Of a stretch of DNA of 64,000 bases, positions 1 to 64,000 are shown piece after piece. The stretch comes from an alpha proteobacterium HIMB59 (GTDB lineage: Bacteria; Pseudomonadota; Alphaproteobacteria; HIMB59): positions 1,178,001 to 1,242,000 of the forward strand of contig CP003801.1 in assembly GCA_000299115.1 (NCBI GenBank). The letters are read 5' to 3'. The position numbers and the translations under genes were made by a program. Every line of letters starts with the position of its first letter. The first letter of the stretch is position 1. The notes below the pieces were generated by a model. It worked only from the letters and a program-made list of their open reading frames with translations, searched no databases and had not been told where the DNA came from.

Positions 1-85
1 TTCTTTCTCTTAGTAAACGGGAGAAGATATCAAAGGATCTTTCTCCTTTACCAGATTGTTCAATGACTATGGGAACCAGGTTCAT
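1..85 (-). CDS. clpP: ATP-dependent Clp protease proteolytic subunit, N-terminal fragment
   Basis: Reading the minus strand from an ATG at 85 gives [19 protein letters not shown] and then IFSRLLRER before the window ends. This matches the conserved start of ClpP (VPIVVEQ..GERSYDIYSRLL..RI), the serine protease of the ClpXP/ClpAP complexes. Only about 28 codons are visible, so the catalytic Ser-His-Asp residues lie outside the window. Its start lies inside the end of tig, with a 26-nt overlap in another frame. The tig-clpP order is the usual bacterial one and supports the call. Possible translational coupling is inferred from the overlap. Confidence 0.85.
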
Positions 86-1286
86 GATTATGGGATCCTT
101 TTTTCATCATCTCATCTAAACTTAACTTAGTTTCTTTAATTTTAAAAGTTTTCATAGAGTGATCTGCTATTTTATTTCTTAAAAGAGTTCCATAAGCTGT
201 TTCTGCAGCTCTTTGGTCTACTTTTTCACCATAATATTTTTGAATATGTTCCTGAAGTTCTTTTTGCTCCACCTTAACATCTAGATATTTTATTAATTCT
301 GAAAAAATAAGATCTTTTTGAATATTATCACTCGTCATTTTTTTTAGGTTATCAACTCGCTCTTTGTGTTCTTCTTTGATAGTAGTAATGTCGACTTGAT
401 ATTTTCTTTTTAACTCCAAATTCACAACTTCATCGTGAATATCAATTTTCTTTTTTTCAGAGAGAACCTTAAGAAGGTTTTCAATAAAAAACTCCTTTTG
501 AAGATAATTGACGTCTTCATTTAATTTTTCAGATATTTTGGTATTAAGGTCTTTAACAGAATCTAGCTTTAAGATTTTTATCAATTCCTCATCATTTTTT
601 GGATATATCTTTTTATTGATATCTTTAATTTTTCCATCAATTTGTACATCTTTTGTCTTAATTGAAAAATCAGATTTATTCTTAACTTTCACGAGAGCTT
701 TTTTTAAATCTAAAAAAGTTTGTTCTTCGGTTTGTGTGTTTAAATCAATTCTGACATCTTTTTGAGAAAAGATTTTTTTTTGTTCTTCTTCAAAATTTGT
801 AACTTCAAAATCAATCACTGAATTTTCATCTGACTCATCAATGGACTCTAGAGAATAATATTCTTTTCTTACTTTCTCTCTAAATTCATCTATATCTTTG
901 TCATTGACATCAGCAGTAATTTTTTCAATTTCTGAGTCTTTCAGATCGTCTATTTTTAAATCAGGTTTTAAAAAGAAAGAAAGAGAGAAATTATAATTAT
1001 CTTTAAATTGGATATCCGGTTGAATTAAAGATTGTAGTTTTTCTTTTTCACTTATTTCAGTAATATTTTTAGAAATTTCTTCATTCAAAACTTCATTTTC
1101 TACTTCTGTGCCAATTTTAGATTTAATAATATTCAAAGGAACTTTTCCTTTTCGAAAACCTGCTATTTCAAAAGTGGGTTGTTTTTCAGTAATCTTTTGA
1201 TCGATAATTTTACTTATTGCTTCTTGATCTAGAGATACCTCAAAAGAGGATTTATGATTTTTTGTTTCTATATTTTTGTATTGCAT
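60..1286 (-). CDS. tig: Trigger factor, ribosome-associated chaperone
   Basis: 408-residue cytoplasmic chaperone that binds nascent chains at the ribosome exit tunnel. The ribosome-docking signature appears near residue 40 as GFRKGKVP, followed by a weakly conserved PPIase-like middle and a long, lysine/glutamate-rich helical C-terminal part. I start it at the ATG at 1286 ([14 protein letters not shown]): the open frame continues upstream to 1328, but that stretch is tRNA-Leu. The protein is slightly shorter than the usual 430-450 residues. It ends in a His-rich tail ([12 protein letters not shown]) whose codons also encode the start of clpP in another frame. Two tRNA genes lie just upstream on the same strand. 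Confidence 0.93.
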
Positions 1287-1298
1287 ATTAAGTCTTTT

Positions 1299-1382
1299 TG
1301 GTGCGCCAGGAGGGACTTGAACCCCCACGAGTTGCCTCGCTGGTACCTAAAACCAGTGCGTCTACCATTCCGCCACTGGCGC
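1299..1382 (-). tRNA. tRNA-Leu, anticodon TAG
   Basis: The minus strand folds as a cloverleaf. The acceptor arms GCGCCAG (1376-1382) and CTGGCGC (1303-1309) pair perfectly. The anticodon stem CTGGT/ACCAG encloses the loop TTTAGGT, giving anticodon TAG (leucine, CUN codons). A short variable arm and a GGTTCAAG T-arm are visible. The discriminator is A, and the CCA end is encoded (1299-1301). It lies between tig and tRNA-His, all in the same direction. Confidence 0.93.
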
Positions 1383-1391
1383 ATATAAAGT

Positions 1392-1469
1392 TGGGGCGAG
1401 TAAGGGGACTTGAACCCCCGACCTCCGGTACCACAAACCGGCGCTCTAACCAGCTGAGCTACACCCGCC
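1392..1469 (-). tRNA. tRNA-His, anticodon GTG
   Basis: The minus strand gives a full cloverleaf: acceptor GCGGGTG pairs with TACTCGC, the D-arm starts TAGCTCAG, and the anticodon stem CCGGT/ACCGG carries the loop TTGTGGT (GTG, histidine). Counting back from T8 shows an extra 5' G (G-1, template 1469) facing C73 (1395), and an encoded CCA (1392-1394). The canonical G-1:C73 identity pair is therefore kept. This is informative because part of the Alphaproteobacteria has lost it. Confidence 0.93.
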
Positions 1470-1496
1470 AAAAATTAGCATTAATTTATAGTATAG

Positions 1497-1874
<378 letters not shown>

Positions 1875-1918
1875 CTTTATCTATCCCACTACCATAAAAA
1901 ATTTAGGAGTATTTTAAT

Positions 1919-3334
1919 ATGGATAAAAAATCATTACAGAAACTTATCGACGAAAAAGGTATTCAATATATCGACTTTCGTTTTACAGACCCATTAGGAA
2001 CATGGCATCACTTTTCAGTTCATATCAACACATTTGAAATGGATGTATTCGAAGAAGGTATCGGATTTGACGGTTCATCAATTAGATGCTTTCAATCTAT
2101 TGAAGCTAGTGACATGATCTTAATCCCAGATGCTGGAACTGCTTTCGTTGATCCCTTCTTTGCTGACTCTACATTAGTTTTAATCTGTGATATTCAGGAT
2201 CCTATCACTGGTCAAAAGTATGACAAAGATCCAAGATATGTTGCGAAAAAAGCAGAAGAGTATGTAAAGTCTTCAGGTGTTGGTGATAGTATTTTCTTTG
2301 GCGCTGAAGCAGAATTTTTCTTATTTAACGATGTCAGAATATCAACTGACCCAAGTAACTCTTTCTTCTCTGTTGACTCCGGAGAAGCTATTTGGAACAA
2401 AGGCTCAGATGAAAGACCAAATTTAGGTTATCATGTAAGAAATAAAGGTGGCTATTTCCCTTGCCCACCACATGACACAATGCAAGATGTGAGATCAGAA
2501 ATGGTTAACCACATGGTTTCTATTGGAATGAAAGTTGAAGCACAACATCACGAAGTAGCTACAGCTGGCCAACAAGAAATCGATTTAAGATTTGATACGC
2601 TACTTTCTCACGCTGATGATCTTCAAAAGTATAAGTATATCGTAAGAAATACAGCGAAGAGCAATGGTCTATCTGCAACTTTTATGCCGAAACCATTATC
2701 TAATGATAACGGTTCTGGTATGCACTGCCATCAAAGTATTTGGTCAAATGGAAAGCCAATTTTCTATGCAGACAGTGGCTACGCAAATTTAAGCGATGAA
2801 GCGAAGTTTTATATTGGAGGTCTTTTAAAACATGCTCCATCTTTACTAGCATTTACTAACCCAACAATTAACTCGTTCAAGAGATTAGTTCCTGGGTATG
2901 AAGCTCCTGTAAAACTAGCTTACTCTAACAGAAACAGAAGTGCGATTTGTCGTATCCCTGCCTACTCTCCATCTCCAAAAGCAAAAAGAGTAGAGTTCAG
3001 ATGTCCAGATGCTACAGCCAATCCATATCTAGCTTTCTCTGCAATGGTGATGGCTGGTTTAGACGGTATCAAGAATAGAATTGATCCTGGCGAACCAATG
3101 GATAAAAATCTTTATGATTTACCACCTGAAGAGCAAGCTAAAGTAAAAGAAGTTCCATCTTCTCTTGAAGAAGCGGTCAATAACTTAGAGGCTAATCATG
3201 ACTATCTTCTTGAAGGAAACGTATTTACTAAAGACTTAATAGAGTCTTATATTGAATATAAAAGAGAAGAAGAGATCGAACCAAACAAACTCCTAGTTAC
3301 TCCTAAAGAATACGATCTCTACTACGATTATTAA
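1919..3334 (+). CDS. glnA: Glutamine synthetase type I
   Basis: 471-residue dodecameric enzyme that makes glutamine from glutamate, ammonia and ATP. The GS core motifs are all visible: FDGSS, GAEAEFFLF, the NGSGMHCHQS histidine loop, NRSAICRIP and the RCPDATANPYL arginine segment. The adenylylation site is intact at Tyr399 (NLYDLPPEE). An AGGAG ribosome site lies about 10 nt before the ATG. Downstream and convergent is glnE, whose product modifies Tyr399. The stop codons of glnA and glnE overlap. This is the housekeeping GS; three further GS-like genes lie in this window. Confidence 0.97.
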   Translation: MDKKSLQKLIDEKGIQYIDFRFTDPLGTWHHFSVHINTFEMDVFEEGIGFDGSSIRCFQSIEASDMILIPDAGTAFVDPFFADSTLVLICDIQDPITGQKYDKDPRYVAKKAEEYVKSSGVGDSIFFGAEAEFFLFNDVRISTDPSNSFFSVDSGEAIWNKGSDERPNLGYHVRNKGGYFPCPPHDTMQDVRSEMVNHMVSIGMKVEAQHHEVATAGQQEIDLRFDTLLSHADDLQKYKYIVRNTAKSNGLSATFMPKPLSNDNGSGMHCHQSIWSNGKPIFYADSGYANLSDEAKFYIGGLLKHAPSLLAFTNPTINSFKRLVPGYEAPVKLAYSNRNRSAICRIPAYSPSPKAKRVEFRCPDATANPYLAFSAMVMAGLDGIKNRIDPGEPMDKNLYDLPPEEQAKVKEVPSSLEEAVNNLEANHDYLLEGNVFTKDLIESYIEYKREEEIEPNKLLVTPKEYDLYYDY

Positions 3335-5655
3335 TCTATAATTTTTAACAGCTCATCTAAAGATTGACTAAAATCAGTCTTAGTTGAGCTGTTATATAAA
3401 TTTTCTCTCACCAACTCTTCATTAAAAATTTTAAATTTTCCCCTTAAAGGAAATTCTTCCTTATTAAAACTAAATATTTCATCAGAAATTTTATAAAGTT
3501 GAACTAAATCTTTGAAGTTTTCATTTGGATTTTTTAATTCAACCATTTTTTTAACATAGTTTTTATCAATCGAAGAATAATGAGAGATAATTTCTTTTTT
3601 TCTAAGATTAAATGATCTAGCTATATTTCTTGAACGAGAGAGAATTTTAGTTTTTAAAAAAGACAATTGATGAAAAATTTCATCCGTTTTTAAATAAAAA
3701 TCAAAAAAGTTATCAAATTGAATTACCTGATCAGAACTTTTGTCAAAAGGTTTATTTCGATCATCAATAATTAAGAAGTCTTTGTCTACATACTGATTGA
3801 TTACATTATAAAACCTTCTAACAATTTTTATATTATCAATATGGTTATTCTCATTTGAATGATAAATAAAAAATAAATCGACGTCAGATGAAGGAAGGGC
3901 TTTATTGATACCATAACTTCCAAAAAGGATTGGAGATAAATCAGAAAAAATATTTTTTTGACTCGTATAATTAATTTTTATGATCTCAAATAAATTGAAC
4001 AGGAATTTTTTAATATTTCTATTCCTTTTAAAAATATAAATTTCGTAATCAATTTTTTTTGAAATGTATAAATAATCTAATAAAAAAACTACCTCATATA
4101 TATCTTGAAGAATTTTTTTCAAATCTAAATCAAAGTTGTCTGATTTTTCCCTTATCTGGAAGTTTGGAAGACCATAGTTAAATAGGTAAACAAGTGACTC
4201 AATTAAAAAATTATTCTTATTCAGTAAGTTAGTTAATTTAGGTGAATTATTAAATATGAAGATAATTTCAGGGAAAATATTATTATTATATTTGTATAGT
4301 CCTGTTAAATGGACACCGGATTTATAATAATTAATTAGATAATCAAATTTTATTATCAGTTCATCTTTTTGATCCTCATGGACCAGCAGGTTAACGAGAT
4401 ATTTTATTGAATTAGTATAATCGTGGCGAACCGTTTCAGAACTATTGATACTGCTAGCCTTCTCAAACAACTTACTAATAATAGTACGACTTTTGTCATT
4501 AAAATTTTCTAATTTAATATTTTGATCATCGCTTTTTGGAGAAAATAAATTTTCATAAATCTTTATAACCTTTTCTCTTTTAGTGGTTAATTTTTCATAA
4601 TAATTATTGGAAACTTCTCTCAAGTAAGGGTCTCCTTCATTAACTATATTTTGAAAGGTATTCTGTTTTAGATGAAGGTAATTTTCTATTTTTCTAAAAT
4701 AGTAATAAGCATCTATAATAGTGGATAAATCTTCTTCATTAATTATAGTTTTATAATTTGACATTCTTTTGAATAATTTATGAATGTTACTTTCTCGAAG
4801 GTCATTAAATTTTCCAGACCATAACAACTGATTAAAATGAATGATATTTTCACATGACCTAATAAATCCATAAGAGTTTTTAATATCTAAATTGTTTGAA
4901 GTTTTATTTCTTTCAAAGAGTTTTTTGATTTCATCTATCGCGTAAAAATCAAATGAACGTCTAAATAAAAAACTTTTAATTGAGTTTAGGAAACTGCTGT
5001 ATAATAAGATGTTTCCACATATAAAATTAGATCGATGATATGCTAATCTTTCCCAATTTCTACCTACCGATGAGTAATAATCAATAGCACTGTCGAGATC
5101 TGTAACAATATGCGTGCCCCCTAAATCAGGACGTAATCTAAGATCTATTTTATGAAAAAATGATGGAGAAATGTTGGTTATATCGCTTGTAATTTTTTTA
5201 ATTAATTTATTAAAATCTGATAATTCGATATCTGAGTTTTTACTATCAAAGAAGATAATCAAATCGATATCAGAGGTAAAATTTAGATCTTTAACTCCAA
5301 TTTTACCCAAACCTAAAATGAAAAAATTTTCCATAATTTTAGGATTAAAAGATTGAAGAATATAAAAATTGAAAATCTTAGTTACAAAGTTTTTACAAAT
5401 TAAAGACCATAACCGAGATGAACATTCTTGATTTATTATCCCCTCATGAAATGAAGAGAATATAAGATAGATGATTTCATTTTTTAATTTTTCGATACCT
5501 GTTAAGGAATAATTTGAGTCCTGAATAATTCTCGAAATAGAGGCTTTGTAATAATTTAGGATATTATTAAATTCTTTTTTTGAGCTAAAACTCTGTTCTA
5601 AATACTCATATTTTTTTAAAAAAGAAGAATATTTCGTTAACTCTTTTAATTCCAA
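3331..5655 (-). CDS. glnE: Glutamine synthetase adenylyltransferase/deadenylylase, short form
   Basis: 774 residues against about 950 in Escherichia coli. GlnE adds and removes AMP on the GlnA tyrosine under PII control. The N-terminal nucleotidyltransferase domain has a good motif, GLGKIGVKDLNFTSDIDLI (Asp129 and Asp131). The second domain keeps the acidic pair (SDVD, about residues 590-593) but its glycine-rich part has diverged (FGSYGINKALPSSDVDL). Both domains are thus present in reduced form. It overlaps the 3' end of glnA by 4 nt and the end of dusA by 10 nt, and is probably cotranscribed with dusA. Whether both opposing activities survive cannot be told from sequence. Confidence 0.88.
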   Translation of the reverse strand: MELKELTKYSSFLKKYEYLEQSFSSKKEFNNILNYYKASISRIIQDSNYSLTGIEKLKNEIIYLIFSSFHEGIINQECSSRLWSLICKNFVTKIFNFYILQSFNPKIMENFFILGLGKIGVKDLNFTSDIDLIIFFDSKNSDIELSDFNKLIKKITSDITNISPSFFHKIDLRLRPDLGGTHIVTDLDSAIDYYSSVGRNWERLAYHRSNFICGNILLYSSFLNSIKSFLFRRSFDFYAIDEIKKLFERNKTSNNLDIKNSYGFIRSCENIIHFNQLLWSGKFNDLRESNIHKLFKRMSNYKTIINEEDLSTIIDAYYYFRKIENYLHLKQNTFQNIVNEGDPYLREVSNNYYEKLTTKREKVIKIYENLFSPKSDDQNIKLENFNDKSRTIISKLFEKASSINSSETVRHDYTNSIKYLVNLLVHEDQKDELIIKFDYLINYYKSGVHLTGLYKYNNNIFPEIIFIFNNSPKLTNLLNKNNFLIESLVYLFNYGLPNFQIREKSDNFDLDLKKILQDIYEVVFLLDYLYISKKIDYEIYIFKRNRNIKKFLFNLFEIIKINYTSQKNIFSDLSPILFGSYGINKALPSSDVDLFFIYHSNENNHIDNIKIVRRFYNVINQYVDKDFLIIDDRNKPFDKSSDQVIQFDNFFDFYLKTDEIFHQLSFLKTKILSRSRNIARSFNLRKKEIISHYSSIDKNYVKKMVELKNPNENFKDLVQLYKISDEIFSFNKEEFPLRGKFKIFNEELVRENLYNSSTKTDFSQSLDELLKIID

Positions 5656-6572
5656 ATTTGATTACTTTCAAAAATTTTTTTAACCTTAATAATATTATCA
5701 GCTTCAGAAATATCTTTTTTAATTTTTTTAGCTCCATTAACTTTAGAAAGTAAGGTGAAGATAGCTTTTTTTAGTAAATTTAAGTTTAAGTATTTGTAAT
5801 CTTCAAAATTATCTATGTAATCCGATATAATTTGGATCTTATTATCAATTTCAATTAGTCCTATCTTTTCAATAAATAATAAATCATTAGCAAACTGTCT
5901 TCCAATCATGAATTGATTGATTTTATTATCTGATAAATGATTAATAGTTTCCAAGTCATTTATTTCCCCATTAGGAATTAGCTCCATATTGGGAAACTCT
6001 TCTTTGCATTTAAAAAAAAGCTCATAGTTAATTTTAGGAATCGTTCTATTTTTTTTTGTATCAAGATTTAAAACACCATTTCGACAATGTATATAAACTG
6101 TTTTGATTTCAAATTCTTGAAACATTCTTAAATATTCAAATATATAATTTTGATCCTCTTCAAGTCCGAGACCTAACCTACATTTAACAGAAATTTTTTT
6201 ATTATATGTTTTGAGAGCATATAAACACTCTCTAACTAAATTAGGATATTGAGTTAAAGCTAGTCCTAATTTGTTCTCTTGTACCCTAGAACTTGGACAG
6301 CCTAGATTAAAATTAATATGATTTATCCGATCTATTTTATTTAACTTTTCAATTGCTAATTTTATTTCCATGGGCTCTGAACCTGCTATTTGAATAGCGC
6401 TGATATTATTAGCTAAAAAATGTTTATTAATCGTTTTAGTTTCATTGTGAATTATGGCTTTATCTACAATCATTTCAGAAAAGGTTGTGATTTGACTTTT
6501 ATACAATTTTTCAGCTAATAATCTAAAATAGCAATCTGTATAGCCCATCATTGGAGCAAGATGATAATTCAT
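5646..6572 (-). CDS. dusA: tRNA-dihydrouridine synthase, DusA type
   Basis: 308-residue FMN enzyme that reduces uridine to dihydrouridine in the tRNA D-loop. It starts with APMMGYTDCYFR, the Dus FMN-barrel entry (APMMDWTD in DusA), has the catalytic cysteine in NFNLGCPSSRVQ, and later KCRLGLG and the HCRNGVLNL segment typical of DusA. Its end overlaps the start of glnE by 10 nt, so the two may be translationally coupled. A short gap separates it from the divergent hisI. Confidence 0.92.
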   Translation of the reverse strand: MNYHLAPMMGYTDCYFRLLAEKLYKSQITTFSEMIVDKAIIHNETKTINKHFLANNISAIQIAGSEPMEIKLAIEKLNKIDRINHINFNLGCPSSRVQENKLGLALTQYPNLVRECLYALKTYNKKISVKCRLGLGLEEDQNYIFEYLRMFQEFEIKTVYIHCRNGVLNLDTKKNRTIPKINYELFFKCKEEFPNMELIPNGEINDLETINHLSDNKINQFMIGRQFANDLLFIEKIGLIEIDNKIQIISDYIDNFEDYKYLNLNLLKKAIFTLLSKVNGAKKIKKDISEADNIIKVKKIFESNQIWN

Positions 6573-6640
6573 TGACCTAAATTCTTTTCTTCATTGAAAA
6601 ATACTGCAATAAAAGTAAAAATCATTAAAAATTCAATCAA

Positions 6641-6973
6641 TTGGAAAATATCAAAATAAATAATCTCAAATATGACAGTAATGGCCTTATCCCTACTGTG
6701 GTTCAAGAAAGAGAAACAAAAGAAATCCTCATGGTTGCCTACTCAAATAAAGAGTCTCTCGAAATGACAATTAAAAATAAATTTGGTTATTTTTGGAGTC
6801 GAAGCAAAAATAAGCTTTGGAAGAAAGGTGAAACTTCTGGAAATTTATTAAAGTTATTTAATATTTACACAGATTGTGATAACGATACTTTAATTTTTGA
6901 GGTAGAACTTCAAGGTTCGGCAGCTTGTCACACTGGCTCTAGAAGTTGTTTTTTTAAAAAGATAGAAGAATGA
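6641..6973 (+). CDS. hisI: Phosphoribosyl-AMP cyclohydrolase
   Basis: 110-residue stand-alone PRA-CH that opens the adenine ring of phosphoribosyl-AMP in histidine synthesis. It is not fused to HisE as in enterobacteria. The metal-binding motifs are clear: YTDCDNDTLIF and the C-terminal GSAACHTGSRSCFF with its cysteine ligands. The start is a TTG at 6641 without an evident ribosome site; no better in-frame ATG precedes the conserved region. It overlaps thrS by 4 nt (ATGA), so the two form an operon. Confidence 0.93.
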   Translation: MENIKINNLKYDSNGLIPTVVQERETKEILMVAYSNKESLEMTIKNKFGYFWSRSKNKLWKKGETSGNLLKLFNIYTDCDNDTLIFEVELQGSAACHTGSRSCFFKKIEE

Positions 6974-8751
6974 GTGAAATAATTGCCTATAAAGATCAAA
7001 ATAATGAATATTTTGATTTCGAAATAGAAAACTCCAAACCCGTTCGGGCAAAGTCTGACGACGCTCTTAATATTATGAGGCATGATATGGCTCATGTTTT
7101 AGCCGAGGCTGTAATAAGCCTCTTTCCTACTGCAAAACCTACTATAGGCCCATTTATTAAAAACGGTTTTTATTATGATTTTGATATGGATAGCGCTCTA
7201 TCAGATGATGACATCAATAAAATAGAAGAAAAAATTAAAGAAATTTTAAATGAGGGAAGAGAGTTTAATAAAAAAGTTGTATCGAAAGATGAAGCTTTAA
7301 ATTTTTTTAAAGATAATAAATATAAATTAGAGCTCATCAACAATCTTGATAATGCTGCGGAGATAACACTCTATGAGCAAAAAAACTTTACTGATTTATG
7401 TAAAGGTCCCCATCATAAAAGCACTAAAGAATATGAAGCTCATGTAAAAATTACCAATGTATCTGGTGCCTATTGGAGGGGTATTAGCACCAATAAAATG
7501 CTTCAAAGAGTTTATGCAACTGCCTGGTACAGTGAGAAAGAATTAAATAAATATTTAAAGAATTTAGAGGAAGCCAAAGAAAGAAATCATAGAAGACTTG
7601 GTACTGATATGGGTCTTTTCTTATTAACAGATCTATCTGCAGGTAATGTTTTTTGGAAAGAAAAAGGACTTACTCTTTATCAAAACATCGAAAAGTATAT
7701 TAGATCAGAGCAAAAAAAATTGAATTATTATGAGGTAAAAACACCTGAACTTGTCTCAAACGAACTTTGGATAAAATCAGGTCACTGGGATAACTTTAAA
7801 GAAAATATGTTTACCTCAGAGACAGATAATAAAACATTTGCTCTGAAACCCATGAACTGTCCTTGTCATATAGTGTTATTTAACTCACAGTTAATTACTT
7901 ATAAAGATCTTCCTCTAAGGTATTCAGAGTTTGGGAAATGTCATCGATACGAACCTTCCGGTGCCTTAAATGGTTTATTTCGAGTAAGAGGATTCACGCA
8001 AGATGATGCACATATTTTTTGTACTGCTGAGCAAATTTATGACGTTTGCAATGAAACAACTCAATTAATTGAGAGAGTTTATAAAAAATTTGGATTTGAA
8101 AAAATTAAATACAATATTTCTACCCGACCAGAGAAAAGTATTGGGTCTCAAGAGAATTGGGACAATGCAGAAAGTCAGTTAAAGAAAGTTCTATCTGATA
8201 ATGGAAAAGATTTTAACATATTAGATGGCGAAGGTGCCTTCTATGGCCCCAAAATTGAATTCACTTTAGAGGACTCACTTGGGCGAGAATGGCAGTGTGG
8301 AACTATCCAAATTGATTTTAATTTACCTGATAGACTTGGAGCTAAATACAAAGATAAAGATGACAAAAACCAAGTACCTATCATGATTCACCGAGCTGTT
8401 GTTGGTTCATTAGAAAGATTTATTGCCATCATTCTAGAAAATACGAATGGCTGGCTTCCTTTATTCATAACCCCAGTTCAACTAGCGATTTTGCCGGTTT
8501 CTGAAAAGTTTGTAGATCATTGTAAAAAAATTAATGAAGAACTGAAAGACTTAGGCGTTCGTTCATTGATAGATGACTCTGATAATAAACTTGGATACAA
8601 GATTAGAAACTCGGTATCCAAAAAAATTCCATACTCACTAGTGGTTGGAGAAAAAGAAATTGAGTCTTCATCATTCACCTTAAGAAGCAAAAAAGGTGAT
8701 AATCAAAGCTTTAGTTCTATCAAAGAATTAACAGAATTTTTTAATAATTAA
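6970..8751 (+). CDS. thrS: Threonyl-tRNA synthetase, lacking most of the TGS domain
   Basis: 593-residue class II synthetase that charges tRNA-Thr. The editing domain starts early with HDMAHVLAEAV and includes DLCKGPHHKST. The catalytic core has the zinc-binding NCPCH, motif 2 (GKCHRYEPSGALNGLFRVRG) and motif 3 (VVGSLERFIAII), followed by the anticodon-binding domain. Only about 35 residues precede the editing domain, against roughly 70 in E. coli, so the N-terminal TGS domain is largely missing. The start is fixed by the ATGA overlap with hisI. Confidence 0.96.
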   Translation: MSEIIAYKDQNNEYFDFEIENSKPVRAKSDDALNIMRHDMAHVLAEAVISLFPTAKPTIGPFIKNGFYYDFDMDSALSDDDINKIEEKIKEILNEGREFNKKVVSKDEALNFFKDNKYKLELINNLDNAAEITLYEQKNFTDLCKGPHHKSTKEYEAHVKITNVSGAYWRGISTNKMLQRVYATAWYSEKELNKYLKNLEEAKERNHRRLGTDMGLFLLTDLSAGNVFWKEKGLTLYQNIEKYIRSEQKKLNYYEVKTPELVSNELWIKSGHWDNFKENMFTSETDNKTFALKPMNCPCHIVLFNSQLITYKDLPLRYSEFGKCHRYEPSGALNGLFRVRGFTQDDAHIFCTAEQIYDVCNETTQLIERVYKKFGFEKIKYNISTRPEKSIGSQENWDNAESQLKKVLSDNGKDFNILDGEGAFYGPKIEFTLEDSLGREWQCGTIQIDFNLPDRLGAKYKDKDDKNQVPIMIHRAVVGSLERFIAIILENTNGWLPLFITPVQLAILPVSEKFVDHCKKINEELKDLGVRSLIDDSDNKLGYKIRNSVSKKIPYSLVVGEKEIESSSFTLRSKKGDNQSFSSIKELTEFFNN

Positions 8752-8789
8752 CTATTTTTTCTTATAATTTAAATTAAGTTTATCCCGAA

Positions 8790-9686
8790 ATGGATGACCA
8801 TCTAAGAGCTGTAATCATTGTAGTGATTAGTGGTCTAGTATGGAGTTTTGGCCCTTTAGTTGTCAAAAATATGACTGATCCTCAACTCTATCAACTCCCC
8901 TACTTGGTAATTAGAGGCATGACTGTAGCTACAATAATTGCATTTTATCTTTTCTTTAATGAGGGATTGAATTTTATAAAAAAACTTTTTCAAATCGATG
9001 GTGTTACCATTATTGGTGGTATGTCATTAACAACAGCCTTTTTAGGATTTATTTATTCAATTAGTTACACTACTGCAGCGGTAACATTATTCATGTTAGC
9101 GCTTATGCCTTTTTTAGCATCTCTCATTGCATTTATTTTCTTAAAAGAAAAAATTTCTAAACAAAACTTTATCAGTATGGTTGTCGCCTTCATTGGGACT
9201 TTAGTGATGATTTATGCGAGTGCTTTTAGTGGATCTTTTTTTGGTTTGATAATGGGCTTTGTATCTAGTTTAGGATTTGCAGCCTTTTCAGTTGCTCTTA
9301 GAAGTAAAAGTGATATCAAAAAATTTTACATCTTAATTTATGGTGGAATTTTCTGCGCTCTATTCTCAGCTCTTTTAATGATAATTAACAATCAAGATTT
9401 TTATATTCCAATAAAGAATGTTTATTTAAGTATGACCCATGGAACTCTGGTAGCTAGTGGTTTGATTTTATTTAGCATCGGATCTAAGCAACTTCTTTCA
9501 GGTGAATTAACAATGCTATCTCTGCTAGAAGTTGTTGGAGGAATTTTCTGGGCTTGGCTCCCTATTCTTGGAATTAATGAAGTGCCGAGCATGAATACCA
9601 TTATTGGAGGTGCTATTATTTGTGTGGCTATAGCCATGAATTCTTATCGATTTGATAAAAAAAGGCTACAAAACTTAACTAGATAG
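8790..9686 (+). CDS. EamA/DMT-family transporter
   Basis: 298-residue inner-membrane protein with about ten hydrophobic segments arranged as two EamA repeats. The first starts AVIIVVISGLVWSFGPLVVK; the repeat end is seen in FLKEKISKQNFISMVVAFIGTL. Such proteins export or import small metabolites (amino acids, nucleosides, SAM), but the substrate cannot be read from sequence. It lies 38 nt after thrS with a TATAAT-like box at 8763-8768. It converges with a second EamA gene on the other strand, with an 8-nt overlap at the stops. Confidence 0.85.
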   Translation: MDDHLRAVIIVVISGLVWSFGPLVVKNMTDPQLYQLPYLVIRGMTVATIIAFYLFFNEGLNFIKKLFQIDGVTIIGGMSLTTAFLGFIYSISYTTAAVTLFMLALMPFLASLIAFIFLKEKISKQNFISMVVAFIGTLVMIYASAFSGSFFGLIMGFVSSLGFAAFSVALRSKSDIKKFYILIYGGIFCALFSALLMIINNQDFYIPIKNVYLSMTHGTLVASGLILFSIGSKQLLSGELTMLSLLEVVGGIFWAWLPILGINEVPSMNTIIGGAIICVAIAMNSYRFDKKRLQNLTR

Positions 9687-10533
9687 TAAGTCCAAAGACT
9701 CCTAAAAAAGTTAAAAATATTCCAACACTTTGCAATTTAGAAATTTGTTCTTTTAAAATTAACCTAGCTAAAATAATAGTTACTAACCCAAATCCTGATG
9801 AAATAACAACAGCAATACTTGCTTTGTCGAATATATAAGCTGAAACTAAGCAAAAATATCCTGATGTCTCAAGAATTCCTTGAAAAAAAAGAATAGGTAT
9901 AGCTTTTTTGGTCAAAGTTATTTTGCTTTTGGTAAAAAGAAGTATCGATGAAATACCCAATAAGCTAAAAAAACGGATATAAATAACTGTTTCAAGAGGT
10001 TCTAAAGTATTTGTAGCTTCTTGAGAAAATATTAAGCCTAGCGCTAGTGTTATGCTGGCCATGAAAGAAATTATGACTGACTCTTTAATTTGTTTTTTTG
10101 TTAATCCAAGACTTTCCTGAAAGCTATTGGCGCTAAATGAGACCAAAATAGCTCCAGATATCACTACTAAAGTTGATATCCATTGAAGAAGAGTTGGTTC
10201 ACTTCCTAAAGCGTATCTTATCAAAAAAACAATAAGTGGATTACTTGCGGTTATGGCCGCTACAATGGAAACAGGCCCCATTTGAAGACCCCTATACAAA
10301 CATAGAAGACCAAACATAATTAAAATTCCTGAGAGAAAACTATTACTTAAGCCTATAGGATTAGGCTTAAGACTATCTCCAAAAAAAGTAAAAAGAATTA
10401 GATAAAAAATAGCTCCAACAATTAGCATCCAAAAAAGTGAATTTTTGAATCCAACTTCTCTAGAAGAAAAACGTGCTAAAAAATCACCGATACCAAAGCT
10501 TAAAGCAGATAAGATACCTAATAGAGCTACCAT
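9679..10533 (-). CDS. EamA/DMT-family transporter
   Basis: 284 residues, about ten membrane segments in two EamA repeats (start MVALLGILSALSFGIGDFLARFSS; second repeat end LILKEQISKLQSVGIFLTFLGV). The first helix with FGIGDFLAR resembles drug/metabolite exporters of the RhaT/YdcZ-like groups. The substrate is unknown. It is 11 nt beyond the end of sufA on the same strand, so it may be read through from the SUF operon. It overlaps the stop of the convergent EamA gene by 8 nt. The two are different in sequence and not a recent duplication. Confidence 0.85.
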   Translation of the reverse strand: MVALLGILSALSFGIGDFLARFSSREVGFKNSLFWMLIVGAIFYLILFTFFGDSLKPNPIGLSNSFLSGILIMFGLLCLYRGLQMGPVSIVAAITASNPLIVFLIRYALGSEPTLLQWISTLVVISGAILVSFSANSFQESLGLTKKQIKESVIISFMASITLALGLIFSQEATNTLEPLETVIYIRFFSLLGISSILLFTKSKITLTKKAIPILFFQGILETSGYFCLVSAYIFDKASIAVVISSGFGLVTIILARLILKEQISKLQSVGIFLTFLGVFGLTI

Positions 10534-10544
10534 TTATATTAAAA

Positions 10545-10880
10545 TTAAACGTGAAAACTTTCGCCGCAACCACACTCGCTTGTTTGGTTGGGGTTATTAA
10601 AAACAAATCTCTCGCCAAACTCTTCTTTGATAAAGTCCATTTCGGTACCTATAACAAACATGATGGCATTGTTTTCAATATAAAGAGGGAATTTGTAATC
10701 GTTAACTAATTCGCAGCCTTTTATATTTTCATCATTTGCGTATTCCATAGTGTAACTAAGTCCAGCACAACCTTTGGTGTTTAGGCCAATCTTTAAACCT
10801 TTAGCATTAGGATTGTTGCTAAGAAGTTGATCAACTTGATTTTCAGCAGAGCTTGATAATTTAAATAAAGGAGCAGTCAT
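10545..10880 (-). CDS. sufA: A-type iron-sulfur carrier, SufA/IscA family
   Basis: 111 residues with the three cysteines of A-type carriers: KGCAGLSY near residue 37 and SECGCGESF at the C-terminus. A-type proteins receive Fe-S clusters from the SufBCD scaffold and pass them to target proteins. It is the last gene of the SUF operon, starting at the base where sufT ends. ErpA-like assignment is possible, but operon position favours a SufA role. Confidence 0.92.
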   Translation of the reverse strand: MTAPLFKLSSSAENQVDQLLSNNPNAKGLKIGLNTKGCAGLSYTMEYANDENIKGCELVNDYKFPLYIENNAIMFVIGTEMDFIKEEFGERFVFNNPNQTSECGCGESFHV

Positions 10881-11269
10881 TAGTATCCTAAAGCCAATCT
10901 TGCATCATCGCTCATCATATCTTTATTCCATGGTGGATCAAATGTAAGTTTAACTTTAACCTGTCCAGTATTTTCCAAAGATGTAATATTTTTAGCAACA
11001 TCCAGTGGGAAAGAGTCAGCAACTGGACAGTTGACTGTGGTGAGGGTCATGGTGATATTTACATTATTACCTTCATCAATTTTAATATCGTAAATCAATC
11101 CCAGATCATAGATATTGATACCTAGTTCGGGATCTTTAATTGTTGAGAGTTTTTTAATAACTTCATCAGTAGTCAGTTTAATTGATGATTGTTGAGAGAA
11201 CTCACCAATTATGATCTCACCCTCACTATTTGTTTTGGGCATAAAGTCAGATAAAGTTTTATCATCCAT
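10880..11269 (-). CDS. sufT: SufT, DUF59/MIP18-family Fe-S maturation factor
   Basis: 129 residues with the DUF59 core: IKDPELGINIYDLGLIYD, the conserved MTLTTVNCPVADSFP loop with its cysteine, and the C-terminal DPPWNKDMMSDDARLALG typical of SufT (longer than PaaD-like members). SufT assists in maturation of Fe-S proteins under high cluster demand. The gene joins sufS upstream and sufA downstream with single-base overlaps, showing strong translational coupling. Confidence 0.93.
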   Translation of the reverse strand: MDDKTLSDFMPKTNSEGEIIIGEFSQQSSIKLTTDEVIKKLSTIKDPELGINIYDLGLIYDIKIDEGNNVNITMTLTTVNCPVADSFPLDVAKNITSLENTGQVKVKLTFDPPWNKDMMSDDARLALGY

Positions 11270-12474
11270 TATTGAAGAAGTTTTATTGTTTTTGATAAAG
11301 CGTCAACCAATATATCAATATCGTTTAAATCGTTATATATACCAAAAGAAACTCGGCATGAACCAGGGATTTCTAATTTTTTCATAAATGGCTGGCAGCA
11401 ATGATGACCGCCTCTGATCATAATTCCATACTGATCTAAAAAAGTTGAAATATCATTGTAGTTCTTATCTTTGACATTAAAGCTAACTATTGAACTTGCG
11501 TTGATTTCTTGATCATAGCCATAGAACTCTATTTCTTCCATAGATTTAAAATGATCAATTAAGGTTAATCGAAGTTTTTTTTCTTCATCGAAGTAATCAG
11601 AGAAATTTATGCGGTTTAAATATTCAACGGCTGTATTCATTCCCGCTACCGCTTCTATTGGGGGCGTGCCTGCTTCAAATTTATTAGGAAGCATAGCGTA
11701 TGAAAAACTATCAACAGATACGTTATTGATCATTCCCCCTCCTAAAGAAGGTGGTTCAAGAGATTCTAATAATTTTTCTTTTCCAAACATAATACCAATG
11801 CCTGAAGGTCCATAGAGTTTGTGGGAAGAGAAAGAATAAAAATCACAATCCAAATCTTGAACATCAATATTTATGTGTGCAATGGACTGACATCCATCAA
11901 CTGCTATTAAGATATCACTTGATATTTTTTCTTTTATTTTTTTAATATCGATAATTTGACCCGTTACATTTGACATATGGGTAAGAGCTAAAAATTTAGT
12001 AGATTGATCACAAGCATTTATAATATCTTGTTCTGTAACATTTCCATTTTCATTCACATTTACAACCTCAATTGTAAAATTGAATTTTTTAGCAATTTGG
12101 AGCCAAGGTAAATAGTTTGAGTGATGTTCGAGTTCAGTTATGACAATTTTATCACCTTCATTTAGAAGCTGAGGTAAACATTGAGAAATTTTATTTATCG
12201 AGTCAGTTGCTCCTGAGGTAAAAATCACCTCATTTATTGAATTTGCATTTATAAAAGATCGAACGTTTTCTCTAGCTCTTTCAAACATATCTGTTGCCTT
12301 AATACTAAGTGTGTTCATTCCCCTATGGACGTTTTCATAAGAATTTTGATAAAATTCTGAAACTGAATTTATAACTTCTTCGGGTTTTTGAGTGCTTGCA
12401 GCTGAGTCCAAATATGTAATTGGATATTCACGAATTTTATTTTTTAATATGGGAAAGTCAGATTTAAAGCTCAT
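11269..12474 (-). CDS. sufS: Cysteine desulfurase SufS
   Basis: 401-residue PLP enzyme that takes sulfur from cysteine to feed Fe-S assembly. Visible are the PLP-binding lysine in SFSSHKLYGPSGIG, the substrate-binding GGGMI segment, and the group II catalytic cysteine in GGHHCCQPFM. The N-terminal YLDSAASTQKP is typical of SufS. No sufE is seen in the operon, so the sulfur acceptor is not obvious. It overlaps sufD by 4 nt and sufT by 1 nt. Confidence 0.96.
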   Translation of the reverse strand: MSFKSDFPILKNKIREYPITYLDSAASTQKPEEVINSVSEFYQNSYENVHRGMNTLSIKATDMFERARENVRSFINANSINEVIFTSGATDSINKISQCLPQLLNEGDKIVITELEHHSNYLPWLQIAKKFNFTIEVVNVNENGNVTEQDIINACDQSTKFLALTHMSNVTGQIIDIKKIKEKISSDILIAVDGCQSIAHINIDVQDLDCDFYSFSSHKLYGPSGIGIMFGKEKLLESLEPPSLGGGMINNVSVDSFSYAMLPNKFEAGTPPIEAVAGMNTAVEYLNRINFSDYFDEEKKLRLTLIDHFKSMEEIEFYGYDQEINASSIVSFNVKDKNYNDISTFLDQYGIMIRGGHHCCQPFMKKLEIPGSCRVSFGIYNDLNDIDILVDALSKTIKLLQ

Positions 12475-13568
12475 AATCTCGAGTCAAGTAGACTATAGGA
12501 GTATTCTTTGATTTGAGTATTTTCAATAACCTCAAGAGTTTCAATTAAAAAAGCTTTTTGTAAAATTTTAATAGCTTGCTCTTCATTAATTCCTCTGGAT
12601 TTAAAGTAATAGACTTGGTCTTGATTTAATTTTGATACGGTTGAGCCGTGACTACACTTAACATCATCAGCATAAATCTCTAATTCTGGCTTATTATTTG
12701 CTTTTGATTCATTATCAAGTATCAGAGACCTACTCATTTGATATCCATCAGTCTTCTGAGCTACAGAGTCTACATAAATTTTTCCTTGAAAATTTGTAAT
12801 AGCGCCATTTTTGAGAATTGATTTAAAAACCTCCCTACTTTGTGAAGATGGTTTCATATGTTGGATAAATGAATAGTTATCGTTTACTCCATAATTATGA
12901 ATATTCAAACCATATAGATCTAAAGAGCAATTTTCTTCCAATGATGCGAAGAATTCGTTTCTGGTATGAACATTATTTGATTGAAATGATAAAAATTTAA
13001 CATTTGAGTAATTTTGTTGATTTATTTCAAAATATAAAAATGATTTTGAATTGGAGATATTGTAATGAATTACATTCAATTGAGCATTCTCAGATAAATT
13101 CAAAATTATAGATCTAGGGCAGTCATCTGAAAAATTACTATTATTAATGATAAGCGTCTTAGATTGTTCAGTAGCTTTTAAAAGCTGAATATTTTCTTTA
13201 AATATTGAAAGATCCAGATAAATGATTTCATCCTCATATAAGTCTAAATCAATTTTTTTAGAGGATCTTTCTGAAATAGAATTCACCCTAAAATAACTGT
13301 CTGAATTATTGTAATTCCACTTATTTAAGTTGCCCAGCAAGTCGGCATTTATACTGTCAGTTAATTTTAAATTTTTAAAGGAATTGATCGATAAAAAGTC
13401 AGGGTTAAAGGCTTCTAGGCTTACATTAGAGGTAATGCTCTTATGTAATTGAGCATATTTATAATTTTCAATCTTAAAATTTTCAAAAGGGTTATTCAAC
13501 ATAGCCTTTTGTGCATAATCAGATATCTCTTCAGAGGGCATCGTATCTAATTTCACAGCTGTGCTCAT
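12471..13568 (-). CDS. sufD: SufD, Fe-S scaffold subunit
   Basis: 365 residues. The N-terminal half is diverged; the C-terminal beta-helix carries the conserved SufB/D end: LEIYADDVKCSHGSTVSKL (the conserved histidine used at the SufB-SufD interface) and RGINEEQAIKILQKAFL. SufD forms the SufBC2D scaffold with SufB and SufC. It is flanked by sufC and sufS with overlaps of 1 and 4 nt. Confidence 0.93.
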   Translation of the reverse strand: MSTAVKLDTMPSEEISDYAQKAMLNNPFENFKIENYKYAQLHKSITSNVSLEAFNPDFLSINSFKNLKLTDSINADLLGNLNKWNYNNSDSYFRVNSISERSSKKIDLDLYEDEIIYLDLSIFKENIQLLKATEQSKTLIINNSNFSDDCPRSIILNLSENAQLNVIHYNISNSKSFLYFEINQQNYSNVKFLSFQSNNVHTRNEFFASLEENCSLDLYGLNIHNYGVNDNYSFIQHMKPSSQSREVFKSILKNGAITNFQGKIYVDSVAQKTDGYQMSRSLILDNESKANNKPELEIYADDVKCSHGSTVSKLNQDQVYYFKSRGINEEQAIKILQKAFLIETLEVIENTQIKEYSYSLLDSRL

Positions 13569-14314
13569 TATGCTGTTTTTGAAATATCCTCATAACCTTT
13601 TTCTTCTAACTCTAAAGCTAAAGAAAAGTCACCAGACTTAACTATTTTACCATCAGCAATAATATGAACAAAATCAGGTTTGATGTAGTTTAAAAGTCTT
13701 TGATAGTGAGTAATTACTAAAAATGAGTTTTGTTCACTTCTTAATTTGTTAACACCCTCTGATACTATGCGAAGAGCGTCAATATCTAAGCCTGAGTCCG
13801 TTTCATCTAAAATGGCCATATCAGGTTTTAGAATAGACATCTGTAGAATTTCTTGTTTTTTCTTTTCACCTCCAGAGTAATTAACATTGAGATCACGTTT
13901 TAACATTTCAGAACCAATGCCTAAGTCTTCAGCATGAGATTTTATTAATTTAGCAAACTCAAGGGCATCAATTTCAGGCATCCCAAGAAATTTTCTTTTG
14001 GAATTAATAGCTGTTTTTAAAAAGAATGATGTTTGAACTCCGGGTATCTCCATCGGATATTGAAAAGCTAAAAATAAGCCTGCATTAGCTCTTTCATCGA
14101 CATCCAAGTCTAATAAATTTTTCCCATTATATTCAATTGTACCTTCGTCAATCTCATACCCTTCTTTGCCGGAGAGAACATATGACAAAGTACTCTTTCC
14201 TGAACCGTTTGGTCCCATTAAAGCGTGGACCTCACCTTTGTTAATTGAAAGGCTTAGACCTTTGATGATTTGTTTCCCATCAATGGAAACATAAAGATTA
14301 TTAATTTTTAACAT
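13568..14314 (-). CDS. sufC: SufC, ATPase of the SufBCD complex
   Basis: 248-residue ABC-type ATPase, soluble rather than a transporter. Walker A is GPNGSGKST, the signature is NYSGGEKKKQEI (the SufC form), and Walker B is MAILDETDSGLD with the SufC-specific SGLD. It powers conformational change of the SufBC2D scaffold during cluster assembly. It shares single bases with sufB (before) and sufD (after). Confidence 0.97.
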   Translation of the reverse strand: MLKINNLYVSIDGKQIIKGLSLSINKGEVHALMGPNGSGKSTLSYVLSGKEGYEIDEGTIEYNGKNLLDLDVDERANAGLFLAFQYPMEIPGVQTSFFLKTAINSKRKFLGMPEIDALEFAKLIKSHAEDLGIGSEMLKRDLNVNYSGGEKKKQEILQMSILKPDMAILDETDSGLDIDALRIVSEGVNKLRSEQNSFLVITHYQRLLNYIKPDFVHIIADGKIVKSGDFSLALELEEKGYEDISKTA

Positions 14315-15771
14315 TATCCGACACTTCCTTCTAAACTTATGGCTACTAATTTTTGAGCTTCAACCGCAAACTCCATTGGTAGGTGTTGTAAAACTTCTTT
14401 ACAAAAACCATTTACAATCAATCCGACTGCATCTTCACTATTCAAACCTCTTTGCATACAATAAAAAAGCTGATCTTCATTGATTTTTGAAGTTGTAGCT
14501 TCATGCTCAATAGTTGAGTCAGAATTACTGGACTCGATATAAGGGACAGTATGAGCTCCACATTCATTTCCAATGAGTAGAGAGTCACATTGAGTAAAGT
14601 TTCTTGAATTTGAGGCACGAGAATTGATGCTCACTAAACCTCTATAAGTATTTTGAGCCTTACCCGCTGAAATACCTTTTGAAATAATTTTAGAAGAAGT
14701 ATTTTTTCCAATATGAATCATTTTAGTGCCTGTATCTGCTTGTTGCTTATTATTAGTGATAGCAACAGAGTAAAATTCACCTTTAGAGTTATCTCCTTGT
14801 AAAATACAACTAGGGTACTTCCATGTAATGGCCGAACCTGTTTCTACCTGTGTCCAGGATATTTTTGAACTATGTCCTCTACAAGCGCCTCGTTTGGTAA
14901 CGAAGTTATAAATACCACCTTTACCTTCACTATCACCTGGATACCAATTTTGAACTGTTGAGTATTTTATTTCCGCATTATCAAGTGCAACTAGCTCAAC
15001 ATTAGCGGCATGAAGTTGATTTTCGTCTCTCATAGGAGCTGTACATCCTTCAAGGTAACTTACATAACTATTTTTGTCAGCGATGATTAAAGTTCTTTCA
15101 AATTGACCAGTATTAATAGCATTTATTCTAAAATAAGTAGAAAGCTCTACCGGACATCGAACGCCTTCAGGAATATAAACAAAAGATCCATCTGTAAAAA
15201 CAGCAGAATTAAGAGCAGCAAAAGAATGATCACTAACTGGTATAACGCTACCAATATATTTCTTCACAAGTTCGGGGTGTTCTTGAATAGCCTCTGAAAT
15301 AGAGCAAAAAATTATACCAAGGTCATTGAGTTGCTTCTTATAAGTTGTGGCAACCGATACAGAGTCAAAAACAGCATCAACCGCAACACCGGAGAGTATT
15401 TCTTGTTCTTTTAGTGGAATACCAAGCTTTTCATATGTTTTGAGGATCTCAGGGTCTATTTCATCAAGTGACTTAGGTTTGTCTTTAAGACTTTTTGGAG
15501 AGGAGTAATAGTAATAATCTTGATAATCAATTTCTGGGATATTTAACTTTGCCCAATTTGGCTTTGGGAGTTTGTTGAATACTTTAAACGCATTTAGTCT
15601 CCAATCTAACATCCAATCTGGCTCATTTTTTTGGGCAGAGATAAAGCGCACCACTTCCTCGCTCAAACCCTTGGGTGCCTTAATTTCATCAAGCTCCGTA
15701 GAAAAGCCATATTTATATTCACTATTTCCAAGTGAATTTACTTGTTTAATTGTTTGTTCCGTAGCTGCCAT
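14314..15771 (-). CDS. sufB: SufB, Fe-S cluster scaffold
   Basis: 485 residues, full length. It contains the SufB-specific [18 protein letters not shown], the cysteine-bearing [19 protein letters not shown], and the conserved C-terminal [19 protein letters not shown]. This is the scaffold on which Fe-S clusters form. It is the first gene of the six-gene operon sufBCDSTA. No iscR-like regulator lies upstream; only 61 nt separate it from mnmA. Confidence 0.97.
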
Positions 15772-15832
15772 AGATCACCGATATATAATTAAATTAAGGA
15801 AATTTACAAGAAAATACGAAGAAATAAGGGTT

Positions 15833-16933
15833 TTAGTTCAATTTTTGACTAATAATCCCGCCACCAAGCACCCTATCTTGATCATAAAGGACGCAGGCTT
15901 GACCTTTTGTAATCGCTTCTGCTGGTTCGTCAAATTCAAAAGAGTATGTTTGAGATTTTTTAATGAGCTTTCCTTTCATTGGCTCAGACAAAGATCTGAT
16001 CTTAGCGCTACAAGATATTTGTAATTCAGATTTACTAAAATCAAACTCTGGCATAATAAAATTCATATTATCAAGCAGCAAAGAGGTGCCCAAGAGGTCT
16101 TTTTTATCACCTACTACGATTTGATTTGTTTCTTTTAAAATATCAATAACATAAAGAGGCTCGTTACTTGAAACCCCTATGCCTCTTCTTTGACCAACAG
16201 TAAAATTTTGAATACCTTCGTGATGAGATAAAACTTTCCCATGAAGATCAATAATTTCTCCTCTTTTTTTATGAGATTTTAAAAATTTTTTATAATCCCC
16301 ATCTGGAATAAAACAAATATCTTGACTATCTTTTTTGTTATAAACAACTAGTCCAATTTCCTCAGCAATTTTTCGCGTCTGCTCTTTAGGAATATCACCT
16401 AATGGAAATCGTAAATAATCAAGCTGCTCTTGGGTCATAGAGAATAGAAAATAGCTTTGGTCTTTAGATTTATCTTCAGCTCGATACATAAGCGCGTTTT
16501 CAGTTTTGCCTTTTCTTTTAATGTAATGACCAGTAGCCATACAATCGGCATCAAGTTTTTTTGCAAATCCTAATAAATCTCTAAATTTTACAGTTTCATT
16601 ACATTTAACACATGGAATTGGCGTTTCTCCATTCTCATATGATTGAATAAAGTAATCGATAACATCCTCTTTAAATGTTTTCTCATAATTGAAGACATAA
16701 TGTGGTATGTCTAATTTTTGAGCCACTCTTCTGGCATCATAAATATCGATACCAGAACAACAAGATCCTTTTTTTGCTGAGCTATTGGATGAATATAATT
16801 GCAAAGTTATTCCAATGACGTTGTAGCCTTCTTTTTTTAAAAGGCCTGCGGTCACAGAACTGTCTACGCCACCAGACATGGCAACTACTACCGTGGTTTC
16901 AGAGGGATCTTTGTTAAATCCAAGTGTGTTCAT
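15833..16933 (-). CDS. mnmA: tRNA-specific 2-thiouridylase MnmA
   Basis: 366 residues. The PP-loop AMSGGVDSSV near residue 20 binds ATP. The two catalytic cysteines are visible in IPCVKCNETVKF and DSQDICFIPDGD, and the tRNA-binding GHYIKRK and FTVGQRRGIG are present. It thiolates U34 of tRNA-Lys, -Glu and -Gln. It lies just upstream of the SUF operon on the same strand, which fits its sulfur supply from a cysteine desulfurase, although the two may have separate promoters. Confidence 0.96.
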   Translation of the reverse strand: MNTLGFNKDPSETTVVVAMSGGVDSSVTAGLLKKEGYNVIGITLQLYSSNSSAKKGSCCSGIDIYDARRVAQKLDIPHYVFNYEKTFKEDVIDYFIQSYENGETPIPCVKCNETVKFRDLLGFAKKLDADCMATGHYIKRKGKTENALMYRAEDKSKDQSYFLFSMTQEQLDYLRFPLGDIPKEQTRKIAEEIGLVVYNKKDSQDICFIPDGDYKKFLKSHKKRGEIIDLHGKVLSHHEGIQNFTVGQRRGIGVSSNEPLYVIDILKETNQIVVGDKKDLLGTSLLLDNMNFIMPEFDFSKSELQISCSAKIRSLSEPMKGKLIKKSQTYSFEFDEPAEAITKGQACVLYDQDRVLGGGIISQKLN

Positions 16934-16983
16934 TATTACCTTGCTTTTCTCACTGAAATCAATTTAAAATCTCGACTTTAATT

Positions 16984-17622
16984 ATGCCAGAAGTATTTAT
17001 ACAAGGTGGTGAAGGTAAACTTCAAGCAAAATACTCACCTAGTGAGGAAGAAAAACCTAATATAGCCATCGTCCTACATCCAAACCCTAAGCATGGCGGA
17101 ACCATGGACTCCAAAGTAAACTATGCGGCTTTCAAAGTTATGAAAGAAGCTGGTTTTTCAACTCTTAGAATTAACTTTAGAGGAGTGGGAAAAAGTGATG
17201 GAGCCTTTACCGAGGGCGAAGGTGAGTTAAACGATGCTAGTGTTTCTCTTGATTGGCTACAAAAGAAAAATGAAGATTTTAGATCATGTTGGATAGTTGG
17301 TTTTTCTTTTGGTGCATGGATAGGTTTTCAAACTTTGATGAGAAGACCGGAAGTTGATGGTTTAATTTTAATAGCTCCGCCCGTTAACTTGTATGATTTT
17401 AATTTTTTATCTCCCTGCCCTATCAAAACAATGATTATAAAAGCAGAGCAAGACGAAATTGTAAAAAAAGATAGTTTAAAAGAGTTTTTTGAAACTTTTA
17501 AAAAACAAAAAAATGCAGAAGTTTCTATGGAAACAATCCCTAAAGCTAATCATTTATTTGAAGGCAAGTTAGATCCTTTAATGGATACTATGTCTAAATA
17601 TATTAATAAGCATAAACTTTAA
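16984..17622 (+). CDS. Small alpha/beta hydrolase
   Basis: 212-residue alpha/beta-hydrolase fold protein of the group widespread in Alphaproteobacteria. The oxyanion region is VLHPNPKHGGTMDSKV, the nucleophile Ser lies in VGFSFGAW, the acid follows IIKAEQDEIV, and the histidine lies in KANHLFEG. No signal peptide is seen, so it is probably cytoplasmic. The substrate is unknown. It is divergent from mnmA, with a possible promoter (TTGCTT at 16941 and TAAAAT at 16965) in the gap, and its end overlaps anmK by 4 nt. Confidence 0.85.
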   Translation: MPEVFIQGGEGKLQAKYSPSEEEKPNIAIVLHPNPKHGGTMDSKVNYAAFKVMKEAGFSTLRINFRGVGKSDGAFTEGEGELNDASVSLDWLQKKNEDFRSCWIVGFSFGAWIGFQTLMRRPEVDGLILIAPPVNLYDFNFLSPCPIKTMIIKAEQDEIVKKDSLKEFFETFKKQKNAEVSMETIPKANHLFEGKLDPLMDTMSKYINKHKL

Positions 17623-18668
17623 CATCTCTCACCTAAGTACACTTCTCTTTTAACACCTGTGGTTGATGTAAAAGTAGATTTTTTTCTCATTAAATAACGA
17701 ATTGAAAGTAAGGCCATTCCTTGAGATTCTATATAGTCTCCATCTAGGCCATATTCATCAATCGAATGAACATCTTTAAAGTGTTGTCTAAATAATTTTT
17801 GTAAAGTTAAATTTTTTCTTCCACCTCCACAAAGGATAATCGTAGGATCGGTATCAAAAATTAATTTCTCAATCGATATAGGAACAATTTCTAACAGACT
17901 ATTAATAATATTTTCAGTTTTGTCCATAGCCTGTAATTCTTCTAAATATTTATGAAAATAATTTCTATCAAGTGTTTTGGGAAGCGATCTTGAAAAAAAT
18001 GGGTCATTTAAAATAAGATCAATAATTGATTCATTGACCAAACCTTGACCAGAGATATAACCATCTTCATCCATCTCAAAATTAAATTTCTTTTTAATTA
18101 AATCATTTACAAGTGCGTTGCCAAATGAAGTGTCACCAGCAAATATTCCTTCCTGATTAATAATGGTAATATTTGTTACGCCTCCAATATTTACAAAAAC
18201 AGAACATTTTTTATTTAGCTTTTGATGAATGAGTTGGTGGTATATAGGAATAATAGGTGCGCCAAAACCCCCATTTAAAAGATCATTTTTTCTAAAATTA
18301 CAAATAACTGGAATTGCCATATTTAAATTTAAATTTTTATCAAATAGTTGGATGGATATTTTTGTTTTTTCATCGTGAAAAAGTGTTTGACCATGAATTC
18401 CAATTACATTGACTTCATATTTTTTATTTGAATCTAGAAATTGTTGGATAGTCCGTGAATATTCTATAGATAACTGAGTGGTGATTTTAGGATCTGTTAA
18501 GTAGCCCCTTTGGATAACCTCATGAAGTTTGTTTTTTAAATCTTTCGAATATGGTTGAAAATAATTCATAATCTCTTCTGAATAAGTATCGCCATCAGAG
18601 CGAATTAAACTTAGATCTATTCCATCTAATGATGTCCCAGACATACAACCAAGAGCAATATAATCCAT
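17619..18668 (-). CDS. anmK: Anhydro-N-acetylmuramic acid kinase
   Basis: 349 residues. It opens with GCMSGTSLDGIDLSLI, the diagnostic phosphate-binding start of AnmK, followed by VIGIHGQTLFHDE and NIGGVTNITI, and GDTSFGNALVNDL. The enzyme phosphorylates and opens anhydro-MurNAc during cell-wall recycling. It is divergent from tyrS, a common alphaproteobacterial arrangement. No other peptidoglycan-recycling gene is visible in this window. Confidence 0.95.
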   Translation of the reverse strand: MDYIALGCMSGTSLDGIDLSLIRSDGDTYSEEIMNYFQPYSKDLKNKLHEVIQRGYLTDPKITTQLSIEYSRTIQQFLDSNKKYEVNVIGIHGQTLFHDEKTKISIQLFDKNLNLNMAIPVICNFRKNDLLNGGFGAPIIPIYHQLIHQKLNKKCSVFVNIGGVTNITIINQEGIFAGDTSFGNALVNDLIKKKFNFEMDEDGYISGQGLVNESIIDLILNDPFFSRSLPKTLDRNYFHKYLEELQAMDKTENIINSLLEIVPISIEKLIFDTDPTIILCGGGRKNLTLQKLFRQHFKDVHSIDEYGLDGDYIESQGMALLSIRYLMRKKSTFTSTTGVKREVYLGERC

Positions 18669-18701
18669 TTGATATCTAAAAAATTATGCTAAATATAATA
18701 T

Positions 18702-19904
18702 GTGTTTGATTATATACAGTTATTTAAAGATAGACATCTATTCAATCAATGCACAAATGAAAAAGAGTTAAATAATCTTTTAAATAAAAAAAAAATTACA
18801 TTCTATATTGGCTTTGATGCCACTGCCGATGCTCTTCATGCAGGTAGTTTGGTCCAATTAAGAGCTATTAAAACACTTATTAAACACGGCCATAAAGCAA
18901 TTGTATTACTTGGTGGTGGAACTACGAAAATTGGAGACCCTTCAGGCAAAGATAGTGCTAGAAAGATTTTAACTTATGATGAAATTCAAAATAATATTGA
19001 TAATTTTAAAAGAATATTTGAACACTATTTTAGAGATCATAAAGAAAGTATAACCTTTATTAACAATGATGATTGGTTAAGTAATTTAAATTACATAGAA
19101 TTACTAAGAGATGTAGGTAGCCATCTATCAATCAATAGAATGTTAACCTTTGAGAGCGTCAAAGAGAGGTTAAAAAGAGAACAGTCCCTCTCCTTTTTAG
19201 AATTTAATTATATGGTACTCCAAAGCTATGACTTCCTTCACCTAAACTTACATCATCAATGCGACTTGCAGATTGGAGGCTCTGATCAATGGGGAAATAT
19301 TGTTTTAGGTATGGAAATTATATCTAAGATTAATAAGAAAGATGCACACGGATTAACAACCCCTCTTTTGACAACCTCATCTGGAAAAAAAATGGGAAAA
19401 ACAGAACAGGGAGCAGTCTGGATTGATCAACAAAAATATAGTTCTTATGATTTTTATCAGTACTGGAGAAACGTAGATGATAGTGATGTTGAAAAACTAT
19501 TATTAATTTTTAGCGATCTAGAACAAACTGAAATTAAAGATCTAATATCAAAAGATATTAATAATGCAAAAAAACGTCTTGCATACTTAGTAACAGCGGA
19601 CTGTCATTCAGAAAATTCAGCCCAAGAAGCAGAAAATAAAGCAGTTTCTATATTTGAAAAAAAATCTCATGAAGACTTAGAGGAAATCATCTTTGAAAAT
19701 AACAAAGAGATTAACATTCTAGAGGCTCTCATTACCCACAAGTTAGTTCCTTCAAAATCTGAAGCAAAAAGACTAATTGAGGGTGGAGGAATTAAAATCA
19801 ATGATCATCAGATAAAAGATTTTAATTTTATTCTTAATCAATCTAATCATGATGATGTTTTAAAAATTGGTAAAAAGAAATTATTTAAAATTAAATTTAA
19901 TTAG
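18702..19904 (+). CDS. tyrS: Tyrosyl-tRNA synthetase
   Basis: 400-residue class I synthetase. The HIGH-like motif is GFDATADALHAGSL, the tyrosine-binding QIGGSDQWGNI is clear, and the KMSKS loop reads SSGKKMGKTEQG. The C-terminal S4 RNA-binding domain (THKLVPSKSEAKRLIEGGG) is present. I accept the GTG start at 18702 because residues align to the family start; a TATAAT sits only 3 nt before it and is probably chance. It overlaps the end of the next minus-strand gene by 8 nt. Confidence 0.95.
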   Translation: MFDYIQLFKDRHLFNQCTNEKELNNLLNKKKITFYIGFDATADALHAGSLVQLRAIKTLIKHGHKAIVLLGGGTTKIGDPSGKDSARKILTYDEIQNNIDNFKRIFEHYFRDHKESITFINNDDWLSNLNYIELLRDVGSHLSINRMLTFESVKERLKREQSLSFLEFNYMVLQSYDFLHLNLHHQCDLQIGGSDQWGNIVLGMEIISKINKKDAHGLTTPLLTTSSGKKMGKTEQGAVWIDQQKYSSYDFYQYWRNVDDSDVEKLLLIFSDLEQTEIKDLISKDINNAKKRLAYLVTADCHSENSAQEAENKAVSIFEKKSHEDLEEIIFENNKEINILEALITHKLVPSKSEAKRLIEGGGIKINDHQIKDFNFILNQSNHDDVLKIGKKKLFKIKFN

Positions 19905-20913
19905 TCAGCAAATCAGCAATTGCTTTATTTATAAAATCTAAATCAGTTTTTGTTTTGCCCGCACCCGCATAATGTCCAAAATCTGATGGTATTATTCTGA
20001 GTTCCCCATTCTTAATATCCTTTAATTCAATTTCATTATCCTCAGGTGGGAAATATAAATCGTTTACTCCTGGCATCAATATTGATTTGGCAGTTATAGA
20101 ATTGAGAGCCAATGAGATATTTTTTTGAAATTTATCATTGTTGCTGATGTCATGTTCTTGCCATGTTCTCATCATCGCAATTAAATCATTCGCATCTCTA
20201 TGATAATAAATTTTATTCCATAACTTATCTAAAACCTCTGTAGGGTTTTTGTAACCATCATTTAAGTAGTTTTTATTACGGTACCAATTTTGACCATGGG
20301 CCCACCCTGCCCATACTCTTGCCATAGTTGTTTTTCCTTTTTCCGGTTGTTGTTCATAATTACCATTATTCCATTCAGGATCCGAAGTTAAAGCTGCATA
20401 AACACCCTCAAGAAAAACAAATGTATGATCAGTTGTTTTTGCATGACCACACATAGAGATCATGTTTTTAACCATATCTGGAAAATAAGAAGCCCATTGA
20501 AGGGCTTGCTGACCGCCCATGGACCATCCGATGACTAATTTAATTTCGTTGATGTCAAATACCTCATTTAGTAGTTTTTTTTGAGCACAAATGTTATCGA
20601 AAATTGTAATTAGTGGGAAATTTGCCCCTGAATACTTACCCTCAGTATTACTTGGTGAGGAGGAGACGCCATTGCAAAACATATTTGGGATAATGATGAA
20701 GTAATCATTAGGGTTAATTGGAAAATCTGAGTTGATCAAATATCCCTGCTCGAGATGAGTTCCGGCATACCTAGTAGGAAAAAGAATTACATTAGATTTT
20801 TCAGCATTTAAATTTCCAAACGCCAAATAATTTAAATCTAAATCTATTTTTTCTCCAGATTTTAACTGAAAATTTTCAAGGCGAAAATTCTTTAACTGTT
20901 CTTTTTCTACCAA
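19897..20913 (-). CDS. MetX-like alpha/beta hydrolase paired with a GS-like ligase
   Basis: 338 residues of the homoserine-O-acetyltransferase-like alpha/beta-hydrolase group. The nucleophile lies in VIGWSMGGQQALQWA, the acid in PGVNDLYFPPED, and the histidine in SDFGHYAGAG. The family's early segment is LFPTRYAGTHLEQGYL. True MetX enzymes are usually longer and sit with methionine genes; here the gene starts at the base after the stop of a glutamine-synthetase-like gene. That makes an acyl- or amide-hydrolase role in amine metabolism more likely than methionine synthesis (inference). Substrate unknown. Confidence 0.75.
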   Translation of the reverse strand: MVEKEQLKNFRLENFQLKSGEKIDLDLNYLAFGNLNAEKSNVILFPTRYAGTHLEQGYLINSDFPINPNDYFIIIPNMFCNGVSSSPSNTEGKYSGANFPLITIFDNICAQKKLLNEVFDINEIKLVIGWSMGGQQALQWASYFPDMVKNMISMCGHAKTTDHTFVFLEGVYAALTSDPEWNNGNYEQQPEKGKTTMARVWAGWAHGQNWYRNKNYLNDGYKNPTEVLDKLWNKIYYHRDANDLIAMMRTWQEHDISNNDKFQKNISLALNSITAKSILMPGVNDLYFPPEDNEIELKDIKNGELRIIPSDFGHYAGAGKTKTDLDFINKAIADLLTN

Positions 20914-22311
20914 TTAAAATAACTTTAAATATTCTTTAATTTCCCAATCAGTTGTCGTTGTATGATAACGTGACCATTCATCGTATTTATAACCAATAAA
21001 GTTATTAATCATTGCTTTAGAGAACACTTCAGGAACTAACTTATCTGCAGCAAAAGCATCTACAGCCTCAAGTAAGTTTCTTGGAAGACTGGTTACCTCT
21101 TTTTTCTCTTTTTCCGTCAAATCATATAAACTTTTATTAGTAGCCTTGGGGGGTTTCATATTTTTATCAATTCCCTCTGTGACTGCTGCTGCTAGTAAAG
21201 AGAAAGTAAGGTAAGGATTTTGAGTTAAATCTGAAGCTCTATTTTCTACACAGTATCTATTTTGAGGCAATCTAATCATTGCCGATCTGTTGTTACTACC
21301 ATAGGTCATATGTGTAGGTGCCCAAGTATGACGTCCACCATCTAAGCCTTCAACAGTAGGAACAAAACCATTATATGAATTGACAGTCGGACAAGCTAAA
21401 GCAGTAATAGCTGCTCCATGTTTTAAAATACCTGCTACAGCATTATAAGCCTTTGATGAAAAATTATTTCCATCTTTATAAATATTATTATTTTTCTTTT
21501 TAATTGAAGCCACACTATGGTTTATATGCGCGCCAGATCGCCAATCACTGATGGTTGTTTTTGGCATAAAGGATACAAAATAACCATATTTTTTTGCAAT
21601 TTCTTTTAAAAGTACTCTTAAAAAAACAAAACGATCAGCCATTCCTAAGATGTCGGTATAACCAAAATCTAGTTCGTATTGTCCATAGGCGCCTTCAGCA
21701 ACTACATCGTGTAAATCCCACTTTAAGTCATTATTCAAAATATCTATTATTTCTTTGAGAAAATGCATTCCATCAATGGAATACTCTGTGTCATATCCAA
21801 ACGCCTGTCTTCTCAAAGGTATCGGATCTCTGTCTATAGCCTTGACAGGTTTGTCTCCATCCCATTGCATTAAAAAAAACTCAGGTTCTATTCCTACATA
21901 AAATTTCAAATCAGATTTAGCACTTTTTTGAATTTGTTTTTTTAAGGTTAATCGAGGGCAAACATCATAGGGTTTTCCGTTCCAATAAAGATCAGCAAAA
22001 ACCCACGCACAGCTTTTATCCCATGGACATACAACTAAACTATCCAGATCTGGTATTGGAATTTGGTCATTATCCGCTGGAGTTAGCTCAGGAACAAATG
22101 AAACTGAATGCACAGCGAATTGCGGACCTTTTCCTGCACAAAGATCCTCAAAATCAGAAATTGGCATAGGTTTAGTTTTGGGACTTCCTAAAAAATCTAT
22201 CCAATTGGAATAAATATATTTAACTCCTTTTGAGATAAGCTCTTTTTTTATTTTCTTTACCCTTTTTGGATCTGGTAAAGCATCTTTCATATTCTCATAA
22301 TATTTTCCCAA
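20914..22311 (-). CDS. Glutamine-synthetase-like gamma-glutamyl ligase
   Basis: 465 residues with a complete GS core: VGIEPEFFLMQ, GAYGQYELDFGY, the GAHINHSV loop replacing GlnA GMHCHQS, NNRSAMIRLP and ENRASDLTQNPYL. The ATP and glutamate sites look usable while the ammonia pocket differs, as in ligases that attach glutamate to amines (GmaS, PuuA, IpuC groups). It is followed without a gap by a MetX-like hydrolase, and a class I amidotransferase and amt lie near. Function as a gamma-glutamyl-amine ligase is inference; the amine is unknown. Confidence 0.72.
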   Translation of the reverse strand: MGKYYENMKDALPDPKRVKKIKKELISKGVKYIYSNWIDFLGSPKTKPMPISDFEDLCAGKGPQFAVHSVSFVPELTPADNDQIPIPDLDSLVVCPWDKSCAWVFADLYWNGKPYDVCPRLTLKKQIQKSAKSDLKFYVGIEPEFFLMQWDGDKPVKAIDRDPIPLRRQAFGYDTEYSIDGMHFLKEIIDILNNDLKWDLHDVVAEGAYGQYELDFGYTDILGMADRFVFLRVLLKEIAKKYGYFVSFMPKTTISDWRSGAHINHSVASIKKKNNNIYKDGNNFSSKAYNAVAGILKHGAAITALACPTVNSYNGFVPTVEGLDGGRHTWAPTHMTYGSNNRSAMIRLPQNRYCVENRASDLTQNPYLTFSLLAAAVTEGIDKNMKPPKATNKSLYDLTEKEKKEVTSLPRNLLEAVDAFAADKLVPEVFSKAMINNFIGYKYDEWSRYHTTTTDWEIKEYLKLF

Positions 22312-22371
22312 AACTTCCTCCTTACAAAGATATAAATTTATAGTATATACTTTTAATACAAATAATTAAAA

Positions 22372-22623
22372 ATGAATATTAGCTTATTTAAAAGATCTTG
22401 GATTAGGTATTACAAAAGAGGTTTTGGTACCGGATTATTTATAATGTGCTTTATTTTAGTAGTGGATCAATTTTTAGATAAGCCACTATTTTTTAGTAAA
22501 ATTACCAACCTTGATATTTTTTTATTTATAGTTTCAACAATCTTTTTTGCTTCAGTGTTTTGCGGACTGGTTTCACTTTTTTTTCTTATTATTTTAACAA
22601 TTGCGACTAAGGAAAATAAATAA
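22372..22623 (+). CDS. Small hypothetical membrane protein
   Basis: 83 residues with a basic N-terminus (FKRSWIRYYKRGFGTG) followed by two hydrophobic segments (about residues 21-35 and 50-77), so it probably sits in the inner membrane. No family is recognised. It starts at an ATG 60 nt from the divergent GS-like gene and ends 1 nt before the stop of the convergent amidotransferase gene. It has no good ribosome site. Confidence 0.6.
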   Translation: MNISLFKRSWIRYYKRGFGTGLFIMCFILVVDQFLDKPLFFSKITNLDIFLFIVSTIFFASVFCGLVSLFFLIILTIATKENK

Positions 22624-22624
22624 A

Positions 22625-23359
22625 TTATAAATTACTCATCCAATTAGTTAACTCTAACTCTCTTTGATAACTATTTTTACTCTCTAATATTTTTAATTGA
22701 TTAATGAGATCTATGAATTCATTTTCTAACATCTCATTAAGATAATTTTTTTTCCAGTAGAGCATTAATTTTCCAATGAAATCATAAGGTAATTCTGGAT
22801 GGTATTGCGTACAAACGATATTTGAATCCTTACTTGCAATAGCCTGAATAGAAACATCATTTTCAGCTAAAATGTTAAAGTTTGATGGCATTTTTTCAAT
22901 TACATCATAGTGATGTCCAGGAGCTGTGAAACCATCAGGCTTATTATCAAAAATATAATTATCAAATTTGATAAAAATATTTGGAGAAAAACCAAATTCT
23001 GGTTTTTTTGATTTAGATATTTTACCTCCACAAGCAGTAACTAAAACCTGAAGTCCCCAACAACTACCCCAAATGGGTTTGTTGATAGTTAATATATCTT
23101 CAGCAACTTTTAATTGTGAAATATTGAATTCATTTTTTTGATATATATTACCTAAACCACCTGTCCAAAAGAAAGCATCATATTCTGATAATTTTGGTAT
23201 GGAGAATTTATTACTATAAGTTTGATACAGATCCACAGTAGAATTCGGTAATTGGTTTAATATAATTTTTTTAAAAAAATCTGACTGAGGTGGGCAATTA
23301 GCCTTAATATGTTCTTTATCAGCAACACTATCCATTCCGCTGATAATTAAAAATTTCAA
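22625..23359 (-). CDS. Class I glutamine amidotransferase-like protein
   Basis: 244 residues. The catalytic triad of class I amidotransferases is visible: cysteine in WGSCWGLQVLV, and histidine and glutamate in CTQYHPELP. An AFFWTGGLGNIYQ oxyanion segment comes before. The stand-alone form resembles GuaA-like or PuuD-like gamma-glutamyl hydrolases. Next to a GS-like ligase this could cleave a gamma-glutamyl amide (inference). The start follows immediately after the stop of a 55-residue membrane-protein gene, so translation is probably coupled. Confidence 0.75.
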   Translation of the reverse strand: MKFLIISGMDSVADKEHIKANCPPQSDFFKKIILNQLPNSTVDLYQTYSNKFSIPKLSEYDAFFWTGGLGNIYQKNEFNISQLKVAEDILTINKPIWGSCWGLQVLVTACGGKISKSKKPEFGFSPNIFIKFDNYIFDNKPDGFTAPGHHYDVIEKMPSNFNILAENDVSIQAIASKDSNIVCTQYHPELPYDFIGKLMLYWKKNYLNEMLENEFIDLINQLKILESKNSYQRELELTNWMSNL

Positions 23360-23527
23360 CTACTTATTTCGAGTAAATTTTTTAAGGATGAAGTCATTAT
23401 CTTTTTTAGATAATTTCTTCAGAAAAAAATACATAGCGACTATCCAGAGCAATCCTAAAACTAATCTATTCTCTAAGGCTAAGCTTACTAAATTTTGAAA
23501 GAAACTGTTTACAGCGGTGTATTCCAT
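23360..23527 (-). CDS. Small single-pass membrane protein (55 aa)
   Basis: Read directly from the minus strand: an ATG at 23527 opens 55 codons starting MEYTAVNSFFQNLVSLALE, with a hydrophobic segment LVLGLLWIVAMYFFL and a very basic end (KKLSKKDNDFILKKFTRNK). The stop at 23360 touches the start of the amidotransferase gene at 23359. A GC-rich hairpin lies just upstream. No family recognised. Its position and membrane-like composition support a real gene, but it is short. Confidence 0.55.
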   Translation of the reverse strand: MEYTAVNSFFQNLVSLALENRLVLGLLWIVAMYFFLKKLSKKDNDFILKKFTRNK

Positions 23528-23535
23528 TTTTTTGA

Positions 23536-23556
23536 GGCGGGGTAGTATACCCCGCC
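23536..23556. promoter_or_regulatory. GC-rich intergenic hairpin
   Basis: GGCGGGGTA (23536-23544) pairs perfectly with TACCCCGCC (23548-23556) around a 3-nt loop. This is very GC-rich for this genome. It lies between two small minus-strand genes downstream of amt. On both strands the bases after the stem are A-rich, not a T tract, so it is not a canonical terminator. An mRNA-stability or processing element is the best guess. Confidence 0.6.
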
Positions 23557-23572
23557 AAAATATATTTAGATA

Positions 23573-23749
23573 TTATTTTTTAGTATTTTTAGATACATCA
23601 TTCTCGTGTCGCGCACCTGACCAAGTGACAAAAATCAACAAGGCAATAACGACAAGTGTCCAGAATATTAATGTACCCTCTGAGTCAGCAGATGTAAAAT
23701 AAGCGTCTACACCTTCCCAACTATTTTCAGGTCCTGGCCATGAATTCAT
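23573..23749 (-). CDS. Small membrane protein downstream of amt (58 aa)
   Basis: Read by eye on the minus strand. An ATG at 23749 has an AAGGAG ribosome site a few bases upstream, inside the 22-nt gap after amt. The product starts MNSWPGPENSWEGVDAYF, has one strong membrane helix (TLIFWTLVVIALLIFVTW) and a charged tail (SGARHENDVSKNTKK). The tight spacing to amt and the good ribosome site suggest an accessory protein made with the transporter. No family recognised. Confidence 0.65.
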   Translation of the reverse strand: MNSWPGPENSWEGVDAYFTSADSEGTLIFWTLVVIALLIFVTWSGARHENDVSKNTKK

Positions 23750-23771
23750 AAAAATTCTCCTTCCTTAACCG

Positions 23772-25049
23772 TTATGTGTGAGCACGAAGCCCGAGTTCAG
23801 CACTGTCAATACCAGCTTCTTGAACGTGATCTGGTACTCTTAACCAATCCATCATTTTCATAATGAATGAAAGACCATAGCCAGGAACAAATCCCACTAG
23901 GAACATGACAATACATCCTACTAATTGACCACTAAAGCTAGATGCAGGAATATCTCCAGCAGCAGGGAATCCTGAAGCGAATATACCCATTGCTAATACA
24001 CCCCAAATACCAGCTACACCGTGAACAGCAATTGCTCCCACAGGGTCATCGATTTTGAAGACTCTATGTAAGAAGTCATTTGCAGGAATGATAATTACAC
24101 CACCTACAAAGCCTAATACAAAGGCTAAACCTGGATACCATACATCAAGACCTGATGCACAGGAGAAGATACCGGCAAGACCACCAGACATCATCCAGAA
24201 AGGATTACCCTTACTCATCCAGAAAGCACCGATCATACCGCCTGCTAAGCCCATAAGTGTATTGAATACAAATGAAGATAATGTAGCTGGAGCACCATAA
24301 ATGTTCACCCAACCGCCAAAATCAGCACCTGCCCAAATTAAACAACCACCTAAGAAACCAAAGAAACCGACAATGATCATTAACAAACCAATAAATGAGA
24401 ACCTAAGGTCATGACCTTCAAGTTCATTCATTGATCCATCACTATTGTATCTTCCTACTCTTGGTCCTAAATTTAGAACAACACCAAATGCAAACCAACC
24501 TGCAATCATGTGTACAACACCAGCAGCGGCAACATCGTGATATCCAAATTGAGTTACAAGCCATCCATCAGGGTGCCATCCCCAAGCAGCACCTAAGATC
24601 CAAGCAACAGAACCGAGTACGGTTGCTAAAAATACAAAAGCACTAATTCTTATTCTCTCAATTACAGCCCCTGAGAAAACTGATGCAGTAGTACAAGCAA
24701 AAAGTGTAAATGCAGCCCAGAAAACACCAGTTGCCTGGTCACTTAACATAGGGCCCATTGATACATTCCAAGGTGTTCCATATCCCTCTAAATCAATAGG
24801 GCTAAAACCACCTGGGAAAGCTAAATAGATATACCATCCGAATAACCAAAAAGTTGGTATCATGAAGGCAAAAGCTAAAAGGTTCTTAACACCGGATGAA
24901 ACTGCGTTTTTAAAACGCGAAGATCCCACCTCATACATTAAGAAGCCGACGTGAATTGCGATCATTAACGCAGTACACCACCAGTAGTATGCTTCCATAC
25001 CAACGTTGGCCTGCGTCATCACAAACACTTCTAGTTCTTCAAGTGTCAT
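23772..25049 (-). CDS. amt: Ammonium transporter, Amt family
   Basis: 425-residue inner-membrane channel with eleven predicted helices. The twin pore histidines are visible at about residues 180 (AAGVVHMIAGW) and 343 (AIAVHGVAGIWG), along with the phenylalanine-gate region. The N-terminal part up to MEAYYWWCTALMI is short and external. It moves ammonium and can carry methylammonium. It is divergent from gmaS, whose substrate is methylamine, so uptake of methylammonium is an attractive role (inference). A 58-residue membrane protein follows it. Confidence 0.94.
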   Translation of the reverse strand: MTLEELEVFVMTQANVGMEAYYWWCTALMIAIHVGFLMYEVGSSRFKNAVSSGVKNLLAFAFMIPTFWLFGWYIYLAFPGGFSPIDLEGYGTPWNVSMGPMLSDQATGVFWAAFTLFACTTASVFSGAVIERIRISAFVFLATVLGSVAWILGAAWGWHPDGWLVTQFGYHDVAAAGVVHMIAGWFAFGVVLNLGPRVGRYNSDGSMNELEGHDLRFSFIGLLMIIVGFFGFLGGCLIWAGADFGGWVNIYGAPATLSSFVFNTLMGLAGGMIGAFWMSKGNPFWMMSGGLAGIFSCASGLDVWYPGLAFVLGFVGGVIIIPANDFLHRVFKIDDPVGAIAVHGVAGIWGVLAMGIFASGFPAAGDIPASSFSGQLVGCIVMFLVGFVPGYGLSFIMKMMDWLRVPDHVQEAGIDSAELGLRAHT

Positions 25050-25124
25050 TATTAAATGTCCTCCTTAATTTTATTTTTATAAAAATAAAAAGACTAAGAA
25101 TCACTCCTAATCCTCTTAAAGCAT

Positions 25125-25152
25125 TTTACTTTGTTAATTACTTAATTATAAT
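25125..25152 (+). promoter_or_regulatory. Candidate sigma-70 promoter of gmaS
   Basis: TTTACT (25125-25130) and a perfect TATAAT (25147-25152) are separated by 16 nt and point toward gmaS. Transcription from here would give a leader of about 90 nt that contains the palindrome at 25208-25226. The region is AT-rich, so chance matches are likely. Confidence 0.35.
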
Positions 25153-25207
25153 AACTATCAAGAGTGAAAATTATAAAAAAACCTAATTAAATCAGTGTTT
25201 TTTTGCT

Positions 25208-25226
25208 ATATGCAAGATTTGCATAT
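25208..25226. promoter_or_regulatory. Palindrome in the gmaS leader
   Basis: ATATGCAA-GAT-TTGCATAT is an 8-bp perfect inverted repeat with a 3-nt centre. It ends 8 nt before the gmaS ribosome site (AGAGGAG at 25234-25240). It could be an operator or, in RNA, a hairpin close to the ribosome site. Its half-site spacing does not fit NtrC, and its sequence differs from the IclR-like palindromes elsewhere in the window. Confidence 0.55.
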
Positions 25227-25247
25227 TTATATAAGAGGAGTTTAAAA

Positions 25248-26555
25248 ATGTCAGTCAACCTTCATCAATTTGCCAAAAAAAATGGCGTTAAATATTTCTT
25301 TGTCAGTTTTGTCGATCTTTTTGGGGTCTTAAGATCAAAATTAGTTCCGGCTACTGCCATCGATGAAATTCAATCTGAAGGTGCTGGCTTTGCGGGATTT
25401 GCAACTTGGCTTGATATGTCTCCTGCTGACTCAGATATGTTTGGAATGCCTGATGGAGATAGCGTTATCCAACTCCCTTGGAACAAAGAAATTGCCTGGG
25501 TAGCATCAGATCTTTATATGGATGGTAAACCTGTCGAGGCTTCACCTAGAATTGCACTCAAACGTCAAATTGAAAAGGCATCAAAAAAAGGTCTTTACAT
25601 GAAATCAGGGGTGGAATGTGAATTCTTCCTCGTTAATCAAGATGGCACAGCCCTATCCGATGATAAAGATATCCAATCCAAACCTTGTTATGACTCAGCA
25701 GCTTTAATGAGAAGGTATGATGTAATTACAGAAATTTGTGACTCAATGATATCTTTAGGTTGGGCCCCCTATCAGAATGACCATGAAGATGCCAATGGTC
25801 AGTTTGAAATGAATTGGGACTTCTCAGATTGCTTAGTTACTGCAGATAGACATGCATTCTTCAAATTTATGGTTAAATCCATTGCCGAAAAACACTCTTT
25901 GCGTGCAACATTTATGCCAAAACCTTTTACACATCTAACTGGAAATGGCTGTCATTGCCATGTTTCAGTATGGGATAAAACTGGTAAGAAAAATATGTTT
26001 TTAGATAATAAAGATGAATTAGGATTATCTAAAACGGGCTATAACTTTCTTGGTGGGATTATGGAAAGTGCAGATAAAATGGCTGCAGTATTTAACCCCA
26101 CTATCAACTCCTATAAAAGAATTAATGGTAGCGTGACAACTTCAGGTGCTACTTGGTCTCCAAGTTCAATTACTTGGGCAGGTAATAACAGAACCCATAT
26201 GGTTAGAGTTCCTGGTTCGGGCAGGTTTGAACTAAGATTAATGGATGGTGCCACTAATCCTTACTTACTCCAAGCCGGTATCATGCTCCTTGGACTTGAC
26301 GGTTTAGACAATAAAAGAGATCCAGGAAAACGATTAGACATCAATATGTACACTGAGGGTCATAAAGCAGGAAAAGTGAAGAAACTTCCTCTAAACCTTC
26401 TAGATGCGATTAGAGATTTTGATAAATCAAAAATCATAAGAGCGGGTTTTGGAGATGAGCTAGTAAATAGTTATGTAAAACTTAAAAACCAAGACTGGTC
26501 TACCTTTAACAAACACTTATCATCTTGGGAAAGAGAGACTACTTTAGATTGCTAG
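25248..26555 (+). CDS. gmaS: Gamma-glutamylmethylamide synthetase
   Basis: 435-residue GS-family ligase (type III group) that joins methylamine to glutamate with ATP, the first step of the indirect methylamine pathway. The start KYFFVSFVDLFGVLRSKLVP and GAGFAGFATWLDM is characteristic of GmaS. Core motifs SGVECEFFLV, NGQFEMNW, GNGCHCHVSVW, NNRTHMVRVP and RLMDGATNPYL are present. I choose the ATG at 25248, with an AGAGGAG ribosome site 7 nt upstream, over an in-frame TTG at 25203. It is separated from mgs/mgd by the second, paralogous module. Confidence 0.93.
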   Translation: MSVNLHQFAKKNGVKYFFVSFVDLFGVLRSKLVPATAIDEIQSEGAGFAGFATWLDMSPADSDMFGMPDGDSVIQLPWNKEIAWVASDLYMDGKPVEASPRIALKRQIEKASKKGLYMKSGVECEFFLVNQDGTALSDDKDIQSKPCYDSAALMRRYDVITEICDSMISLGWAPYQNDHEDANGQFEMNWDFSDCLVTADRHAFFKFMVKSIAEKHSLRATFMPKPFTHLTGNGCHCHVSVWDKTGKKNMFLDNKDELGLSKTGYNFLGGIMESADKMAAVFNPTINSYKRINGSVTTSGATWSPSSITWAGNNRTHMVRVPGSGRFELRLMDGATNPYLLQAGIMLLGLDGLDNKRDPGKRLDINMYTEGHKAGKVKKLPLNLLDAIRDFDKSKIIRAGFGDELVNSYVKLKNQDWSTFNKHLSSWERETTLDC

Positions 26556-27115
26556 TAGACTTATCGCCAGAAGTATTACAAGAAAAATTTCTTGATTGGC
26601 AATGTCAGTCAAGAATGAATGCTTTTAGAACGCAAGGAGGTAGGCCCAACACCTCCATGACACCTTATTTATTAGATGATAAAGGCAACGAGTACGCCCA
26701 AATTATTGTTGTGCTTGTAGAAAATGATTGTGAGGAAACAACAAGACTCTTTGAGTATAACTTTAAAAAAACATATGATCCTGCCGAAAGATACGACAAG
26801 ATTAATAAGTTTTTGTCATCTGAGTTCTTTTTGGATAAACATAAGTTTAGCGATGCTTTGTTTGCCACATTTCCAAAAAAGAATAAATTTATCTCGAAAA
26901 TAGTAAAAAAAGGTAAGTGTATCTTAGACTTCATTCATCTCTCAACTAATTATCGAATAGAGTGTACGCCTTTTATTTTAGATGAAGATGAAAATGCTTG
27001 GGAAAATGTTTTTTGGCATAATTTGAATTTTAATCCAGGTCTTAATAAAGACATAGATGTCATAAAATTTATTCCTAATTGGAAAAAGTCTAAACTTATT
27101 AGAATTTCTGAATAA
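26525..27115 (+). CDS. Hypothetical protein overlapping the end of gmaS
   Basis: Up to 196 residues. The frame opens at a TTG at 26525 inside gmaS; a second TTG at 26549 gives MLVDLSPEVLQEKFLDWQ and a shorter overlap, and is equally plausible. The product is soluble-looking and mixed in charge, with no signal peptide or membrane helix. Visible segments are SRMNAFRTQGGRPNTS, ECTPFILDEDENAWENVFW and NFNPGLNKDIDVIKF. I do not recognise the family. The overlap implies coupling to GmaS. A bidirectional terminator follows. Confidence 0.72.
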   Translation: MGKRDYFRLLVDLSPEVLQEKFLDWQCQSRMNAFRTQGGRPNTSMTPYLLDDKGNEYAQIIVVLVENDCEETTRLFEYNFKKTYDPAERYDKINKFLSSEFFLDKHKFSDALFATFPKKNKFISKIVKKGKCILDFIHLSTNYRIECTPFILDEDENAWENVFWHNLNFNPGLNKDIDVIKFIPNWKKSKLIRISE

Positions 27116-27118
27116 AAA

Positions 27119-27146
27119 AAAAGGCGACTAAAAATAGCCGCCTTTT
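27119..27146. terminator. Bidirectional rho-independent terminator
   Basis: AAAAGGCGACTA (27119-27130) pairs with TAGCCGCCTTTT (27135-27146) with one mismatch around an AAAA loop. A T-tract follows the stem on the plus strand and a longer one on the minus strand. It sits between the convergent gmaS-hypothetical unit and the long minus-strand amine cluster, and would stop both. Confidence 0.85.
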
Positions 27147-27165
27147 AAAATAAATATTTTTTTTA

Positions 27166-27648
27166 CTATTCGTTAAGCTTAAAGTTATCGCCTTTAACGT
27201 AAGTTTTCTTTAGTGCAACTAAAGGATGACTTGAAGACATCTGGAACTTAATCAAAAGTTCTCTTGCCAACATATCTCTTTCTTGCTGGCCTTTAGGTAG
27301 CTTCATTTTTGCTGGAACAGTAATCCAACCGTTTGCATTTCTGTCAAAAACAGCTGGCTTATCACCTTCATATCCCATATGAACGTCTTCTAACCAGTTA
27401 AGGTCATCCCAACCCATAGTCTCAATATATTTCTTTAAGAATGGTGTTAGTTTTTTGTAATCAGGAATTAAATTCACATCATATCGATAACCAATATGCT
27501 GTCCGATTGATTTTTCTCTTTCAGATTTAATATCCTTATCTTTTAACTTAGCACCACCTACGGCTTGATACTTTCCACCCTTTACTCCTAAAGAGAATGA
27601 TGACTTACTTGCTTTTTTAGTTTTCGTAGTTTTTTTTGCTTTTGCCAT
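27166..27648 (-). CDS. Unknown 160-residue protein ending the second amine module
   Basis: 160 residues. The first 20 are lysine-rich (MAKAKKTTKTKKASKSSFSL); the rest is a compact soluble domain with RYDVNLIPDYKKLTPFLKKY, TMGWDDLNWLEDVHMGYEG and FDRNANGWITVPAKM. I do not recognise the family. It follows the FMN subunit gene by 8 nt with a GGAGGAG-like ribosome site, so it is part of the same operon. It may be an extra subunit of the glutamate-synthase-like complex (inference). The MgsABC copy at 35850-38727 has no counterpart. Confidence 0.75.
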   Translation of the reverse strand: MAKAKKTTKTKKASKSSFSLGVKGGKYQAVGGAKLKDKDIKSEREKSIGQHIGYRYDVNLIPDYKKLTPFLKKYIETMGWDDLNWLEDVHMGYEGDKPAVFDRNANGWITVPAKMKLPKGQQERDMLARELLIKFQMSSSHPLVALKKTYVKGDNFKLNE

Positions 27649-27656
27649 TTCTCCTC

Positions 27657-28991
27657 CTATATTGAATGGTAGTTTTTAACACCAACAGTCATATCTGTTC
27701 CTGCTAAAGGAACTTTCGCCATAGCTGACGCTTCCATCGTTAATGCAGCTAAATCTTCTGGCTCTAGTGAGTGAAGATTTGTTTTACCACAAGCTCTTGC
27801 CATTAACTGTGCTTCTAGTGTCATAGTGTTAAGCATGTTATATACTCTCTCCGCCGCTTCAGTAGGATCTAATCTACTTCTAAGAACTGGGTCTTGAGTT
27901 GCTACACCAACAGGACATCTACCTGTATGACAGTGATAACAATATCCAGCTTCAACACCCATTTCCTTTTCGAAATCAGCTTCTGGTATGTCTTTGTTAC
28001 AGTTAAGGGCAATAAGACCAGCTGTACCAATAGCAATAGCATCTGCACCTAGTGCAAGCGCTTTCGCCATGTCAACACCATCTCTGATACCACCAGCATA
28101 AACAAGTGTAATATCTCCTGATTTTCCAACATCATCTAGAGCTCTTCTAGCTTCTCTAACTGCTCCGATACCAGGGATACCTGTATTTGCCGCTGCAACG
28201 TGAGGTCCAGCACCAGTTGAGCCTTCCATAGAGTCTAAGAAAATAGAGTCAGGATCACACTTAGCTGCCATTCTGACGTCATCATAAACTCTTGAAGCTC
28301 CAAGTTTTAATTGGATTGGAACTTGATTATCTGTTAACTCTCTTAATTCAGCAACTTTCAGTGCTAGATCATCCGGACCCATCCAGTCTGGATGTCTTGC
28401 TGGTGATCTTTGGTCGATACCAGCAGGTAAAGATCTCATTTCTGCAACCTGATCAGTCACCTTTTGACCCATTAAGTGTCCACCCATACCAACTTTTTGA
28501 CCTTGTCCGATAAATACTTCAATAGCATCCGCTAGCTGAGCGTGGTGTGGATTAAATCCGTATCTGGATTGGATACACTGGTAATACCATTTATTTGAGT
28601 ATCTTCTCTCATCAGGAATCATACCACCTTCACCAGAACAAGTAGCGCTACCAGCCATAGTTGCGCCTCTAGCTAAAGCTGTTTTCGCTTCATAAGATAA
28701 CGCACCAAAACTCATACTTGTAATATAAACAGGTATGTCTAATTTAATTGGGTTTTTAGCTCTTGGGCCGATAACAGTTTCTGTTAAACATTTCTCACGA
28801 TATCCCTCAATAACAAAACGTGTAAGAGTACCAGGAAGGAAAGTTAAATCATCCCAGTGAGGAATTTTTTTCATGAGAGCCATACCTCTCATTCTGTATC
28901 TTCCTAACTGCGCCTTAATATGGATATCATCCATGACGTCAGGAGTGAAGATTGCATTTTTACCTAAAAGTGTTGTATTTCTTTTTGCCAT
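27657..28991 (-). CDS. Glutamate-synthase-like FMN subunit (MgsC paralogue)
   Basis: 444 residues of the FMN-binding glutamate synthase fold. Visible are YREKC, MSFGALSYEAKTALARGA, the flavin-site VYAGGIRDGVDMAKALALGADAI, and the cysteine cluster CYHCHTGRCPVGVATQDP for a 3Fe-4S centre. It aligns along its length with the second copy at 35850 and is clearly paralogous, not a recent duplicate. With its two neighbours it could transfer an amine from glutamine or a gamma-glutamyl amide onto 2-oxoglutarate or glutamate. Automatic annotation might call it MgsC; its partner ligase differs from GmaS, so I leave the symbol open. Confidence 0.82.
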   Translation of the reverse strand: MAKRNTTLLGKNAIFTPDVMDDIHIKAQLGRYRMRGMALMKKIPHWDDLTFLPGTLTRFVIEGYREKCLTETVIGPRAKNPIKLDIPVYITSMSFGALSYEAKTALARGATMAGSATCSGEGGMIPDERRYSNKWYYQCIQSRYGFNPHHAQLADAIEVFIGQGQKVGMGGHLMGQKVTDQVAEMRSLPAGIDQRSPARHPDWMGPDDLALKVAELRELTDNQVPIQLKLGASRVYDDVRMAAKCDPDSIFLDSMEGSTGAGPHVAAANTGIPGIGAVREARRALDDVGKSGDITLVYAGGIRDGVDMAKALALGADAIAIGTAGLIALNCNKDIPEADFEKEMGVEAGYCYHCHTGRCPVGVATQDPVLRSRLDPTEAAERVYNMLNTMTLEAQLMARACGKTNLHSLEPEDLAALTMEASAMAKVPLAGTDMTVGVKNYHSI

Positions 28992-28999
28992 TGTATCTC

Positions 29000-29839
29000 C
29001 TAACCTAATATTCCTTTTCTTTCACTTGGCTCTAAGTTGTCATAGTTCCAAAGTTTTTTACCAGCAACATATTTTTTGAACTTACTGACAGGTGTCTTAG
29101 AATTAATCTCTGCATTATTTAGTTTCTGCTCAAGCCATCTGATTTCGTATTCATTCATTTCGCCTTCAACACAGTCACTACCAAGAGACTTGACTTCACC
29201 GCCAACAAAAATCATGCCGTCATACATGGAGTCACCCATGTTTGCACTGACATCACCGCAAACAATAATTCTTCCTCTTTGCATCATGAAACCAGTAAAT
29301 GCTCCAGCGTTTCCACCAATAATGATAGTTCCGCCTTTCATATCAATACCAGTTCTTGCGCCAGCATTACCTTTTACGATCAAATCGCCACCTCTCAGTG
29401 CGGCACCAAAACATGATCCAGCGTTGTTTTCGACTAGAACTTTACCTGCCATCATATTTTCAGCACAGGACCATCCCACTCTACCTTTAACTCTAACAGT
29501 AGGGCCGTCGATGCAACCAACTCCGAAATAACCTAAACTACCTTCAAATATAATGTTTAGCTTGTTTAGGATACCTACTCCAAGAGAGTGTTTTGCACCA
29601 GGATTTTTAATTACAACAGTTCCATAGCCTTTTTTCATTGCATCTCTGATCTTTTGATTAAGATCTCTTGCTTCTAGGTCTGTGCAATCAATTGAAGTTC
29701 TTTTATTAAAATCAACGTCTACATTACCGTAATATGTATAATTCTCTTCTTCAGTAGGGTTAAAGAAAAGTTGTTGCGTTCTTCCAGTTAAATTTTCATC
29801 AGAAAAAGCTAAATTTTCTTTTTTTGCTATACCTGCCAT
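29000..29839 (-). CDS. Glutamate-synthase-like GXGXG subunit (MgsB paralogue)
   Basis: 279 residues with the right-handed beta-helix repeats of the glutamate synthase C-terminal domain (GNAGARTGIDMKGG, GNAGAFTGFMMQRG, GDVSANMGDSMYDG). It has a longer N-terminal extension than the other copy (279 versus 226 residues). It overlaps the amidotransferase subunit gene by 13 nt and precedes the FMN subunit gene by 8 nt, giving the order expected of a split glutamate synthase. Confidence 0.82.
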   Translation of the reverse strand: MAGIAKKENLAFSDENLTGRTQQLFFNPTEEENYTYYGNVDVDFNKRTSIDCTDLEARDLNQKIRDAMKKGYGTVVIKNPGAKHSLGVGILNKLNIIFEGSLGYFGVGCIDGPTVRVKGRVGWSCAENMMAGKVLVENNAGSCFGAALRGGDLIVKGNAGARTGIDMKGGTIIIGGNAGAFTGFMMQRGRIIVCGDVSANMGDSMYDGMIFVGGEVKSLGSDCVEGEMNEYEIRWLEQKLNNAEINSKTPVSKFKKYVAGKKLWNYDNLEPSERKGILG

Positions 29840-30768
29840 ACTTTTACCTCCGCTTCATATGGATCGTAAGTTTTAATTTCATGAGGGAAGATATTTCTGA
29901 TTGCTACTTCCTCAGAGGCACATGCAACAATATCCTTACTTTCGTAAATTACCATTGGCTTAGCAGCCATGTAGTCTTTTGCCATACCTAGTTGATCTTT
30001 AGTTGCAACAACGTATGTAAAAACACCATCTAGCTCGTCTAAGCTATCATGCATTGCCTGTTCTAATTCAATGCCTCTTGCCATTTTGTCCGCAATATAA
30101 ACAGCAATAATTTCAGAGTCGCAATTTGAATTGAAACGGTAACCTTTTCTCTCCAATACTCTTCTGTTACCCCAATAGTTAGTTAACTGACCATTGTGCA
30201 CAACAGATACGTCTTCAAAAGGGAAAGCCCAATATGGGTGAGCAGACTTAATATCGACATCAGACTCTGTAGCCATACGGGTATGGCCAATACCATGAGT
30301 TCCCATAAATTTACCAAGACCATATTGATCTGCTACAGTTGTAGCATCTCCCAGATCTTTGATTAACTCTAAGCCTTTTCCAATTGATAAAATTTCAGTT
30401 TTTTCAACAGTCTCAATTTCAGTAGCCAATCCTGTAAGATCGCCCTTGAAATCAAATTCATATCGAAAAGCGTATGGAGTGCTGGAGCTTTGTTTGGTTA
30501 CCTTTGCGCCATGTTTTTTCATGATCGCATCAACCTGACTTTTTCTTTCTTTTAATTGTTCAGGTGAGTCAATGACAGCTTTGACTTTTTCTGCTTCATT
30601 TTCTGAAATTTTGAATCTCATCACGAAGCCTTTTTTCTTTGGTGTACCATACATAGCATATCCAGTTGAGTCCGGACCTCTATGTTTTAGACCTTGAAGC
30701 ATCAAGCGCATTTGCTCGCCTACATTCACAGTCTTTTTTCTGTTAATTACTCCAGCTATTCCACACAT
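29827..30768 (-). CDS. Class II glutamine amidotransferase subunit (MgsA paralogue)
   Basis: 313-residue Ntn-type amidotransferase. Cys2 is the nucleophile (MCGIAGVINRKK). RGPDSTGYAMY, IGHTRMATESDVDIKSAHP and SVVHNGQLTNY form the glutamine site, and NSNCDSEIIAVY follows. It would release the amide nitrogen or amine and channel it to the FMN subunit. It lies 21 nt after the GS-like ligase gene. It is longer than the MgsA copy at 37849 by about 20 residues and is clearly diverged from it. Confidence 0.82.
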   Translation of the reverse strand: MCGIAGVINRKKTVNVGEQMRLMLQGLKHRGPDSTGYAMYGTPKKKGFVMRFKISENEAEKVKAVIDSPEQLKERKSQVDAIMKKHGAKVTKQSSSTPYAFRYEFDFKGDLTGLATEIETVEKTEILSIGKGLELIKDLGDATTVADQYGLGKFMGTHGIGHTRMATESDVDIKSAHPYWAFPFEDVSVVHNGQLTNYWGNRRVLERKGYRFNSNCDSEIIAVYIADKMARGIELEQAMHDSLDELDGVFTYVVATKDQLGMAKDYMAAKPMVIYESKDIVACASEEVAIRNIFPHEIKTYDPYEAEVKVWQV

Positions 30769-30789
30769 ACTTTTCTATCTCCTTTGTTA

Positions 30790-32259
30790 TTATGGTAAGC
30801 AGTCTAAGTACTTATCGAGATCCCATTGAGTTGGAGTTGCTAGGAACTCTTCCCACTCGTCTCTCTTATATTCCATAAATACTTTCATCATGTCGCCAGG
30901 AAGTGCTTCTTGGATCACTTTATCAGTCTCTAAACGATCTAACGCTTCACCAAGAGTCATCGGAAGTTTTTCAACTTGCTTTCCAGCTTTCATTTGTTCA
31001 TACATATTATTCTGTTCAGGTTTGCCTGGATCCATCTTCTTTGTGATACCATGGTCAAACGCTTTTAGAAGACCTGCGCCCATTAGGTATGGATTATGAG
31101 CTGAGTCAACAGAACGATACTCAAAACGACCAGGGGCCGAAACACGTAAACCACATGTTCTGTTCTGATAACCCCAGTCAGCGTAAACAGGAGCCCAGAA
31201 GCCAGTATCCCAAAGTCTTCGATATGAGTTCACAGTAGAAGAACCTAAAGCAGTTAAGGCTGGTAAGTGTTCCATAACACCACCAATTGCTTGAAGTCCT
31301 ACTTTACCAGGAATTCTTCTATCTTTTCCATCTGGCATGAATACGTTTGTTCCACCTCTTCTATGATGGAAAACATTTTCCATACCTGGAATATCTTTGT
31401 TTCCACAAGGAACAATTTCATCTTTTCCACCCTTCCAAAGAGAAATATTTGTGTGACAACCAGAAGCTGAAACACCAACGAAAGGCTTACTTAAGAAACA
31501 TGCAATAAGATTAAACTCTCTTGCAACCTGAGCACAAATTTGACGATATGTAGATAATCTATCTGCATTTCTGACAACATCATCATAGTTAAAGTTTAAC
31601 TCTAACTGACCTGGTGCATCCTCGTGATCACCTTGAATAATATCAAGACCCATTGCTCGTGAGTACTCAATAACCTTCATATAAACAGGTCTTAATGACT
31701 CAAATTGATCAATGTGATAACAATATGGCTTTGAGAAACCTGAGCCTGTTGGTGTACCATCTTCATTTTTAGTCAACCACATCATCTCTGGTTCTGTACC
31801 AGCTCTTAATTCAAGCTTGTGCTTTTTTTTGAAATCTTCGTGAATTCTTTTTAGATTTCCACGACAGTCAGAAGTTAAGTATCCACCCGGATCATTTTCT
31901 TCTTCTCTGTTTCGGAAACAAGTACAAAAAACTCTAGCGATTCTCTTGTCCCAAGGAATCTGAACAAAAGTTTCAGGATCAGGAATACCAACTAGCTCGT
32001 GAGCCTCTGGTCCATATCCGATATAATCACCATGTCTATTTGTAAAAAGGTTAGCAGTTGCTCCGTAAACTAATTGGAAACCTTTGTTCGCAACACTTTC
32101 CCAGTGATCAGCTGGAACGCCTTTACCAACAATTCTTCCGGTAACAGAGATAAACTGATAATAAATATACTCAATACCGAGTTTATTTATTTTTGCTCTT
32201 ACCTTCTTTATATATTCTTGTCTTTTCTTATCCTTAACGTACGTTTCTAATGCTGTCAT
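30790..32259 (-). CDS. Glutamine-synthetase-like ligase of the second amine module
   Basis: 489 residues, a GS-family member distinct from GlnA, GmaS and the gene at 20914. Core motifs are present: AGTEPEMMWL, DAPGQLELNFNYDD, SASGCHTNISLW in place of the GlnA histidine loop, YQNRTCGLRVSAPGRFEYRS and SAHNPYLMGAGLL. An insertion with HHRRGGTNVFMPDGKDRRIP is unusual. The N-terminal helix is basic (KDKKRQEYIKKVRAKIN). It is followed by three glutamate-synthase-like genes and preceded by an FAD oxidoreductase, copying the logic ligase, amine transfer, oxidation of the methylamine route. The amine is unknown. Confidence 0.8.
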   Translation of the reverse strand: MTALETYVKDKKRQEYIKKVRAKINKLGIEYIYYQFISVTGRIVGKGVPADHWESVANKGFQLVYGATANLFTNRHGDYIGYGPEAHELVGIPDPETFVQIPWDKRIARVFCTCFRNREEENDPGGYLTSDCRGNLKRIHEDFKKKHKLELRAGTEPEMMWLTKNEDGTPTGSGFSKPYCYHIDQFESLRPVYMKVIEYSRAMGLDIIQGDHEDAPGQLELNFNYDDVVRNADRLSTYRQICAQVAREFNLIACFLSKPFVGVSASGCHTNISLWKGGKDEIVPCGNKDIPGMENVFHHRRGGTNVFMPDGKDRRIPGKVGLQAIGGVMEHLPALTALGSSTVNSYRRLWDTGFWAPVYADWGYQNRTCGLRVSAPGRFEYRSVDSAHNPYLMGAGLLKAFDHGITKKMDPGKPEQNNMYEQMKAGKQVEKLPMTLGEALDRLETDKVIQEALPGDMMKVFMEYKRDEWEEFLATPTQWDLDKYLDCLP

Positions 32260-32277
32260 TATATTCCTCCTTTAACA

Positions 32278-33624
32278 TCAGCTCCAAGGGAACGGGCTAT
32301 TTGAGACCGGATGTAGTTTCCCTTCTTGGTATCGAGAAAATCTGAAAGGTTCTAGAATTTCAGACTTGCTCCCTAGTACTTCATCAGATACTAAATCGCC
32401 AACACCTGCCATTTTGTATCCATGATTTGCGTCTGCAATGATATAAACGTTTTCTCTGTATTGGTCGAACACAGGGAAACGATCAGGAGTCACACATCCT
32501 ATTCCACCAGCTTTTTGGTTCTTATACTTTGCGTGACAGCCATCAAATTGTTTCTGACAAAAAGCCAGAGCCGAAGTAAACTTATCTTCAAATGCAGGTC
32601 TTGGCTGAAATTCTTCAGACTCATGACCATAAGGATCTAATTTAACCTCAGATGCAGGCTTAGCGACATCATAAGGAGAAGACCCTCCTTGAATACCATT
32701 ACGGTAAACATCAGGCTTATAATAAAAGCCCCACATTTCATTTTCATGAATTACATCACCTGATTTATTGGAAACCAATGTCGCTTCAGTATCGACATGA
32801 ATAACAGGATACTCTGTTCCTTTAGCGGTTCGATAACTATTAGGATCAACATCAATTTCACCCTCTTCAAGTGCCATGTAAGACCACATTGGAATTTCAT
32901 CTGTGAATGTTCCATCAGGTTGTTTAATTTTTACAGAATTAGGAAGATCAAGCATTTCCCAAAAAGTTCTAACCCAAGGACCAGCAGCTACAACTAGTTG
33001 TGAGCATTCGATTGTTCCTTGGTTAGTTTCCACGGCGCTCACTGCCCCACTGCCATTAGCAGTGACAAGATTGGTAGCTTGAACACCTTCAAGAATTTTT
33101 GCACCAGCTGCTTCTGCTAGTTTTTTGAAACCTAAGTTAGCACCTCTATTAGGTCCATAACCAGAATTTTTTTCATGAAGAACAGAAGTGATACCTTGCG
33201 CTTGCCAATCAGGTAAAAGCTCTTTCATATATTTATCACAGTCAGCTGCGCCCTCAATAAATGTGGAGTCATATCCAATTTCTTTTTGCTGATGATAAAC
33301 TTCCGCCATTCCCTCGTGCATGAGCTGAGAATTAATTTGCATGTAACCGACAGGTCTAAATTGAAGAGCTTCAGCGTTTGCGTTCCAAACATCAACTGAG
33401 TGAGCCATTAATCGACGCATCGCAGGTTGGTAGTAGTTGTTTCTAACGATACCACAAGCAACACTAGTTGCACCTTCACCAACTTTTGTTTTTTCTATAA
33501 CAACAACAGAATCTTCTTTTAGTTGACCTTTGCTGGATAACTTTTTACATAAGTGCCAAGCTGTGCTTAAGCCATGAATACCACCACCTATTATTAGGTA
33601 TTCACATTTAGACGGTAAACTCAT
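32278..33624 (-). CDS. FAD-dependent amine/N-alkyl amino acid oxidoreductase
   Basis: 448 residues of the DAO/SoxB-like FAD family. The dinucleotide fold is near the start (EYLIIGGGIHGLSTAWHLC), followed by VVIEKTKVGEGATSVACGIVRNNYY, a position where SoxB and MgdA have GGGNVGRNTT. The C-terminal FAD contact is NVYIIADANHGYKMAGVGDLV. No GcvT domain is present, so any formaldehyde made is not passed directly to THF. It is the first gene of the second module, with a GGAGG ribosome site, and a palindromic operator lies 59 nt upstream of its ATG. Substrate unknown; an N-alkyl glutamate is a reasonable guess. Confidence 0.8.
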   Translation of the reverse strand: MSLPSKCEYLIIGGGIHGLSTAWHLCKKLSSKGQLKEDSVVVIEKTKVGEGATSVACGIVRNNYYQPAMRRLMAHSVDVWNANAEALQFRPVGYMQINSQLMHEGMAEVYHQQKEIGYDSTFIEGAADCDKYMKELLPDWQAQGITSVLHEKNSGYGPNRGANLGFKKLAEAAGAKILEGVQATNLVTANGSGAVSAVETNQGTIECSQLVVAAGPWVRTFWEMLDLPNSVKIKQPDGTFTDEIPMWSYMALEEGEIDVDPNSYRTAKGTEYPVIHVDTEATLVSNKSGDVIHENEMWGFYYKPDVYRNGIQGGSSPYDVAKPASEVKLDPYGHESEEFQPRPAFEDKFTSALAFCQKQFDGCHAKYKNQKAGGIGCVTPDRFPVFDQYRENVYIIADANHGYKMAGVGDLVSDEVLGSKSEILEPFRFSRYQEGKLHPVSNSPFPWS

Positions 33625-33682
33625 TTATATAACCTCCGGTTCGAAGTACATTTTGATCTTGGTTATAGGAAAGAACACTTAG

Positions 33683-33701
33683 TGTTTCAAATTATGAAAC
33701 A
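33683..33701. promoter_or_regulatory. IclR-type operator upstream of the second module
   Basis: TGTTTCA-AATTA-TGAAACA, a perfect 7-5-7 palindrome. Its full sequence plus five following bases recurs exactly at 43906. The arms resemble known IclR-family sites (KdgR type TGAAACA/TGTTTCA). It lies just after the iclR-like gene and before the FAD gene it probably controls. Confidence 0.75.
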
Positions 33702-33720
33702 AATTTTTGTCTTAGAATTG

Positions 33721-34491
33721 TTAGTTATCAACAATAAGCTTAGATATTTTAATTGAAGCACTTTGTAGCAGCTTTACGTAGTCAATAGTATTTTTAGGAT
33801 TCATAATATTCCTGCTTCCTGATAAAGAGATTCCTGCAAAAGATCTTTTTTCCTTATCGAGAATAGCCACACCAATGCCATAGGTATTCTCAAATGCTTC
33901 ACCATGATTTAATGAATAACCTTGAGTTCTAATTTTGAGCAACTCTTTTTTTAAATCATTTAAATTATGGATAGTGTTTCTTGTATGTGGAAAGAAATTG
34001 TAACTTTTATAAATCGATGAAATTTCATTTTCAGGTCGATAAGCAAGCATTACCTTTCCTAAAGCACAACAATGCGCATCCATTCTCATTCGAAAAGTTC
34101 GATGAGAAGCATCGCTATTAACGTGAGATATTTTATCAGAATGTACGATCTGCGATCCTTCAAGCATTGCAAGGTAAGTAATTAAATTTGTTTGATTAGA
34201 TACGTCTTCTAAAATTTCTTTGGATGCCTCAGAAATTGATTGAAGATAATCAGAAGTTTCACCAAATTGAAAAGCTTTATGCCCCATTGTATAAGTGTTA
34301 GAAGAATTATTTTTATGAATATATCCTAACTGTGTTAAAACAAACAAAAGTCGAAAAGTCGTTGTTCGAGACATTGATGCTTTGCGAGAAATTGTTGCTG
34401 CCTTTTGTGGAAAAATAGACTTTGATAATATTTCTAAAATTTTAAATGACTTTTCTAATGACTTATTAATATATTTTAAATCACCAGTCAT
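33721..34491 (-). CDS. IclR-family transcriptional regulator
   Basis: 256 residues. An N-terminal winged helix-turn-helix (KAATISRKASMSRTTTFRLLFVLTQLGYI) is followed by an IclR effector domain (MRMDAHCCALGKVMLAY, GYSLNHGEAFENTYGIGVAI, AGISLSGSRN). Members sense small organic ligands. It lies between the two amine modules, all on the minus strand. Palindromes fitting its family occur before its own gene, before the second module and before mgdA, so it is the likely common regulator. The ligand could be a methylated amine or a gamma-glutamyl derivative (inference). Confidence 0.92.
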   Translation of the reverse strand: MTGDLKYINKSLEKSFKILEILSKSIFPQKAATISRKASMSRTTTFRLLFVLTQLGYIHKNNSSNTYTMGHKAFQFGETSDYLQSISEASKEILEDVSNQTNLITYLAMLEGSQIVHSDKISHVNSDASHRTFRMRMDAHCCALGKVMLAYRPENEISSIYKSYNFFPHTRNTIHNLNDLKKELLKIRTQGYSLNHGEAFENTYGIGVAILDKEKRSFAGISLSGSRNIMNPKNTIDYVKLLQSASIKISKLIVDN

Positions 34492-34507
34492 ACTTTCCTT
34501 AAAATTT

Positions 34508-34526
34508 TATTCCACCCTATGGAACA
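34508..34526. promoter_or_regulatory. Imperfect operator upstream of iclR
   Basis: TATTCCA-CCCTA-TGGAACA has the same 7-5-7 geometry as the sites at 33683 and 43906, with three differences in the arms. It lies 17-35 nt before the iclR start, a typical position for autoregulation. Confidence 0.55.
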
Positions 34527-34559
34527 ATATTAAATAACTTTTATGAGTTTAAATCAATA

Positions 34560-35846
34560 TTATAAGAATTTATTTTCAAAATTTTCTTTAAAACGGTAAT
34601 ACCAGCCAAGCAGTGGTAATAGTTTAACTATCAAAGATTTAAAATAGTTTTTGTCATTCTTGATTTTTGAAATAATAAGATCGGTATTTTGATTTGTTGT
34701 AAGCATATTTGCTGCCTGATAACCAAGATAAGGCATAAGAGCAACTCCACTGCCATTGCATCCTAAAACAAAAATTTTATTATTAGTTTTTTTAACCATC
34801 GGAAGAGTATTGAACGTTACTCCTACTTTGCCGCCCCATATGTAATCAATCGAAAAATTATCAATATCTGGCAAGATTAAGCTTATTTTTTTATAAAAAA
34901 AAGATTTCACCATATTGCTATTCTCCATTCCATAGGCCCAAACAGGAAAAGCTCCAAACAATATTCTCTTGTGATCTGGAGATGGGCGAAAGTAATACAA
35001 GTCGTTTTTACTATCGGAATACATTCGTAATTTTGGCAGAAGTTTTTGAACCTTCTCTTGCCCTAATATATTTGTTGCCGCAATATAAGAAGGCACACCA
35101 ATGATATTATAATGTTCATTTCCAATATCCTTTTCTGAGTAACCATTAGTAGCTATAATAAGATATTGCGTTCTAATCTTACCCTCTGAAGTTTTTAGCA
35201 CATAGTATTCATCAATTTTTTTATGTGATAACAGTTTACATGGACTAAAAATATCAACTTTATTTGAAAGAGCTTTATCTAAAAAAAAATTATATAGCTT
35301 AGCAGGATTAACACTGGCAGCATTTTTTACCAGCATCCCTCCTTTATAATAGTTATTGTTAATTTCACTTTCTAAGTTTTCAATTATTTCAATTTGTAAA
35401 TTTGATAAAGAATTAAGAAGATTTGTTTTTTGTCTCAATGCATCTAATTTTTTTCTGCTATGAGCTAAAACTAATCTTCCAGTTTTTTGATAGGATACTT
35501 CCTCTTGGTGATGATTAATTTGATCTTCTAAATATTCATATGATCCAATGGACTCTTGGATAAACTTCTTAGCAAGATCTTCTCCATAATCTTTAAAAAG
35601 ATTAATTTTTTTTCCTAAATTTAAACCCCCTGAAACCATTCCAGCGCTTCTAGTACTTGCGCCTTCCCCTAATGCTATTTGGTCAATGATTAGAGTTTTT
35701 AGACCTTTTGAAGAAGCTTGAATAGCAGCGTTCACACCCGTATATCCGGCACCGACGACTACTAGGTCGTATAAAGAATTTGCAACTTGAGTATTTTGAA
35801 AGTGATAAGGTTTATAAAATTCCCACCAATATGGATAAGTTTTCAA
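34560..35846 (-). CDS. FAD-dependent oxidoreductase, PuuB-like
   Basis: 428 residues of the DAO family, closest by eye to gamma-glutamylputrescine oxidase-like proteins: YDLVVVGAGYTGVNAAIQ near residue 27, then GEGASTRSAGMVSGGLNLGK, the mid-protein YYFRPSPDHKRILFGAFP, and FVLGCNGSGVALMPYLG at the FAD end. The start appears to be a TTG at 35846, 3 nt after the mgsC stop. It belongs to the mgd-mgs operon. PuuB oxidises a gamma-glutamyl amine, so oxidation of another gamma-glutamyl amine or of dimethylamine-derived product is possible, but substrate is unknown. Confidence 0.8.
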   Translation of the reverse strand: MKTYPYWWEFYKPYHFQNTQVANSLYDLVVVGAGYTGVNAAIQASSKGLKTLIIDQIALGEGASTRSAGMVSGGLNLGKKINLFKDYGEDLAKKFIQESIGSYEYLEDQINHHQEEVSYQKTGRLVLAHSRKKLDALRQKTNLLNSLSNLQIEIIENLESEINNNYYKGGMLVKNAASVNPAKLYNFFLDKALSNKVDIFSPCKLLSHKKIDEYYVLKTSEGKIRTQYLIIATNGYSEKDIGNEHYNIIGVPSYIAATNILGQEKVQKLLPKLRMYSDSKNDLYYFRPSPDHKRILFGAFPVWAYGMENSNMVKSFFYKKISLILPDIDNFSIDYIWGGKVGVTFNTLPMVKKTNNKIFVLGCNGSGVALMPYLGYQAANMLTTNQNTDLIISKIKNDKNYFKSLIVKLLPLLGWYYRFKENFENKFL

Positions 35847-35849
35847 AAC

Positions 35850-37169
35850 TTAAAGTTCGTGGCCAGGTATCCAATTAGTTCCAGCCAAAGGAACACGAGC
35901 CATGGCAGCAGCTTCGACTGTAAGAGCGGCTAAATCCTCTGGCTCAAGGTTTCGAACATCAGATTTGCCATTAGCTCTTGCTAGAGTTTGTAACTCCAGA
36001 GTCAAAGTAGCTAAATAATTCTTAACTCGTTTACCTGCTAGTTCGGGTTCAAGTCTTTTTTCTAATTCGGGGTCTTGAGTAGCCACACCGACTGGACACT
36101 TGCCTGTATGGCAATGATGACAGTAACCTGCAGCTGTACCGAGTTTTTCATAATCTTCAGGATACATATCTGCGTTACAGTTTAAGGCAATCATTGCAGC
36201 CGACCCGATTGAAACAGCATCTGCGCCCATCGCCATCGCTTTTGCAACATCTGCCCCAGATCGAATTCCACCAGAGACGATTAATTGAACCTTTCGGTGC
36301 ATATTTAGTTCCTTCAATGAGTCAACCGCTTCTCTCAAAGCGCCAAGGGTTGGGATACCTACGTGCTCGATGAAAACATCCTGTGTAGCTGCAGTACCGC
36401 CTTGCATACCGTCCAAGACGACCACGTCCGCACCCGCCTTAACGGCTAATGCTGTATCATAGTAAGCTCGCGCTGCACCAACTTTTACATAAATAGGTTT
36501 TTCCCAATTTGTAATTTCTCTTAGTTCTTGAATTTTTATTTCCAAATCATCTGGACCTGTCCAATCAGGGTGGCGACAAGCACTTCGCTGATCAATACCC
36601 TCAGGTAAATTCCGCATCATAGCAACTCGTTCGTTAATCTTTTGTCCAAGAAGCATACCGCCTCCTCCAGGTTTTGCGCCCTGACCTACAACAACTTCGA
36701 TTGCATCTGCTTTTCTTAGATCATCAGGGTTCATTCCATATCTAGATGGTAATAGCTGATAGACTAGATACTTAGAAGATTTTCTTTCCTCGGGTGTCAT
36801 GCCCCCATCTCCTGTAGTTGTAGAAGTTCCCATAGCAGAAGCGCCTCTTCCTAAAGCATCTTTAGCATTAGCTCCCAAAGCCCCAAAGCTCATTCCTGCT
36901 ATTGTAATAGGGATATCAAGCGTTATTGGTTTTTTGGCATATCGATCACCAATTACAACAGATGTATTACATTTTTCTCGATATCCCTCTAGCGGATATC
37001 TTGATGCTGAAGCACCTAAAAAAACTAAATCATCAAAATTAGGAACTTTTCTTTTAGCTCCCAATCCACGAATTTGATAAATTCCTTCTCTAGCTGATCG
37101 TTGAATTTCCGCAATGGTATCGTGAGGAAAAGTACTGAAACCTTTTAAATTTTTTTTATTATCACTCAT
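35850..37169 (-). CDS. mgsC: N-methylglutamate synthase, FMN subunit
   Basis: 439 residues with the FMN glutamate synthase fold: YREKC, IAGMSFGALGANAKDALGRGA, LIVSGGIRSGADVAKAMAMGADAV, and the Fe-S cysteine cluster CHHCHTGKCPVGVATQDP. With MgsA and MgsB it converts gamma-glutamylmethylamide into N-methylglutamate. The gene directly follows mgsB with a one-base overlap and lies in the same operon as mgdABCD, which supports the specific assignment better than sequence alone would. Confidence 0.88.
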   Translation of the reverse strand: MSDNKKNLKGFSTFPHDTIAEIQRSAREGIYQIRGLGAKRKVPNFDDLVFLGASASRYPLEGYREKCNTSVVIGDRYAKKPITLDIPITIAGMSFGALGANAKDALGRGASAMGTSTTTGDGGMTPEERKSSKYLVYQLLPSRYGMNPDDLRKADAIEVVVGQGAKPGGGGMLLGQKINERVAMMRNLPEGIDQRSACRHPDWTGPDDLEIKIQELREITNWEKPIYVKVGAARAYYDTALAVKAGADVVVLDGMQGGTAATQDVFIEHVGIPTLGALREAVDSLKELNMHRKVQLIVSGGIRSGADVAKAMAMGADAVSIGSAAMIALNCNADMYPEDYEKLGTAAGYCHHCHTGKCPVGVATQDPELEKRLEPELAGKRVKNYLATLTLELQTLARANGKSDVRNLEPEDLAALTVEAAAMARVPLAGTNWIPGHEL

Positions 37170-37849
37170 TAATAACTACTCACATTATCAATTTTAAAAT
37201 TATATAAATTTCTTGCTGAACCATACCTTTTAAATTTCTTAGGATCAGCTTTAATATTTTGAGCTTTTAAAATTGAACTTAGATGTTTGATTTCTTTTTC
37301 ATTCATCTCTTTTTCAATACAGTCTGCACCGAGACTTTTTACTTTGCCTAAACAATAAATCTTAGCCTCATAAATTGAGTCTCCGAGGTATTCATCTGCA
37401 TCGCCCAAAATTACTAAATTCCCACTTTGTGCCATAAAAGCAGACATATGGCCTACAGAACCTTTTACAATAATATCAATTCCTTTCATCGAAATACCAC
37501 ATCGAGAACTAGCATCACCATCGATAACTAAAGTGCCTCCATGTCCTGTTGCGCCAGCCGATTGAGAAGCGTTGCCTTTAACATGAACTAAGCCCGACAT
37601 CATATTTTCAGCCACGCCTGTTCCGACATTTCCTTCTATAATTATGTTTGCGTTCTTATTCATGCCAGCACAGTAGTAGCCTACATGGCCTTTTATAGTT
37701 ACTTGAACTTCATCTTGTAGGCCCGCACATAACGCATGATTACCTTGTGGGTTTTTAATGACAAATTCTCTTTGATTAGATTTTGGATCTATTTTTTGTA
37801 AGAAAGAGTTGACTTCAGTAAGTGATTTTTTTGAAAGATCAAAATTCAT
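37169..37849 (-). CDS. mgsB: N-methylglutamate synthase, GXGXG subunit
   Basis: 226 residues of the glutamate synthase beta-helix domain. Repeats include GNVGTGVAENMMSG, GNASQSAGATGHGG, GSVGHMSAFMAQSG and GDADEYLGDSIYEA, closing with SLGADCIEKEMNEKE. It is shorter at the N-terminus than the other copy. Single-base overlaps with mgsA and mgsC indicate strict co-translation. Confidence 0.87.
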   Translation of the reverse strand: MNFDLSKKSLTEVNSFLQKIDPKSNQREFVIKNPQGNHALCAGLQDEVQVTIKGHVGYYCAGMNKNANIIIEGNVGTGVAENMMSGLVHVKGNASQSAGATGHGGTLVIDGDASSRCGISMKGIDIIVKGSVGHMSAFMAQSGNLVILGDADEYLGDSIYEAKIYCLGKVKSLGADCIEKEMNEKEIKHLSSILKAQNIKADPKKFKRYGSARNLYNFKIDNVSSY

Positions 37850-38727
37850 TAGCTACCCCAAGAATAAACAACACCCGGCTTAGGTTCATAAATATTAGCC
37901 TTATTAACATCAGGCAAATGTGCCATTGCTTGAAATTCAGAGGCTATAGCTACGTAATCTTTTGTTTCTGCAATTACCGCTGGTTTACATGCAATTTCAT
38001 CACGCAAAACAGCAAAACCTTTTTGAGTACCTGTGATAAATGTATAAAAGCCATCTAAATCTTTTAAACCATTAGTAAGAGTATCTTTTAAAGATGTTTT
38101 ATTTTTTAAACTATTTGAAATATATCCTGCTGCCACTTCAGTATCGTTTTGCGATTTGAATTCTATTCCATTTTTAACGAGAGTGCGTCGAAGATTGTTG
38201 TGATTTGATAAAGAACCATTATGAACCAAGCACTCATCCTCTCCAGTAGAGTAAGGGTGTGATCCATCAGTGGTAATCGCACTTTCAGTAGCCATTCGAG
38301 TGTGCCCAATAGCGTGAGAACCTGAAAACTTGTCTAATGAAAATTTTTTAACAACATCTTTTGGGTTTCCAACTTGTTTGAAAATTTCAATAGATTTTCC
38401 GTAGCCTACTAAATCAACCTGCTTAATACTCTTTAAAAAAGGGATGGTTTTCTCAGGTTTAGATGAACTCTCAATCACCACATGGTCAGATATTACTTTA
38501 TATTTAGCATTAGCTATTTTATTTTTGAGTGATTTTTTTAAATCTTTTAGTAAAAAATTATCTTGAAGACAGACTGTATATTTAAATTTGCTTGACTTGT
38601 TATAGATTGCAAACCCAGCACTATCGGGACCTCGAGAGGCCATATTATTCATCATGCCCGTTAATAACTTTCCAAGTTGCTTATTATATTTTTTATTCTT
38701 GAGATAAATTCCAACAATGCCACACAT
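37849..38727 (-). CDS. mgsA: N-methylglutamate synthase, amidotransferase subunit
   Basis: 292-residue class II amidotransferase-like protein. The nucleophile is Cys2 (MCGIVGIYLKNK), with SRGPDSAGFAIY, IGHTRMATESAITTDGSHP and CLVHNGSLSNH. In this pathway the subunit acts on gamma-glutamylmethylamide rather than glutamine. It lies 4 nt after mgdD and overlaps mgsB by one base. Confidence 0.87.
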   Translation of the reverse strand: MCGIVGIYLKNKKYNKQLGKLLTGMMNNMASRGPDSAGFAIYNKSSKFKYTVCLQDNFLLKDLKKSLKNKIANAKYKVISDHVVIESSSKPEKTIPFLKSIKQVDLVGYGKSIEIFKQVGNPKDVVKKFSLDKFSGSHAIGHTRMATESAITTDGSHPYSTGEDECLVHNGSLSNHNNLRRTLVKNGIEFKSQNDTEVAAGYISNSLKNKTSLKDTLTNGLKDLDGFYTFITGTQKGFAVLRDEIACKPAVIAETKDYVAIASEFQAMAHLPDVNKANIYEPKPGVVYSWGS

Positions 38728-38731
38728 TTAG

Positions 38732-39325
38732 TTAAACTCCTTCGTAGCCGAATTCTAGAGCAGCATCGGTGATGCTATGATAAAAGGAACCACCAAAACT
38801 GCGAAGTGCATATAAGCGAATAGTTTTAGGGTTATTACTAATGAAATCAATTAAAATATTAATTCCATTGTAAGAGGTGTTGGCGCAATTGCCCTCTTTA
38901 AAAACATTTTCATTAACATTTAAAGGGGAACCTTTTTTTATAACGTCCAATGCTTGAGCGCCCTTAATTTCAATGGTAGCTCTAGAATGAGAAAGATCGG
39001 TGATTGCAAAATCATTATCACTACAAGCTGAAGAAATTAGGTCTTTAAGATTTGATTTGGTCGAAATACAAATCCAAGTCTCAGGGCCAATCCACAATAT
39101 TCTTAAGTTCTCATTTGCAGAAACTAAAGGGTTTTCTTGTGGTAATGACAAACCATCAATTTTAATTTGATTTGATTGAACTTCACTTTTCTTGAACTTA
39201 GCTACTTGATAAATAGATAAATTCTTAATTTCAGAAATCTTCAGAAGATCTTGCTTACCTTCATGATCTCCAAATAAACCAATTTTATGATCAAATTGTA
39301 AAGCGGAGATGTTAGTATCGCTCAT
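38732..39325 (-). CDS. mgdD: N-methylglutamate dehydrogenase subunit D (SoxG-like)
   Basis: 197 residues matching the gamma subunit of heterotetrameric sarcosine oxidase, a small GcvT-like fold: LRILWIGPETWICIS, TDLSHSRATIEIKGAQALDVIKKG and the C-terminal LRSFGGSFYHSITDAALEFG. It helps hold the THF-binding part of the complex. It follows mgdC by 1 nt. The order mgdA-B-C-D equals soxB-D-A-G, so sarcosine oxidase is the alternative; the mgs neighbours favour N-methylglutamate. Confidence 0.85.
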   Translation of the reverse strand: MSDTNISALQFDHKIGLFGDHEGKQDLLKISEIKNLSIYQVAKFKKSEVQSNQIKIDGLSLPQENPLVSANENLRILWIGPETWICISTKSNLKDLISSACSDNDFAITDLSHSRATIEIKGAQALDVIKKGSPLNVNENVFKEGNCANTSYNGINILIDFISNNPKTIRLYALRSFGGSFYHSITDAALEFGYEGV

Positions 39326-39326
39326 T

Positions 39327-42326
39327 TTATGACCTCACCCTTTCTCCTTTAGGATCGACATAATGGGAAGAAACCACCTCAACAGGAATGGAAATATCTT
39401 TCAGTGGAGAGACGGCAATTAATTGTTTTCCAATTTGTTTCTTTCCATCTTTTAAAATCGCAATAGAGAATGGGTTATTATATTCCACACTCCAACAAGA
39501 TGAAGATACATGTCCTAGTTTTGGAATAGGAGTTGGTGCTTTATCATCGGCGACCAAGTGTGAACCTTCCGGTATTTTACTTTTTTTATCAACCGGAACC
39601 AATCCAACAATAGTTTGTCTATCTTCGCTGACAAAAGCATCTTTTGATAAAGATCTTTTACCAATAAAATCTTTTTTCTGACTAACCATTCCGTTCAAAC
39701 CAACATCATAAGGAATATTTCTTCCATCCAATTCAGGACCTGCAACGTGACCCATCTCTATTCTCAATGTTGATAAAGCTTCTGTTCCATAAGGTTGAAC
39801 GCCAAACTCAGATCCTACATCCATAATTTTTTTCCATAAATGAAGACCGTAATTTGACTCTACATTAACTTCATAAGCTAGCTCACCTGAAAATGAAATT
39901 CGATATATTCTAGCTGGAACATCACCTAATTTGGTATCAACAAGACCCATGAAAGGGAGGCCTTCGTTCGACAAATCAACATCGGGGAATAATTTTGATA
40001 AAAGTTCTCTAGACTTAGGACCTGCTACCGCAACTCCTGCCCACTGTTCTGTTGTTGACAAAACATTAACATCGAGATCTGGCCAAACAACTTGAAGGTA
40101 ATACTCCAAATGAGAAAGAACGTTTGCTGCTTGTGCTGTAGTGGTAGTCATATGAAAATGATTTTCAGAAAGACGAGATGTAGTTCCATCATCAAAAACC
40201 ATACCGTCTTCTCTTAACATTACTCCATAACGAGCCTTACCGACAGGCAGTTTAAGCCAAGCATTCGTATAAACTCTGTTTAAAAATTCTGGTGCATCTG
40301 GGCCTTTAATATCTATTTTTCCAAGCGTGGTAACATCACAGATACCAACATTTTTTCTTACATTAGCCGCCTCTCTATTAACAGCATCATTCATAGTTTC
40401 CGTTCCTCTTGGATAATATCGAGGTCTAACCCACAAACCTGCGGCTACAAAAACTGCATTGTTTTCTTCATGCCAAGTATGAATTGGAGATTTACGTGTT
40501 GGAAGATAGTGATTCCCAACTTCACGACCAACGATTGTACCAATCGTAACTGGAGTATAGGGTGGACGGAAAGTTGTATGCCCTACCTCGGGAACAATCT
40601 TTTTTTCAATATTAGACACATACTGAAGACCATTTAAGTTACTCGTTTTACCTTGATCACCAGCCATACCTAGAGTGGTATAACGCTTCACATGCTCAAT
40701 AGATCTAAAACCTTCTCTTAAAGCTAATTCTACATCTGAAACCGCAACGTCATTTTGAAAATCAATAAACCTTTTTGGTTTTTGCCCATTTGGTAATGGC
40801 ATACACCAAAGTTTTTCATGAGGTTTTTGATCGGGCTCATTGGAGGTCGGTGTATCAGTCTTAACTCCATTCGATGTAAATTTATTGGACAGTTCAAATC
40901 CTACTTGAAAACCCTCTGCTAGAGATTGGTTTAAAGTAAAAGCTCCGTTTGCTGATCCAACGGCAGTTTCTTTTTGTCTTTTTTTGTCAGGAACAAAGGC
41001 ATCAATATCTTCATTAAATTTTAATTTATTTCCAGCTTGTGAAGAAAGATGAACGGTAGGTGTCCATCCACCTGACATACAAATACAATCACAATCAACC
41101 TCCTCAAGAGAAATAAAGTTTTCTTTCTGACTATCTAATGTTCCGATAGTAGCGGATTTAATTTTAAGATGACCCTTGGTGTTTGCTATCCCTGAATTGA
41201 ATCTTATTGTGATACCATGTTCTTGGACTTCTTTAGCAAGTTGACCATCAGAACTATCTCTAGTATCAACAACGATAGGTTTAATATCATTTCTCAAAAA
41301 TTCTAGAGCTGTAGCATAAGCTGAGTCATTATTCGTAAAGATTATTGGTTTTTTACCAACAAGAGTTTCGTAAACTTTCATGTATTCTCTTGCGGCTGAT
41401 GCTAGAAATATTCCTGGTCTATCGTTATTACCAAAAGAGATAGGTCTTTCAATCGATCCTGTAGAGACAATCACTTCACCTGCCCTTATATAATGTAATC
41501 TTTGGCGAGGTGTGTATTTAGATGGATTTTCCACGTGATCGCTTACTCTTTCAAACATTACAGTCATATTATGGTCGTAGTATCCAAATACTTGTGAGCG
41601 ATTTTTTACAACAACATTTGGCATGTTTTTGAGTTGAGAGATCACATCACTTGCCCACTCGCGACCAGACATATTACCAATGGTTACATCGTCATTTAAA
41701 AGAGAGCCTCCGAAATAAGCTTTGTCTTCAGCAAGAATAACTCTCGCACCATTTTTAGCAGCCGCAAGCGCACTTGATAATCCAGAAGGTCCAGAACCAA
41801 CAACTAAAACATCACAATGTTCATAATTATGTTCGTATCTATCTGGATCAGGCGATAATGGGGCTACACCCATGCCTGCAGCTTTACGGATAAATGGTTC
41901 ATAAACTTTAAACCAAAAGCTTTTTGGCCACATAAATGTTTTGTAATAAAAACCCGCTGGGAAAAAACGATTTAAAATATTATTTATCTCACCAATATCA
42001 AATTTGACAGACGGCCAACAGTTTTGACTTTTAGCTTTTAGACCTTCCACTAATTCAACCTCGGTAGCCATAATGTTTGGCTCCGAACGATCTCCTTCAT
42101 GTAACTGGACCATTGCATTTGGTTCTTCTACACCCGCACCTAGAAAACCACGAGGTCGATGATATTTAAAACTTCTGCCAACTAAATGTATACCATTAGC
42201 AATTAAAGCAGATGCTAGAGTATCTCCCTCATAACCTTGATAAGAGTCTCCATTAAAAGTGAAGTTAATAATTTTTTCTTTATTAACTAGACCTTTGGAG
42301 TTTGTAGTTCTGTATTGATTACTCAT
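39327..42326 (-). CDS. mgdC: N-methylglutamate dehydrogenase subunit C (SoxA-like)
   Basis: 999 residues. The N-terminal ferredoxin-like part has YQGYEGDTLASALIANG and SFKYHRPRGFLGAG. The NAD/FAD fold has CDVLVVGSGPSGLSSALAAA at about residue 175. The C-terminal third is a GcvT-type THF-binding module (VRKNVGICDVTTLGKIDIKG, RISFSGELAYEVNVE, GTEALSTLRIEMGHVAG). It oxidises N-methylglutamate and passes the methyl carbon to THF. I take the ATG at 42326 (MSNQYRTTN), which has a GAGGA site 6 nt before it, over one 12 nt further upstream; mgdB overlaps by 8 nt. Confidence 0.9.
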   Translation of the reverse strand: MSNQYRTTNSKGLVNKEKIINFTFNGDSYQGYEGDTLASALIANGIHLVGRSFKYHRPRGFLGAGVEEPNAMVQLHEGDRSEPNIMATEVELVEGLKAKSQNCWPSVKFDIGEINNILNRFFPAGFYYKTFMWPKSFWFKVYEPFIRKAAGMGVAPLSPDPDRYEHNYEHCDVLVVGSGPSGLSSALAAAKNGARVILAEDKAYFGGSLLNDDVTIGNMSGREWASDVISQLKNMPNVVVKNRSQVFGYYDHNMTVMFERVSDHVENPSKYTPRQRLHYIRAGEVIVSTGSIERPISFGNNDRPGIFLASAAREYMKVYETLVGKKPIIFTNNDSAYATALEFLRNDIKPIVVDTRDSSDGQLAKEVQEHGITIRFNSGIANTKGHLKIKSATIGTLDSQKENFISLEEVDCDCICMSGGWTPTVHLSSQAGNKLKFNEDIDAFVPDKKRQKETAVGSANGAFTLNQSLAEGFQVGFELSNKFTSNGVKTDTPTSNEPDQKPHEKLWCMPLPNGQKPKRFIDFQNDVAVSDVELALREGFRSIEHVKRYTTLGMAGDQGKTSNLNGLQYVSNIEKKIVPEVGHTTFRPPYTPVTIGTIVGREVGNHYLPTRKSPIHTWHEENNAVFVAAGLWVRPRYYPRGTETMNDAVNREAANVRKNVGICDVTTLGKIDIKGPDAPEFLNRVYTNAWLKLPVGKARYGVMLREDGMVFDDGTTSRLSENHFHMTTTTAQAANVLSHLEYYLQVVWPDLDVNVLSTTEQWAGVAVAGPKSRELLSKLFPDVDLSNEGLPFMGLVDTKLGDVPARIYRISFSGELAYEVNVESNYGLHLWKKIMDVGSEFGVQPYGTEALSTLRIEMGHVAGPELDGRNIPYDVGLNGMVSQKKDFIGKRSLSKDAFVSEDRQTIVGLVPVDKKSKIPEGSHLVADDKAPTPIPKLGHVSSSCWSVEYNNPFSIAILKDGKKQIGKQLIAVSPLKDISIPVEVVSSHYVDPKGERVRS

Positions 42327-42591
42327 TAAAATCCTCATTCATTTTACATGTTGAAAAAATCTCATGTGTTGCAGTATCTCTTGATGCTTTGAACCACTGG
42401 CGACATCCAGAAACATGTTGCCAAAGTTCAGTGTGTTTTCCTCTAGGGTTATCTCTGAAGTAAACAAAGTCATCCCAATCCTTAGTAGAAATTTCTTCTC
42501 CTAGAGCTGGTCTTTTTATGTTTCCATCTCCACCATAGGAAAATTCATTTTGAGATCTCTTCCCGCAATAAGGGCATTTAATTTCTAGCAT
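42319..42591 (-). CDS. mgdB: N-methylglutamate dehydrogenase subunit B (SoxD-like)
   Basis: 90 residues matching the delta subunit of sarcosine oxidase. The CPYCG motif at the N-terminus and the later GCRQWF and STCK cysteines form the zinc site, and NPRGKHTELWQH is the family signature. It is a small structural subunit. It sits between mgdA (3-nt gap) and mgdC (8-nt overlap). Confidence 0.9.
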   Translation of the reverse strand: MLEIKCPYCGKRSQNEFSYGGDGNIKRPALGEEISTKDWDDFVYFRDNPRGKHTELWQHVSGCRQWFKASRDTATHEIFSTCKMNEDFNE

Positions 42592-42594
42592 GAC

Positions 42595-43851
42595 TTAACC
42601 GATCCAAGGCTTTGGACCAACGCCTTTTTCATCAATAATATTTCCGGTATGGAAACGATCTAAATTGAATTCCGCATTGAGCTGATGAACTTCATTTTTC
42701 GCAATCGTATGAGCGAATACCCAGCCAGAACAAGGCGTAGCCTTAAATCCACCATAACACCAACCACAATTTAAGTAGACTCCATCAATATGTGTCTTAT
42801 CAATAATTGGCGAGCCATCCATGGACATGTCCATAATACCGCCCCAGGTTCTTAACATTTTCAAGCGACTAAAATTAGGGAAAACAGCCAAGCCTCCAGT
42901 TAAAACGTGTTGGATCATTGGCATATTACCTCTTTGAGCGTAACTATTGTATCCATCCAAGTCACCGCCCATTACCATTTCACCTTTATCAGACTGACTA
43001 CAATAGAAGTGACCAGCACCAAAAGTAACAACATGATCAAGAATTGGTTTAACGGGCTCAGATACACAAGCCTGAAGAACATGAGCTTCAATCGGCAATC
43101 TCATATTCAACATGTCCGCTAACAAAGTAGTGCTACCTGCAACACATAATCCAACTTTTTTAGCTTTAATGTTTCCTCTAGAAGTTTGAACACCTTGAAC
43201 TTTTCCATTTTGAACATCAAAACCAGTTACTTCACAGTTTTGAATTATATCCACGCCCATCGCATCTGCTTGTCGAGCATAACCCCAAGCAACAGCATCG
43301 TGTCTTGCTGTACCTCCTCGAGGTTGCATTAATCCACCGTGAATAGGAAAACGACAAGTGTCAGAGAAGTCTGCGAAAGGAATCATTTTTTTTAGATCTT
43401 CTCTACCGAGCAACACAGCATCGATACCGTTTAAACGCATTGCGTTACCTCGACGAGCGTAAGCATTCATTTGAGCATCAGAGTGAGCTAAATTAATAAT
43501 GCCTCGAGGTGAGTACATAACATTATAGTTTAGTTCTTGGCTAAGAGTTTCCCACTGCTTCATGCCAAATTCATAAAAATGAGAATTAGCGTCAAACATA
43601 TAATTTGATCGAAGAATGGTTGTATTTCTTCCAACGTTTCCGCCACCAATCCAACCTTTTTCTAAGATTGCAACATTAGTGATGCCGTGCTCTTTGGCTA
43701 GATAGTAAGCTGTAGCTAGTCCGTGACCGCCGCCACCCACTATAACAACATCATACTCTGATTTTGGCTCTGGATCTTTCCAAGCCACCTCCCAATTTTC
43801 ATGATTGGAAAAGGCATTTTTAACTAAACTAAATATAGAATATTTTTGCAT
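42595..43851 (-). CDS. mgdA: N-methylglutamate dehydrogenase subunit A (SoxB-like)
   Basis: 418-residue flavoprotein. It starts MQKYSIFSLVKNAFSNHENW, as SoxB proteins do; I prefer this ATG (43851) to one 18 nt upstream because it fits the family start and has an AGGAA site. VVIVGGGGHGLATAYYLAKEHG binds FAD, GGGNVGRNTTILRSNY is the covalent-FMN region with the conserved His nearby, and LNCGWCYGGFKATPCSGWVFAH closes the domain. It is the first gene of an eight-gene operon with an operator 55 nt upstream. Confidence 0.9.
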   Translation of the reverse strand: MQKYSIFSLVKNAFSNHENWEVAWKDPEPKSEYDVVIVGGGGHGLATAYYLAKEHGITNVAILEKGWIGGGNVGRNTTILRSNYMFDANSHFYEFGMKQWETLSQELNYNVMYSPRGIINLAHSDAQMNAYARRGNAMRLNGIDAVLLGREDLKKMIPFADFSDTCRFPIHGGLMQPRGGTARHDAVAWGYARQADAMGVDIIQNCEVTGFDVQNGKVQGVQTSRGNIKAKKVGLCVAGSTTLLADMLNMRLPIEAHVLQACVSEPVKPILDHVVTFGAGHFYCSQSDKGEMVMGGDLDGYNSYAQRGNMPMIQHVLTGGLAVFPNFSRLKMLRTWGGIMDMSMDGSPIIDKTHIDGVYLNCGWCYGGFKATPCSGWVFAHTIAKNEVHQLNAEFNLDRFHTGNIIDEKGVGPKPWIG

Positions 43852-43870
43852 ATGGATTCCTAACTTCACT

Positions 43871-43892
43871 GATCATACATTTGGATATGATC
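43871..43892. promoter_or_regulatory. Second inverted repeat upstream of mgdA
   Basis: GATCATA (43871-43877) and TATGATC (43886-43892) form a 7-8-7 inverted repeat between the mgdA start and the IclR-type palindrome. It has a different sequence from that site, so a different regulator or an mRNA hairpin is possible. Confidence 0.4.
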
Positions 43893-43905
43893 TTACAAAA
43901 AATAT

Positions 43906-43924
43906 TGTTTCAAATTATGAAACA
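43906..43924. promoter_or_regulatory. IclR-type operator between mgdA and tmm
   Basis: TGTTTCA-AATTA-TGAAACA, identical to the site at 33683. It lies 55 nt upstream of mgdA, almost the same distance as the other copy from its gene, and also upstream of the divergent tmm (about 157 nt). It could control both the mgd-mgs operon and trimethylamine oxidation. Confidence 0.75.
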
Positions 43925-44080
43925 AATTTAATAATTATGATGTTTTTGCATTTTTAGTTTTTCTAAAAATATTGGTCAAAAGATATGACAAAATATATCA
44001 AAAAAATATTTTTTAATGCAAAATTAATCTTTTATTATAAGTAAAATTTAGATTTATTTTGTTAGGAGGATTTAAATCAA

Positions 44081-45418
44081 ATGAGAGTTTGTATAATTGG
44101 AGCTGGCCCTAGCGGACTTGCTCAACTAAGAGCGTTCGAATCAGCAGAGCGAAAAGGTGAAAAAATCCCTGAAATTGTTTGTTACGAAAAACAAGACGAT
44201 TGGGGTGGACTATGGAATTACACGTGGAGAACAGGAACAGATGAATACGGAGAGCCGGTTCATTGCAGCATGTATCGTTACTTATGGTCTAATGGCCCAA
44301 AAGAGTGTTTAGAGTTTGCTGATTATACCTTTGAAGAGCATTTTGGAAAGCCAATCGCATCTTATCCTCCAAGAGCTGTGATGCTTGATTACATTCAAGG
44401 CAGATTAAAGAAATCAAACTTTCGAGATAAAATTAGATTCAGAACACCAGTAAGAAGTGTTGTTTACAATAAAGACAAAGATAACTTTAGTGTTACCGCA
44501 CATAATTTAGTAGATGATACAAAAACTACAGAGGAATTTGATTATGTTGTTTGTGCATCTGGGCACTTCTCAACTCCTAATGTTCCAAACTTTAAGGGTT
44601 TAGATAAATTTGGTGGAAGAGTAATGCATGCTCACGATTTCAGAGATGCTTTAGAATTTAAAGACAAAGACATCTTGATAGTTGGAACAAGTTACTCTGC
44701 TGAAGATATCTCATCGCAATGTTGGAAGTATGGATGTAAATCTGTGACTATTAGTTATAGAACGAACCCTACTGGTTTTCATTGGCCGGATAACTTCTCA
44801 CAAGTTCCATTAATCGATCATATTGAAGAAGGAAATAAAGTTCATTTTATTGATGGAACTAGTAAAGTTGTGGATGCGATAGTGTTGTGCACTGGATATC
44901 TTCATTATTTTCCATTCTTAGAGGATGAACTGAAACTTAAAACCAATAACTGCCTATGGCCTCTTGGTATCTACAAAGGAATTTTCTGGGTAGATAATCC
45001 CAAAATGATGTATATCGGAATGCAGGACCAATTCTACACATTTAACATGTTTGATGCCCAGGGATGGTATGCGCGTGATGTAATCATGGGTAAAATATCT
45101 CTTCCTTCTAAAGATGAAATGTTGAAAAACAATCAAGAATGGAAAGATCGCGAAGAAAAGCTTGAGACAGATGAAGATATGATTTGGTTCCAAGGTGATT
45201 ATACCAAAGAACTAATCGAAGCTACTGATTACCCAACATTTGATATTGAAGCTGTTAATAAAACATTCATGGAATGGGAACACCATAAACATGACGATAT
45301 CATGGGTTATCGAAACAATTCTTATAAGTCTTTAATGACAGGGACGGTGGCACCAAAACACCATACTCCTTGGAAAGAAGCTTTAGATGACTCTAAAGAG
45401 ACATACTTAAAAAATTAA
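44081..45418 (+). CDS. tmm: Trimethylamine monooxygenase
   Basis: 445-residue flavin monooxygenase that oxidises trimethylamine to TMAO using NADPH. The FAD motif is [13 protein letters not shown] (residues 4-16), the FMO signature [11 protein letters not shown] lies at 177-187, and the NADPH motif GTSYSAED at 202-209. The length and the C-terminal [22 protein letters not shown] match bacterial Tmm rather than Baeyer-Villiger enzymes. An AGGAGGA ribosome site lies 10 nt before the ATG. It is divergent from mgdA across a 229-nt regulatory region. Confidence 0.94.
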
Positions 45419-45430
45419 GATTTAAGTCAA

Positions 45431-45595
45431 TTGTCTAAATTAAATTATAATCTCATTGGCTGGGGGACATTTGTCATCTCAGCCATTGGTTTTATTATTT
45501 CTAGTATCGGGAGTTTTTGGGCCATGTTTGGAAGTATCTTCTTTCTTCTTGGCTGTATCATTTTTTTAATCCCCTACTTTTTGAATAAAGACTAA
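45431..45595 (+). CDS. Small membrane protein between tmm and the Rieske gene (54 aa)
   Basis: Read by eye: a TTG at 45431 opens 54 codons, MSKLNYNLIGWGTFVISAIG onward, with two hydrophobic helices separated by a glycine/serine turn (SIGSFWAMFGS) and a charged end (FLNKD). The stop overlaps the AAGGAG ribosome site of the next gene, typical of an operon. The TTG start lacks a strong ribosome site, so the start is uncertain. It may be an accessory membrane protein for amine transport (inference only). Confidence 0.5.
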   Translation: MSKLNYNLIGWGTFVISAIGFIISSIGSFWAMFGSIFFLLGCIIFLIPYFLNKD

Positions 45596-45606
45596 GGAGA
45601 AATATT

Positions 45607-46752
45607 TTGACAAGTTCTTCAAATTTATTAGTTCGTCAAAAAGGTGATGCACCTTTTACAAAAGATCCATCTGTTTCATACACTATGCCCGCTAGGTTTT
45701 ACACAAGTCCTGATATTTATGAGATTGAAAAAGATGCTATTTTTTATAAATCATGGCACTACGCCGGTCATGCCTCTCAATTAAAAGAAGAGCGTTCATA
45801 TATTACTACTTCTATTCATGATCAAAATATTTTTATTGCTAAAGGTTCGGATGGAGAACTTCGTGCTTTTCATAATGTTTGCGCACATCGCGGACATATT
45901 CTTTTGGAGGGTTCTGGTAGAAAAAGCGTTATTACTTGTCCTTATCATGCATGGGCGTTTGATTTTTCTGGAAAACTCGTAAACGCAAGAAACTCAGAAA
46001 ATGTTGCTGGCTTTAACAAGGATGAATTTTCACTCAAAGAAGTAAAACTTGAAGTATTTTGCGGAATGTTAATGGTGAATTTAGATTTAAATGCAAAACC
46101 ATTTGCTGAACAATTTAAAGGATTAGAAGAAGAGATTAGACAATACATGCCTTCTGTTGACTCTTTAGAGTATGCTCAAAGGGATACCTTTGATGTAGCT
46201 TCTAATTGGAAGGTGCTAGTTGATAACTTTTTAGAGTGTTATCATTGTTCACCTGCTCATAAAGACTTCGTTGATTTAGTTGATATGAATTCATACCGTA
46301 CCATAACTCATAAAAGATATTCATCTCAATGTGCTGCTGCTCCATTAAAAACTAATAGCAAAGCGTATAGCTTTGAGCCAGGGGATGTGGATTTTGGATA
46401 TGCTGGCTTTTTTGTTTGGCCTAATTTTACGATTTGGATCTATCCGGGAGAAGCCAACTTATCAGTTTTGCAAATGAACCCCTCTTCACCAAATAGAACA
46501 ATCGAGTATCAAGACTGGTTTACTCCTGGAGGTAAATTATCCCCTCAGCTAAAAGAAGCAGCTGACTACCAAAAAGATGTTTTGCAACCAGAAGATATTG
46601 GTCTTTGTGAAAGTGTGCAACAAGGCTTGAATTCTAAGGCCTATAATCAAGGACGATTTATAGTTGATAAAGGATTAACAGAACTGTCTGAGCACGCAGT
46701 ACATCACTTTCAGTATATGGTGGTAGAAGCTCTAGGCGCTAACCTAGAGTAA
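45607..46752 (+). CDS. Rieske non-heme iron oxygenase, quaternary-amine type
   Basis: 381 residues. The Rieske cluster ligands are C92-x-H94 (NVCAHRGH) and C111-x2-H114 (TCPYHAW). The mononuclear iron site includes His213 and His218 in NFLECYHCSPAH, with bridging Glu210 as in carnitine-monooxygenase (CntA)-like enzymes rather than the Asp of aromatic dioxygenases. Substrates in this group include glycine betaine, stachydrine and carnitine. The TTG start has an AAGGAG site 7 nt upstream. No reductase partner is in this window. It is cotranscribed with tmm. Confidence 0.85.
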   Translation: MTSSSNLLVRQKGDAPFTKDPSVSYTMPARFYTSPDIYEIEKDAIFYKSWHYAGHASQLKEERSYITTSIHDQNIFIAKGSDGELRAFHNVCAHRGHILLEGSGRKSVITCPYHAWAFDFSGKLVNARNSENVAGFNKDEFSLKEVKLEVFCGMLMVNLDLNAKPFAEQFKGLEEEIRQYMPSVDSLEYAQRDTFDVASNWKVLVDNFLECYHCSPAHKDFVDLVDMNSYRTITHKRYSSQCAAAPLKTNSKAYSFEPGDVDFGYAGFFVWPNFTIWIYPGEANLSVLQMNPSSPNRTIEYQDWFTPGGKLSPQLKEAADYQKDVLQPEDIGLCESVQQGLNSKAYNQGRFIVDKGLTELSEHAVHHFQYMVVEALGANLE

Positions 46753-46783
46753 AAAACAATAACTAACACCTAGATATTTAAAT

Positions 46784-47968
46784 TTACACTCTTTCAGGAA
46801 TAGAAGTGTCCTTGCCTCGAGGAATAGCTTTCTCTTTATCATAAAAAGGAAGATCAACAACAGAACAAGGAGATTTGCCACCATCTGTGTTTTCAACTGT
46901 AATACCTTCTTGATCTAGCCAATGTCCCGCTTCATAAAAACGAGCATAAGCTATATTAGTTTTTAGAGTTGGGGAAAAAACGGAAGCAGATAAGTATCCA
47001 ACTTCTTTTTGACTTTGATCAAAAAGTTTAGCTTTATATTTAAAGCTATCATCACAAGTAATACCAAATATTTTTTTTCCTTTTTGAGATTGGCTAATTT
47101 TTACTAAAGCATTCTTACCGATAAAATCGGGCTTGTCCAAATCAACCAAGGCTCCAAGACCTGCATCAAAAGGATTCATAGTAATATCAAAATCAGTGAT
47201 ATTATCCATAATACCAGCTTCAATTCTTCTTGTTTCCATTGATAAAATTCCATCAACTTCCATTCCAAGAGGCTTGCCTTTTGAAATAAGTTCACTCCAA
47301 AGTTTTTCACAGTCAGTCTTATCACCTTGAGTATAAATTTCGTAACCTCTCTCTGAAGTCCATCCAGTTCTAGAAATGTATACTTCTTGATCAGCTACTG
47401 TAAAAAATCCAGACTGGTAGTACTTTAAATTTTCATCAACTGCTCCATTTGTAACTGCTTTGATAACCTCTAGGGATTTGGGACCTTGGATTTGTATTAC
47501 TCGAGAATTAGGATCAGAAATATTTACATCATATCCTGATTTGTGAGCCATTAACCATGTTTCAAGAGCACCATCCGGTTGAACATACCAAAATCTATTT
47601 TCCTCTAATCGAAATAAGATACCGTCCATAAAAAGGCCACCATCCTCATTACAAGCTATGGCATATCTTCCTCTTCCCACATTCATATTTGCAATTTTTC
47701 TTGAAAAAATTTTTTCTAAAAACTCCACAACTTGAGGGCCGTCAATTTGTATGGGTTTCTCAGGAACATCATAAAGAACAGCTCTTTGTCTTAATGCCCA
47801 ATACATATCCTCATTATCATTGCCAAGATATATAGGATAAAAACGACCTGCATAAACACCATAAACAACACTTTCATTATCGTAAAAATGGAAAAAAGGG
47901 CCTTTATCAAATCTTTTACTACCAATTAAAAGTCTGGTGCGATCAGAGTGGATAGAATTACTGCTCAT
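46784..47968 (-). CDS. GcvT/DmdA-like aminomethyltransferase-fold protein
   Basis: 394 residues of the THF-dependent GcvT fold. Visible are WALRQRAVLYDVPEKPIQIDG, GRGRYAIACNEDGGLFMDG, ISRTGWTSERGYEIY, MNPFDAGLGALVDLDKPDFIGK and GYLSASVFSPTLKTNIAYARF. It lacks an FAD domain, so it must work with a separate oxidase or monooxygenase. It ends 31 nt from the convergent Rieske gene and is divergent from a LysR-type gene. Roles such as DmdA or DmmD are possible but not supported by specific motifs I can see. Confidence 0.82.
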   Translation of the reverse strand: MSSNSIHSDRTRLLIGSKRFDKGPFFHFYDNESVVYGVYAGRFYPIYLGNDNEDMYWALRQRAVLYDVPEKPIQIDGPQVVEFLEKIFSRKIANMNVGRGRYAIACNEDGGLFMDGILFRLEENRFWYVQPDGALETWLMAHKSGYDVNISDPNSRVIQIQGPKSLEVIKAVTNGAVDENLKYYQSGFFTVADQEVYISRTGWTSERGYEIYTQGDKTDCEKLWSELISKGKPLGMEVDGILSMETRRIEAGIMDNITDFDITMNPFDAGLGALVDLDKPDFIGKNALVKISQSQKGKKIFGITCDDSFKYKAKLFDQSQKEVGYLSASVFSPTLKTNIAYARFYEAGHWLDQEGITVENTDGGKSPCSVVDLPFYDKEKAIPRGKDTSIPERV

Positions 47969-48104
47969 AAATTAATCCTTTCAAACTAATTTATTAGAAA
48001 AACTAAAAATTAGATTTATAATTATATTTTATATAGTTGAATATAAATAATAATTGATACAAAAAAAGTCATAAGAACTATGAATATTTTAGAAATTCTA
48101 AAAA

Positions 48105-49031
48105 ATGTCTAATTGGCTTCCTTCATTGAATGCCCTAAGAGCTTTTGAGGTAACGGCAAGAAAAAAAAGTTATAGAAAGGCTGCTGAAGAATTAGGAGTT
48201 ACTACTGCAGCTGTAAAACAGTTAGTTGAAAAACTAGAAAATCTTTTAGGTGAAAAACTTTTTTTAGGAAGGGGTCAAAATTTAAAAATTACTTCAGTCG
48301 GTGAAGTAGGTCTGGAAGAGTTAAGTATTTCATTCAAACAAATTGAGAGAACAGTTAATAGAATGAAATCTTATAAAAATAAAAACAGATTAGTTATAAC
48401 TTGCGAACCCTCTTTTGCTTCAGCATGGCTTGTCCCTAGATTAAATAAATTTAAAACGCTTAATCCTTCAATAGAGGTTTTAATTGACTCGTCCCCGAAA
48501 GTTGTAAGTCTTTCAGATGGATCTATTGATTTAGCAATACGTTTTGGGGTAAATGATTATAGCTCCCGATTAAATGTAGAAAGGCTATACGACGAGTCTC
48601 TTGCTCCTTACTGTAGTCCCTCGTTAATTCATGGTTCAAAAAAGATATCTAAATTTTCAGAAATTGAAAATTACCCATTACTAAGATGGGATACCTCCCA
48701 ATTTAATTGGTCTAATAATACCAAAAGGTGGATGGATTGGGAAAATTGGATAAAATTTGCAAAATTAGATACTACTTTGAATTTAAATTATGGTCCAAAG
48801 TTTACAGAGTATAATCTTGCCCTTCAATGTGCCATTGCAGGACAAGGATTTATACTTGGCAGTACACCAGTTTTGAGTGACTTAATAAAGAAAGGATTGT
48901 TGATAGATCCTTTTAATTTATCAATAAAAACTGACCTTGGTTATGATTTGGTCTATGAAAAGAAAGCTTTTATTAAACCTGAAATTGAAAAGTTTATCAG
49001 TTGGATAGTTTCTGAAAAAAAAAATAATTAA
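48105..49031 (+). CDS. LysR-type transcriptional regulator, GcvA-like
   Basis: 308 residues. The start SLNALRAFEVTARKKSYRKAAEELGVTTAAVKQLVEKLE is the GcvA-type winged helix. A periplasmic-binding-like effector domain follows (DGSIDLAIRFGVND, ALQCAIAGQGFILG). It is divergent from the GcvT-like gene across 136 nt of AT-rich DNA, the usual layout for a LysR regulator and its target. Its stop overlaps the convergent VOC gene by 4 nt. Confidence 0.9.
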   Translation: MSNWLPSLNALRAFEVTARKKSYRKAAEELGVTTAAVKQLVEKLENLLGEKLFLGRGQNLKITSVGEVGLEELSISFKQIERTVNRMKSYKNKNRLVITCEPSFASAWLVPRLNKFKTLNPSIEVLIDSSPKVVSLSDGSIDLAIRFGVNDYSSRLNVERLYDESLAPYCSPSLIHGSKKISKFSEIENYPLLRWDTSQFNWSNNTKRWMDWENWIKFAKLDTTLNLNYGPKFTEYNLALQCAIAGQGFILGSTPVLSDLIKKGLLIDPFNLSIKTDLGYDLVYEKKAFIKPEIEKFISWIVSEKKNN

Positions 49032-49408
49032 TTCAAAATTGTGTAAATGTGGATTTTATTTCCATCCAAATCTCTTATATACGCTCCATAATAATTTGGT
49101 GTATGGTCTCTTAATCCAGGTTCGCCCTCATCAAAACCACCTGAATTAATAGCTGTATCGTAAAATAAATCGACGTGTTCCTTGGTTTCTGCGGTAATAA
49201 TCATTTGGGTTCCATTGCCGTGAGTTGCATTTTTCTTATTAAAGGGTTTGATTATCCAAAAACACTCATCCTCACCATTTTTACCATAACCAACCTCATT
49301 TTCTGTAGTTTGGTGACGTATAACGCCTATAGTTTTAAAAACTTTGTCGTAAAAATCTCCTGATTTTTTAAGATCGTCCGTTCCAAAACACAAGCCAGAA
49401 TAAAACAT
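49028..49408 (-). CDS. VOC-family (glyoxalase/bleomycin-resistance-like) protein
   Basis: 126 residues with the two beta-alpha-beta-beta-beta units of the VOC fold: FGTDDLKKSGDFYDKVFKTIG at the start and YYGAYIRDLDGNKIHIYTI at the end, the latter with the usual metal-ligand Asp/His region. It is 17 nt from the end of tdm on the same strand and may be read through. A formaldehyde- or glyoxal-related detoxification role is possible; substrate unknown. Confidence 0.83.
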   Translation of the reverse strand: MFYSGLCFGTDDLKKSGDFYDKVFKTIGVIRHQTTENEVGYGKNGEDECFWIIKPFNKKNATHGNGTQMIITAETKEHVDLFYDTAINSGGFDEGEPGLRDHTPNYYGAYIRDLDGNKIHIYTILN

Positions 49409-49425
49409 CTATTGATAATAAATGA

Positions 49426-51777
49426 TTAAGCTCTGACCCTTGATTTGGTTGGATCATAAAAAGGAAATGGAACTACTTTTGCTTTAATTCGTTTTTGATG
49501 ACCATCGAGCTTTCCGATTTCTACCTCTGTGTCTAATTCACAATAATTAATGTTCATTCTACAAAGAGCAATATTTTTATTAAGAACAGGTGATTTCATT
49601 CCACTGGTTATTATACCAATTTGCTCTCGACCATTTCCAGAGGGGTGAACGCAATCGCCATGACCACAAATTTCATTACCTTCAATTTCAAGTCCAACTA
49701 ATTTTCTTTGTGGATTAGCTTTTCTTTCAATTAAATTATCTTTACCGATAAAGTCATCCTCTTTTGATTTTAAAGGAACGGTAAATCCTATTCCCGCTTC
49801 GAAAGGATCTGTTTGATCATCAAATTCATAATTAGCAAAAATTAATCCAGCCTCAATTCTCACTAGATCAAGAGCATCAAGGCCCATAGGAGCAATATCA
49901 AATTCTTTTCCTGCTTCCATCACGGCATCCCAAATTTCCGCAGCCTTACTTGGATGGCAAAAAATTTCGTAACCTAATTCACCTGTATAACCTGTTCTCG
50001 ATACCATAATCGGTATTCCATCAAGAGTATGAAGACGACCGACGGTAAATCTAAACCATTCTAAATCTTCTAAAGTAGTTTGATGAGGTGGTGTCCAAAC
50101 AATCTTTTTAAGAATTTCTCTACTCTTAGGACCTTGGACAGAAACATTATGGAGATTATCTGTAGATGATTTAATCCATACTTTTAAACCCATTTCTTTT
50201 GCTTTATTTCTTAACCACTCACCACAATACTCATCACCACAAATCCATCTAAAATTATCATGGGTCATTTTAAAAACAGTACCATCGTCCAACATGCCGC
50301 CATGGTCATAACACATCGCGGTATAAACAACCTGTCCCACAGAAAGCTTTCTTATATTTCGAGTACAAGTTCTTTGAAGCAACTCTTCTGCATCAGGACC
50401 TCTAACTTCAAATTTTCGAAGTGCCGATAAATCCATAATGATAGCTCTTTCACGGCAGGCCTCATACTCTTGTAAGGCACCATAATTATTAAAGTTAGAA
50501 GCAAGCCAATAACCTTTATATTCAACTATGTTTTCAGTTAATGCAGCTACCCTCGGGTGAAACCCGGTCTCTTTGGTTAATTTTGGTTCTGAATCTGCTT
50601 TCATTCTATACGCTACTCCTTTACTAAAAGGCTTATTGGGCCTGTAAACTCTAACAAATATGTCTGTTGGATTCCATCCGTTTGCAGCATCCACATCATC
50701 AGGACATGCTGAAGATACACAAACTAAGTTTTTTAATGCTTTAAACATTACATAGTCACCCGGTCTGGACCAAGGCTCATCAAAAATTAAAGAATTATTT
50801 GCATCAATAGCCGTGTTATAAAACAAGTTGATGGCATTCCATCCCAATCTTTTTCTTAAAGTAAATTTATCGAGGACTCTATTAAAGTTATCAGAGCAAT
50901 TCGGATGACCAAAATAACCTAAGTCATCATAAAATTTAGATGTGCAAGCTGTTCCAAAAGTATCGTGTCTTCCTACAGTGTCCCTATAAACTTCCACCAT
51001 TGGGAATTGATTTTCATCATAATATTTTGAGTGGAGTCCCGGCATAGGAAAAGCTGAGCCCATTAAATATCTACTATTAGTTGTATCGATAGCTAATTCT
51101 TGTCCTTTATGAAGTTTGTCAGCATCAAAAGCCATAAAGTCAGAACATTGTCTTCCATAAATATCTATAATTTGAATAAAGTCGCCCTCTTTAACTTCAT
51201 ATGACATTGCTGTGTAACGATTTACAAAAATTTCCTCAACAGGATCCATTAAAGGATCAGGTAGTAAAAACTCCCCCTCTTCTCTTTTTCTAGATCTTTG
51301 AACTATTACTCTTAATTCTGAAGCGGGAATATTTTCATGAGTAATTTCAGTCTCCCCAGGCGCTGAAATAATACAAATAGCTGAGTCATTGGAGTCAAAC
51401 TCCTCAACGCTATTTGCTTGAGCTTCTTTAGAAAAAACAAGAATGGATTGATTGATAGAATTAACTTCATGTCCAAGTCTTTTTAATTTTGAAAAAGCTA
51501 TTTGGGCGGACTCATCATTACTTGTTAAAATTTTTTTTGTTAGCTCACCTTTGTGTTCACTTTTCAGGCTTAAAGGTGACAGGCTACACTCACCCTTTGA
51601 ATTAAATGCAACAAGTTCAGCTTGCTGAAGACCTTCTAAATTAATTATTTTGAATTTATCACCTGGCTCCAGTTTAAGAGTGACAGATCCACCAGCAGAT
51701 ACTAAATAATTTTCTAAATCATCACCTAAGGCTGGTAAACCGGGTTCGTAAGGTTTGGTTATTCTAGGTATAATCAT
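49426..51777 (-). CDS. tdm: Trimethylamine N-oxide demethylase
   Basis: 783 residues with an N-terminal DUF1989 domain and a C-terminal GcvT/THF-binding domain, the architecture of Tdm, which splits TMAO into dimethylamine and formaldehyde and captures the latter on THF. The zinc site 3Cys-1His is visible as C278, H291, C294 and C358, equal in spacing to the published Methylocella ligands as I recall them. The GcvT part includes MDLSALRKFEVRGPDAEELLQR and SRTGYTGELGYEIF. It starts 2 nt after an SMR gene and is part of the tmo operon. Confidence 0.94.
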   Translation of the reverse strand: MIIPRITKPYEPGLPALGDDLENYLVSAGGSVTLKLEPGDKFKIINLEGLQQAELVAFNSKGECSLSPLSLKSEHKGELTKKILTSNDESAQIAFSKLKRLGHEVNSINQSILVFSKEAQANSVEEFDSNDSAICIISAPGETEITHENIPASELRVIVQRSRKREEGEFLLPDPLMDPVEEIFVNRYTAMSYEVKEGDFIQIIDIYGRQCSDFMAFDADKLHKGQELAIDTTNSRYLMGSAFPMPGLHSKYYDENQFPMVEVYRDTVGRHDTFGTACTSKFYDDLGYFGHPNCSDNFNRVLDKFTLRKRLGWNAINLFYNTAIDANNSLIFDEPWSRPGDYVMFKALKNLVCVSSACPDDVDAANGWNPTDIFVRVYRPNKPFSKGVAYRMKADSEPKLTKETGFHPRVAALTENIVEYKGYWLASNFNNYGALQEYEACRERAIIMDLSALRKFEVRGPDAEELLQRTCTRNIRKLSVGQVVYTAMCYDHGGMLDDGTVFKMTHDNFRWICGDEYCGEWLRNKAKEMGLKVWIKSSTDNLHNVSVQGPKSREILKKIVWTPPHQTTLEDLEWFRFTVGRLHTLDGIPIMVSRTGYTGELGYEIFCHPSKAAEIWDAVMEAGKEFDIAPMGLDALDLVRIEAGLIFANYEFDDQTDPFEAGIGFTVPLKSKEDDFIGKDNLIERKANPQRKLVGLEIEGNEICGHGDCVHPSGNGREQIGIITSGMKSPVLNKNIALCRMNINYCELDTEVEIGKLDGHQKRIKAKVVPFPFYDPTKSRVRA

Positions 51778-51779
51778 AA

Positions 51780-52112
51780 TTAATGAGACATTTTTGAAAA
51801 TAAATTCAAAACCATAGCTCCTAACACTATTAAAGATATTCCGATTACACCAGGTATATCAACAACGTTTTTAAAAAATATTACACCAAGAAGTGTGATC
51901 AGGACTATTCCTAAACCAGCCCAGATCGCATACACATATCCTATTGAAACAAATTCATTCAGGCATTTTGAAAGGAAATAAAAACAAATAATATAAGAAA
52001 TGCCCATCACAATAGTTGGGGTTATTTGAGTGTATCCATTAGAAAGTTTGAGTGAGATTGTGGCAACTACCTCGAAAATTATAGCTAGAAGTAAATAAAA
52101 AAACTTTAGCAT
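51780..52112 (-). CDS. Small multidrug resistance (SMR) family transporter
   Basis: 110 residues, four membrane helices. The membrane glutamate is in FYLLLAIIFEVVATISLKLS (helix 1), and YAIWAGLGIVLITLLG matches the EmrE/Qac type rather than the guanidinium-export (Gdx) type. It starts at the last base of the permease stop and ends 2 nt before tdm, so it is embedded in the TMAO operon. Export of a small amine (dimethylamine) or a betaine-like cation is a reasonable inference from position. Confidence 0.9.
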   Translation of the reverse strand: MLKFFYLLLAIIFEVVATISLKLSNGYTQITPTIVMGISYIICFYFLSKCLNEFVSIGYVYAIWAGLGIVLITLLGVIFFKNVVDIPGVIGISLIVLGAMVLNLFSKMSH

Positions 52113-54184
52113 TAAGCGAGACCTAATGCTTTTTTTCTATCCTCTGCCCAATTTCTTACAATGACATCTACTGATATTGCTATGAGTGATACAAAAACAC
52201 CTAAGGTTAGAGCGACTCCCGCCCCATCTTTTGTTCTCGATAAAGCACCAAAAATAATTTGACCTAGGTCCTCAGTTCCAATTAATGCACCAAGAATTAC
52301 CATTTGAAGGGAGAAAACTACTGTTTGATTTACACCTAGCATGATAGTTGGAAAGGCAATCGGTATTTCAATATTTGTCCATCTTTGCATTCTAGTTACA
52401 CCTGACATGGTACCAGCCTCATGTAATTGTAAAGGAACGCTTTTTAAACCCCACACAGTATAACGAGTAGCAGGGACTGTTGCGTAGACAATCGCAGCAA
52501 TCAAAACAGAGGTGTCAGTAATGTTAAATAAAAAGATAACAGGTATTAGATAGACAAATGAAGGGAATGTTTCAAAGAAATCACAAACTGACAATATAAA
52601 CTTAGAGCCCCTTTCAGTCTGTGCAAAAATCGAACCGACGATTATTCCATTAAACGAAGCCATAACCACAGCAAAAGTTGCCATGTACATTGTAATTAAA
52701 GCTCTATCCCAATACTCAGAAAGAGCGATAAATAATAACATTCCTCCAACTAACAGACCTGTTCTCAGTCCTCCTACTATGTATGCAACTCCCATAGCTA
52801 GAGTAAAGGTTGCCACTACAGGCATTCCTAAATAGGCTTTTTTCATTGGTCCTAAAACTTGGGTTAATAAAAATTTATTAAATGCATTCAATGAATAGAA
52901 GAAAGTCTCCCATACCCAATCGACACCAGCATCTATATAGTGAGCTATAGTTAGACCTTTTTCAATTGGAATAATATAAAGATAATTAATTTTATCGAAA
53001 TAACCATTAGCGATAAAAGCTACTATAGAGAAAACAACTATTGAAATAGCAAAAATTATTAGCGATCTATATCGCTGAAGAAATGTCAAATCCTCAAAAT
53101 AATCTATTGGCTTATTAGCCCAAGCTTTTGTGTATCTATCAAGAATAACGGCAATAAAAACAATACATAGACCAGCTTCAGCAGCTTTTCCAATTTTTAA
53201 ACTGTTTAAAGCTACTTTTAAATTTAAACCTAATCCATTAGCTCCAACAAATGAAGCTATCACAACCATCGCTAAACATTGCATGATAACTGTATTCACA
53301 CCATTTAATATGTCTCTTCTTGCAGTTGGTATTAGAACTTTGAATAAGAGTTGCCGTTTAGTGCAACCGCTCATCAGACCGGCCTCTACTACTTCTGGAG
53401 AAATTCGTTTTAATCCTAGTATTGTATTTCTGATCATTGGAGGAGTGGCAATAATGATCGTTGCGATTGATCCTGCATGATCCCCTAATCCAAAGAGAGC
53501 AATAATGGGAACCAGATATGCAAACTGTGGCATTGTCTGCATTATGTTTAATACAGGCTGTAATGCTGTCTCTACTTTTTTATCAAGGTAGCCCCAAATT
53601 CCAAAAGAAAGTCCCAAGACAAAACAAATTGGAGTAGTAATTAATACAAAAGATAGAGTTTGAATGGAGGGAACCCAATTTCCAAAAACAGAAACATATA
53701 AAGCGCCAATACCTCCCAACAAACCAAGCCTAAAACCGTTTAATTGATAGCCTAATAAAAAAGCACCTACTGTAGCGGCAGTCCAAGGTAATGCAGGCCA
53801 AGATAGCCAATCATTTTCTTTTAGCCAGGCGTCGCTCACAAAGATATCAATAATTTTATCTCCACCTAAAAGCAGTTCTCTTACAAATGTAATTAAGAAT
53901 AAAAGACTTTGAGAAACTGTTTTTGTAAATTCTCTAAAGGCTGCTTTTTCCTCGTACATTTCAAATACGGGATCCCAGACCTTTAATGGGAACCATTCAT
54001 AAAGAGCATTAAAAATAATATTGTTAATCCAAAGCGGAATTCCTTTTAGAACAGATGGCAGTCTCCATAAATAATTACCTTCATTATGTGGAATTAAAAA
54101 ATATAAAGCAAAAAAGACTACAAATAATAAACCAAACTGGGATGGTTTCGATGTTCTTAAAATTTCTAAGTAGCTTTTATTCAC
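52112..54184 (-). CDS. tmoV: TMAO ABC transporter permease, double-domain
   Basis: 690 residues, about twice the usual ProW permease. It contains two BPD-type permease domains with EAA loops: AGLMSGCTKRQLLFKVLIP and AGTMSGVTRMQRWTNIEIP. The fused two-copy form is typical of the betaine/TMAO transporter group in marine Alphaproteobacteria. It overlaps the ATPase gene by 8 nt and the SMR gene by 1 nt. Naming of V and W varies between reports; I use V for permease. Confidence 0.88.
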   Translation of the reverse strand: MNKSYLEILRTSKPSQFGLLFVVFFALYFLIPHNEGNYLWRLPSVLKGIPLWINNIIFNALYEWFPLKVWDPVFEMYEEKAAFREFTKTVSQSLLFLITFVRELLLGGDKIIDIFVSDAWLKENDWLSWPALPWTAATVGAFLLGYQLNGFRLGLLGGIGALYVSVFGNWVPSIQTLSFVLITTPICFVLGLSFGIWGYLDKKVETALQPVLNIMQTMPQFAYLVPIIALFGLGDHAGSIATIIIATPPMIRNTILGLKRISPEVVEAGLMSGCTKRQLLFKVLIPTARRDILNGVNTVIMQCLAMVVIASFVGANGLGLNLKVALNSLKIGKAAEAGLCIVFIAVILDRYTKAWANKPIDYFEDLTFLQRYRSLIIFAISIVVFSIVAFIANGYFDKINYLYIIPIEKGLTIAHYIDAGVDWVWETFFYSLNAFNKFLLTQVLGPMKKAYLGMPVVATFTLAMGVAYIVGGLRTGLLVGGMLLFIALSEYWDRALITMYMATFAVVMASFNGIIVGSIFAQTERGSKFILSVCDFFETFPSFVYLIPVIFLFNITDTSVLIAAIVYATVPATRYTVWGLKSVPLQLHEAGTMSGVTRMQRWTNIEIPIAFPTIMLGVNQTVVFSLQMVILGALIGTEDLGQIIFGALSRTKDGAGVALTLGVFVSLIAISVDVIVRNWAEDRKKALGLA

Positions 54185-55190
54185 CGAATAAAACTTTGAT
54201 AACTTTTGTAGGGTTTATCGAGCCAACTATTTTATTTTGGTCATCAATAACATTAATTATATCTTTACTATTCAGAATTTTTTCTGCAACAGTCTCAATA
54301 ATATCATCTTTATTAACAGCGCTCTCTCCAGATGCACTTGAATTAACAGAGTCCATTATTGACTCTATCTTTAAAACCTTTTCTCTTGGGACATCTTGGG
54401 TAAATTTTTTAACATAGTCAGTAGCTGGATTTAAAACAATGTTATCAGGTTTGTCTAATTGTTCGATTATTCCGTCTTTCATGATCGCAATACGATCCGC
54501 AAGTCTTAGGGCTTCATCAAAATCATGAGTTACAAACATAATTGTTTTATTTAAAACAGATTGAAGTCTTAGAAACTCATCCTGCATTTCTTTTCTAATC
54601 AAAGGATCTAAAGCAGAAAAAGGTTCATCTAAAAACCAAATATCTGGCTCAACTGCAAGTGAGCGTGCAATACCGACACGTTGCTGTTGTCCACCTGATA
54701 GTTCTCTTGGAAAATAATTTTCTCTACCTTTTAATCCAACGAGTTCAACCATCTCTAAAGCTTTGTGAATACTATTTTCAGTAGTGACGCCTTTAACTTG
54801 TAACGGGAAGGCAATATTTTCTAAAACTGTTTTATGGGGAAGAAGGGCAAAATTTTGAAAAACCATTCCCATTTTCTCTCTTCGAAGTTCAATGAGTTGT
54901 TTACTATTCATTAGGCAAATATCTTCACCATCTATGAGAATTTTTCCAGCTGTTGCGTCTGTTAGTCTAGATATACATCTTAAAAGCGTAGACTTACCAG
55001 AACCAGAAAGGCCCATAACAACTAACATCTCTCCCTTGTTTACATCAAAGGAAGCATCATTAACTCCAACTATACAGCCAGCCTCTTGAAACTTTTTAGC
55101 ATCCACTTTTCCATTATTCTCAGATAGAAGTTTTCCAGCATTATCTCCAAAAATTTTATATACAGACGAACAACTAATAGTGGGTGACAT
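54177..55190 (-). CDS. tmoW: TMAO ABC transporter ATP-binding protein
   Basis: 337-residue ATPase of the ProV/OpuAA type. Walker A is GLSGSGKST, the signature is ELSGGQQQRVGIARSLA, Walker B is IWFLDEPFSALDP. The C-terminal part is a reduced CBS-like region (ILNSKDIINVIDDQNKIVGSI). The N-terminal KIFGDNAGKLL is typical of betaine-type ATPases. A strong hairpin separates it from tmoX. Confidence 0.9.
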   Translation of the reverse strand: MSPTISCSSVYKIFGDNAGKLLSENNGKVDAKKFQEAGCIVGVNDASFDVNKGEMLVVMGLSGSGKSTLLRCISRLTDATAGKILIDGEDICLMNSKQLIELRREKMGMVFQNFALLPHKTVLENIAFPLQVKGVTTENSIHKALEMVELVGLKGRENYFPRELSGGQQQRVGIARSLAVEPDIWFLDEPFSALDPLIRKEMQDEFLRLQSVLNKTIMFVTHDFDEALRLADRIAIMKDGIIEQLDKPDNIVLNPATDYVKKFTQDVPREKVLKIESIMDSVNSSASGESAVNKDDIIETVAEKILNSKDIINVIDDQNKIVGSINPTKVIKVLFGE

Positions 55191-55218
55191 TTTTATTTAT
55201 TTATCTCCTGAAATTTAT

Positions 55219-55255
55219 AATACCCCCACTAAGATAAATCTTAAATGGGGGTATT
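55219..55255 (-). promoter_or_regulatory. Strong intergenic hairpin between tmoX and tmoW
   Basis: AATACCCCCA (55219-55228) pairs with TGGGGGTATT (55246-55255), and inside it TAAGAT (55230-55235) pairs with ATCTTA (55238-55243). The stem is nearly 16 bp with only a small bulge. No T-tract follows on the minus strand. In binding-protein-dependent operons such hairpins protect the upstream binding-protein mRNA or attenuate readthrough, giving more binding protein than permease. Confidence 0.7.
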
Positions 55256-55268
55256 GAATAAAGTATTA

Positions 55269-56210
55269 CTACTTCATAAAGAGATCAATTTGATCTCTGT
55301 TATTAGCGATATAAGCAGTAGCAGCTTCAGCGTGAGTCATGCCACCGTTATCAACGTAGTTAGCCATTTCACCAATATTACCTGATGTAAATTCCATTTT
55401 TGTGTAGAACTTATATGCAGATGTATGAGTGATTGGGAACTTGATGTGTGCTGCTTTCTTTAACCAACCGATTGGAGAACCACAACCAGTAGTTTCTAAA
55501 GAACCACCGTCTTCAAGTCTACAACCTTGGAAGAACTCTGGGAATTCGATAAATACGAAACCTTCAGCATCAGTAAAGTTTGGTGTCCAGTTAAAGATCA
55601 CAGTACCTCTACCTTCTTTTTTAGCAGCAGCTAATTCAGCCCATAATGCATCAGCACTACCAGCAAACTTAACCATCCACTTATCATCTAAGCCAAGACC
55701 CTTAAGTCTGTTAGGCATCACGTCTGTGTGCCACTCATAAGGACCTTCAAGCCATCTTCCTTTGCCTTCTGAGTCAGGAGTTTGGAAGTTAGCTACACAC
55801 TCATCAGATTTTAAAGCTTCCCAATTTGGTAGGCCTGGGCAAAGATTTTCATCGATAACCCACTGTGGAACACCCATATCTTCTAGGGTTGGAGCTGCGT
55901 GTGAACCAGCATCAATTAGACCACCTTTGTCCATAGCTTCGTAGAAAGGTTTAGCCATAGTTGACTGCCAAGTTTCATGTGCAACATGCAATTCACCAAC
56001 ACGAACAGCTTCATATCTAGTAGCTGATTCTGATGGTACTAATTCAACATCGTATCCAAGCTCTTCAAAAGCTTGCTTCATAACATTAGCCATAACAATT
56101 TGGCTTGACCAGTTTAAAACTGGAATTCTAATTGGATCAGCTGCTTTAGCTACAGTAGATAAACCAGCTAATAAAACTAGAGTGTAAAATAATGAAAGTA
56201 GTTTTTTCAT
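55269..56210 (-). CDS. tmoX: TMAO-binding periplasmic protein
   Basis: 313 residues. A clear signal peptide (MKKLLSLFYTLVLLAGLSTVAKA) is followed by an OpuAC-type substrate-binding fold. Aromatic residues suited to cation-pi binding are frequent (VLNWSSQIV, HETWQSTM, NWTPNFTDAE). The cysteine pairs ENLCPGLPNWEALKSDEC and GCRLEDGGSLETTGC would form disulfides in the periplasm. A GGAGGA site precedes the ATG. TMAO specificity rests mainly on its operon with tdm; glycine betaine is the alternative. Confidence 0.9.
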   Translation of the reverse strand: MKKLLSLFYTLVLLAGLSTVAKAADPIRIPVLNWSSQIVMANVMKQAFEELGYDVELVPSESATRYEAVRVGELHVAHETWQSTMAKPFYEAMDKGGLIDAGSHAAPTLEDMGVPQWVIDENLCPGLPNWEALKSDECVANFQTPDSEGKGRWLEGPYEWHTDVMPNRLKGLGLDDKWMVKFAGSADALWAELAAAKKEGRGTVIFNWTPNFTDAEGFVFIEFPEFFQGCRLEDGGSLETTGCGSPIGWLKKAAHIKFPITHTSAYKFYTKMEFTSGNIGEMANYVDNGGMTHAEAATAYIANNRDQIDLFMK

Positions 56211-56290
56211 TTATTCCTCCATTTCCTATTATAATAGTTAAGTAATATTATGATAATTATTCATGTCGTTGAAGCGAAAAAATTCATATA

Positions 56291-57385
56291 GTGAAACAAA
56301 ATATACTTCAAAAAATGAAAAAACTTGATAACAAGCAAATTTATATCAACAGGCAATATTTAATAAATAACTACGATATTTTAAAAAAAAAAGCAGAAAA
56401 CTCTAAGATCATGTCTGTGATTAAAGGGGATGCCTACGGACATGGTATCCAACAATGCTCTGATGTGCTTGAGAAAAATGGTTGTAATCATTTTTATGTA
56501 GCCCGCTTGGATGATGCAATTAGTTTAAGAAAAAAACATCAAAAAAAGATAAATATATATTTGCTGTCTGGGACTATATCCAAGGAAATCTGTGGTTATA
56601 TAAAGCGATACGAAATTACTCCGATCATTAATAATTTAAAACAATTGGAGATCTTTAATAGATTTATTCCTCATACTAAATTTGTTTTACATTTTGATAC
56701 AGGAATGAATCGTTTAGGGTTTAAAATTGAAGAAATAAATCAAATAAAAGAACTATCAATTTTAAAAAATGTTCAATTTTTAATGACTCATTTATCCTCA
56801 GCAGATGAACAGAATATAAAAGAATGTCGATTTCAACTAAATCAATTAAAAAGAATTAATAAACTTTTTAATAAACCCTTAAGTATTGCGAACTCATCAG
56901 GAATTTTTTTAGGAAAATCTTTTCACTTAAATTATGTAAGGCCTGGTAAGAGTCTTTATGGGATAAATCCATTTTTAAAAAAATCTTTTGGATTAAAAGG
57001 TGTTATGAGTATCTATGCTCCAATTTTACAAATTACCTCAATAAAGAAAGGTCAAACTGTAGGATACAGCAAAACATTTAAAGCCAAAAAAAATATTAAG
57101 GTTGCCACAGTTGACTTTGGTTACTCAGATGGCTATTTGAGATCTGGAAGTAATCGTACCAAGGTTTTCATCGATGGAATAATTTGTAATGTGCTAGGAA
57201 GAGTGTCTATGGACCTAATTACTATCGATGTATCTAATGTAGATGAAAACAGTTTATATCTTGGAAAGCCTGTAGAAATTTTAGGAGAAAATCAATCTTG
57301 TGAAGACTTAGCTCTAGAACTAGGTACTAACGAACATGAAGTTTTAATTTCTTTAGGTAAGAATTCTAAAAAAGTATATATTTAA
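56291..57385 (+). CDS. alr: Alanine racemase
   Basis: 364 residues from a GTG at 56291, or about 356 from the ATG at 56315 (MKKLDNKQIYINRQ), which is as likely. The PLP lysine is in SVIKGDAYGHG, the substrate site includes HFDTGMNRLGF and RPGKSLYGINPF, and the second catalytic tyrosine is in TVGYSKTF. It supplies D-alanine for peptidoglycan. It is divergent from tmoX and 4 nt upstream of an acyl-CoA dehydrogenase gene with which it is probably cotranscribed. Confidence 0.92.
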   Translation: MKQNILQKMKKLDNKQIYINRQYLINNYDILKKKAENSKIMSVIKGDAYGHGIQQCSDVLEKNGCNHFYVARLDDAISLRKKHQKKINIYLLSGTISKEICGYIKRYEITPIINNLKQLEIFNRFIPHTKFVLHFDTGMNRLGFKIEEINQIKELSILKNVQFLMTHLSSADEQNIKECRFQLNQLKRINKLFNKPLSIANSSGIFLGKSFHLNYVRPGKSLYGINPFLKKSFGLKGVMSIYAPILQITSIKKGQTVGYSKTFKAKKNIKVATVDFGYSDGYLRSGSNRTKVFIDGIICNVLGRVSMDLITIDVSNVDENSLYLGKPVEILGENQSCEDLALELGTNEHEVLISLGKNSKKVYI

Positions 57386-57389
57386 AAAA

Positions 57390-59159
57390 ATGTATGAGGC
57401 TCCAGTAAAAGATTTAAATTTTGTCATTAAAAATCTAATTAATTTAGATGAACTATCAAATATTCCTGATTATCAAGAATTTTCAGATGACTTAGTTGAT
57501 GCAATATTAGAAGAAGCTGGAAAAATAGGCTCTGAAGTTCTCGATCCTTGTAACTTATCCGGAGATCATGAGGGTTCAAAAAGGCTCGATACTGGAGAAG
57601 TAAAAACACCCAAAGGATATAAAGAGGCATATGAGAGCCTAAGAGATGGCGGTTGGTTTGGTCTAGAGGCAAAGGAACAATTTGGTGGTCAGCAAATTCC
57701 AGTAACTTTATCAGCAGCTGTTAATGAAATTTGGCATAGTTCTAATATGTCCTTAGCACTTTGTCATTTGCTTACTCAAGGGCTGATTTATGCTTTACAA
57801 AAATCAGCTTCAGAAGATCAAAGGAATTTCTTTATTCCTAAGCTAGCCTCGGGGGTGTGGACAGGGACTATGAATTTAACTGAACCTCAATCCGGAACTG
57901 ATTTATCCTCAATTAAAACAAAAGCCGTAAAAGAAAATGGTCATTATAAAATTACTGGTCAAAAAATTTATATTACTTACGGAGAACATGATCTTTCAGA
58001 AAATATTATTCATTTAGTTCTTGCCAGAACACCTAATGCACCCGACGGTAATAAAGGTATATCAGTTTTTATAGTTCCAAAATTTATTCCAAATGAAGAT
58101 GGTAGTATAGGTCAAAAAAATGATGTTACCTGCCTTTCCATTGAAAAAAAACTTGGGGTAAAAGGTTCTCCTACTGCTGTTCTTCAATTTGGTGAGAACG
58201 GTGGTGCGATTGGCTATCTTGTTGGTGAGGAAAACCAAGGTTTAAATATAATGTTTGAAATGATGAACCATGCAAGATTTTCTGTTGGAGTTCAAGGTTT
58301 GGCGGTTTCAGAAAGAGCTTATCAACAATCTAAAATGTATGCTTTTGATCGAGTTCAAGGGATACCTATTGATGGTAAAAAAGGCGACCCAATTATCGAT
58401 CATCCTGATGTACTAAGATTAGCTTCCACGATGAAATCTGAAGTTGAAGCTATGCGTGCACTTGCAATCTATGGTGGTTTTGCTTTGGATATGACCAAAT
58501 CCTCTCAGAGTGAATATTGGGATACTAAGTCCTCATTGATGATACCGATAATTAAAGGATGGTTAACAGAAAGATCTCTTGAGATTACATCAAATGCTAT
58601 TCAAATTCATGGAGGAATGGGTTTTATTGAAGAAACTGGAATAGCTCAACATTATAGAGATGCAAGAATTCTTCCTATTTATGAAGGCACAACAGCAATT
58701 CAGGCAAATGACTTAGTATTTAGAAAAACTCTAAGAGATAACGGGAAAGCCATAACTGACCTAATTACTGAAATAAATACAGAGGTAACAGAAATTTCAA
58801 AATCAGATGACAAAAATCTTCAGAATATCTGTAGTAAAATGAAGGTATCAATTGAGACAACTAATAAAGTAATTAATCATATTGTTTCAATTTCAAACAA
58901 TAAAAAGAGACCAGCCGTTTCTGGAGTCAATTATTTGATGATGCTCGGTTATGTTTTTGGTGGATGGATGATGATGAAAACTGCATCTAGATCAATTGAT
59001 TTGAAAAATAAAAATGAAATGGATGAAGAATTTTTAAATGCTAAAATCTCCAGCTCAATGATTTACTTCTCCAGCATTCTCCCAAAAATTGAAAGTCTTT
59101 CTTCTATCATCTTACAAGGTGATGAGGATGTTCTTTCTATGAAAAAAAACTGGCTTTAG
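57390..59159 (+). CDS. Long acyl-CoA dehydrogenase (DmdC/AcdB-like)
   Basis: 589 residues against about 380 for ordinary acyl-CoA dehydrogenases, with the C-terminal extension of the DmdC-like group. Visible are GTMNLTEPQSGTDLSSI (flavin loop), the FAD-binding EEASN-type segment, and the catalytic-glutamate region RDARILPIYEGTTAIQANDL. The group includes 3-methylmercaptopropionyl-CoA dehydrogenase and several fatty acyl enzymes, so substrate is not fixed. It converges on the ETF-QO gene with 1 nt between, in keeping with ETF as its electron acceptor. Confidence 0.85.
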   Translation: MYEAPVKDLNFVIKNLINLDELSNIPDYQEFSDDLVDAILEEAGKIGSEVLDPCNLSGDHEGSKRLDTGEVKTPKGYKEAYESLRDGGWFGLEAKEQFGGQQIPVTLSAAVNEIWHSSNMSLALCHLLTQGLIYALQKSASEDQRNFFIPKLASGVWTGTMNLTEPQSGTDLSSIKTKAVKENGHYKITGQKIYITYGEHDLSENIIHLVLARTPNAPDGNKGISVFIVPKFIPNEDGSIGQKNDVTCLSIEKKLGVKGSPTAVLQFGENGGAIGYLVGEENQGLNIMFEMMNHARFSVGVQGLAVSERAYQQSKMYAFDRVQGIPIDGKKGDPIIDHPDVLRLASTMKSEVEAMRALAIYGGFALDMTKSSQSEYWDTKSSLMIPIIKGWLTERSLEITSNAIQIHGGMGFIEETGIAQHYRDARILPIYEGTTAIQANDLVFRKTLRDNGKAITDLITEINTEVTEISKSDDKNLQNICSKMKVSIETTNKVINHIVSISNNKKRPAVSGVNYLMMLGYVFGGWMMMKTASRSIDLKNKNEMDEEFLNAKISSSMIYFSSILPKIESLSSIILQGDEDVLSMKKNWL

Positions 59160-60797
59160 CTAAGTTCCAGAATACATCGGACCACCCCCACCCTCAGGAG
59201 CAACCCAATCAATATTTTGTGAAGGTTCTTTAATATCACAAGTTTTACAATGAATGCAGTTTTGTGAATTAATTTTAAGGTATTGTTTATTTGTTTCAGG
59301 GTTTAATTCAACTTCATAAACACCCGCGGGACAATATCTTTGTGCAGGCTCATCATACTGTTCTAGAGTATATGTAGTTGTAAGTTCAGAGTCTTTCAGT
59401 AACAAATGACAAGGTTGATTTTCAGCATGATTAGTCCCAGATAAATAAACAGAACTTGGTTTATCAAATGTAAACTGATTATCGTATTTGGGGTATTCTA
59501 TTTTTTTTGAATTTTTTGCTAATTCTAAACTTTCGTGATCTGCATGATCATGCTGCAGAGTCAGTGGTAGTTTTCCAGCAAATATTTTCTGATCAATTCC
59601 AGTAAATATCATCCCTGGTATCAAGCCCCATTTAAAACTAGGTTTAACATTTCGAGCTTGATTCAATTCTTCATAAAGCCAGGAATTTTTAAATTCTTTT
59701 TCATAAATTGATAAATTTTCACCATCATTAATGTGCTTATCAATTACTTGAGCGGCTATAATTCCACTTTTCATAGCGGTATGTGAGCCTTTAATTTTCG
59801 GCATGTTTAATGTTCCTGCATCACAACCAATTAGTAGCGCCCCTGGCATATGCATTTGAGGAAGACTTTGAATTCCTCCTTCAATAAGAGCTCTTGCTCC
59901 ATATGAAATTCTTTTTCCACCAGTTAACAATTTTTTTATTTCTGGATGAGTTTTAAATTGTTGGAATTCATCATATGGAGACAAATAAGGATTTTTGTAA
60001 TCTAGTCCAATGACATAACCTAAAAATAATTGATTATTTTCTGCGTGATAACAAAAACTTCCTCCATAGGTATCATTTTCTAAAGGCCAACCAACACTAT
60101 GCATAATTTTACCTAATTGATGATTTTCTGAATTAATCTCCCATATTTCTTTGAAACCAATCCCATATTGTTGAGGCGATTTATTGTTTGCATCTAAATT
60201 AAATTTTTTAATGACTTCTTTTCCTAAATGCCCCCTACAACCCTCGGATAATACAGTTACTTTTCCTTTAATATTTATACCAGGTTCAAAATTATCTTTG
60301 GGATTTCCATCCTTATCAAGACCCATATCTCCAGTTTGAATTCCTGAAACTTCTCCTTTTTCATTAAAAATTAATTTACTTGCTGCAAATCCAGGAAAAA
60401 TTTCTACACCTAAATTTTCAGCAAACTCTCCTAACCACTTACATAAATTAGACAGACTAATAATATAGTTATCATGATTTTGTAATGACTGTGGAAGAAG
60501 AAAGTTAGGAACCTTAAAACTTTTTGCTTTAGTTAAAAATAAAAATTCCTCTGATTTTATTTTCGTATTAATTGGTGCATCAAGCTCTCTCCAATTAGGG
60601 ATTAATTCATCAAGAGCTTTTGTCTCAAATACATTACCACTTAAAATATGAGCACCCACCTCAGCAGATTTTTCTAACAAGCAAACAGATAATTCATTAT
60701 TTAATTGTTTAAGTTTAATGGCTGTAGAAAGTCCAGCTGGTCCAGCCCCAACTATTACAACATCATAAGTCATTTCCTCTCTTTGGATTTCACTCAT
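59160..60797 (-). CDS. Electron transfer flavoprotein-ubiquinone oxidoreductase
   Basis: 545 residues. The FAD fold DVVIVGAGPAGLSTAIKLKQ is near the start, and the 4Fe-4S cysteines lie in CPAGVYEV and QNCIHCKTCDIKEPS at the C-terminus, followed by the conserved WVAPEGGGGPMYSGT end. It passes electrons from ETF to ubiquinone at the inner membrane. It lies 22 nt after etfA, so etfB-etfA-ETF-QO form one operon. Confidence 0.95.
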   Translation of the reverse strand: MSEIQREEMTYDVVIVGAGPAGLSTAIKLKQLNNELSVCLLEKSAEVGAHILSGNVFETKALDELIPNWRELDAPINTKIKSEEFLFLTKAKSFKVPNFLLPQSLQNHDNYIISLSNLCKWLGEFAENLGVEIFPGFAASKLIFNEKGEVSGIQTGDMGLDKDGNPKDNFEPGINIKGKVTVLSEGCRGHLGKEVIKKFNLDANNKSPQQYGIGFKEIWEINSENHQLGKIMHSVGWPLENDTYGGSFCYHAENNQLFLGYVIGLDYKNPYLSPYDEFQQFKTHPEIKKLLTGGKRISYGARALIEGGIQSLPQMHMPGALLIGCDAGTLNMPKIKGSHTAMKSGIIAAQVIDKHINDGENLSIYEKEFKNSWLYEELNQARNVKPSFKWGLIPGMIFTGIDQKIFAGKLPLTLQHDHADHESLELAKNSKKIEYPKYDNQFTFDKPSSVYLSGTNHAENQPCHLLLKDSELTTTYTLEQYDEPAQRYCPAGVYEVELNPETNKQYLKINSQNCIHCKTCDIKEPSQNIDWVAPEGGGGPMYSGT

Positions 60798-60819
60798 AAA
60801 TTTAACTATATACTAAAAA

Positions 60820-61773
60820 TTAAGATTCTATTTTATTAAGAAGGTCCAATTCTTTGATGATTTCAGGAATTGCTTGGAATAAATCAGTGGAAAGTCCATA
60901 ATCTGCTATTCCGAATATAGGCGCTTCGGCATCTTTGTTTATAGCGACTATCACTTTACTATCTTTCATACCGGCCAAATGTTGAATCGCCCCTGAAATA
61001 CCTACTGCGATATATAATTCTGGCGCAACCATTTTTCCTGTTTGTCCTACTTGGTATTCATTTCCAATATAACCTGAGTCCACTGCAGCTCTTGAAGCCC
61101 CTACTGCAGCGTTCAGTTTATCAGCCAAGTCATAAAGCAATTTAAAATTATCAGAGTTTTCCATACCTCTTCCGCCTGAGACGACAACTCTGGCATTTCC
61201 TAAATCAGGTCGGTCACTTTTGGAAACCTCTCTACCAATAAATTTTGTGTGAGTTTCACTATCTAAAAATTGGACTTCTTCAGTGGAAGCATTGCCCCCG
61301 CTTTCTTCACATTTATCAAAAGCAGTTGGGCGAACAGTAAGCAAATTTATTTGTTGATTTGTTTCAACTGTTGATATGGCGTTACCTGCATAGATAGGTC
61401 TGACGAAAGTATTATTATTTTTGATTTCTATAACATCACTGATCTGAGTGACATCTAATAACGCCGATAATCTCGGAAGGAGATTTTTTCCAAAAGTTGA
61501 AGCTGGAGCCAAGATATGAGTGTAGTTTTTTGAAATATTAGAAATTATTGGTGCCATGATTTCAGGAATTGGATTTTCTAATTTTTCATGATCACATTTT
61601 AAAATTTTTGATACTTTTTGAAGAGAGTGACAATTGTTAATCAAATTATCAATACTGTTACCTAAAATTATAAGATGTATCTCATCATTAAATTTTGTAG
61701 CTGCACTAATAGTATTTAATGTTGAACTTTTTAAATTATGGTTATCGTGTTCGGCTATTACTAAAACTGTCAT
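60820..61773 (-). CDS. etfA: Electron transfer flavoprotein alpha subunit
   Basis: 317 residues. The FAD-binding C-terminal domain shows VVSGGRGMENSDNF, GASRAAVDSGYIGNEYQVGQTGK and APELYIAVGISGAIQHLAGM. With EtfB it forms the soluble electron carrier for acyl-CoA dehydrogenases and for dimethylglycine and sarcosine dehydrogenases. It is adjacent to etfB with no spacing. Confidence 0.96.
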   Translation of the reverse strand: MTVLVIAEHDNHNLKSSTLNTISAATKFNDEIHLIILGNSIDNLINNCHSLQKVSKILKCDHEKLENPIPEIMAPIISNISKNYTHILAPASTFGKNLLPRLSALLDVTQISDVIEIKNNNTFVRPIYAGNAISTVETNQQINLLTVRPTAFDKCEESGGNASTEEVQFLDSETHTKFIGREVSKSDRPDLGNARVVVSGGRGMENSDNFKLLYDLADKLNAAVGASRAAVDSGYIGNEYQVGQTGKMVAPELYIAVGISGAIQHLAGMKDSKVIVAINKDAEAPIFGIADYGLSTDLFQAIPEIIKELDLLNKIES

Positions 61774-62523
61774 TTAAATAACTTTTGCCTCATATTTTAA
61801 TTTTTGAACTAATTCTTTAACATCACTGACCATAATACCTGCCTCGCGCTTAGGTGGTTCGGCTACATTTAAAACTTTAATTTTTGATTCAGTATCAATT
61901 CCAAGTGTATCTATTTCAATAATATCTAGAGGTTTCTTTTTAGCCTTCATAATATTTGGTAGAGATGCAAATCGAGGAGTATTCAATCTTAGGTCACATG
62001 TTAAAACAGCAGGCAAACTAGTTTCAAGTTTTTCAATTCCTTCATCTATCTCTCTTGAAATGAGTAATTTATTATCTTCTATTTTTAGTTTGGAAATAAA
62101 GCATCCTTGTGGCCAATTCATTAAAGCGGATAAAATTTGACCAGTTTGATTTGAGTCATCATCAATTGCTTGTTTGCCCAATAAAACTAAATCAGGATTT
62201 TCTTTTTCAATTATTTTAACTAGAGTTTTAGCTACAGCCAGAGGTTCTAAAGTGTTTGAGCTCTTAACTAAAATTGAGCGATCAATACCCATAGCCATAG
62301 AAGTTCTAAGCACATCTTGAGATTTATCATCACCTATAGTAACTGCAATAGTCTCAGTAGCTAAACCTTGTTCTTTTAGTTTAACCGCTTCCTCAATAGC
62401 ATTTTCATCCGGTGGATTAACAGACATTTTTACATTCTGTGTTTCAACTCCGGAGTTATCACTTTTAACTCGAATTTGAACTTTGTAATCAACTACTCTT
62501 TTGACGGCAACTAAAACTTTCAT
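61774..62523 (-). CDS. etfB: Electron transfer flavoprotein beta subunit
   Basis: 249 residues. It starts MKVLVAVKRVVDYKVQIRVK, as EtfB proteins do, and has the conserved KMSVNPPDENAIEEAVKLKE and the DLVLLGKQAIDDDSNQTGQ AMP-site segment plus the DLRLNTPRFASLPNIMKAKKKP recognition loop. It is the first gene of the ETF operon and is divergent from the Nudix gene. Confidence 0.96.
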   Translation of the reverse strand: MKVLVAVKRVVDYKVQIRVKSDNSGVETQNVKMSVNPPDENAIEEAVKLKEQGLATETIAVTIGDDKSQDVLRTSMAMGIDRSILVKSSNTLEPLAVAKTLVKIIEKENPDLVLLGKQAIDDDSNQTGQILSALMNWPQGCFISKLKIEDNKLLISREIDEGIEKLETSLPAVLTCDLRLNTPRFASLPNIMKAKKKPLDIIEIDTLGIDTESKIKVLNVAEPPKREAGIMVSDVKELVQKLKYEAKVI

Positions 62524-62576
62524 TTGGAATTGAATAAAATAAACTATGTAAAATAAGTTACAAGATCCAAACGAGA

Positions 62577-63122
62577 ATGAATAAAATAAAAAAAAAGAAA
62601 ATTTATAAAAATATTTATGAACTAGAGATCAATTTTGATCAAAAAGATAAGTCTAAAAATATTAAAGAAAACTACATTTTTAATGGAAGAAGCGTCTCAG
62701 CAATCTGTTTTAATAGAAAAATAAAAGTATTTTATTTTATAAGACAATTTAGACCTAATTACTTTTTTAATAACACTAAAAGATATCCCTTAGAAATAGT
62801 GGCAGGTGGGATTAAAAAAAAAGAGACCAGTAGACAAGCAGTACTAAGAGAAATTCATGAAGAGCTGGGTGTTCAAGCTTTATCGGTCAAAAAGATAGAC
62901 TCACTGATAATTGCCCCAGATTGCCTAGAAGAAATTACTGATATTTATTTGGCTGAGGTACCTATAATTAACACATTCAAGATTATTAATACTGAAGAAG
63001 GGGAGTATATAGATATATTGCCTCTTAAAAAAAAAGAAGTTCTGGATCTTATTGATAGTAAAAAAACACAAAATATAGTTACTAAATTTGCTTTATTAAA
63101 AATAAGAGAACTTAAGCTTTAA
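62577..63122 (+). CDS. Nudix hydrolase, ADP-ribose pyrophosphatase-like
   Basis: 181 residues. The Nudix box is complete: GGIKKKETSRQAVLREIHEELGV with REIHEELG. The context IVAGGIKK and LIIAPDCLEEITDIYLAEV resembles the NudF/NudK-type sugar-nucleotide hydrolases. A basic N-terminus (MNKIKKKKIYKNIYE) is unusual. The substrate is not certain. Its stop overlaps the convergent dehydrogenase gene by 11 nt. Confidence 0.87.
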   Translation: MNKIKKKKIYKNIYELEINFDQKDKSKNIKENYIFNGRSVSAICFNRKIKVFYFIRQFRPNYFFNNTKRYPLEIVAGGIKKKETSRQAVLREIHEELGVQALSVKKIDSLIIAPDCLEEITDIYLAEVPIINTFKIINTEEGEYIDILPLKKKEVLDLIDSKKTQNIVTKFALLKIRELKL

Positions 63123-64000
63123 TATTCTTCATTTGAGGATCGTAAAGAGCTTTTAAATGCACCTTGCAAGGCACCATCTCTGTTGCAATTTCTAATTCGT
63201 ATTCACCATCCAAAACAAATTGGTTATCTATAAATTCTGAACTTCTAATATACCCATATCCAACAGATTGCTTAATAGTATAGCCATATCCCCCGCTTGA
63301 AAGCCATCCAACTTGTTTCCCATTTCGGTAAATAGTTTCTCTTCCAAGAAGTATATGTTCTGGATCATCCACAGTAAAGGCTGCGAAAATCTTCTTAACG
63401 CCATTTTTCTTTTGATCAAGTAATGCTGATTTGCCAATAAAATCTTTGTTGCTTTTTAATTTAACTGCCCACCCCAATCCTGCTTCCAATGGGGTATGAT
63501 CGGGGCCAATATCAGAACCCCAAGCTCTATAGCCTTTTTCTAATCGGCAAGCCTCAATACATCTATATCCTGCATTAACTAGACCAAATTCTTCACCTGC
63601 TTCAAATAATTTATCATATACGTAATTCGCATCTTCTATTGGAAAATGAAGTTCCCATCCTAATTCACCCATATAGGTTATGCGAATGGCTCTAACAATT
63701 TTATCGCCAATATTAACTGATTGAGCTGTAGCAAAAGGAAATGATTCATTTGAAAGATCATTCGATGAAACCTTTTCTAAAATTTGTCGTGAATTGGGTC
63801 CCATTAATGAAAAAACAGATTTTTGATAAGTCACATTTTCAATTTTTACATCAGGAAAATTTGTGAGATTTCTTTTTATCCAATCAAAGTCGTGGGTCAT
63901 AAAGCCAGTTCCTGTTACTAAATAAAAACAATCATCCTCAATACGAGTAATGGTAACATCACACTCAATACCACCATGGTTATTTAACATTTGAGTATAT
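63112..64000 (-). CDS. Dimethylglycine/sarcosine dehydrogenase-like protein, C-terminal part
   Basis: Open to the window edge; at least 296 residues of the C-terminal GcvT-like THF-binding part are visible, and upstream codons in frame give YTQMLNNHGGIECDVTITR, the conserved family segment. Further marks are SLMGPNSRQILEKV, RITYMGELGWELHFP, CIEACRLEKGYRAWGSDIG and DFIGKSALLDQKK. The FAD part would lie beyond 64000. Such enzymes demethylate dimethylglycine or sarcosine and pass electrons to ETF, whose genes lie next to it. Confidence 0.88.
   Translation of the reverse strand, partial: YTQMLNNHGGIECDVTITRIEDDCFYLVTGTGFMTHDFDWIKRNLTNFPDVKIENVTYQKSVFSLMGPNSRQILEKVSSNDLSNESFPFATAQSVNIGDKIVRAIRITYMGELGWELHFPIEDANYVYDKLFEAGEEFGLVNAGYRCIEACRLEKGYRAWGSDIGPDHTPLEAGLGWAVKLKSNKDFIGKSALLDQKKNGVKKIFAAFTVDDPEHILLGRETIYRNGKQVGWLSSGGYGYTIKQSVGYGYIRSSEFIDNQFVLDGEYELEIATEMVPCKVHLKALYDPQMKNIKA

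Follow-up and report, generated by a model that had tools for sequence, protein, structure and literature searches.

We know of no enzyme for the step that follows dimethylamine (DMA) in SAR11 bacteria. These bacteria take up TMAO and demethylate it to DMA, and the next step has been presented as a metabolic bottleneck bearing on marine aerosol (PMC5520151, 2017, available in part). TMAO supports growth of HTCC1062 as sole nitrogen, and the accessible portions of the same report identify no dmmDABC homologue and suppose a substitute (PMC8918994, 2022). DmmDABC, as far as the available text of Lidbury 2017 (PMC5520151) describes it, uses DMA made by Tdm and releases free methylamine (MMA). In the N-methylglutamate (NMG) pathway (GmaS, MgsABC, and MgdABCD), an amine is ligated to glutamate, an N-alkylglutamate is then formed on a split glutamate-synthase-like complex, and a sarcosine-oxidase-type flavoprotein carries out the final oxidation. 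In SAR11, glxBCD-glnT (SAR11_1313-1316) has been proposed to serve methylamine (Sun 2011, PMC3160333, of which only part was available).

Organization and conservation of the operon

The window, the whole 64,000-nucleotide stretch of HIMB59 DNA analyzed here, carries six minus-strand open reading frames between positions 27166 and 33624 (Table 1). An earlier note on this DNA had described them as a GS-like ligase, three split glutamate-synthase-like subunits, an unknown 160-residue protein, and a single FAD oxidoreductase without a THF-binding domain; all six were recovered, and Pfam agrees with that content, including the lone DAO-family flavoprotein. The intergenic gaps, in the order FADox, ligase, GlxB, GlxC, GlxD, and orf160, are 18, 21, -13, 8, and 8 nt, so the spacing is compact and operon-like.

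Table 1. Features of the operon and its surroundings (positions in the window)
Feature	Positions	Strand	Length	Profile match or basis
Amt-family transporter	23772-25049	-		TIGR00836 209 bits, under cut-off 343.3
True GmaS (gamma-glutamylmethylamide synthetase)	25203-26555 (likely start 25248)	+		TIGR03105 643.7 bits, cut-off 469.6
orf196, unknown convergent neighbor	26525-27115	+		
orf160, conserved protein of unknown function	27166-27648	-	160 aa	
GlxD, FMN + 3Fe-4S subunit, MgsC-like	27657-28991	-	444 aa	PF01645 (Glu_synthase) 286 bits
GlxC, GXGXG subunit, MgsB-like	29000-29839	-	279 aa	PF01493
GlxB, class II glutamine amidotransferase subunit, MgsA-like	29827-30768	-	313 aa	GATase_6/7
LIG, GS-like (GmaS-like) ligase	30790-32259	-	489 aa	Gln-synt_C
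FADox, DAO-family flavoprotein without THF domain	32278-33624	-	448 aa	PF01266 123.8 bits
IclR-family regulator, just upstream of operon	33721-34491	-		IclR_C, HTH_IclR
MgsC, MgsB, MgsA (N-methylglutamate synthase)	35850-38727	-		homology and gene order
soxG-like Mgd gene	38732-39325	-		TIGR01375 74.0 bits, cut-off 143.95 not met
soxA-like Mgd gene	39327-42338	-		TIGR01372 1322.6 bits, cut-off met
soxB-like Mgd gene	42595-43869	-		TIGR01373 699.2 bits, cut-off met
Tmm, trimethylamine monooxygenase	44081-45418	+		NF058570 816.1 bits, cut-off 675
Tdm, TMAO demethylase, makes DMA	49426-51777	-		NF053776 1162.9 bits, cut-off 1100
TmoXWV-like ABC transporter	52112-56210	-		choline/betaine-type permease, ATPase, and binding-protein matches

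Gene clustering is conserved in relatives, a point on which the earlier reading depended. Among the best-scoring 80 loci from at least 592 relatives, the genes for GlxBCD and orf160 lie downstream of the ligase in all 15 eligible HIMB59-like loci and all 53 eligible Pelagibacteraceae loci, and an Amt gene lies downstream of the module in 47/47 eligible loci of the latter group. In 34 further module loci, the ligase is always accompanied by GlxB, GlxC, and GlxD; orf160 is present in 31 (the other 3 are on contigs of <10 kb) and a homologue of orf196, 25-38% identical, in 18. Contig ends cut short the module loci of two genomes (G243 and G395). The grouping of these genes is not due to chance, and the operon is common to many Alphaproteobacteria, the abundant marine SAR11 group among them. 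The new point is the neighborhood, in which the DMA-forming set of Tmm, Tdm, and TmoXWV lies near the module. The TmoXWV name is based on position next to Tdm, and the Mgd names rest on position beside MgsABC, the small soxD-like subunit being outside the search.

The ligase and the synthase subunits

The ligase scores under every NCBIfam cut-off listed, with 302.2 bits against TIGR03105 (GmaS, type III glutamate--ammonia ligase; cut-off 469.6, against which two relatives reach 290.7 and 302.8 bits) and 247.1 bits against TIGR00653 (GlnA; cut-off 429.15). In the ligase tree, the module ligases form a clade separate from GmaS (support 100/100), although the tree joins long branches and their sister group is unsure. 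With residue numbering taken from the accessible part of PMC7948447, the GmaS-type residues Tyr147, Gln175, Asp177, Glu179, Glu186, Asn188, Lys30, and flap Trp300 are identical in all 35 aligned module ligases; Tyr174, given there as an ATP-phosphate residue, is replaced by Ile. The columns of the GS ammonium Asp50 and the flap Glu hold Val and Trp, respectively. Simple numbering gave no position for Arg312 and Arg288, which were left out of the comparison. By these measures, the enzyme appears to be distinct from both GmaS and ordinary glutamine synthetases, yet it keeps the GmaS amine-site residues. The earlier note had placed its difference from GmaS in the substrate loop; this stands for the Asp50 loop and Tyr174 and fails for the amine-site residues compared.

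Those shared residues are one reason to consider a second methylamine route, in which the ligase and GlxBCD would act as alternatives to GmaS and MgsABC, respectively, and supply Mgd, with FADox having another function. This we regard as rather unlikely, for reasons that come from the distribution of the genes (see below). A polyamine (PuuA) role was rejected, the score against the gamma-glutamylputrescine synthetase profile being 229 with a cut-off of 650; the part of a SAR11 polyamine paper available to us (PMC8437039) does not mention glnT, glxB, or glutamine synthetase.

The synthase subunits have the MgsABC-type architecture: a split amidotransferase with Cys2, a GXGXG subunit, and an FMN/3Fe-4S subunit, rather than the single long polypeptide of the GltB type. 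Cys2 of GlxB is present in 41/41 aligned sequences and the three FeS-motif cysteines of GlxD in 40/40. Identity is 31-32% between GlxB and MgsA and 41% between GlxC and MgsB (over 191 aa); GlxD is 53% identical to MgsC, compared with 32% to the GltB of the same genome. In the tree, the 44 GlxD rows fall outside the group of 12 MgsC rows, with support of 100/99 for the MgsC fork and only 80/91 for the GlxD fork. GlxBCD is thus, on alignment evidence, closer to the N-methylglutamate synthase MgsABC than to glutamate synthase. Domain content alone would also suit an ordinary ammonia-using glutamine synthetase with a split glutamate synthase, an explanation that we find most improbable and have rejected: the ligase lacks Asp50 and the flap Glu and is GmaS-like at Asp177 and Asn188, GlxD is nearer MgsC, and the genome has a separate ordinary GlnA (within the window) and GltB (C1:560729-565138). 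The outcome by which the earlier note would have been refuted is accordingly not what the residues and profile scores indicate.

For orf160, no match was found in Pfam, NCBIfam, or PHROG, and a PDB profile search gave one chance-level match only (E 0.072). Fifty of its 160 positions are invariant in 36 sequences; its predicted structure, from a shallow alignment of 19 sequences, has a mean pLDDT of 52.7. We propose that it is an accessory of GlxBCD.

The flavoprotein

FADox reaches only 66.1 bits against TIGR01373 (soxB; cut-off 529.45). R61 and K404 are invariant in the 39 homologues aligned, and they align with an Arg/Lys pair of sarcosine oxidase beta that we take to be carboxylate binding. 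The predicted structure is poor (mean pLDDT 56.2; 20 sequences in a shallow alignment), and the Foldseek matches listed for it lead no further than the DAO family; the solved relatives act on amino acids. In seven genomes, FADox and the ligase are >5 kb apart or on different contigs, and in five of these (L198-L202, not L203 or L204) FADox is about 3 kb or less from Mgd genes. FADox was not found in 5/38 module genomes (G122, G128, G243, G361, and G415), one of which, G415, is 98% complete and carries Tdm. Its proposed activity, inferred only, is that of an N,N-dimethylglutamate demethylase.

FADox might instead oxidize free DMA to MMA and formaldehyde, leaving the rest of the module to process MMA. 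Such a role would also account for the exclusion of Dmm and the adjacency to Tdm described below, and an isoenzyme turning DMA into MMA is suggested in the accessible part of PMC8918994. We nevertheless judge it improbable: the conserved Arg/Lys pair, the amino acid substrates of the solved relatives, and the proximity to Mgd in five genomes all speak against it, and in genomes that possess both GmaS and MgsABC, the second ligase and GlxBCD would be superfluous.

Association with Tdm, the Dmm marker, and GmaS

Among 385 sampled Alphaproteobacteria genomes, Tdm occurs in 27 of the 38 with the module and in 7 of the 347 without it (Fisher p 2e-26; the genomes are not independent), and 27/34 Tdm-positive genomes have the module. 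The association holds within GmaS-positive genomes (22/29 with the module versus 5/40 without; p 2e-7) and GmaS-negative genomes (p 1e-7). Among the best 80 loci from at least 592 relatives, Tdm is immediately upstream in 40/49 eligible Pelagibacteraceae loci and in none of 16 HIMB59-like loci; Tdm or Tmm is near the module in 13/34 other module loci.

At the threshold used, Tdm is absent in 11/38 module genomes (G243 is just 64% complete), for which one has to suppose a different amine or a different source of DMA. A module for ethylamine, ethanolamine, or a similar small amine, with the Tdm link reflecting a shared lifestyle, would fit these genomes. It would also fit the nearest ligase paralogues, which adjoin genes for a P450, an ABC transporter, or a type 1 amidotransferase instead of Tdm. 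Among plasmid relatives, the Paracoccus and Ruegeria stretches have a ligase without GlxBCD (blastp); of the five stretches examined, those of Rhodococcus and Gordonia were assessed solely from a gene table that was incomplete, and that of Streptomyces is unannotated. We consider another small amine unlikely, given that the Tdm association persists whether or not GmaS is present, that Tdm or Tmm is physically adjacent, and that the module and the Dmm marker exclude each other.

Strong matches to that marker, the DMA-monooxygenase family PF11927, occur in 0/27 genomes with both Tdm and the module versus 5/7 with Tdm alone (p 8e-5). The genomes are few, the family is broader than Dmm, and no base rate for the whole sample is available. 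Weak matches (51-59 bits) were found in 2 of the 27 (G000 and G040), and the one in the HIMB59 genome itself is a 237-aa ORF without a DmmA-like neighbor in the stretch read. The module proteins contain neither of the domains expected of Dmm (HODM PF11927 and a DmmA-like reductase). G302, which lacks the module, carries DmmA-like and HODM genes in a canonical cluster; G210 likewise lacks it and carries FADox and Tdm together with strong PF11927. The PF11927 matches of G073 and G210 are not on Tdm or Tmm contigs. Two genomes have Tdm with neither the module nor strong PF11927 (G046, whose contig ends at Tdm, and G384).

The distribution of GmaS bears on the second methylamine route. Three genomes that are at least 95% complete have the module without GmaS (G128, G137, and G244), two of them (G244, 98% complete, and G137, 100%) with Mgd-like genes and no GmaS at E 1e-125. 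Where GmaS is present, MgsABC is not adjacent in 16/29 module genomes compared with 1/17 examined genomes without the module (a result on adjacency only), so methylamine could be the main job of GlxBCD, which may use gamma-glutamylmethylamide. Against this, a true GmaS is kept in 29/38 module genomes, 13 of those 29 also having MgsABC nearby (seen directly in G040), and the exclusion of the Dmm marker, the Tdm link, and the FADox gene would be left unexplained.

Proposed route for DMA

We lean modestly toward the view that the operon is a DMA demethylation and nitrogen-assimilation module standing in for Dmm. This builds on what was observed, namely which genes are present and conserved, which residues are kept, and which genes occur together or exclude one another; the substrate, intermediates, and reaction order are inferred, without biochemistry or expression data. 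From the earlier note's list of amines, DMA was picked because of the Tdm, Tmm, and TmoXWV neighbors and the near-exclusion with the Dmm marker. The ligase, a proposed gamma-glutamyl-dimethylamide synthetase whose substrate is inferred without an assay, would couple DMA to the gamma-carboxyl group of glutamate at the expense of ATP. The Cys2 amidotransferase of GlxB would then free DMA inside the GlxBCD complex, with orf160 taking part, and reductive condensation with 2-oxoglutarate, involving FMN, would give N,N-dimethylglutamate and glutamate. FADox would oxidize one N-methyl group, yielding formaldehyde and N-methylglutamate, which MgdABCD would convert with THF to glutamate and methylene-THF. 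The module would in this way replace DMA monooxygenase in Tdm-bearing genomes, e.g., those of SAR11 and the window's organism. As a secondary inference, GlxBCD may additionally work with GmaS wherever MgsABC is not adjacent.

The earlier suggestion of a pathway for an amine other than methylamine is supported by a ligase that is not an ordinary GS and by genes that are kept together. Its description as parallel needs qualifying: the route probably joins that of methylamine at N-methylglutamate, with Mgd common to both. The broader claim, of an undescribed glutamate-bound DMA route that replaces Dmm in SAR11 and about one-tenth of the sampled Alphaproteobacteria, its synthase doubling as N-methylglutamate synthase where MgsABC is lacking, is one on which we remain evenly divided, with doubt slightly prevailing. 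The operon is a concrete candidate, in the right place, for the missing SAR11 DMA step; if it acts as proposed, DMA gene surveys based on dmm alone overlook many marine DMA users.

Comparison with known systems

SAR11_1313-1316 share protein families with the module but, by the gene order in L030, L052, and L057 (HTCC1062 not included), resemble MgsABC-GmaS instead; this order makes SAR11_1316 likelier to be a true GmaS, and we dropped it as a module ligase. The "monomeric sarcosine oxidase" SAR11_1304 beside SAR11_1303, known from partly available sources, fits FADox beside Tdm, an inference from gene order. FADox shares the DAO fold with sarcosine oxidase beta, L-proline dehydrogenase beta, and dimethylglycine dehydrogenase but has no folate domain, and identities range from 14 to 21% among the 50 Foldseek matches listed; the Arg/Lys pair is common to it and sarcosine oxidase beta, whereas its Lys is absent from L-proline dehydrogenase beta. 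The module would occupy the same pathway position as DmmDABC, but no homologous parts were seen, and its product would be N-methylglutamate rather than free MMA. With the NMG pathway, it shares homologous parts and the succession of ligation, N-alkylglutamate formation, and oxidation; it differs in its separate ligase clade and FMN-subunit group, in a single flavoprotein that precedes MgdABCD and has no THF domain, in the additional orf160, and in its linkage to Tdm and proposed substrate, DMA.

Gene organization and surroundings

The six-gene minus-strand module described in the earlier note was confirmed, with intergenic gaps of 18, 21, -13, 8, and 8 nt from FADox to orf160. Domain searches identified DAO, Gln-synt_C, GATase_6/7, GXGXG, and Glu_synthase domains in its products, while the 160-aa orf160 protein had no match in Pfam, NCBIfam, or PHROGs. 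The module is flanked by true GmaS, MgsCBA, and Mgd-like genes, beyond which lie the genes for trimethylamine monooxygenase (Tmm) and TMAO demethylase (Tdm). Since these genes are present, the window encodes TMA to TMAO to dimethylamine (DMA) and methylamine to glutamate but leaves the DMA step unnamed.

Features of the module and its neighborhood (positions in the window)
Feature	Position	Strand	Remarks
GlnA	1919-3334		656.7 bits
Third GS-like ligase	20914-22311	-	
Type 1 amidotransferase	22625-23359	-	with third GS-like ligase
orf196	26525-27115	+	unknown gene facing module
orf160	27166-27648	-	module
GlxD	27657-28991	-	module
GlxC	29000-29839	-	module
GlxB	29827-30768	-	module
Ligase	30790-32259	-	module
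FADox	32278-33624	-	module; DAO-family flavoprotein
Second flavoprotein	34560-35846	-	DAO family; between IclR and MgsC genes
Rieske oxygenase	45607-46752	+	GbcA-like, score below cut-off; between Tmm and Tdm
GcvT-like folate protein	46784-47968	-	between Tmm and Tdm
Tmm			816.1 bits (cut-off 675)
Tdm			1162.9 bits (cut-off 1100)
TmoXWV-like transporter			same side as Tmm and Tdm

The GcvT-like protein could serve in formaldehyde capture. The second flavoprotein is probably a local insertion, since it is missing from all 17 HIMB59-like loci having both the IclR and the MgsC genes. Of the 34 distant module loci, 18 have a match to orf196.

The ligase

The module ligase falls short of the cut-offs of both the GmaS model (302.2 bits against 469.6) and the GlnA model (247.1 bits against 429.15). 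In an alignment of 53 proteins, 35 of them module ligases, these 35 keep Tyr147, Gln175, Asp177, Glu179, Glu186, Asn188, and Lys30, which the available text of a study of RhGmaS (PMC7948447) places, with a flap Trp, in or near the amine pocket. As in GmaS, Trp replaces the flap Glu of GS in all 35, and Asp50 of GS is missing. Relative to GmaS, module ligases carry Ile instead of Tyr174, and the Phe-Ala of the Asp50 loop is replaced by Leu-Val. The proposal that the ligase differs from GmaS in its substrate loop holds for the Asp50 loop but not for the amine pocket, where the residues compared are identical. The genome's own GlnA has the GS residue pattern. In the tree, a single clade (100/100) separate from GmaS unites the module ligases with their paralogues; long branches leave the deep placement unsure.

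The 1.41-Mb genome carries seven GS-family genes, and only the GlnA listed in the table passes the GlnA cut-off. The third GS-like ligase, present in 15 of 18 HIMB59-like loci, has an active-site motif of neither GS nor GmaS type and is possibly, with its amidotransferase, another gamma-glutamylation pair. Paralogues of the module ligase at loci L187 to L192, L118, and L119 lack GlxBCD and lie beside another GS-like gene, in most cases also adjoining an ABC transporter ATPase gene. Paralogues on Paracoccus and Ruegeria plasmids have type 1 amidotransferases too, and the Ruegeria copy also has a P450. On pGKT2 of Gordonia sp. KTR9 (locus L121), a related GS-like stretch (10001-11131) runs into an FAD oxidoreductase gene, with a cytochrome P450 gene on each side.

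The synthase and the flavoprotein

Sequence identity is 53% between GlxD and MgsC, 32% between GlxD and the genome's own GltB, 41% between GlxC and MgsB, and 31-32% between GlxB and MgsA; in a tree, GlxD and MgsC form distinct groups. Cys2 of GlxB was found in 41/41 aligned sequences and the three cysteines of the GlxD FeS motif in 40/40. GlxBCD is not the genome's only glutamate synthase, since an ordinary GltB (1692 bits) is encoded elsewhere. The earlier reading of a parallel gamma-glutamyl-amine pathway is supported, as the ligase is not an ordinary GS by scores or residues and GlxD is closer to MgsC than to GltB.

Sixteen of 29 module genomes had GmaS with no MgsABC next to it, versus 1 of 17 module-less genomes (P = 0.001). 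The 29 include the window and genome G040, in which MgsABC lies ~9-10 kb from GmaS and was scored as near; the 17 are those covered among 40 GmaS-positive module-less genomes, a weak second copy in G332 (L241) being excluded. A Glx-like set, ~40% identical, stands in place of MgsABC in G130 and, among the 17, in G171. The single-contig, 99% complete genome G257 has the Pelagibacteraceae gene order, with GmaS, the module, Tdm, Tmm, TmoXWV, and Mgd but no MgsABC in the 78 kb around the cluster. On this evidence, which is of adjacency only, GlxBCD may act on both amides.

Among solved structures, FADox is closest to L-proline dehydrogenase beta, sarcosine oxidase beta, and dimethylglycine dehydrogenase; its own predicted structure is of poor quality, with a mean pLDDT of 56. 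All 39 aligned homologues share R61 and K404, which correspond in the alignment to an Arg and a Lys that bind the substrate carboxylate in sarcosine oxidase beta; the proline dehydrogenase has no Lys aligned to K404. The pair points to an N-alkyl amino acid, not a free amine, as substrate. FADox lies on another contig or >5 kb from the ligase in seven module genomes. In five (L198 to L202) it is ~3 kb or less from Mgd genes, with an Amt gene between them in four; in the other two it is not near Mgd, lying at a short contig end (L203) or beside Amt and GmaS (L204).

Conservation and association with Tdm

A search of named genome contigs yielded at least 592 relatives, the best 80 being 62 Pelagibacteraceae and 18 HIMB59-like loci. 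Among these 80, eligible Pelagibacteraceae loci had FADox directly upstream (57/57), GlxBCD (53/53), orf160 (53/53), Amt (47/47), GmaS within 10 kb (44/44), a TmoW-like ATPase (39/41), same-strand Tdm directly upstream (40/49), and MgsC downstream (7/44). Tdm was directly upstream in 0/16 HIMB59-like loci and is 16 kb off in the window.

The ligase was found at E 1e-70 in 40 of 385 sampled Alphaproteobacteria genomes. Without G315 and G422, whose sole copies (L189 and L187) have no adjoining GlxBCD, 38 module genomes from 20 families remain. GlxBCD adjoins the ligase in 36 of these (the window, G040, and 34 fetched loci), so the genes are kept together in relatives, without which the earlier note would have been refuted; the other two, G243 and G395, have contigs that stop within the ligase or shortly after it. 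orf160 was present in 31 and FADox in 25 of the 34 fetched loci, and FADox was found anywhere in the genome in 33/38. Locus L256 (G395, contig C17, 1-5119) begins within the ligase, followed by FADox, a DAO-like gene, and a truncated Tmm gene that is absent from the genome-wide Tmm results.

Tdm (scored present at E ≤1e-200) occurred in 27/38 module genomes versus 7/347 others (Fisher P = 2e-26) and Tmm in 17/38 versus 4/347 (P = 8e-16). The Tdm association was seen both among GmaS-positive genomes (22/29 with the module versus 5/40 without; P = 2e-7) and among GmaS-negative ones (5/9 versus 2/307; P = 1e-7). GmaS too is linked to Tdm (27/69 versus 7/316; P = 1e-16). Because genomes share ancestry, these P values overstate the Tdm and Tmm links.

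Near-exclusion with the DMA monooxygenase marker

PF11927 (HODM), the marker of DMA monooxygenase (Dmm), was searched only in the 47 genomes having the ligase or Tdm. Strong matches (best E, 2e-50 or lower) occurred in none of 27 Tdm-positive module genomes versus 5 of 7 Tdm-positive genomes without the module (P = 8e-5), and in none of 11 module genomes lacking Tdm. G315, which has only a ligase paralogue, also had a strong match. Of the two Tdm-positive, module-less genomes lacking one, G046 has a contig ending at Tdm and G384 is unexplained. Weak matches occurred in G040, G046, and the window's own genome, where the match is a 237-aa ORF adjoining a TauE gene; no DmmA-like match was found among four ORFs scanned around it.

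The PF11927 gene lies ~4 kb from Tmm in G332, ~9 kb in G302, and ~1 kb in G359; in G073 and G210 it is on a contig without Tdm or Tmm. A single 20-kb stretch of G302 holds tdm, tmm, gmaS, mgsCBA, amt, a GcvT-like gene, a DmmA-like reductase gene (PF22290), and HODM, the Dmm genes occupying the place where others have the module. G210, with Tdm and a strong PF11927 match, also has a FADox orthologue (contig C23, L197) without the ligase module.

Proposed substrate and relation to known systems

In the available portions of published reports, SAR11_1313 to SAR11_1316 were proposed for methylamine and SAR11_1304 is a monomeric sarcosine oxidase adjoining SAR11_1303 (Sun 2011, PMC3160333), dmmDABC was absent from every SAR11 representative screened (Lidbury 2017, PMC5520151), and HTCC1062 grew noticeably with TMAO as its only nitrogen source, although much more weakly than with ammonium, a Dmm isoenzyme being supposed (PMC8918994). 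Judged by titles and the starts of abstracts, no on-topic paper was found for gamma-glutamyl-dimethylamide or dimethylglutamate, and none among the matches listed for DMA with SAR11, Pelagibacter, or N-methylglutamate named such an operon. Subscription papers and preprints were mostly outside the literature covered, and prior publication cannot be excluded.

Tdm makes DMA, so that any genome with Tdm needs a DMA step, and those with the module show no Dmm. The module oxidase looks built for N-alkyl amino acids, so DMA must first go onto an amino acid, where the GmaS-like ligase and Mgs-like synthase would, by inference, place it. FADox would then demethylate N,N-dimethylglutamate to N-methylglutamate, which Mgd would use as its substrate. 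Such a product fits the proximity of FADox to Mgd as well as genomes like G244 and G137, where GmaS is missing but the module and Mgd-like genes are present. This chain is inferred from gene patterns and residues only, and of the possible substrates DMA agrees best with them; the module would add a new form of the N-methylglutamate pathway.
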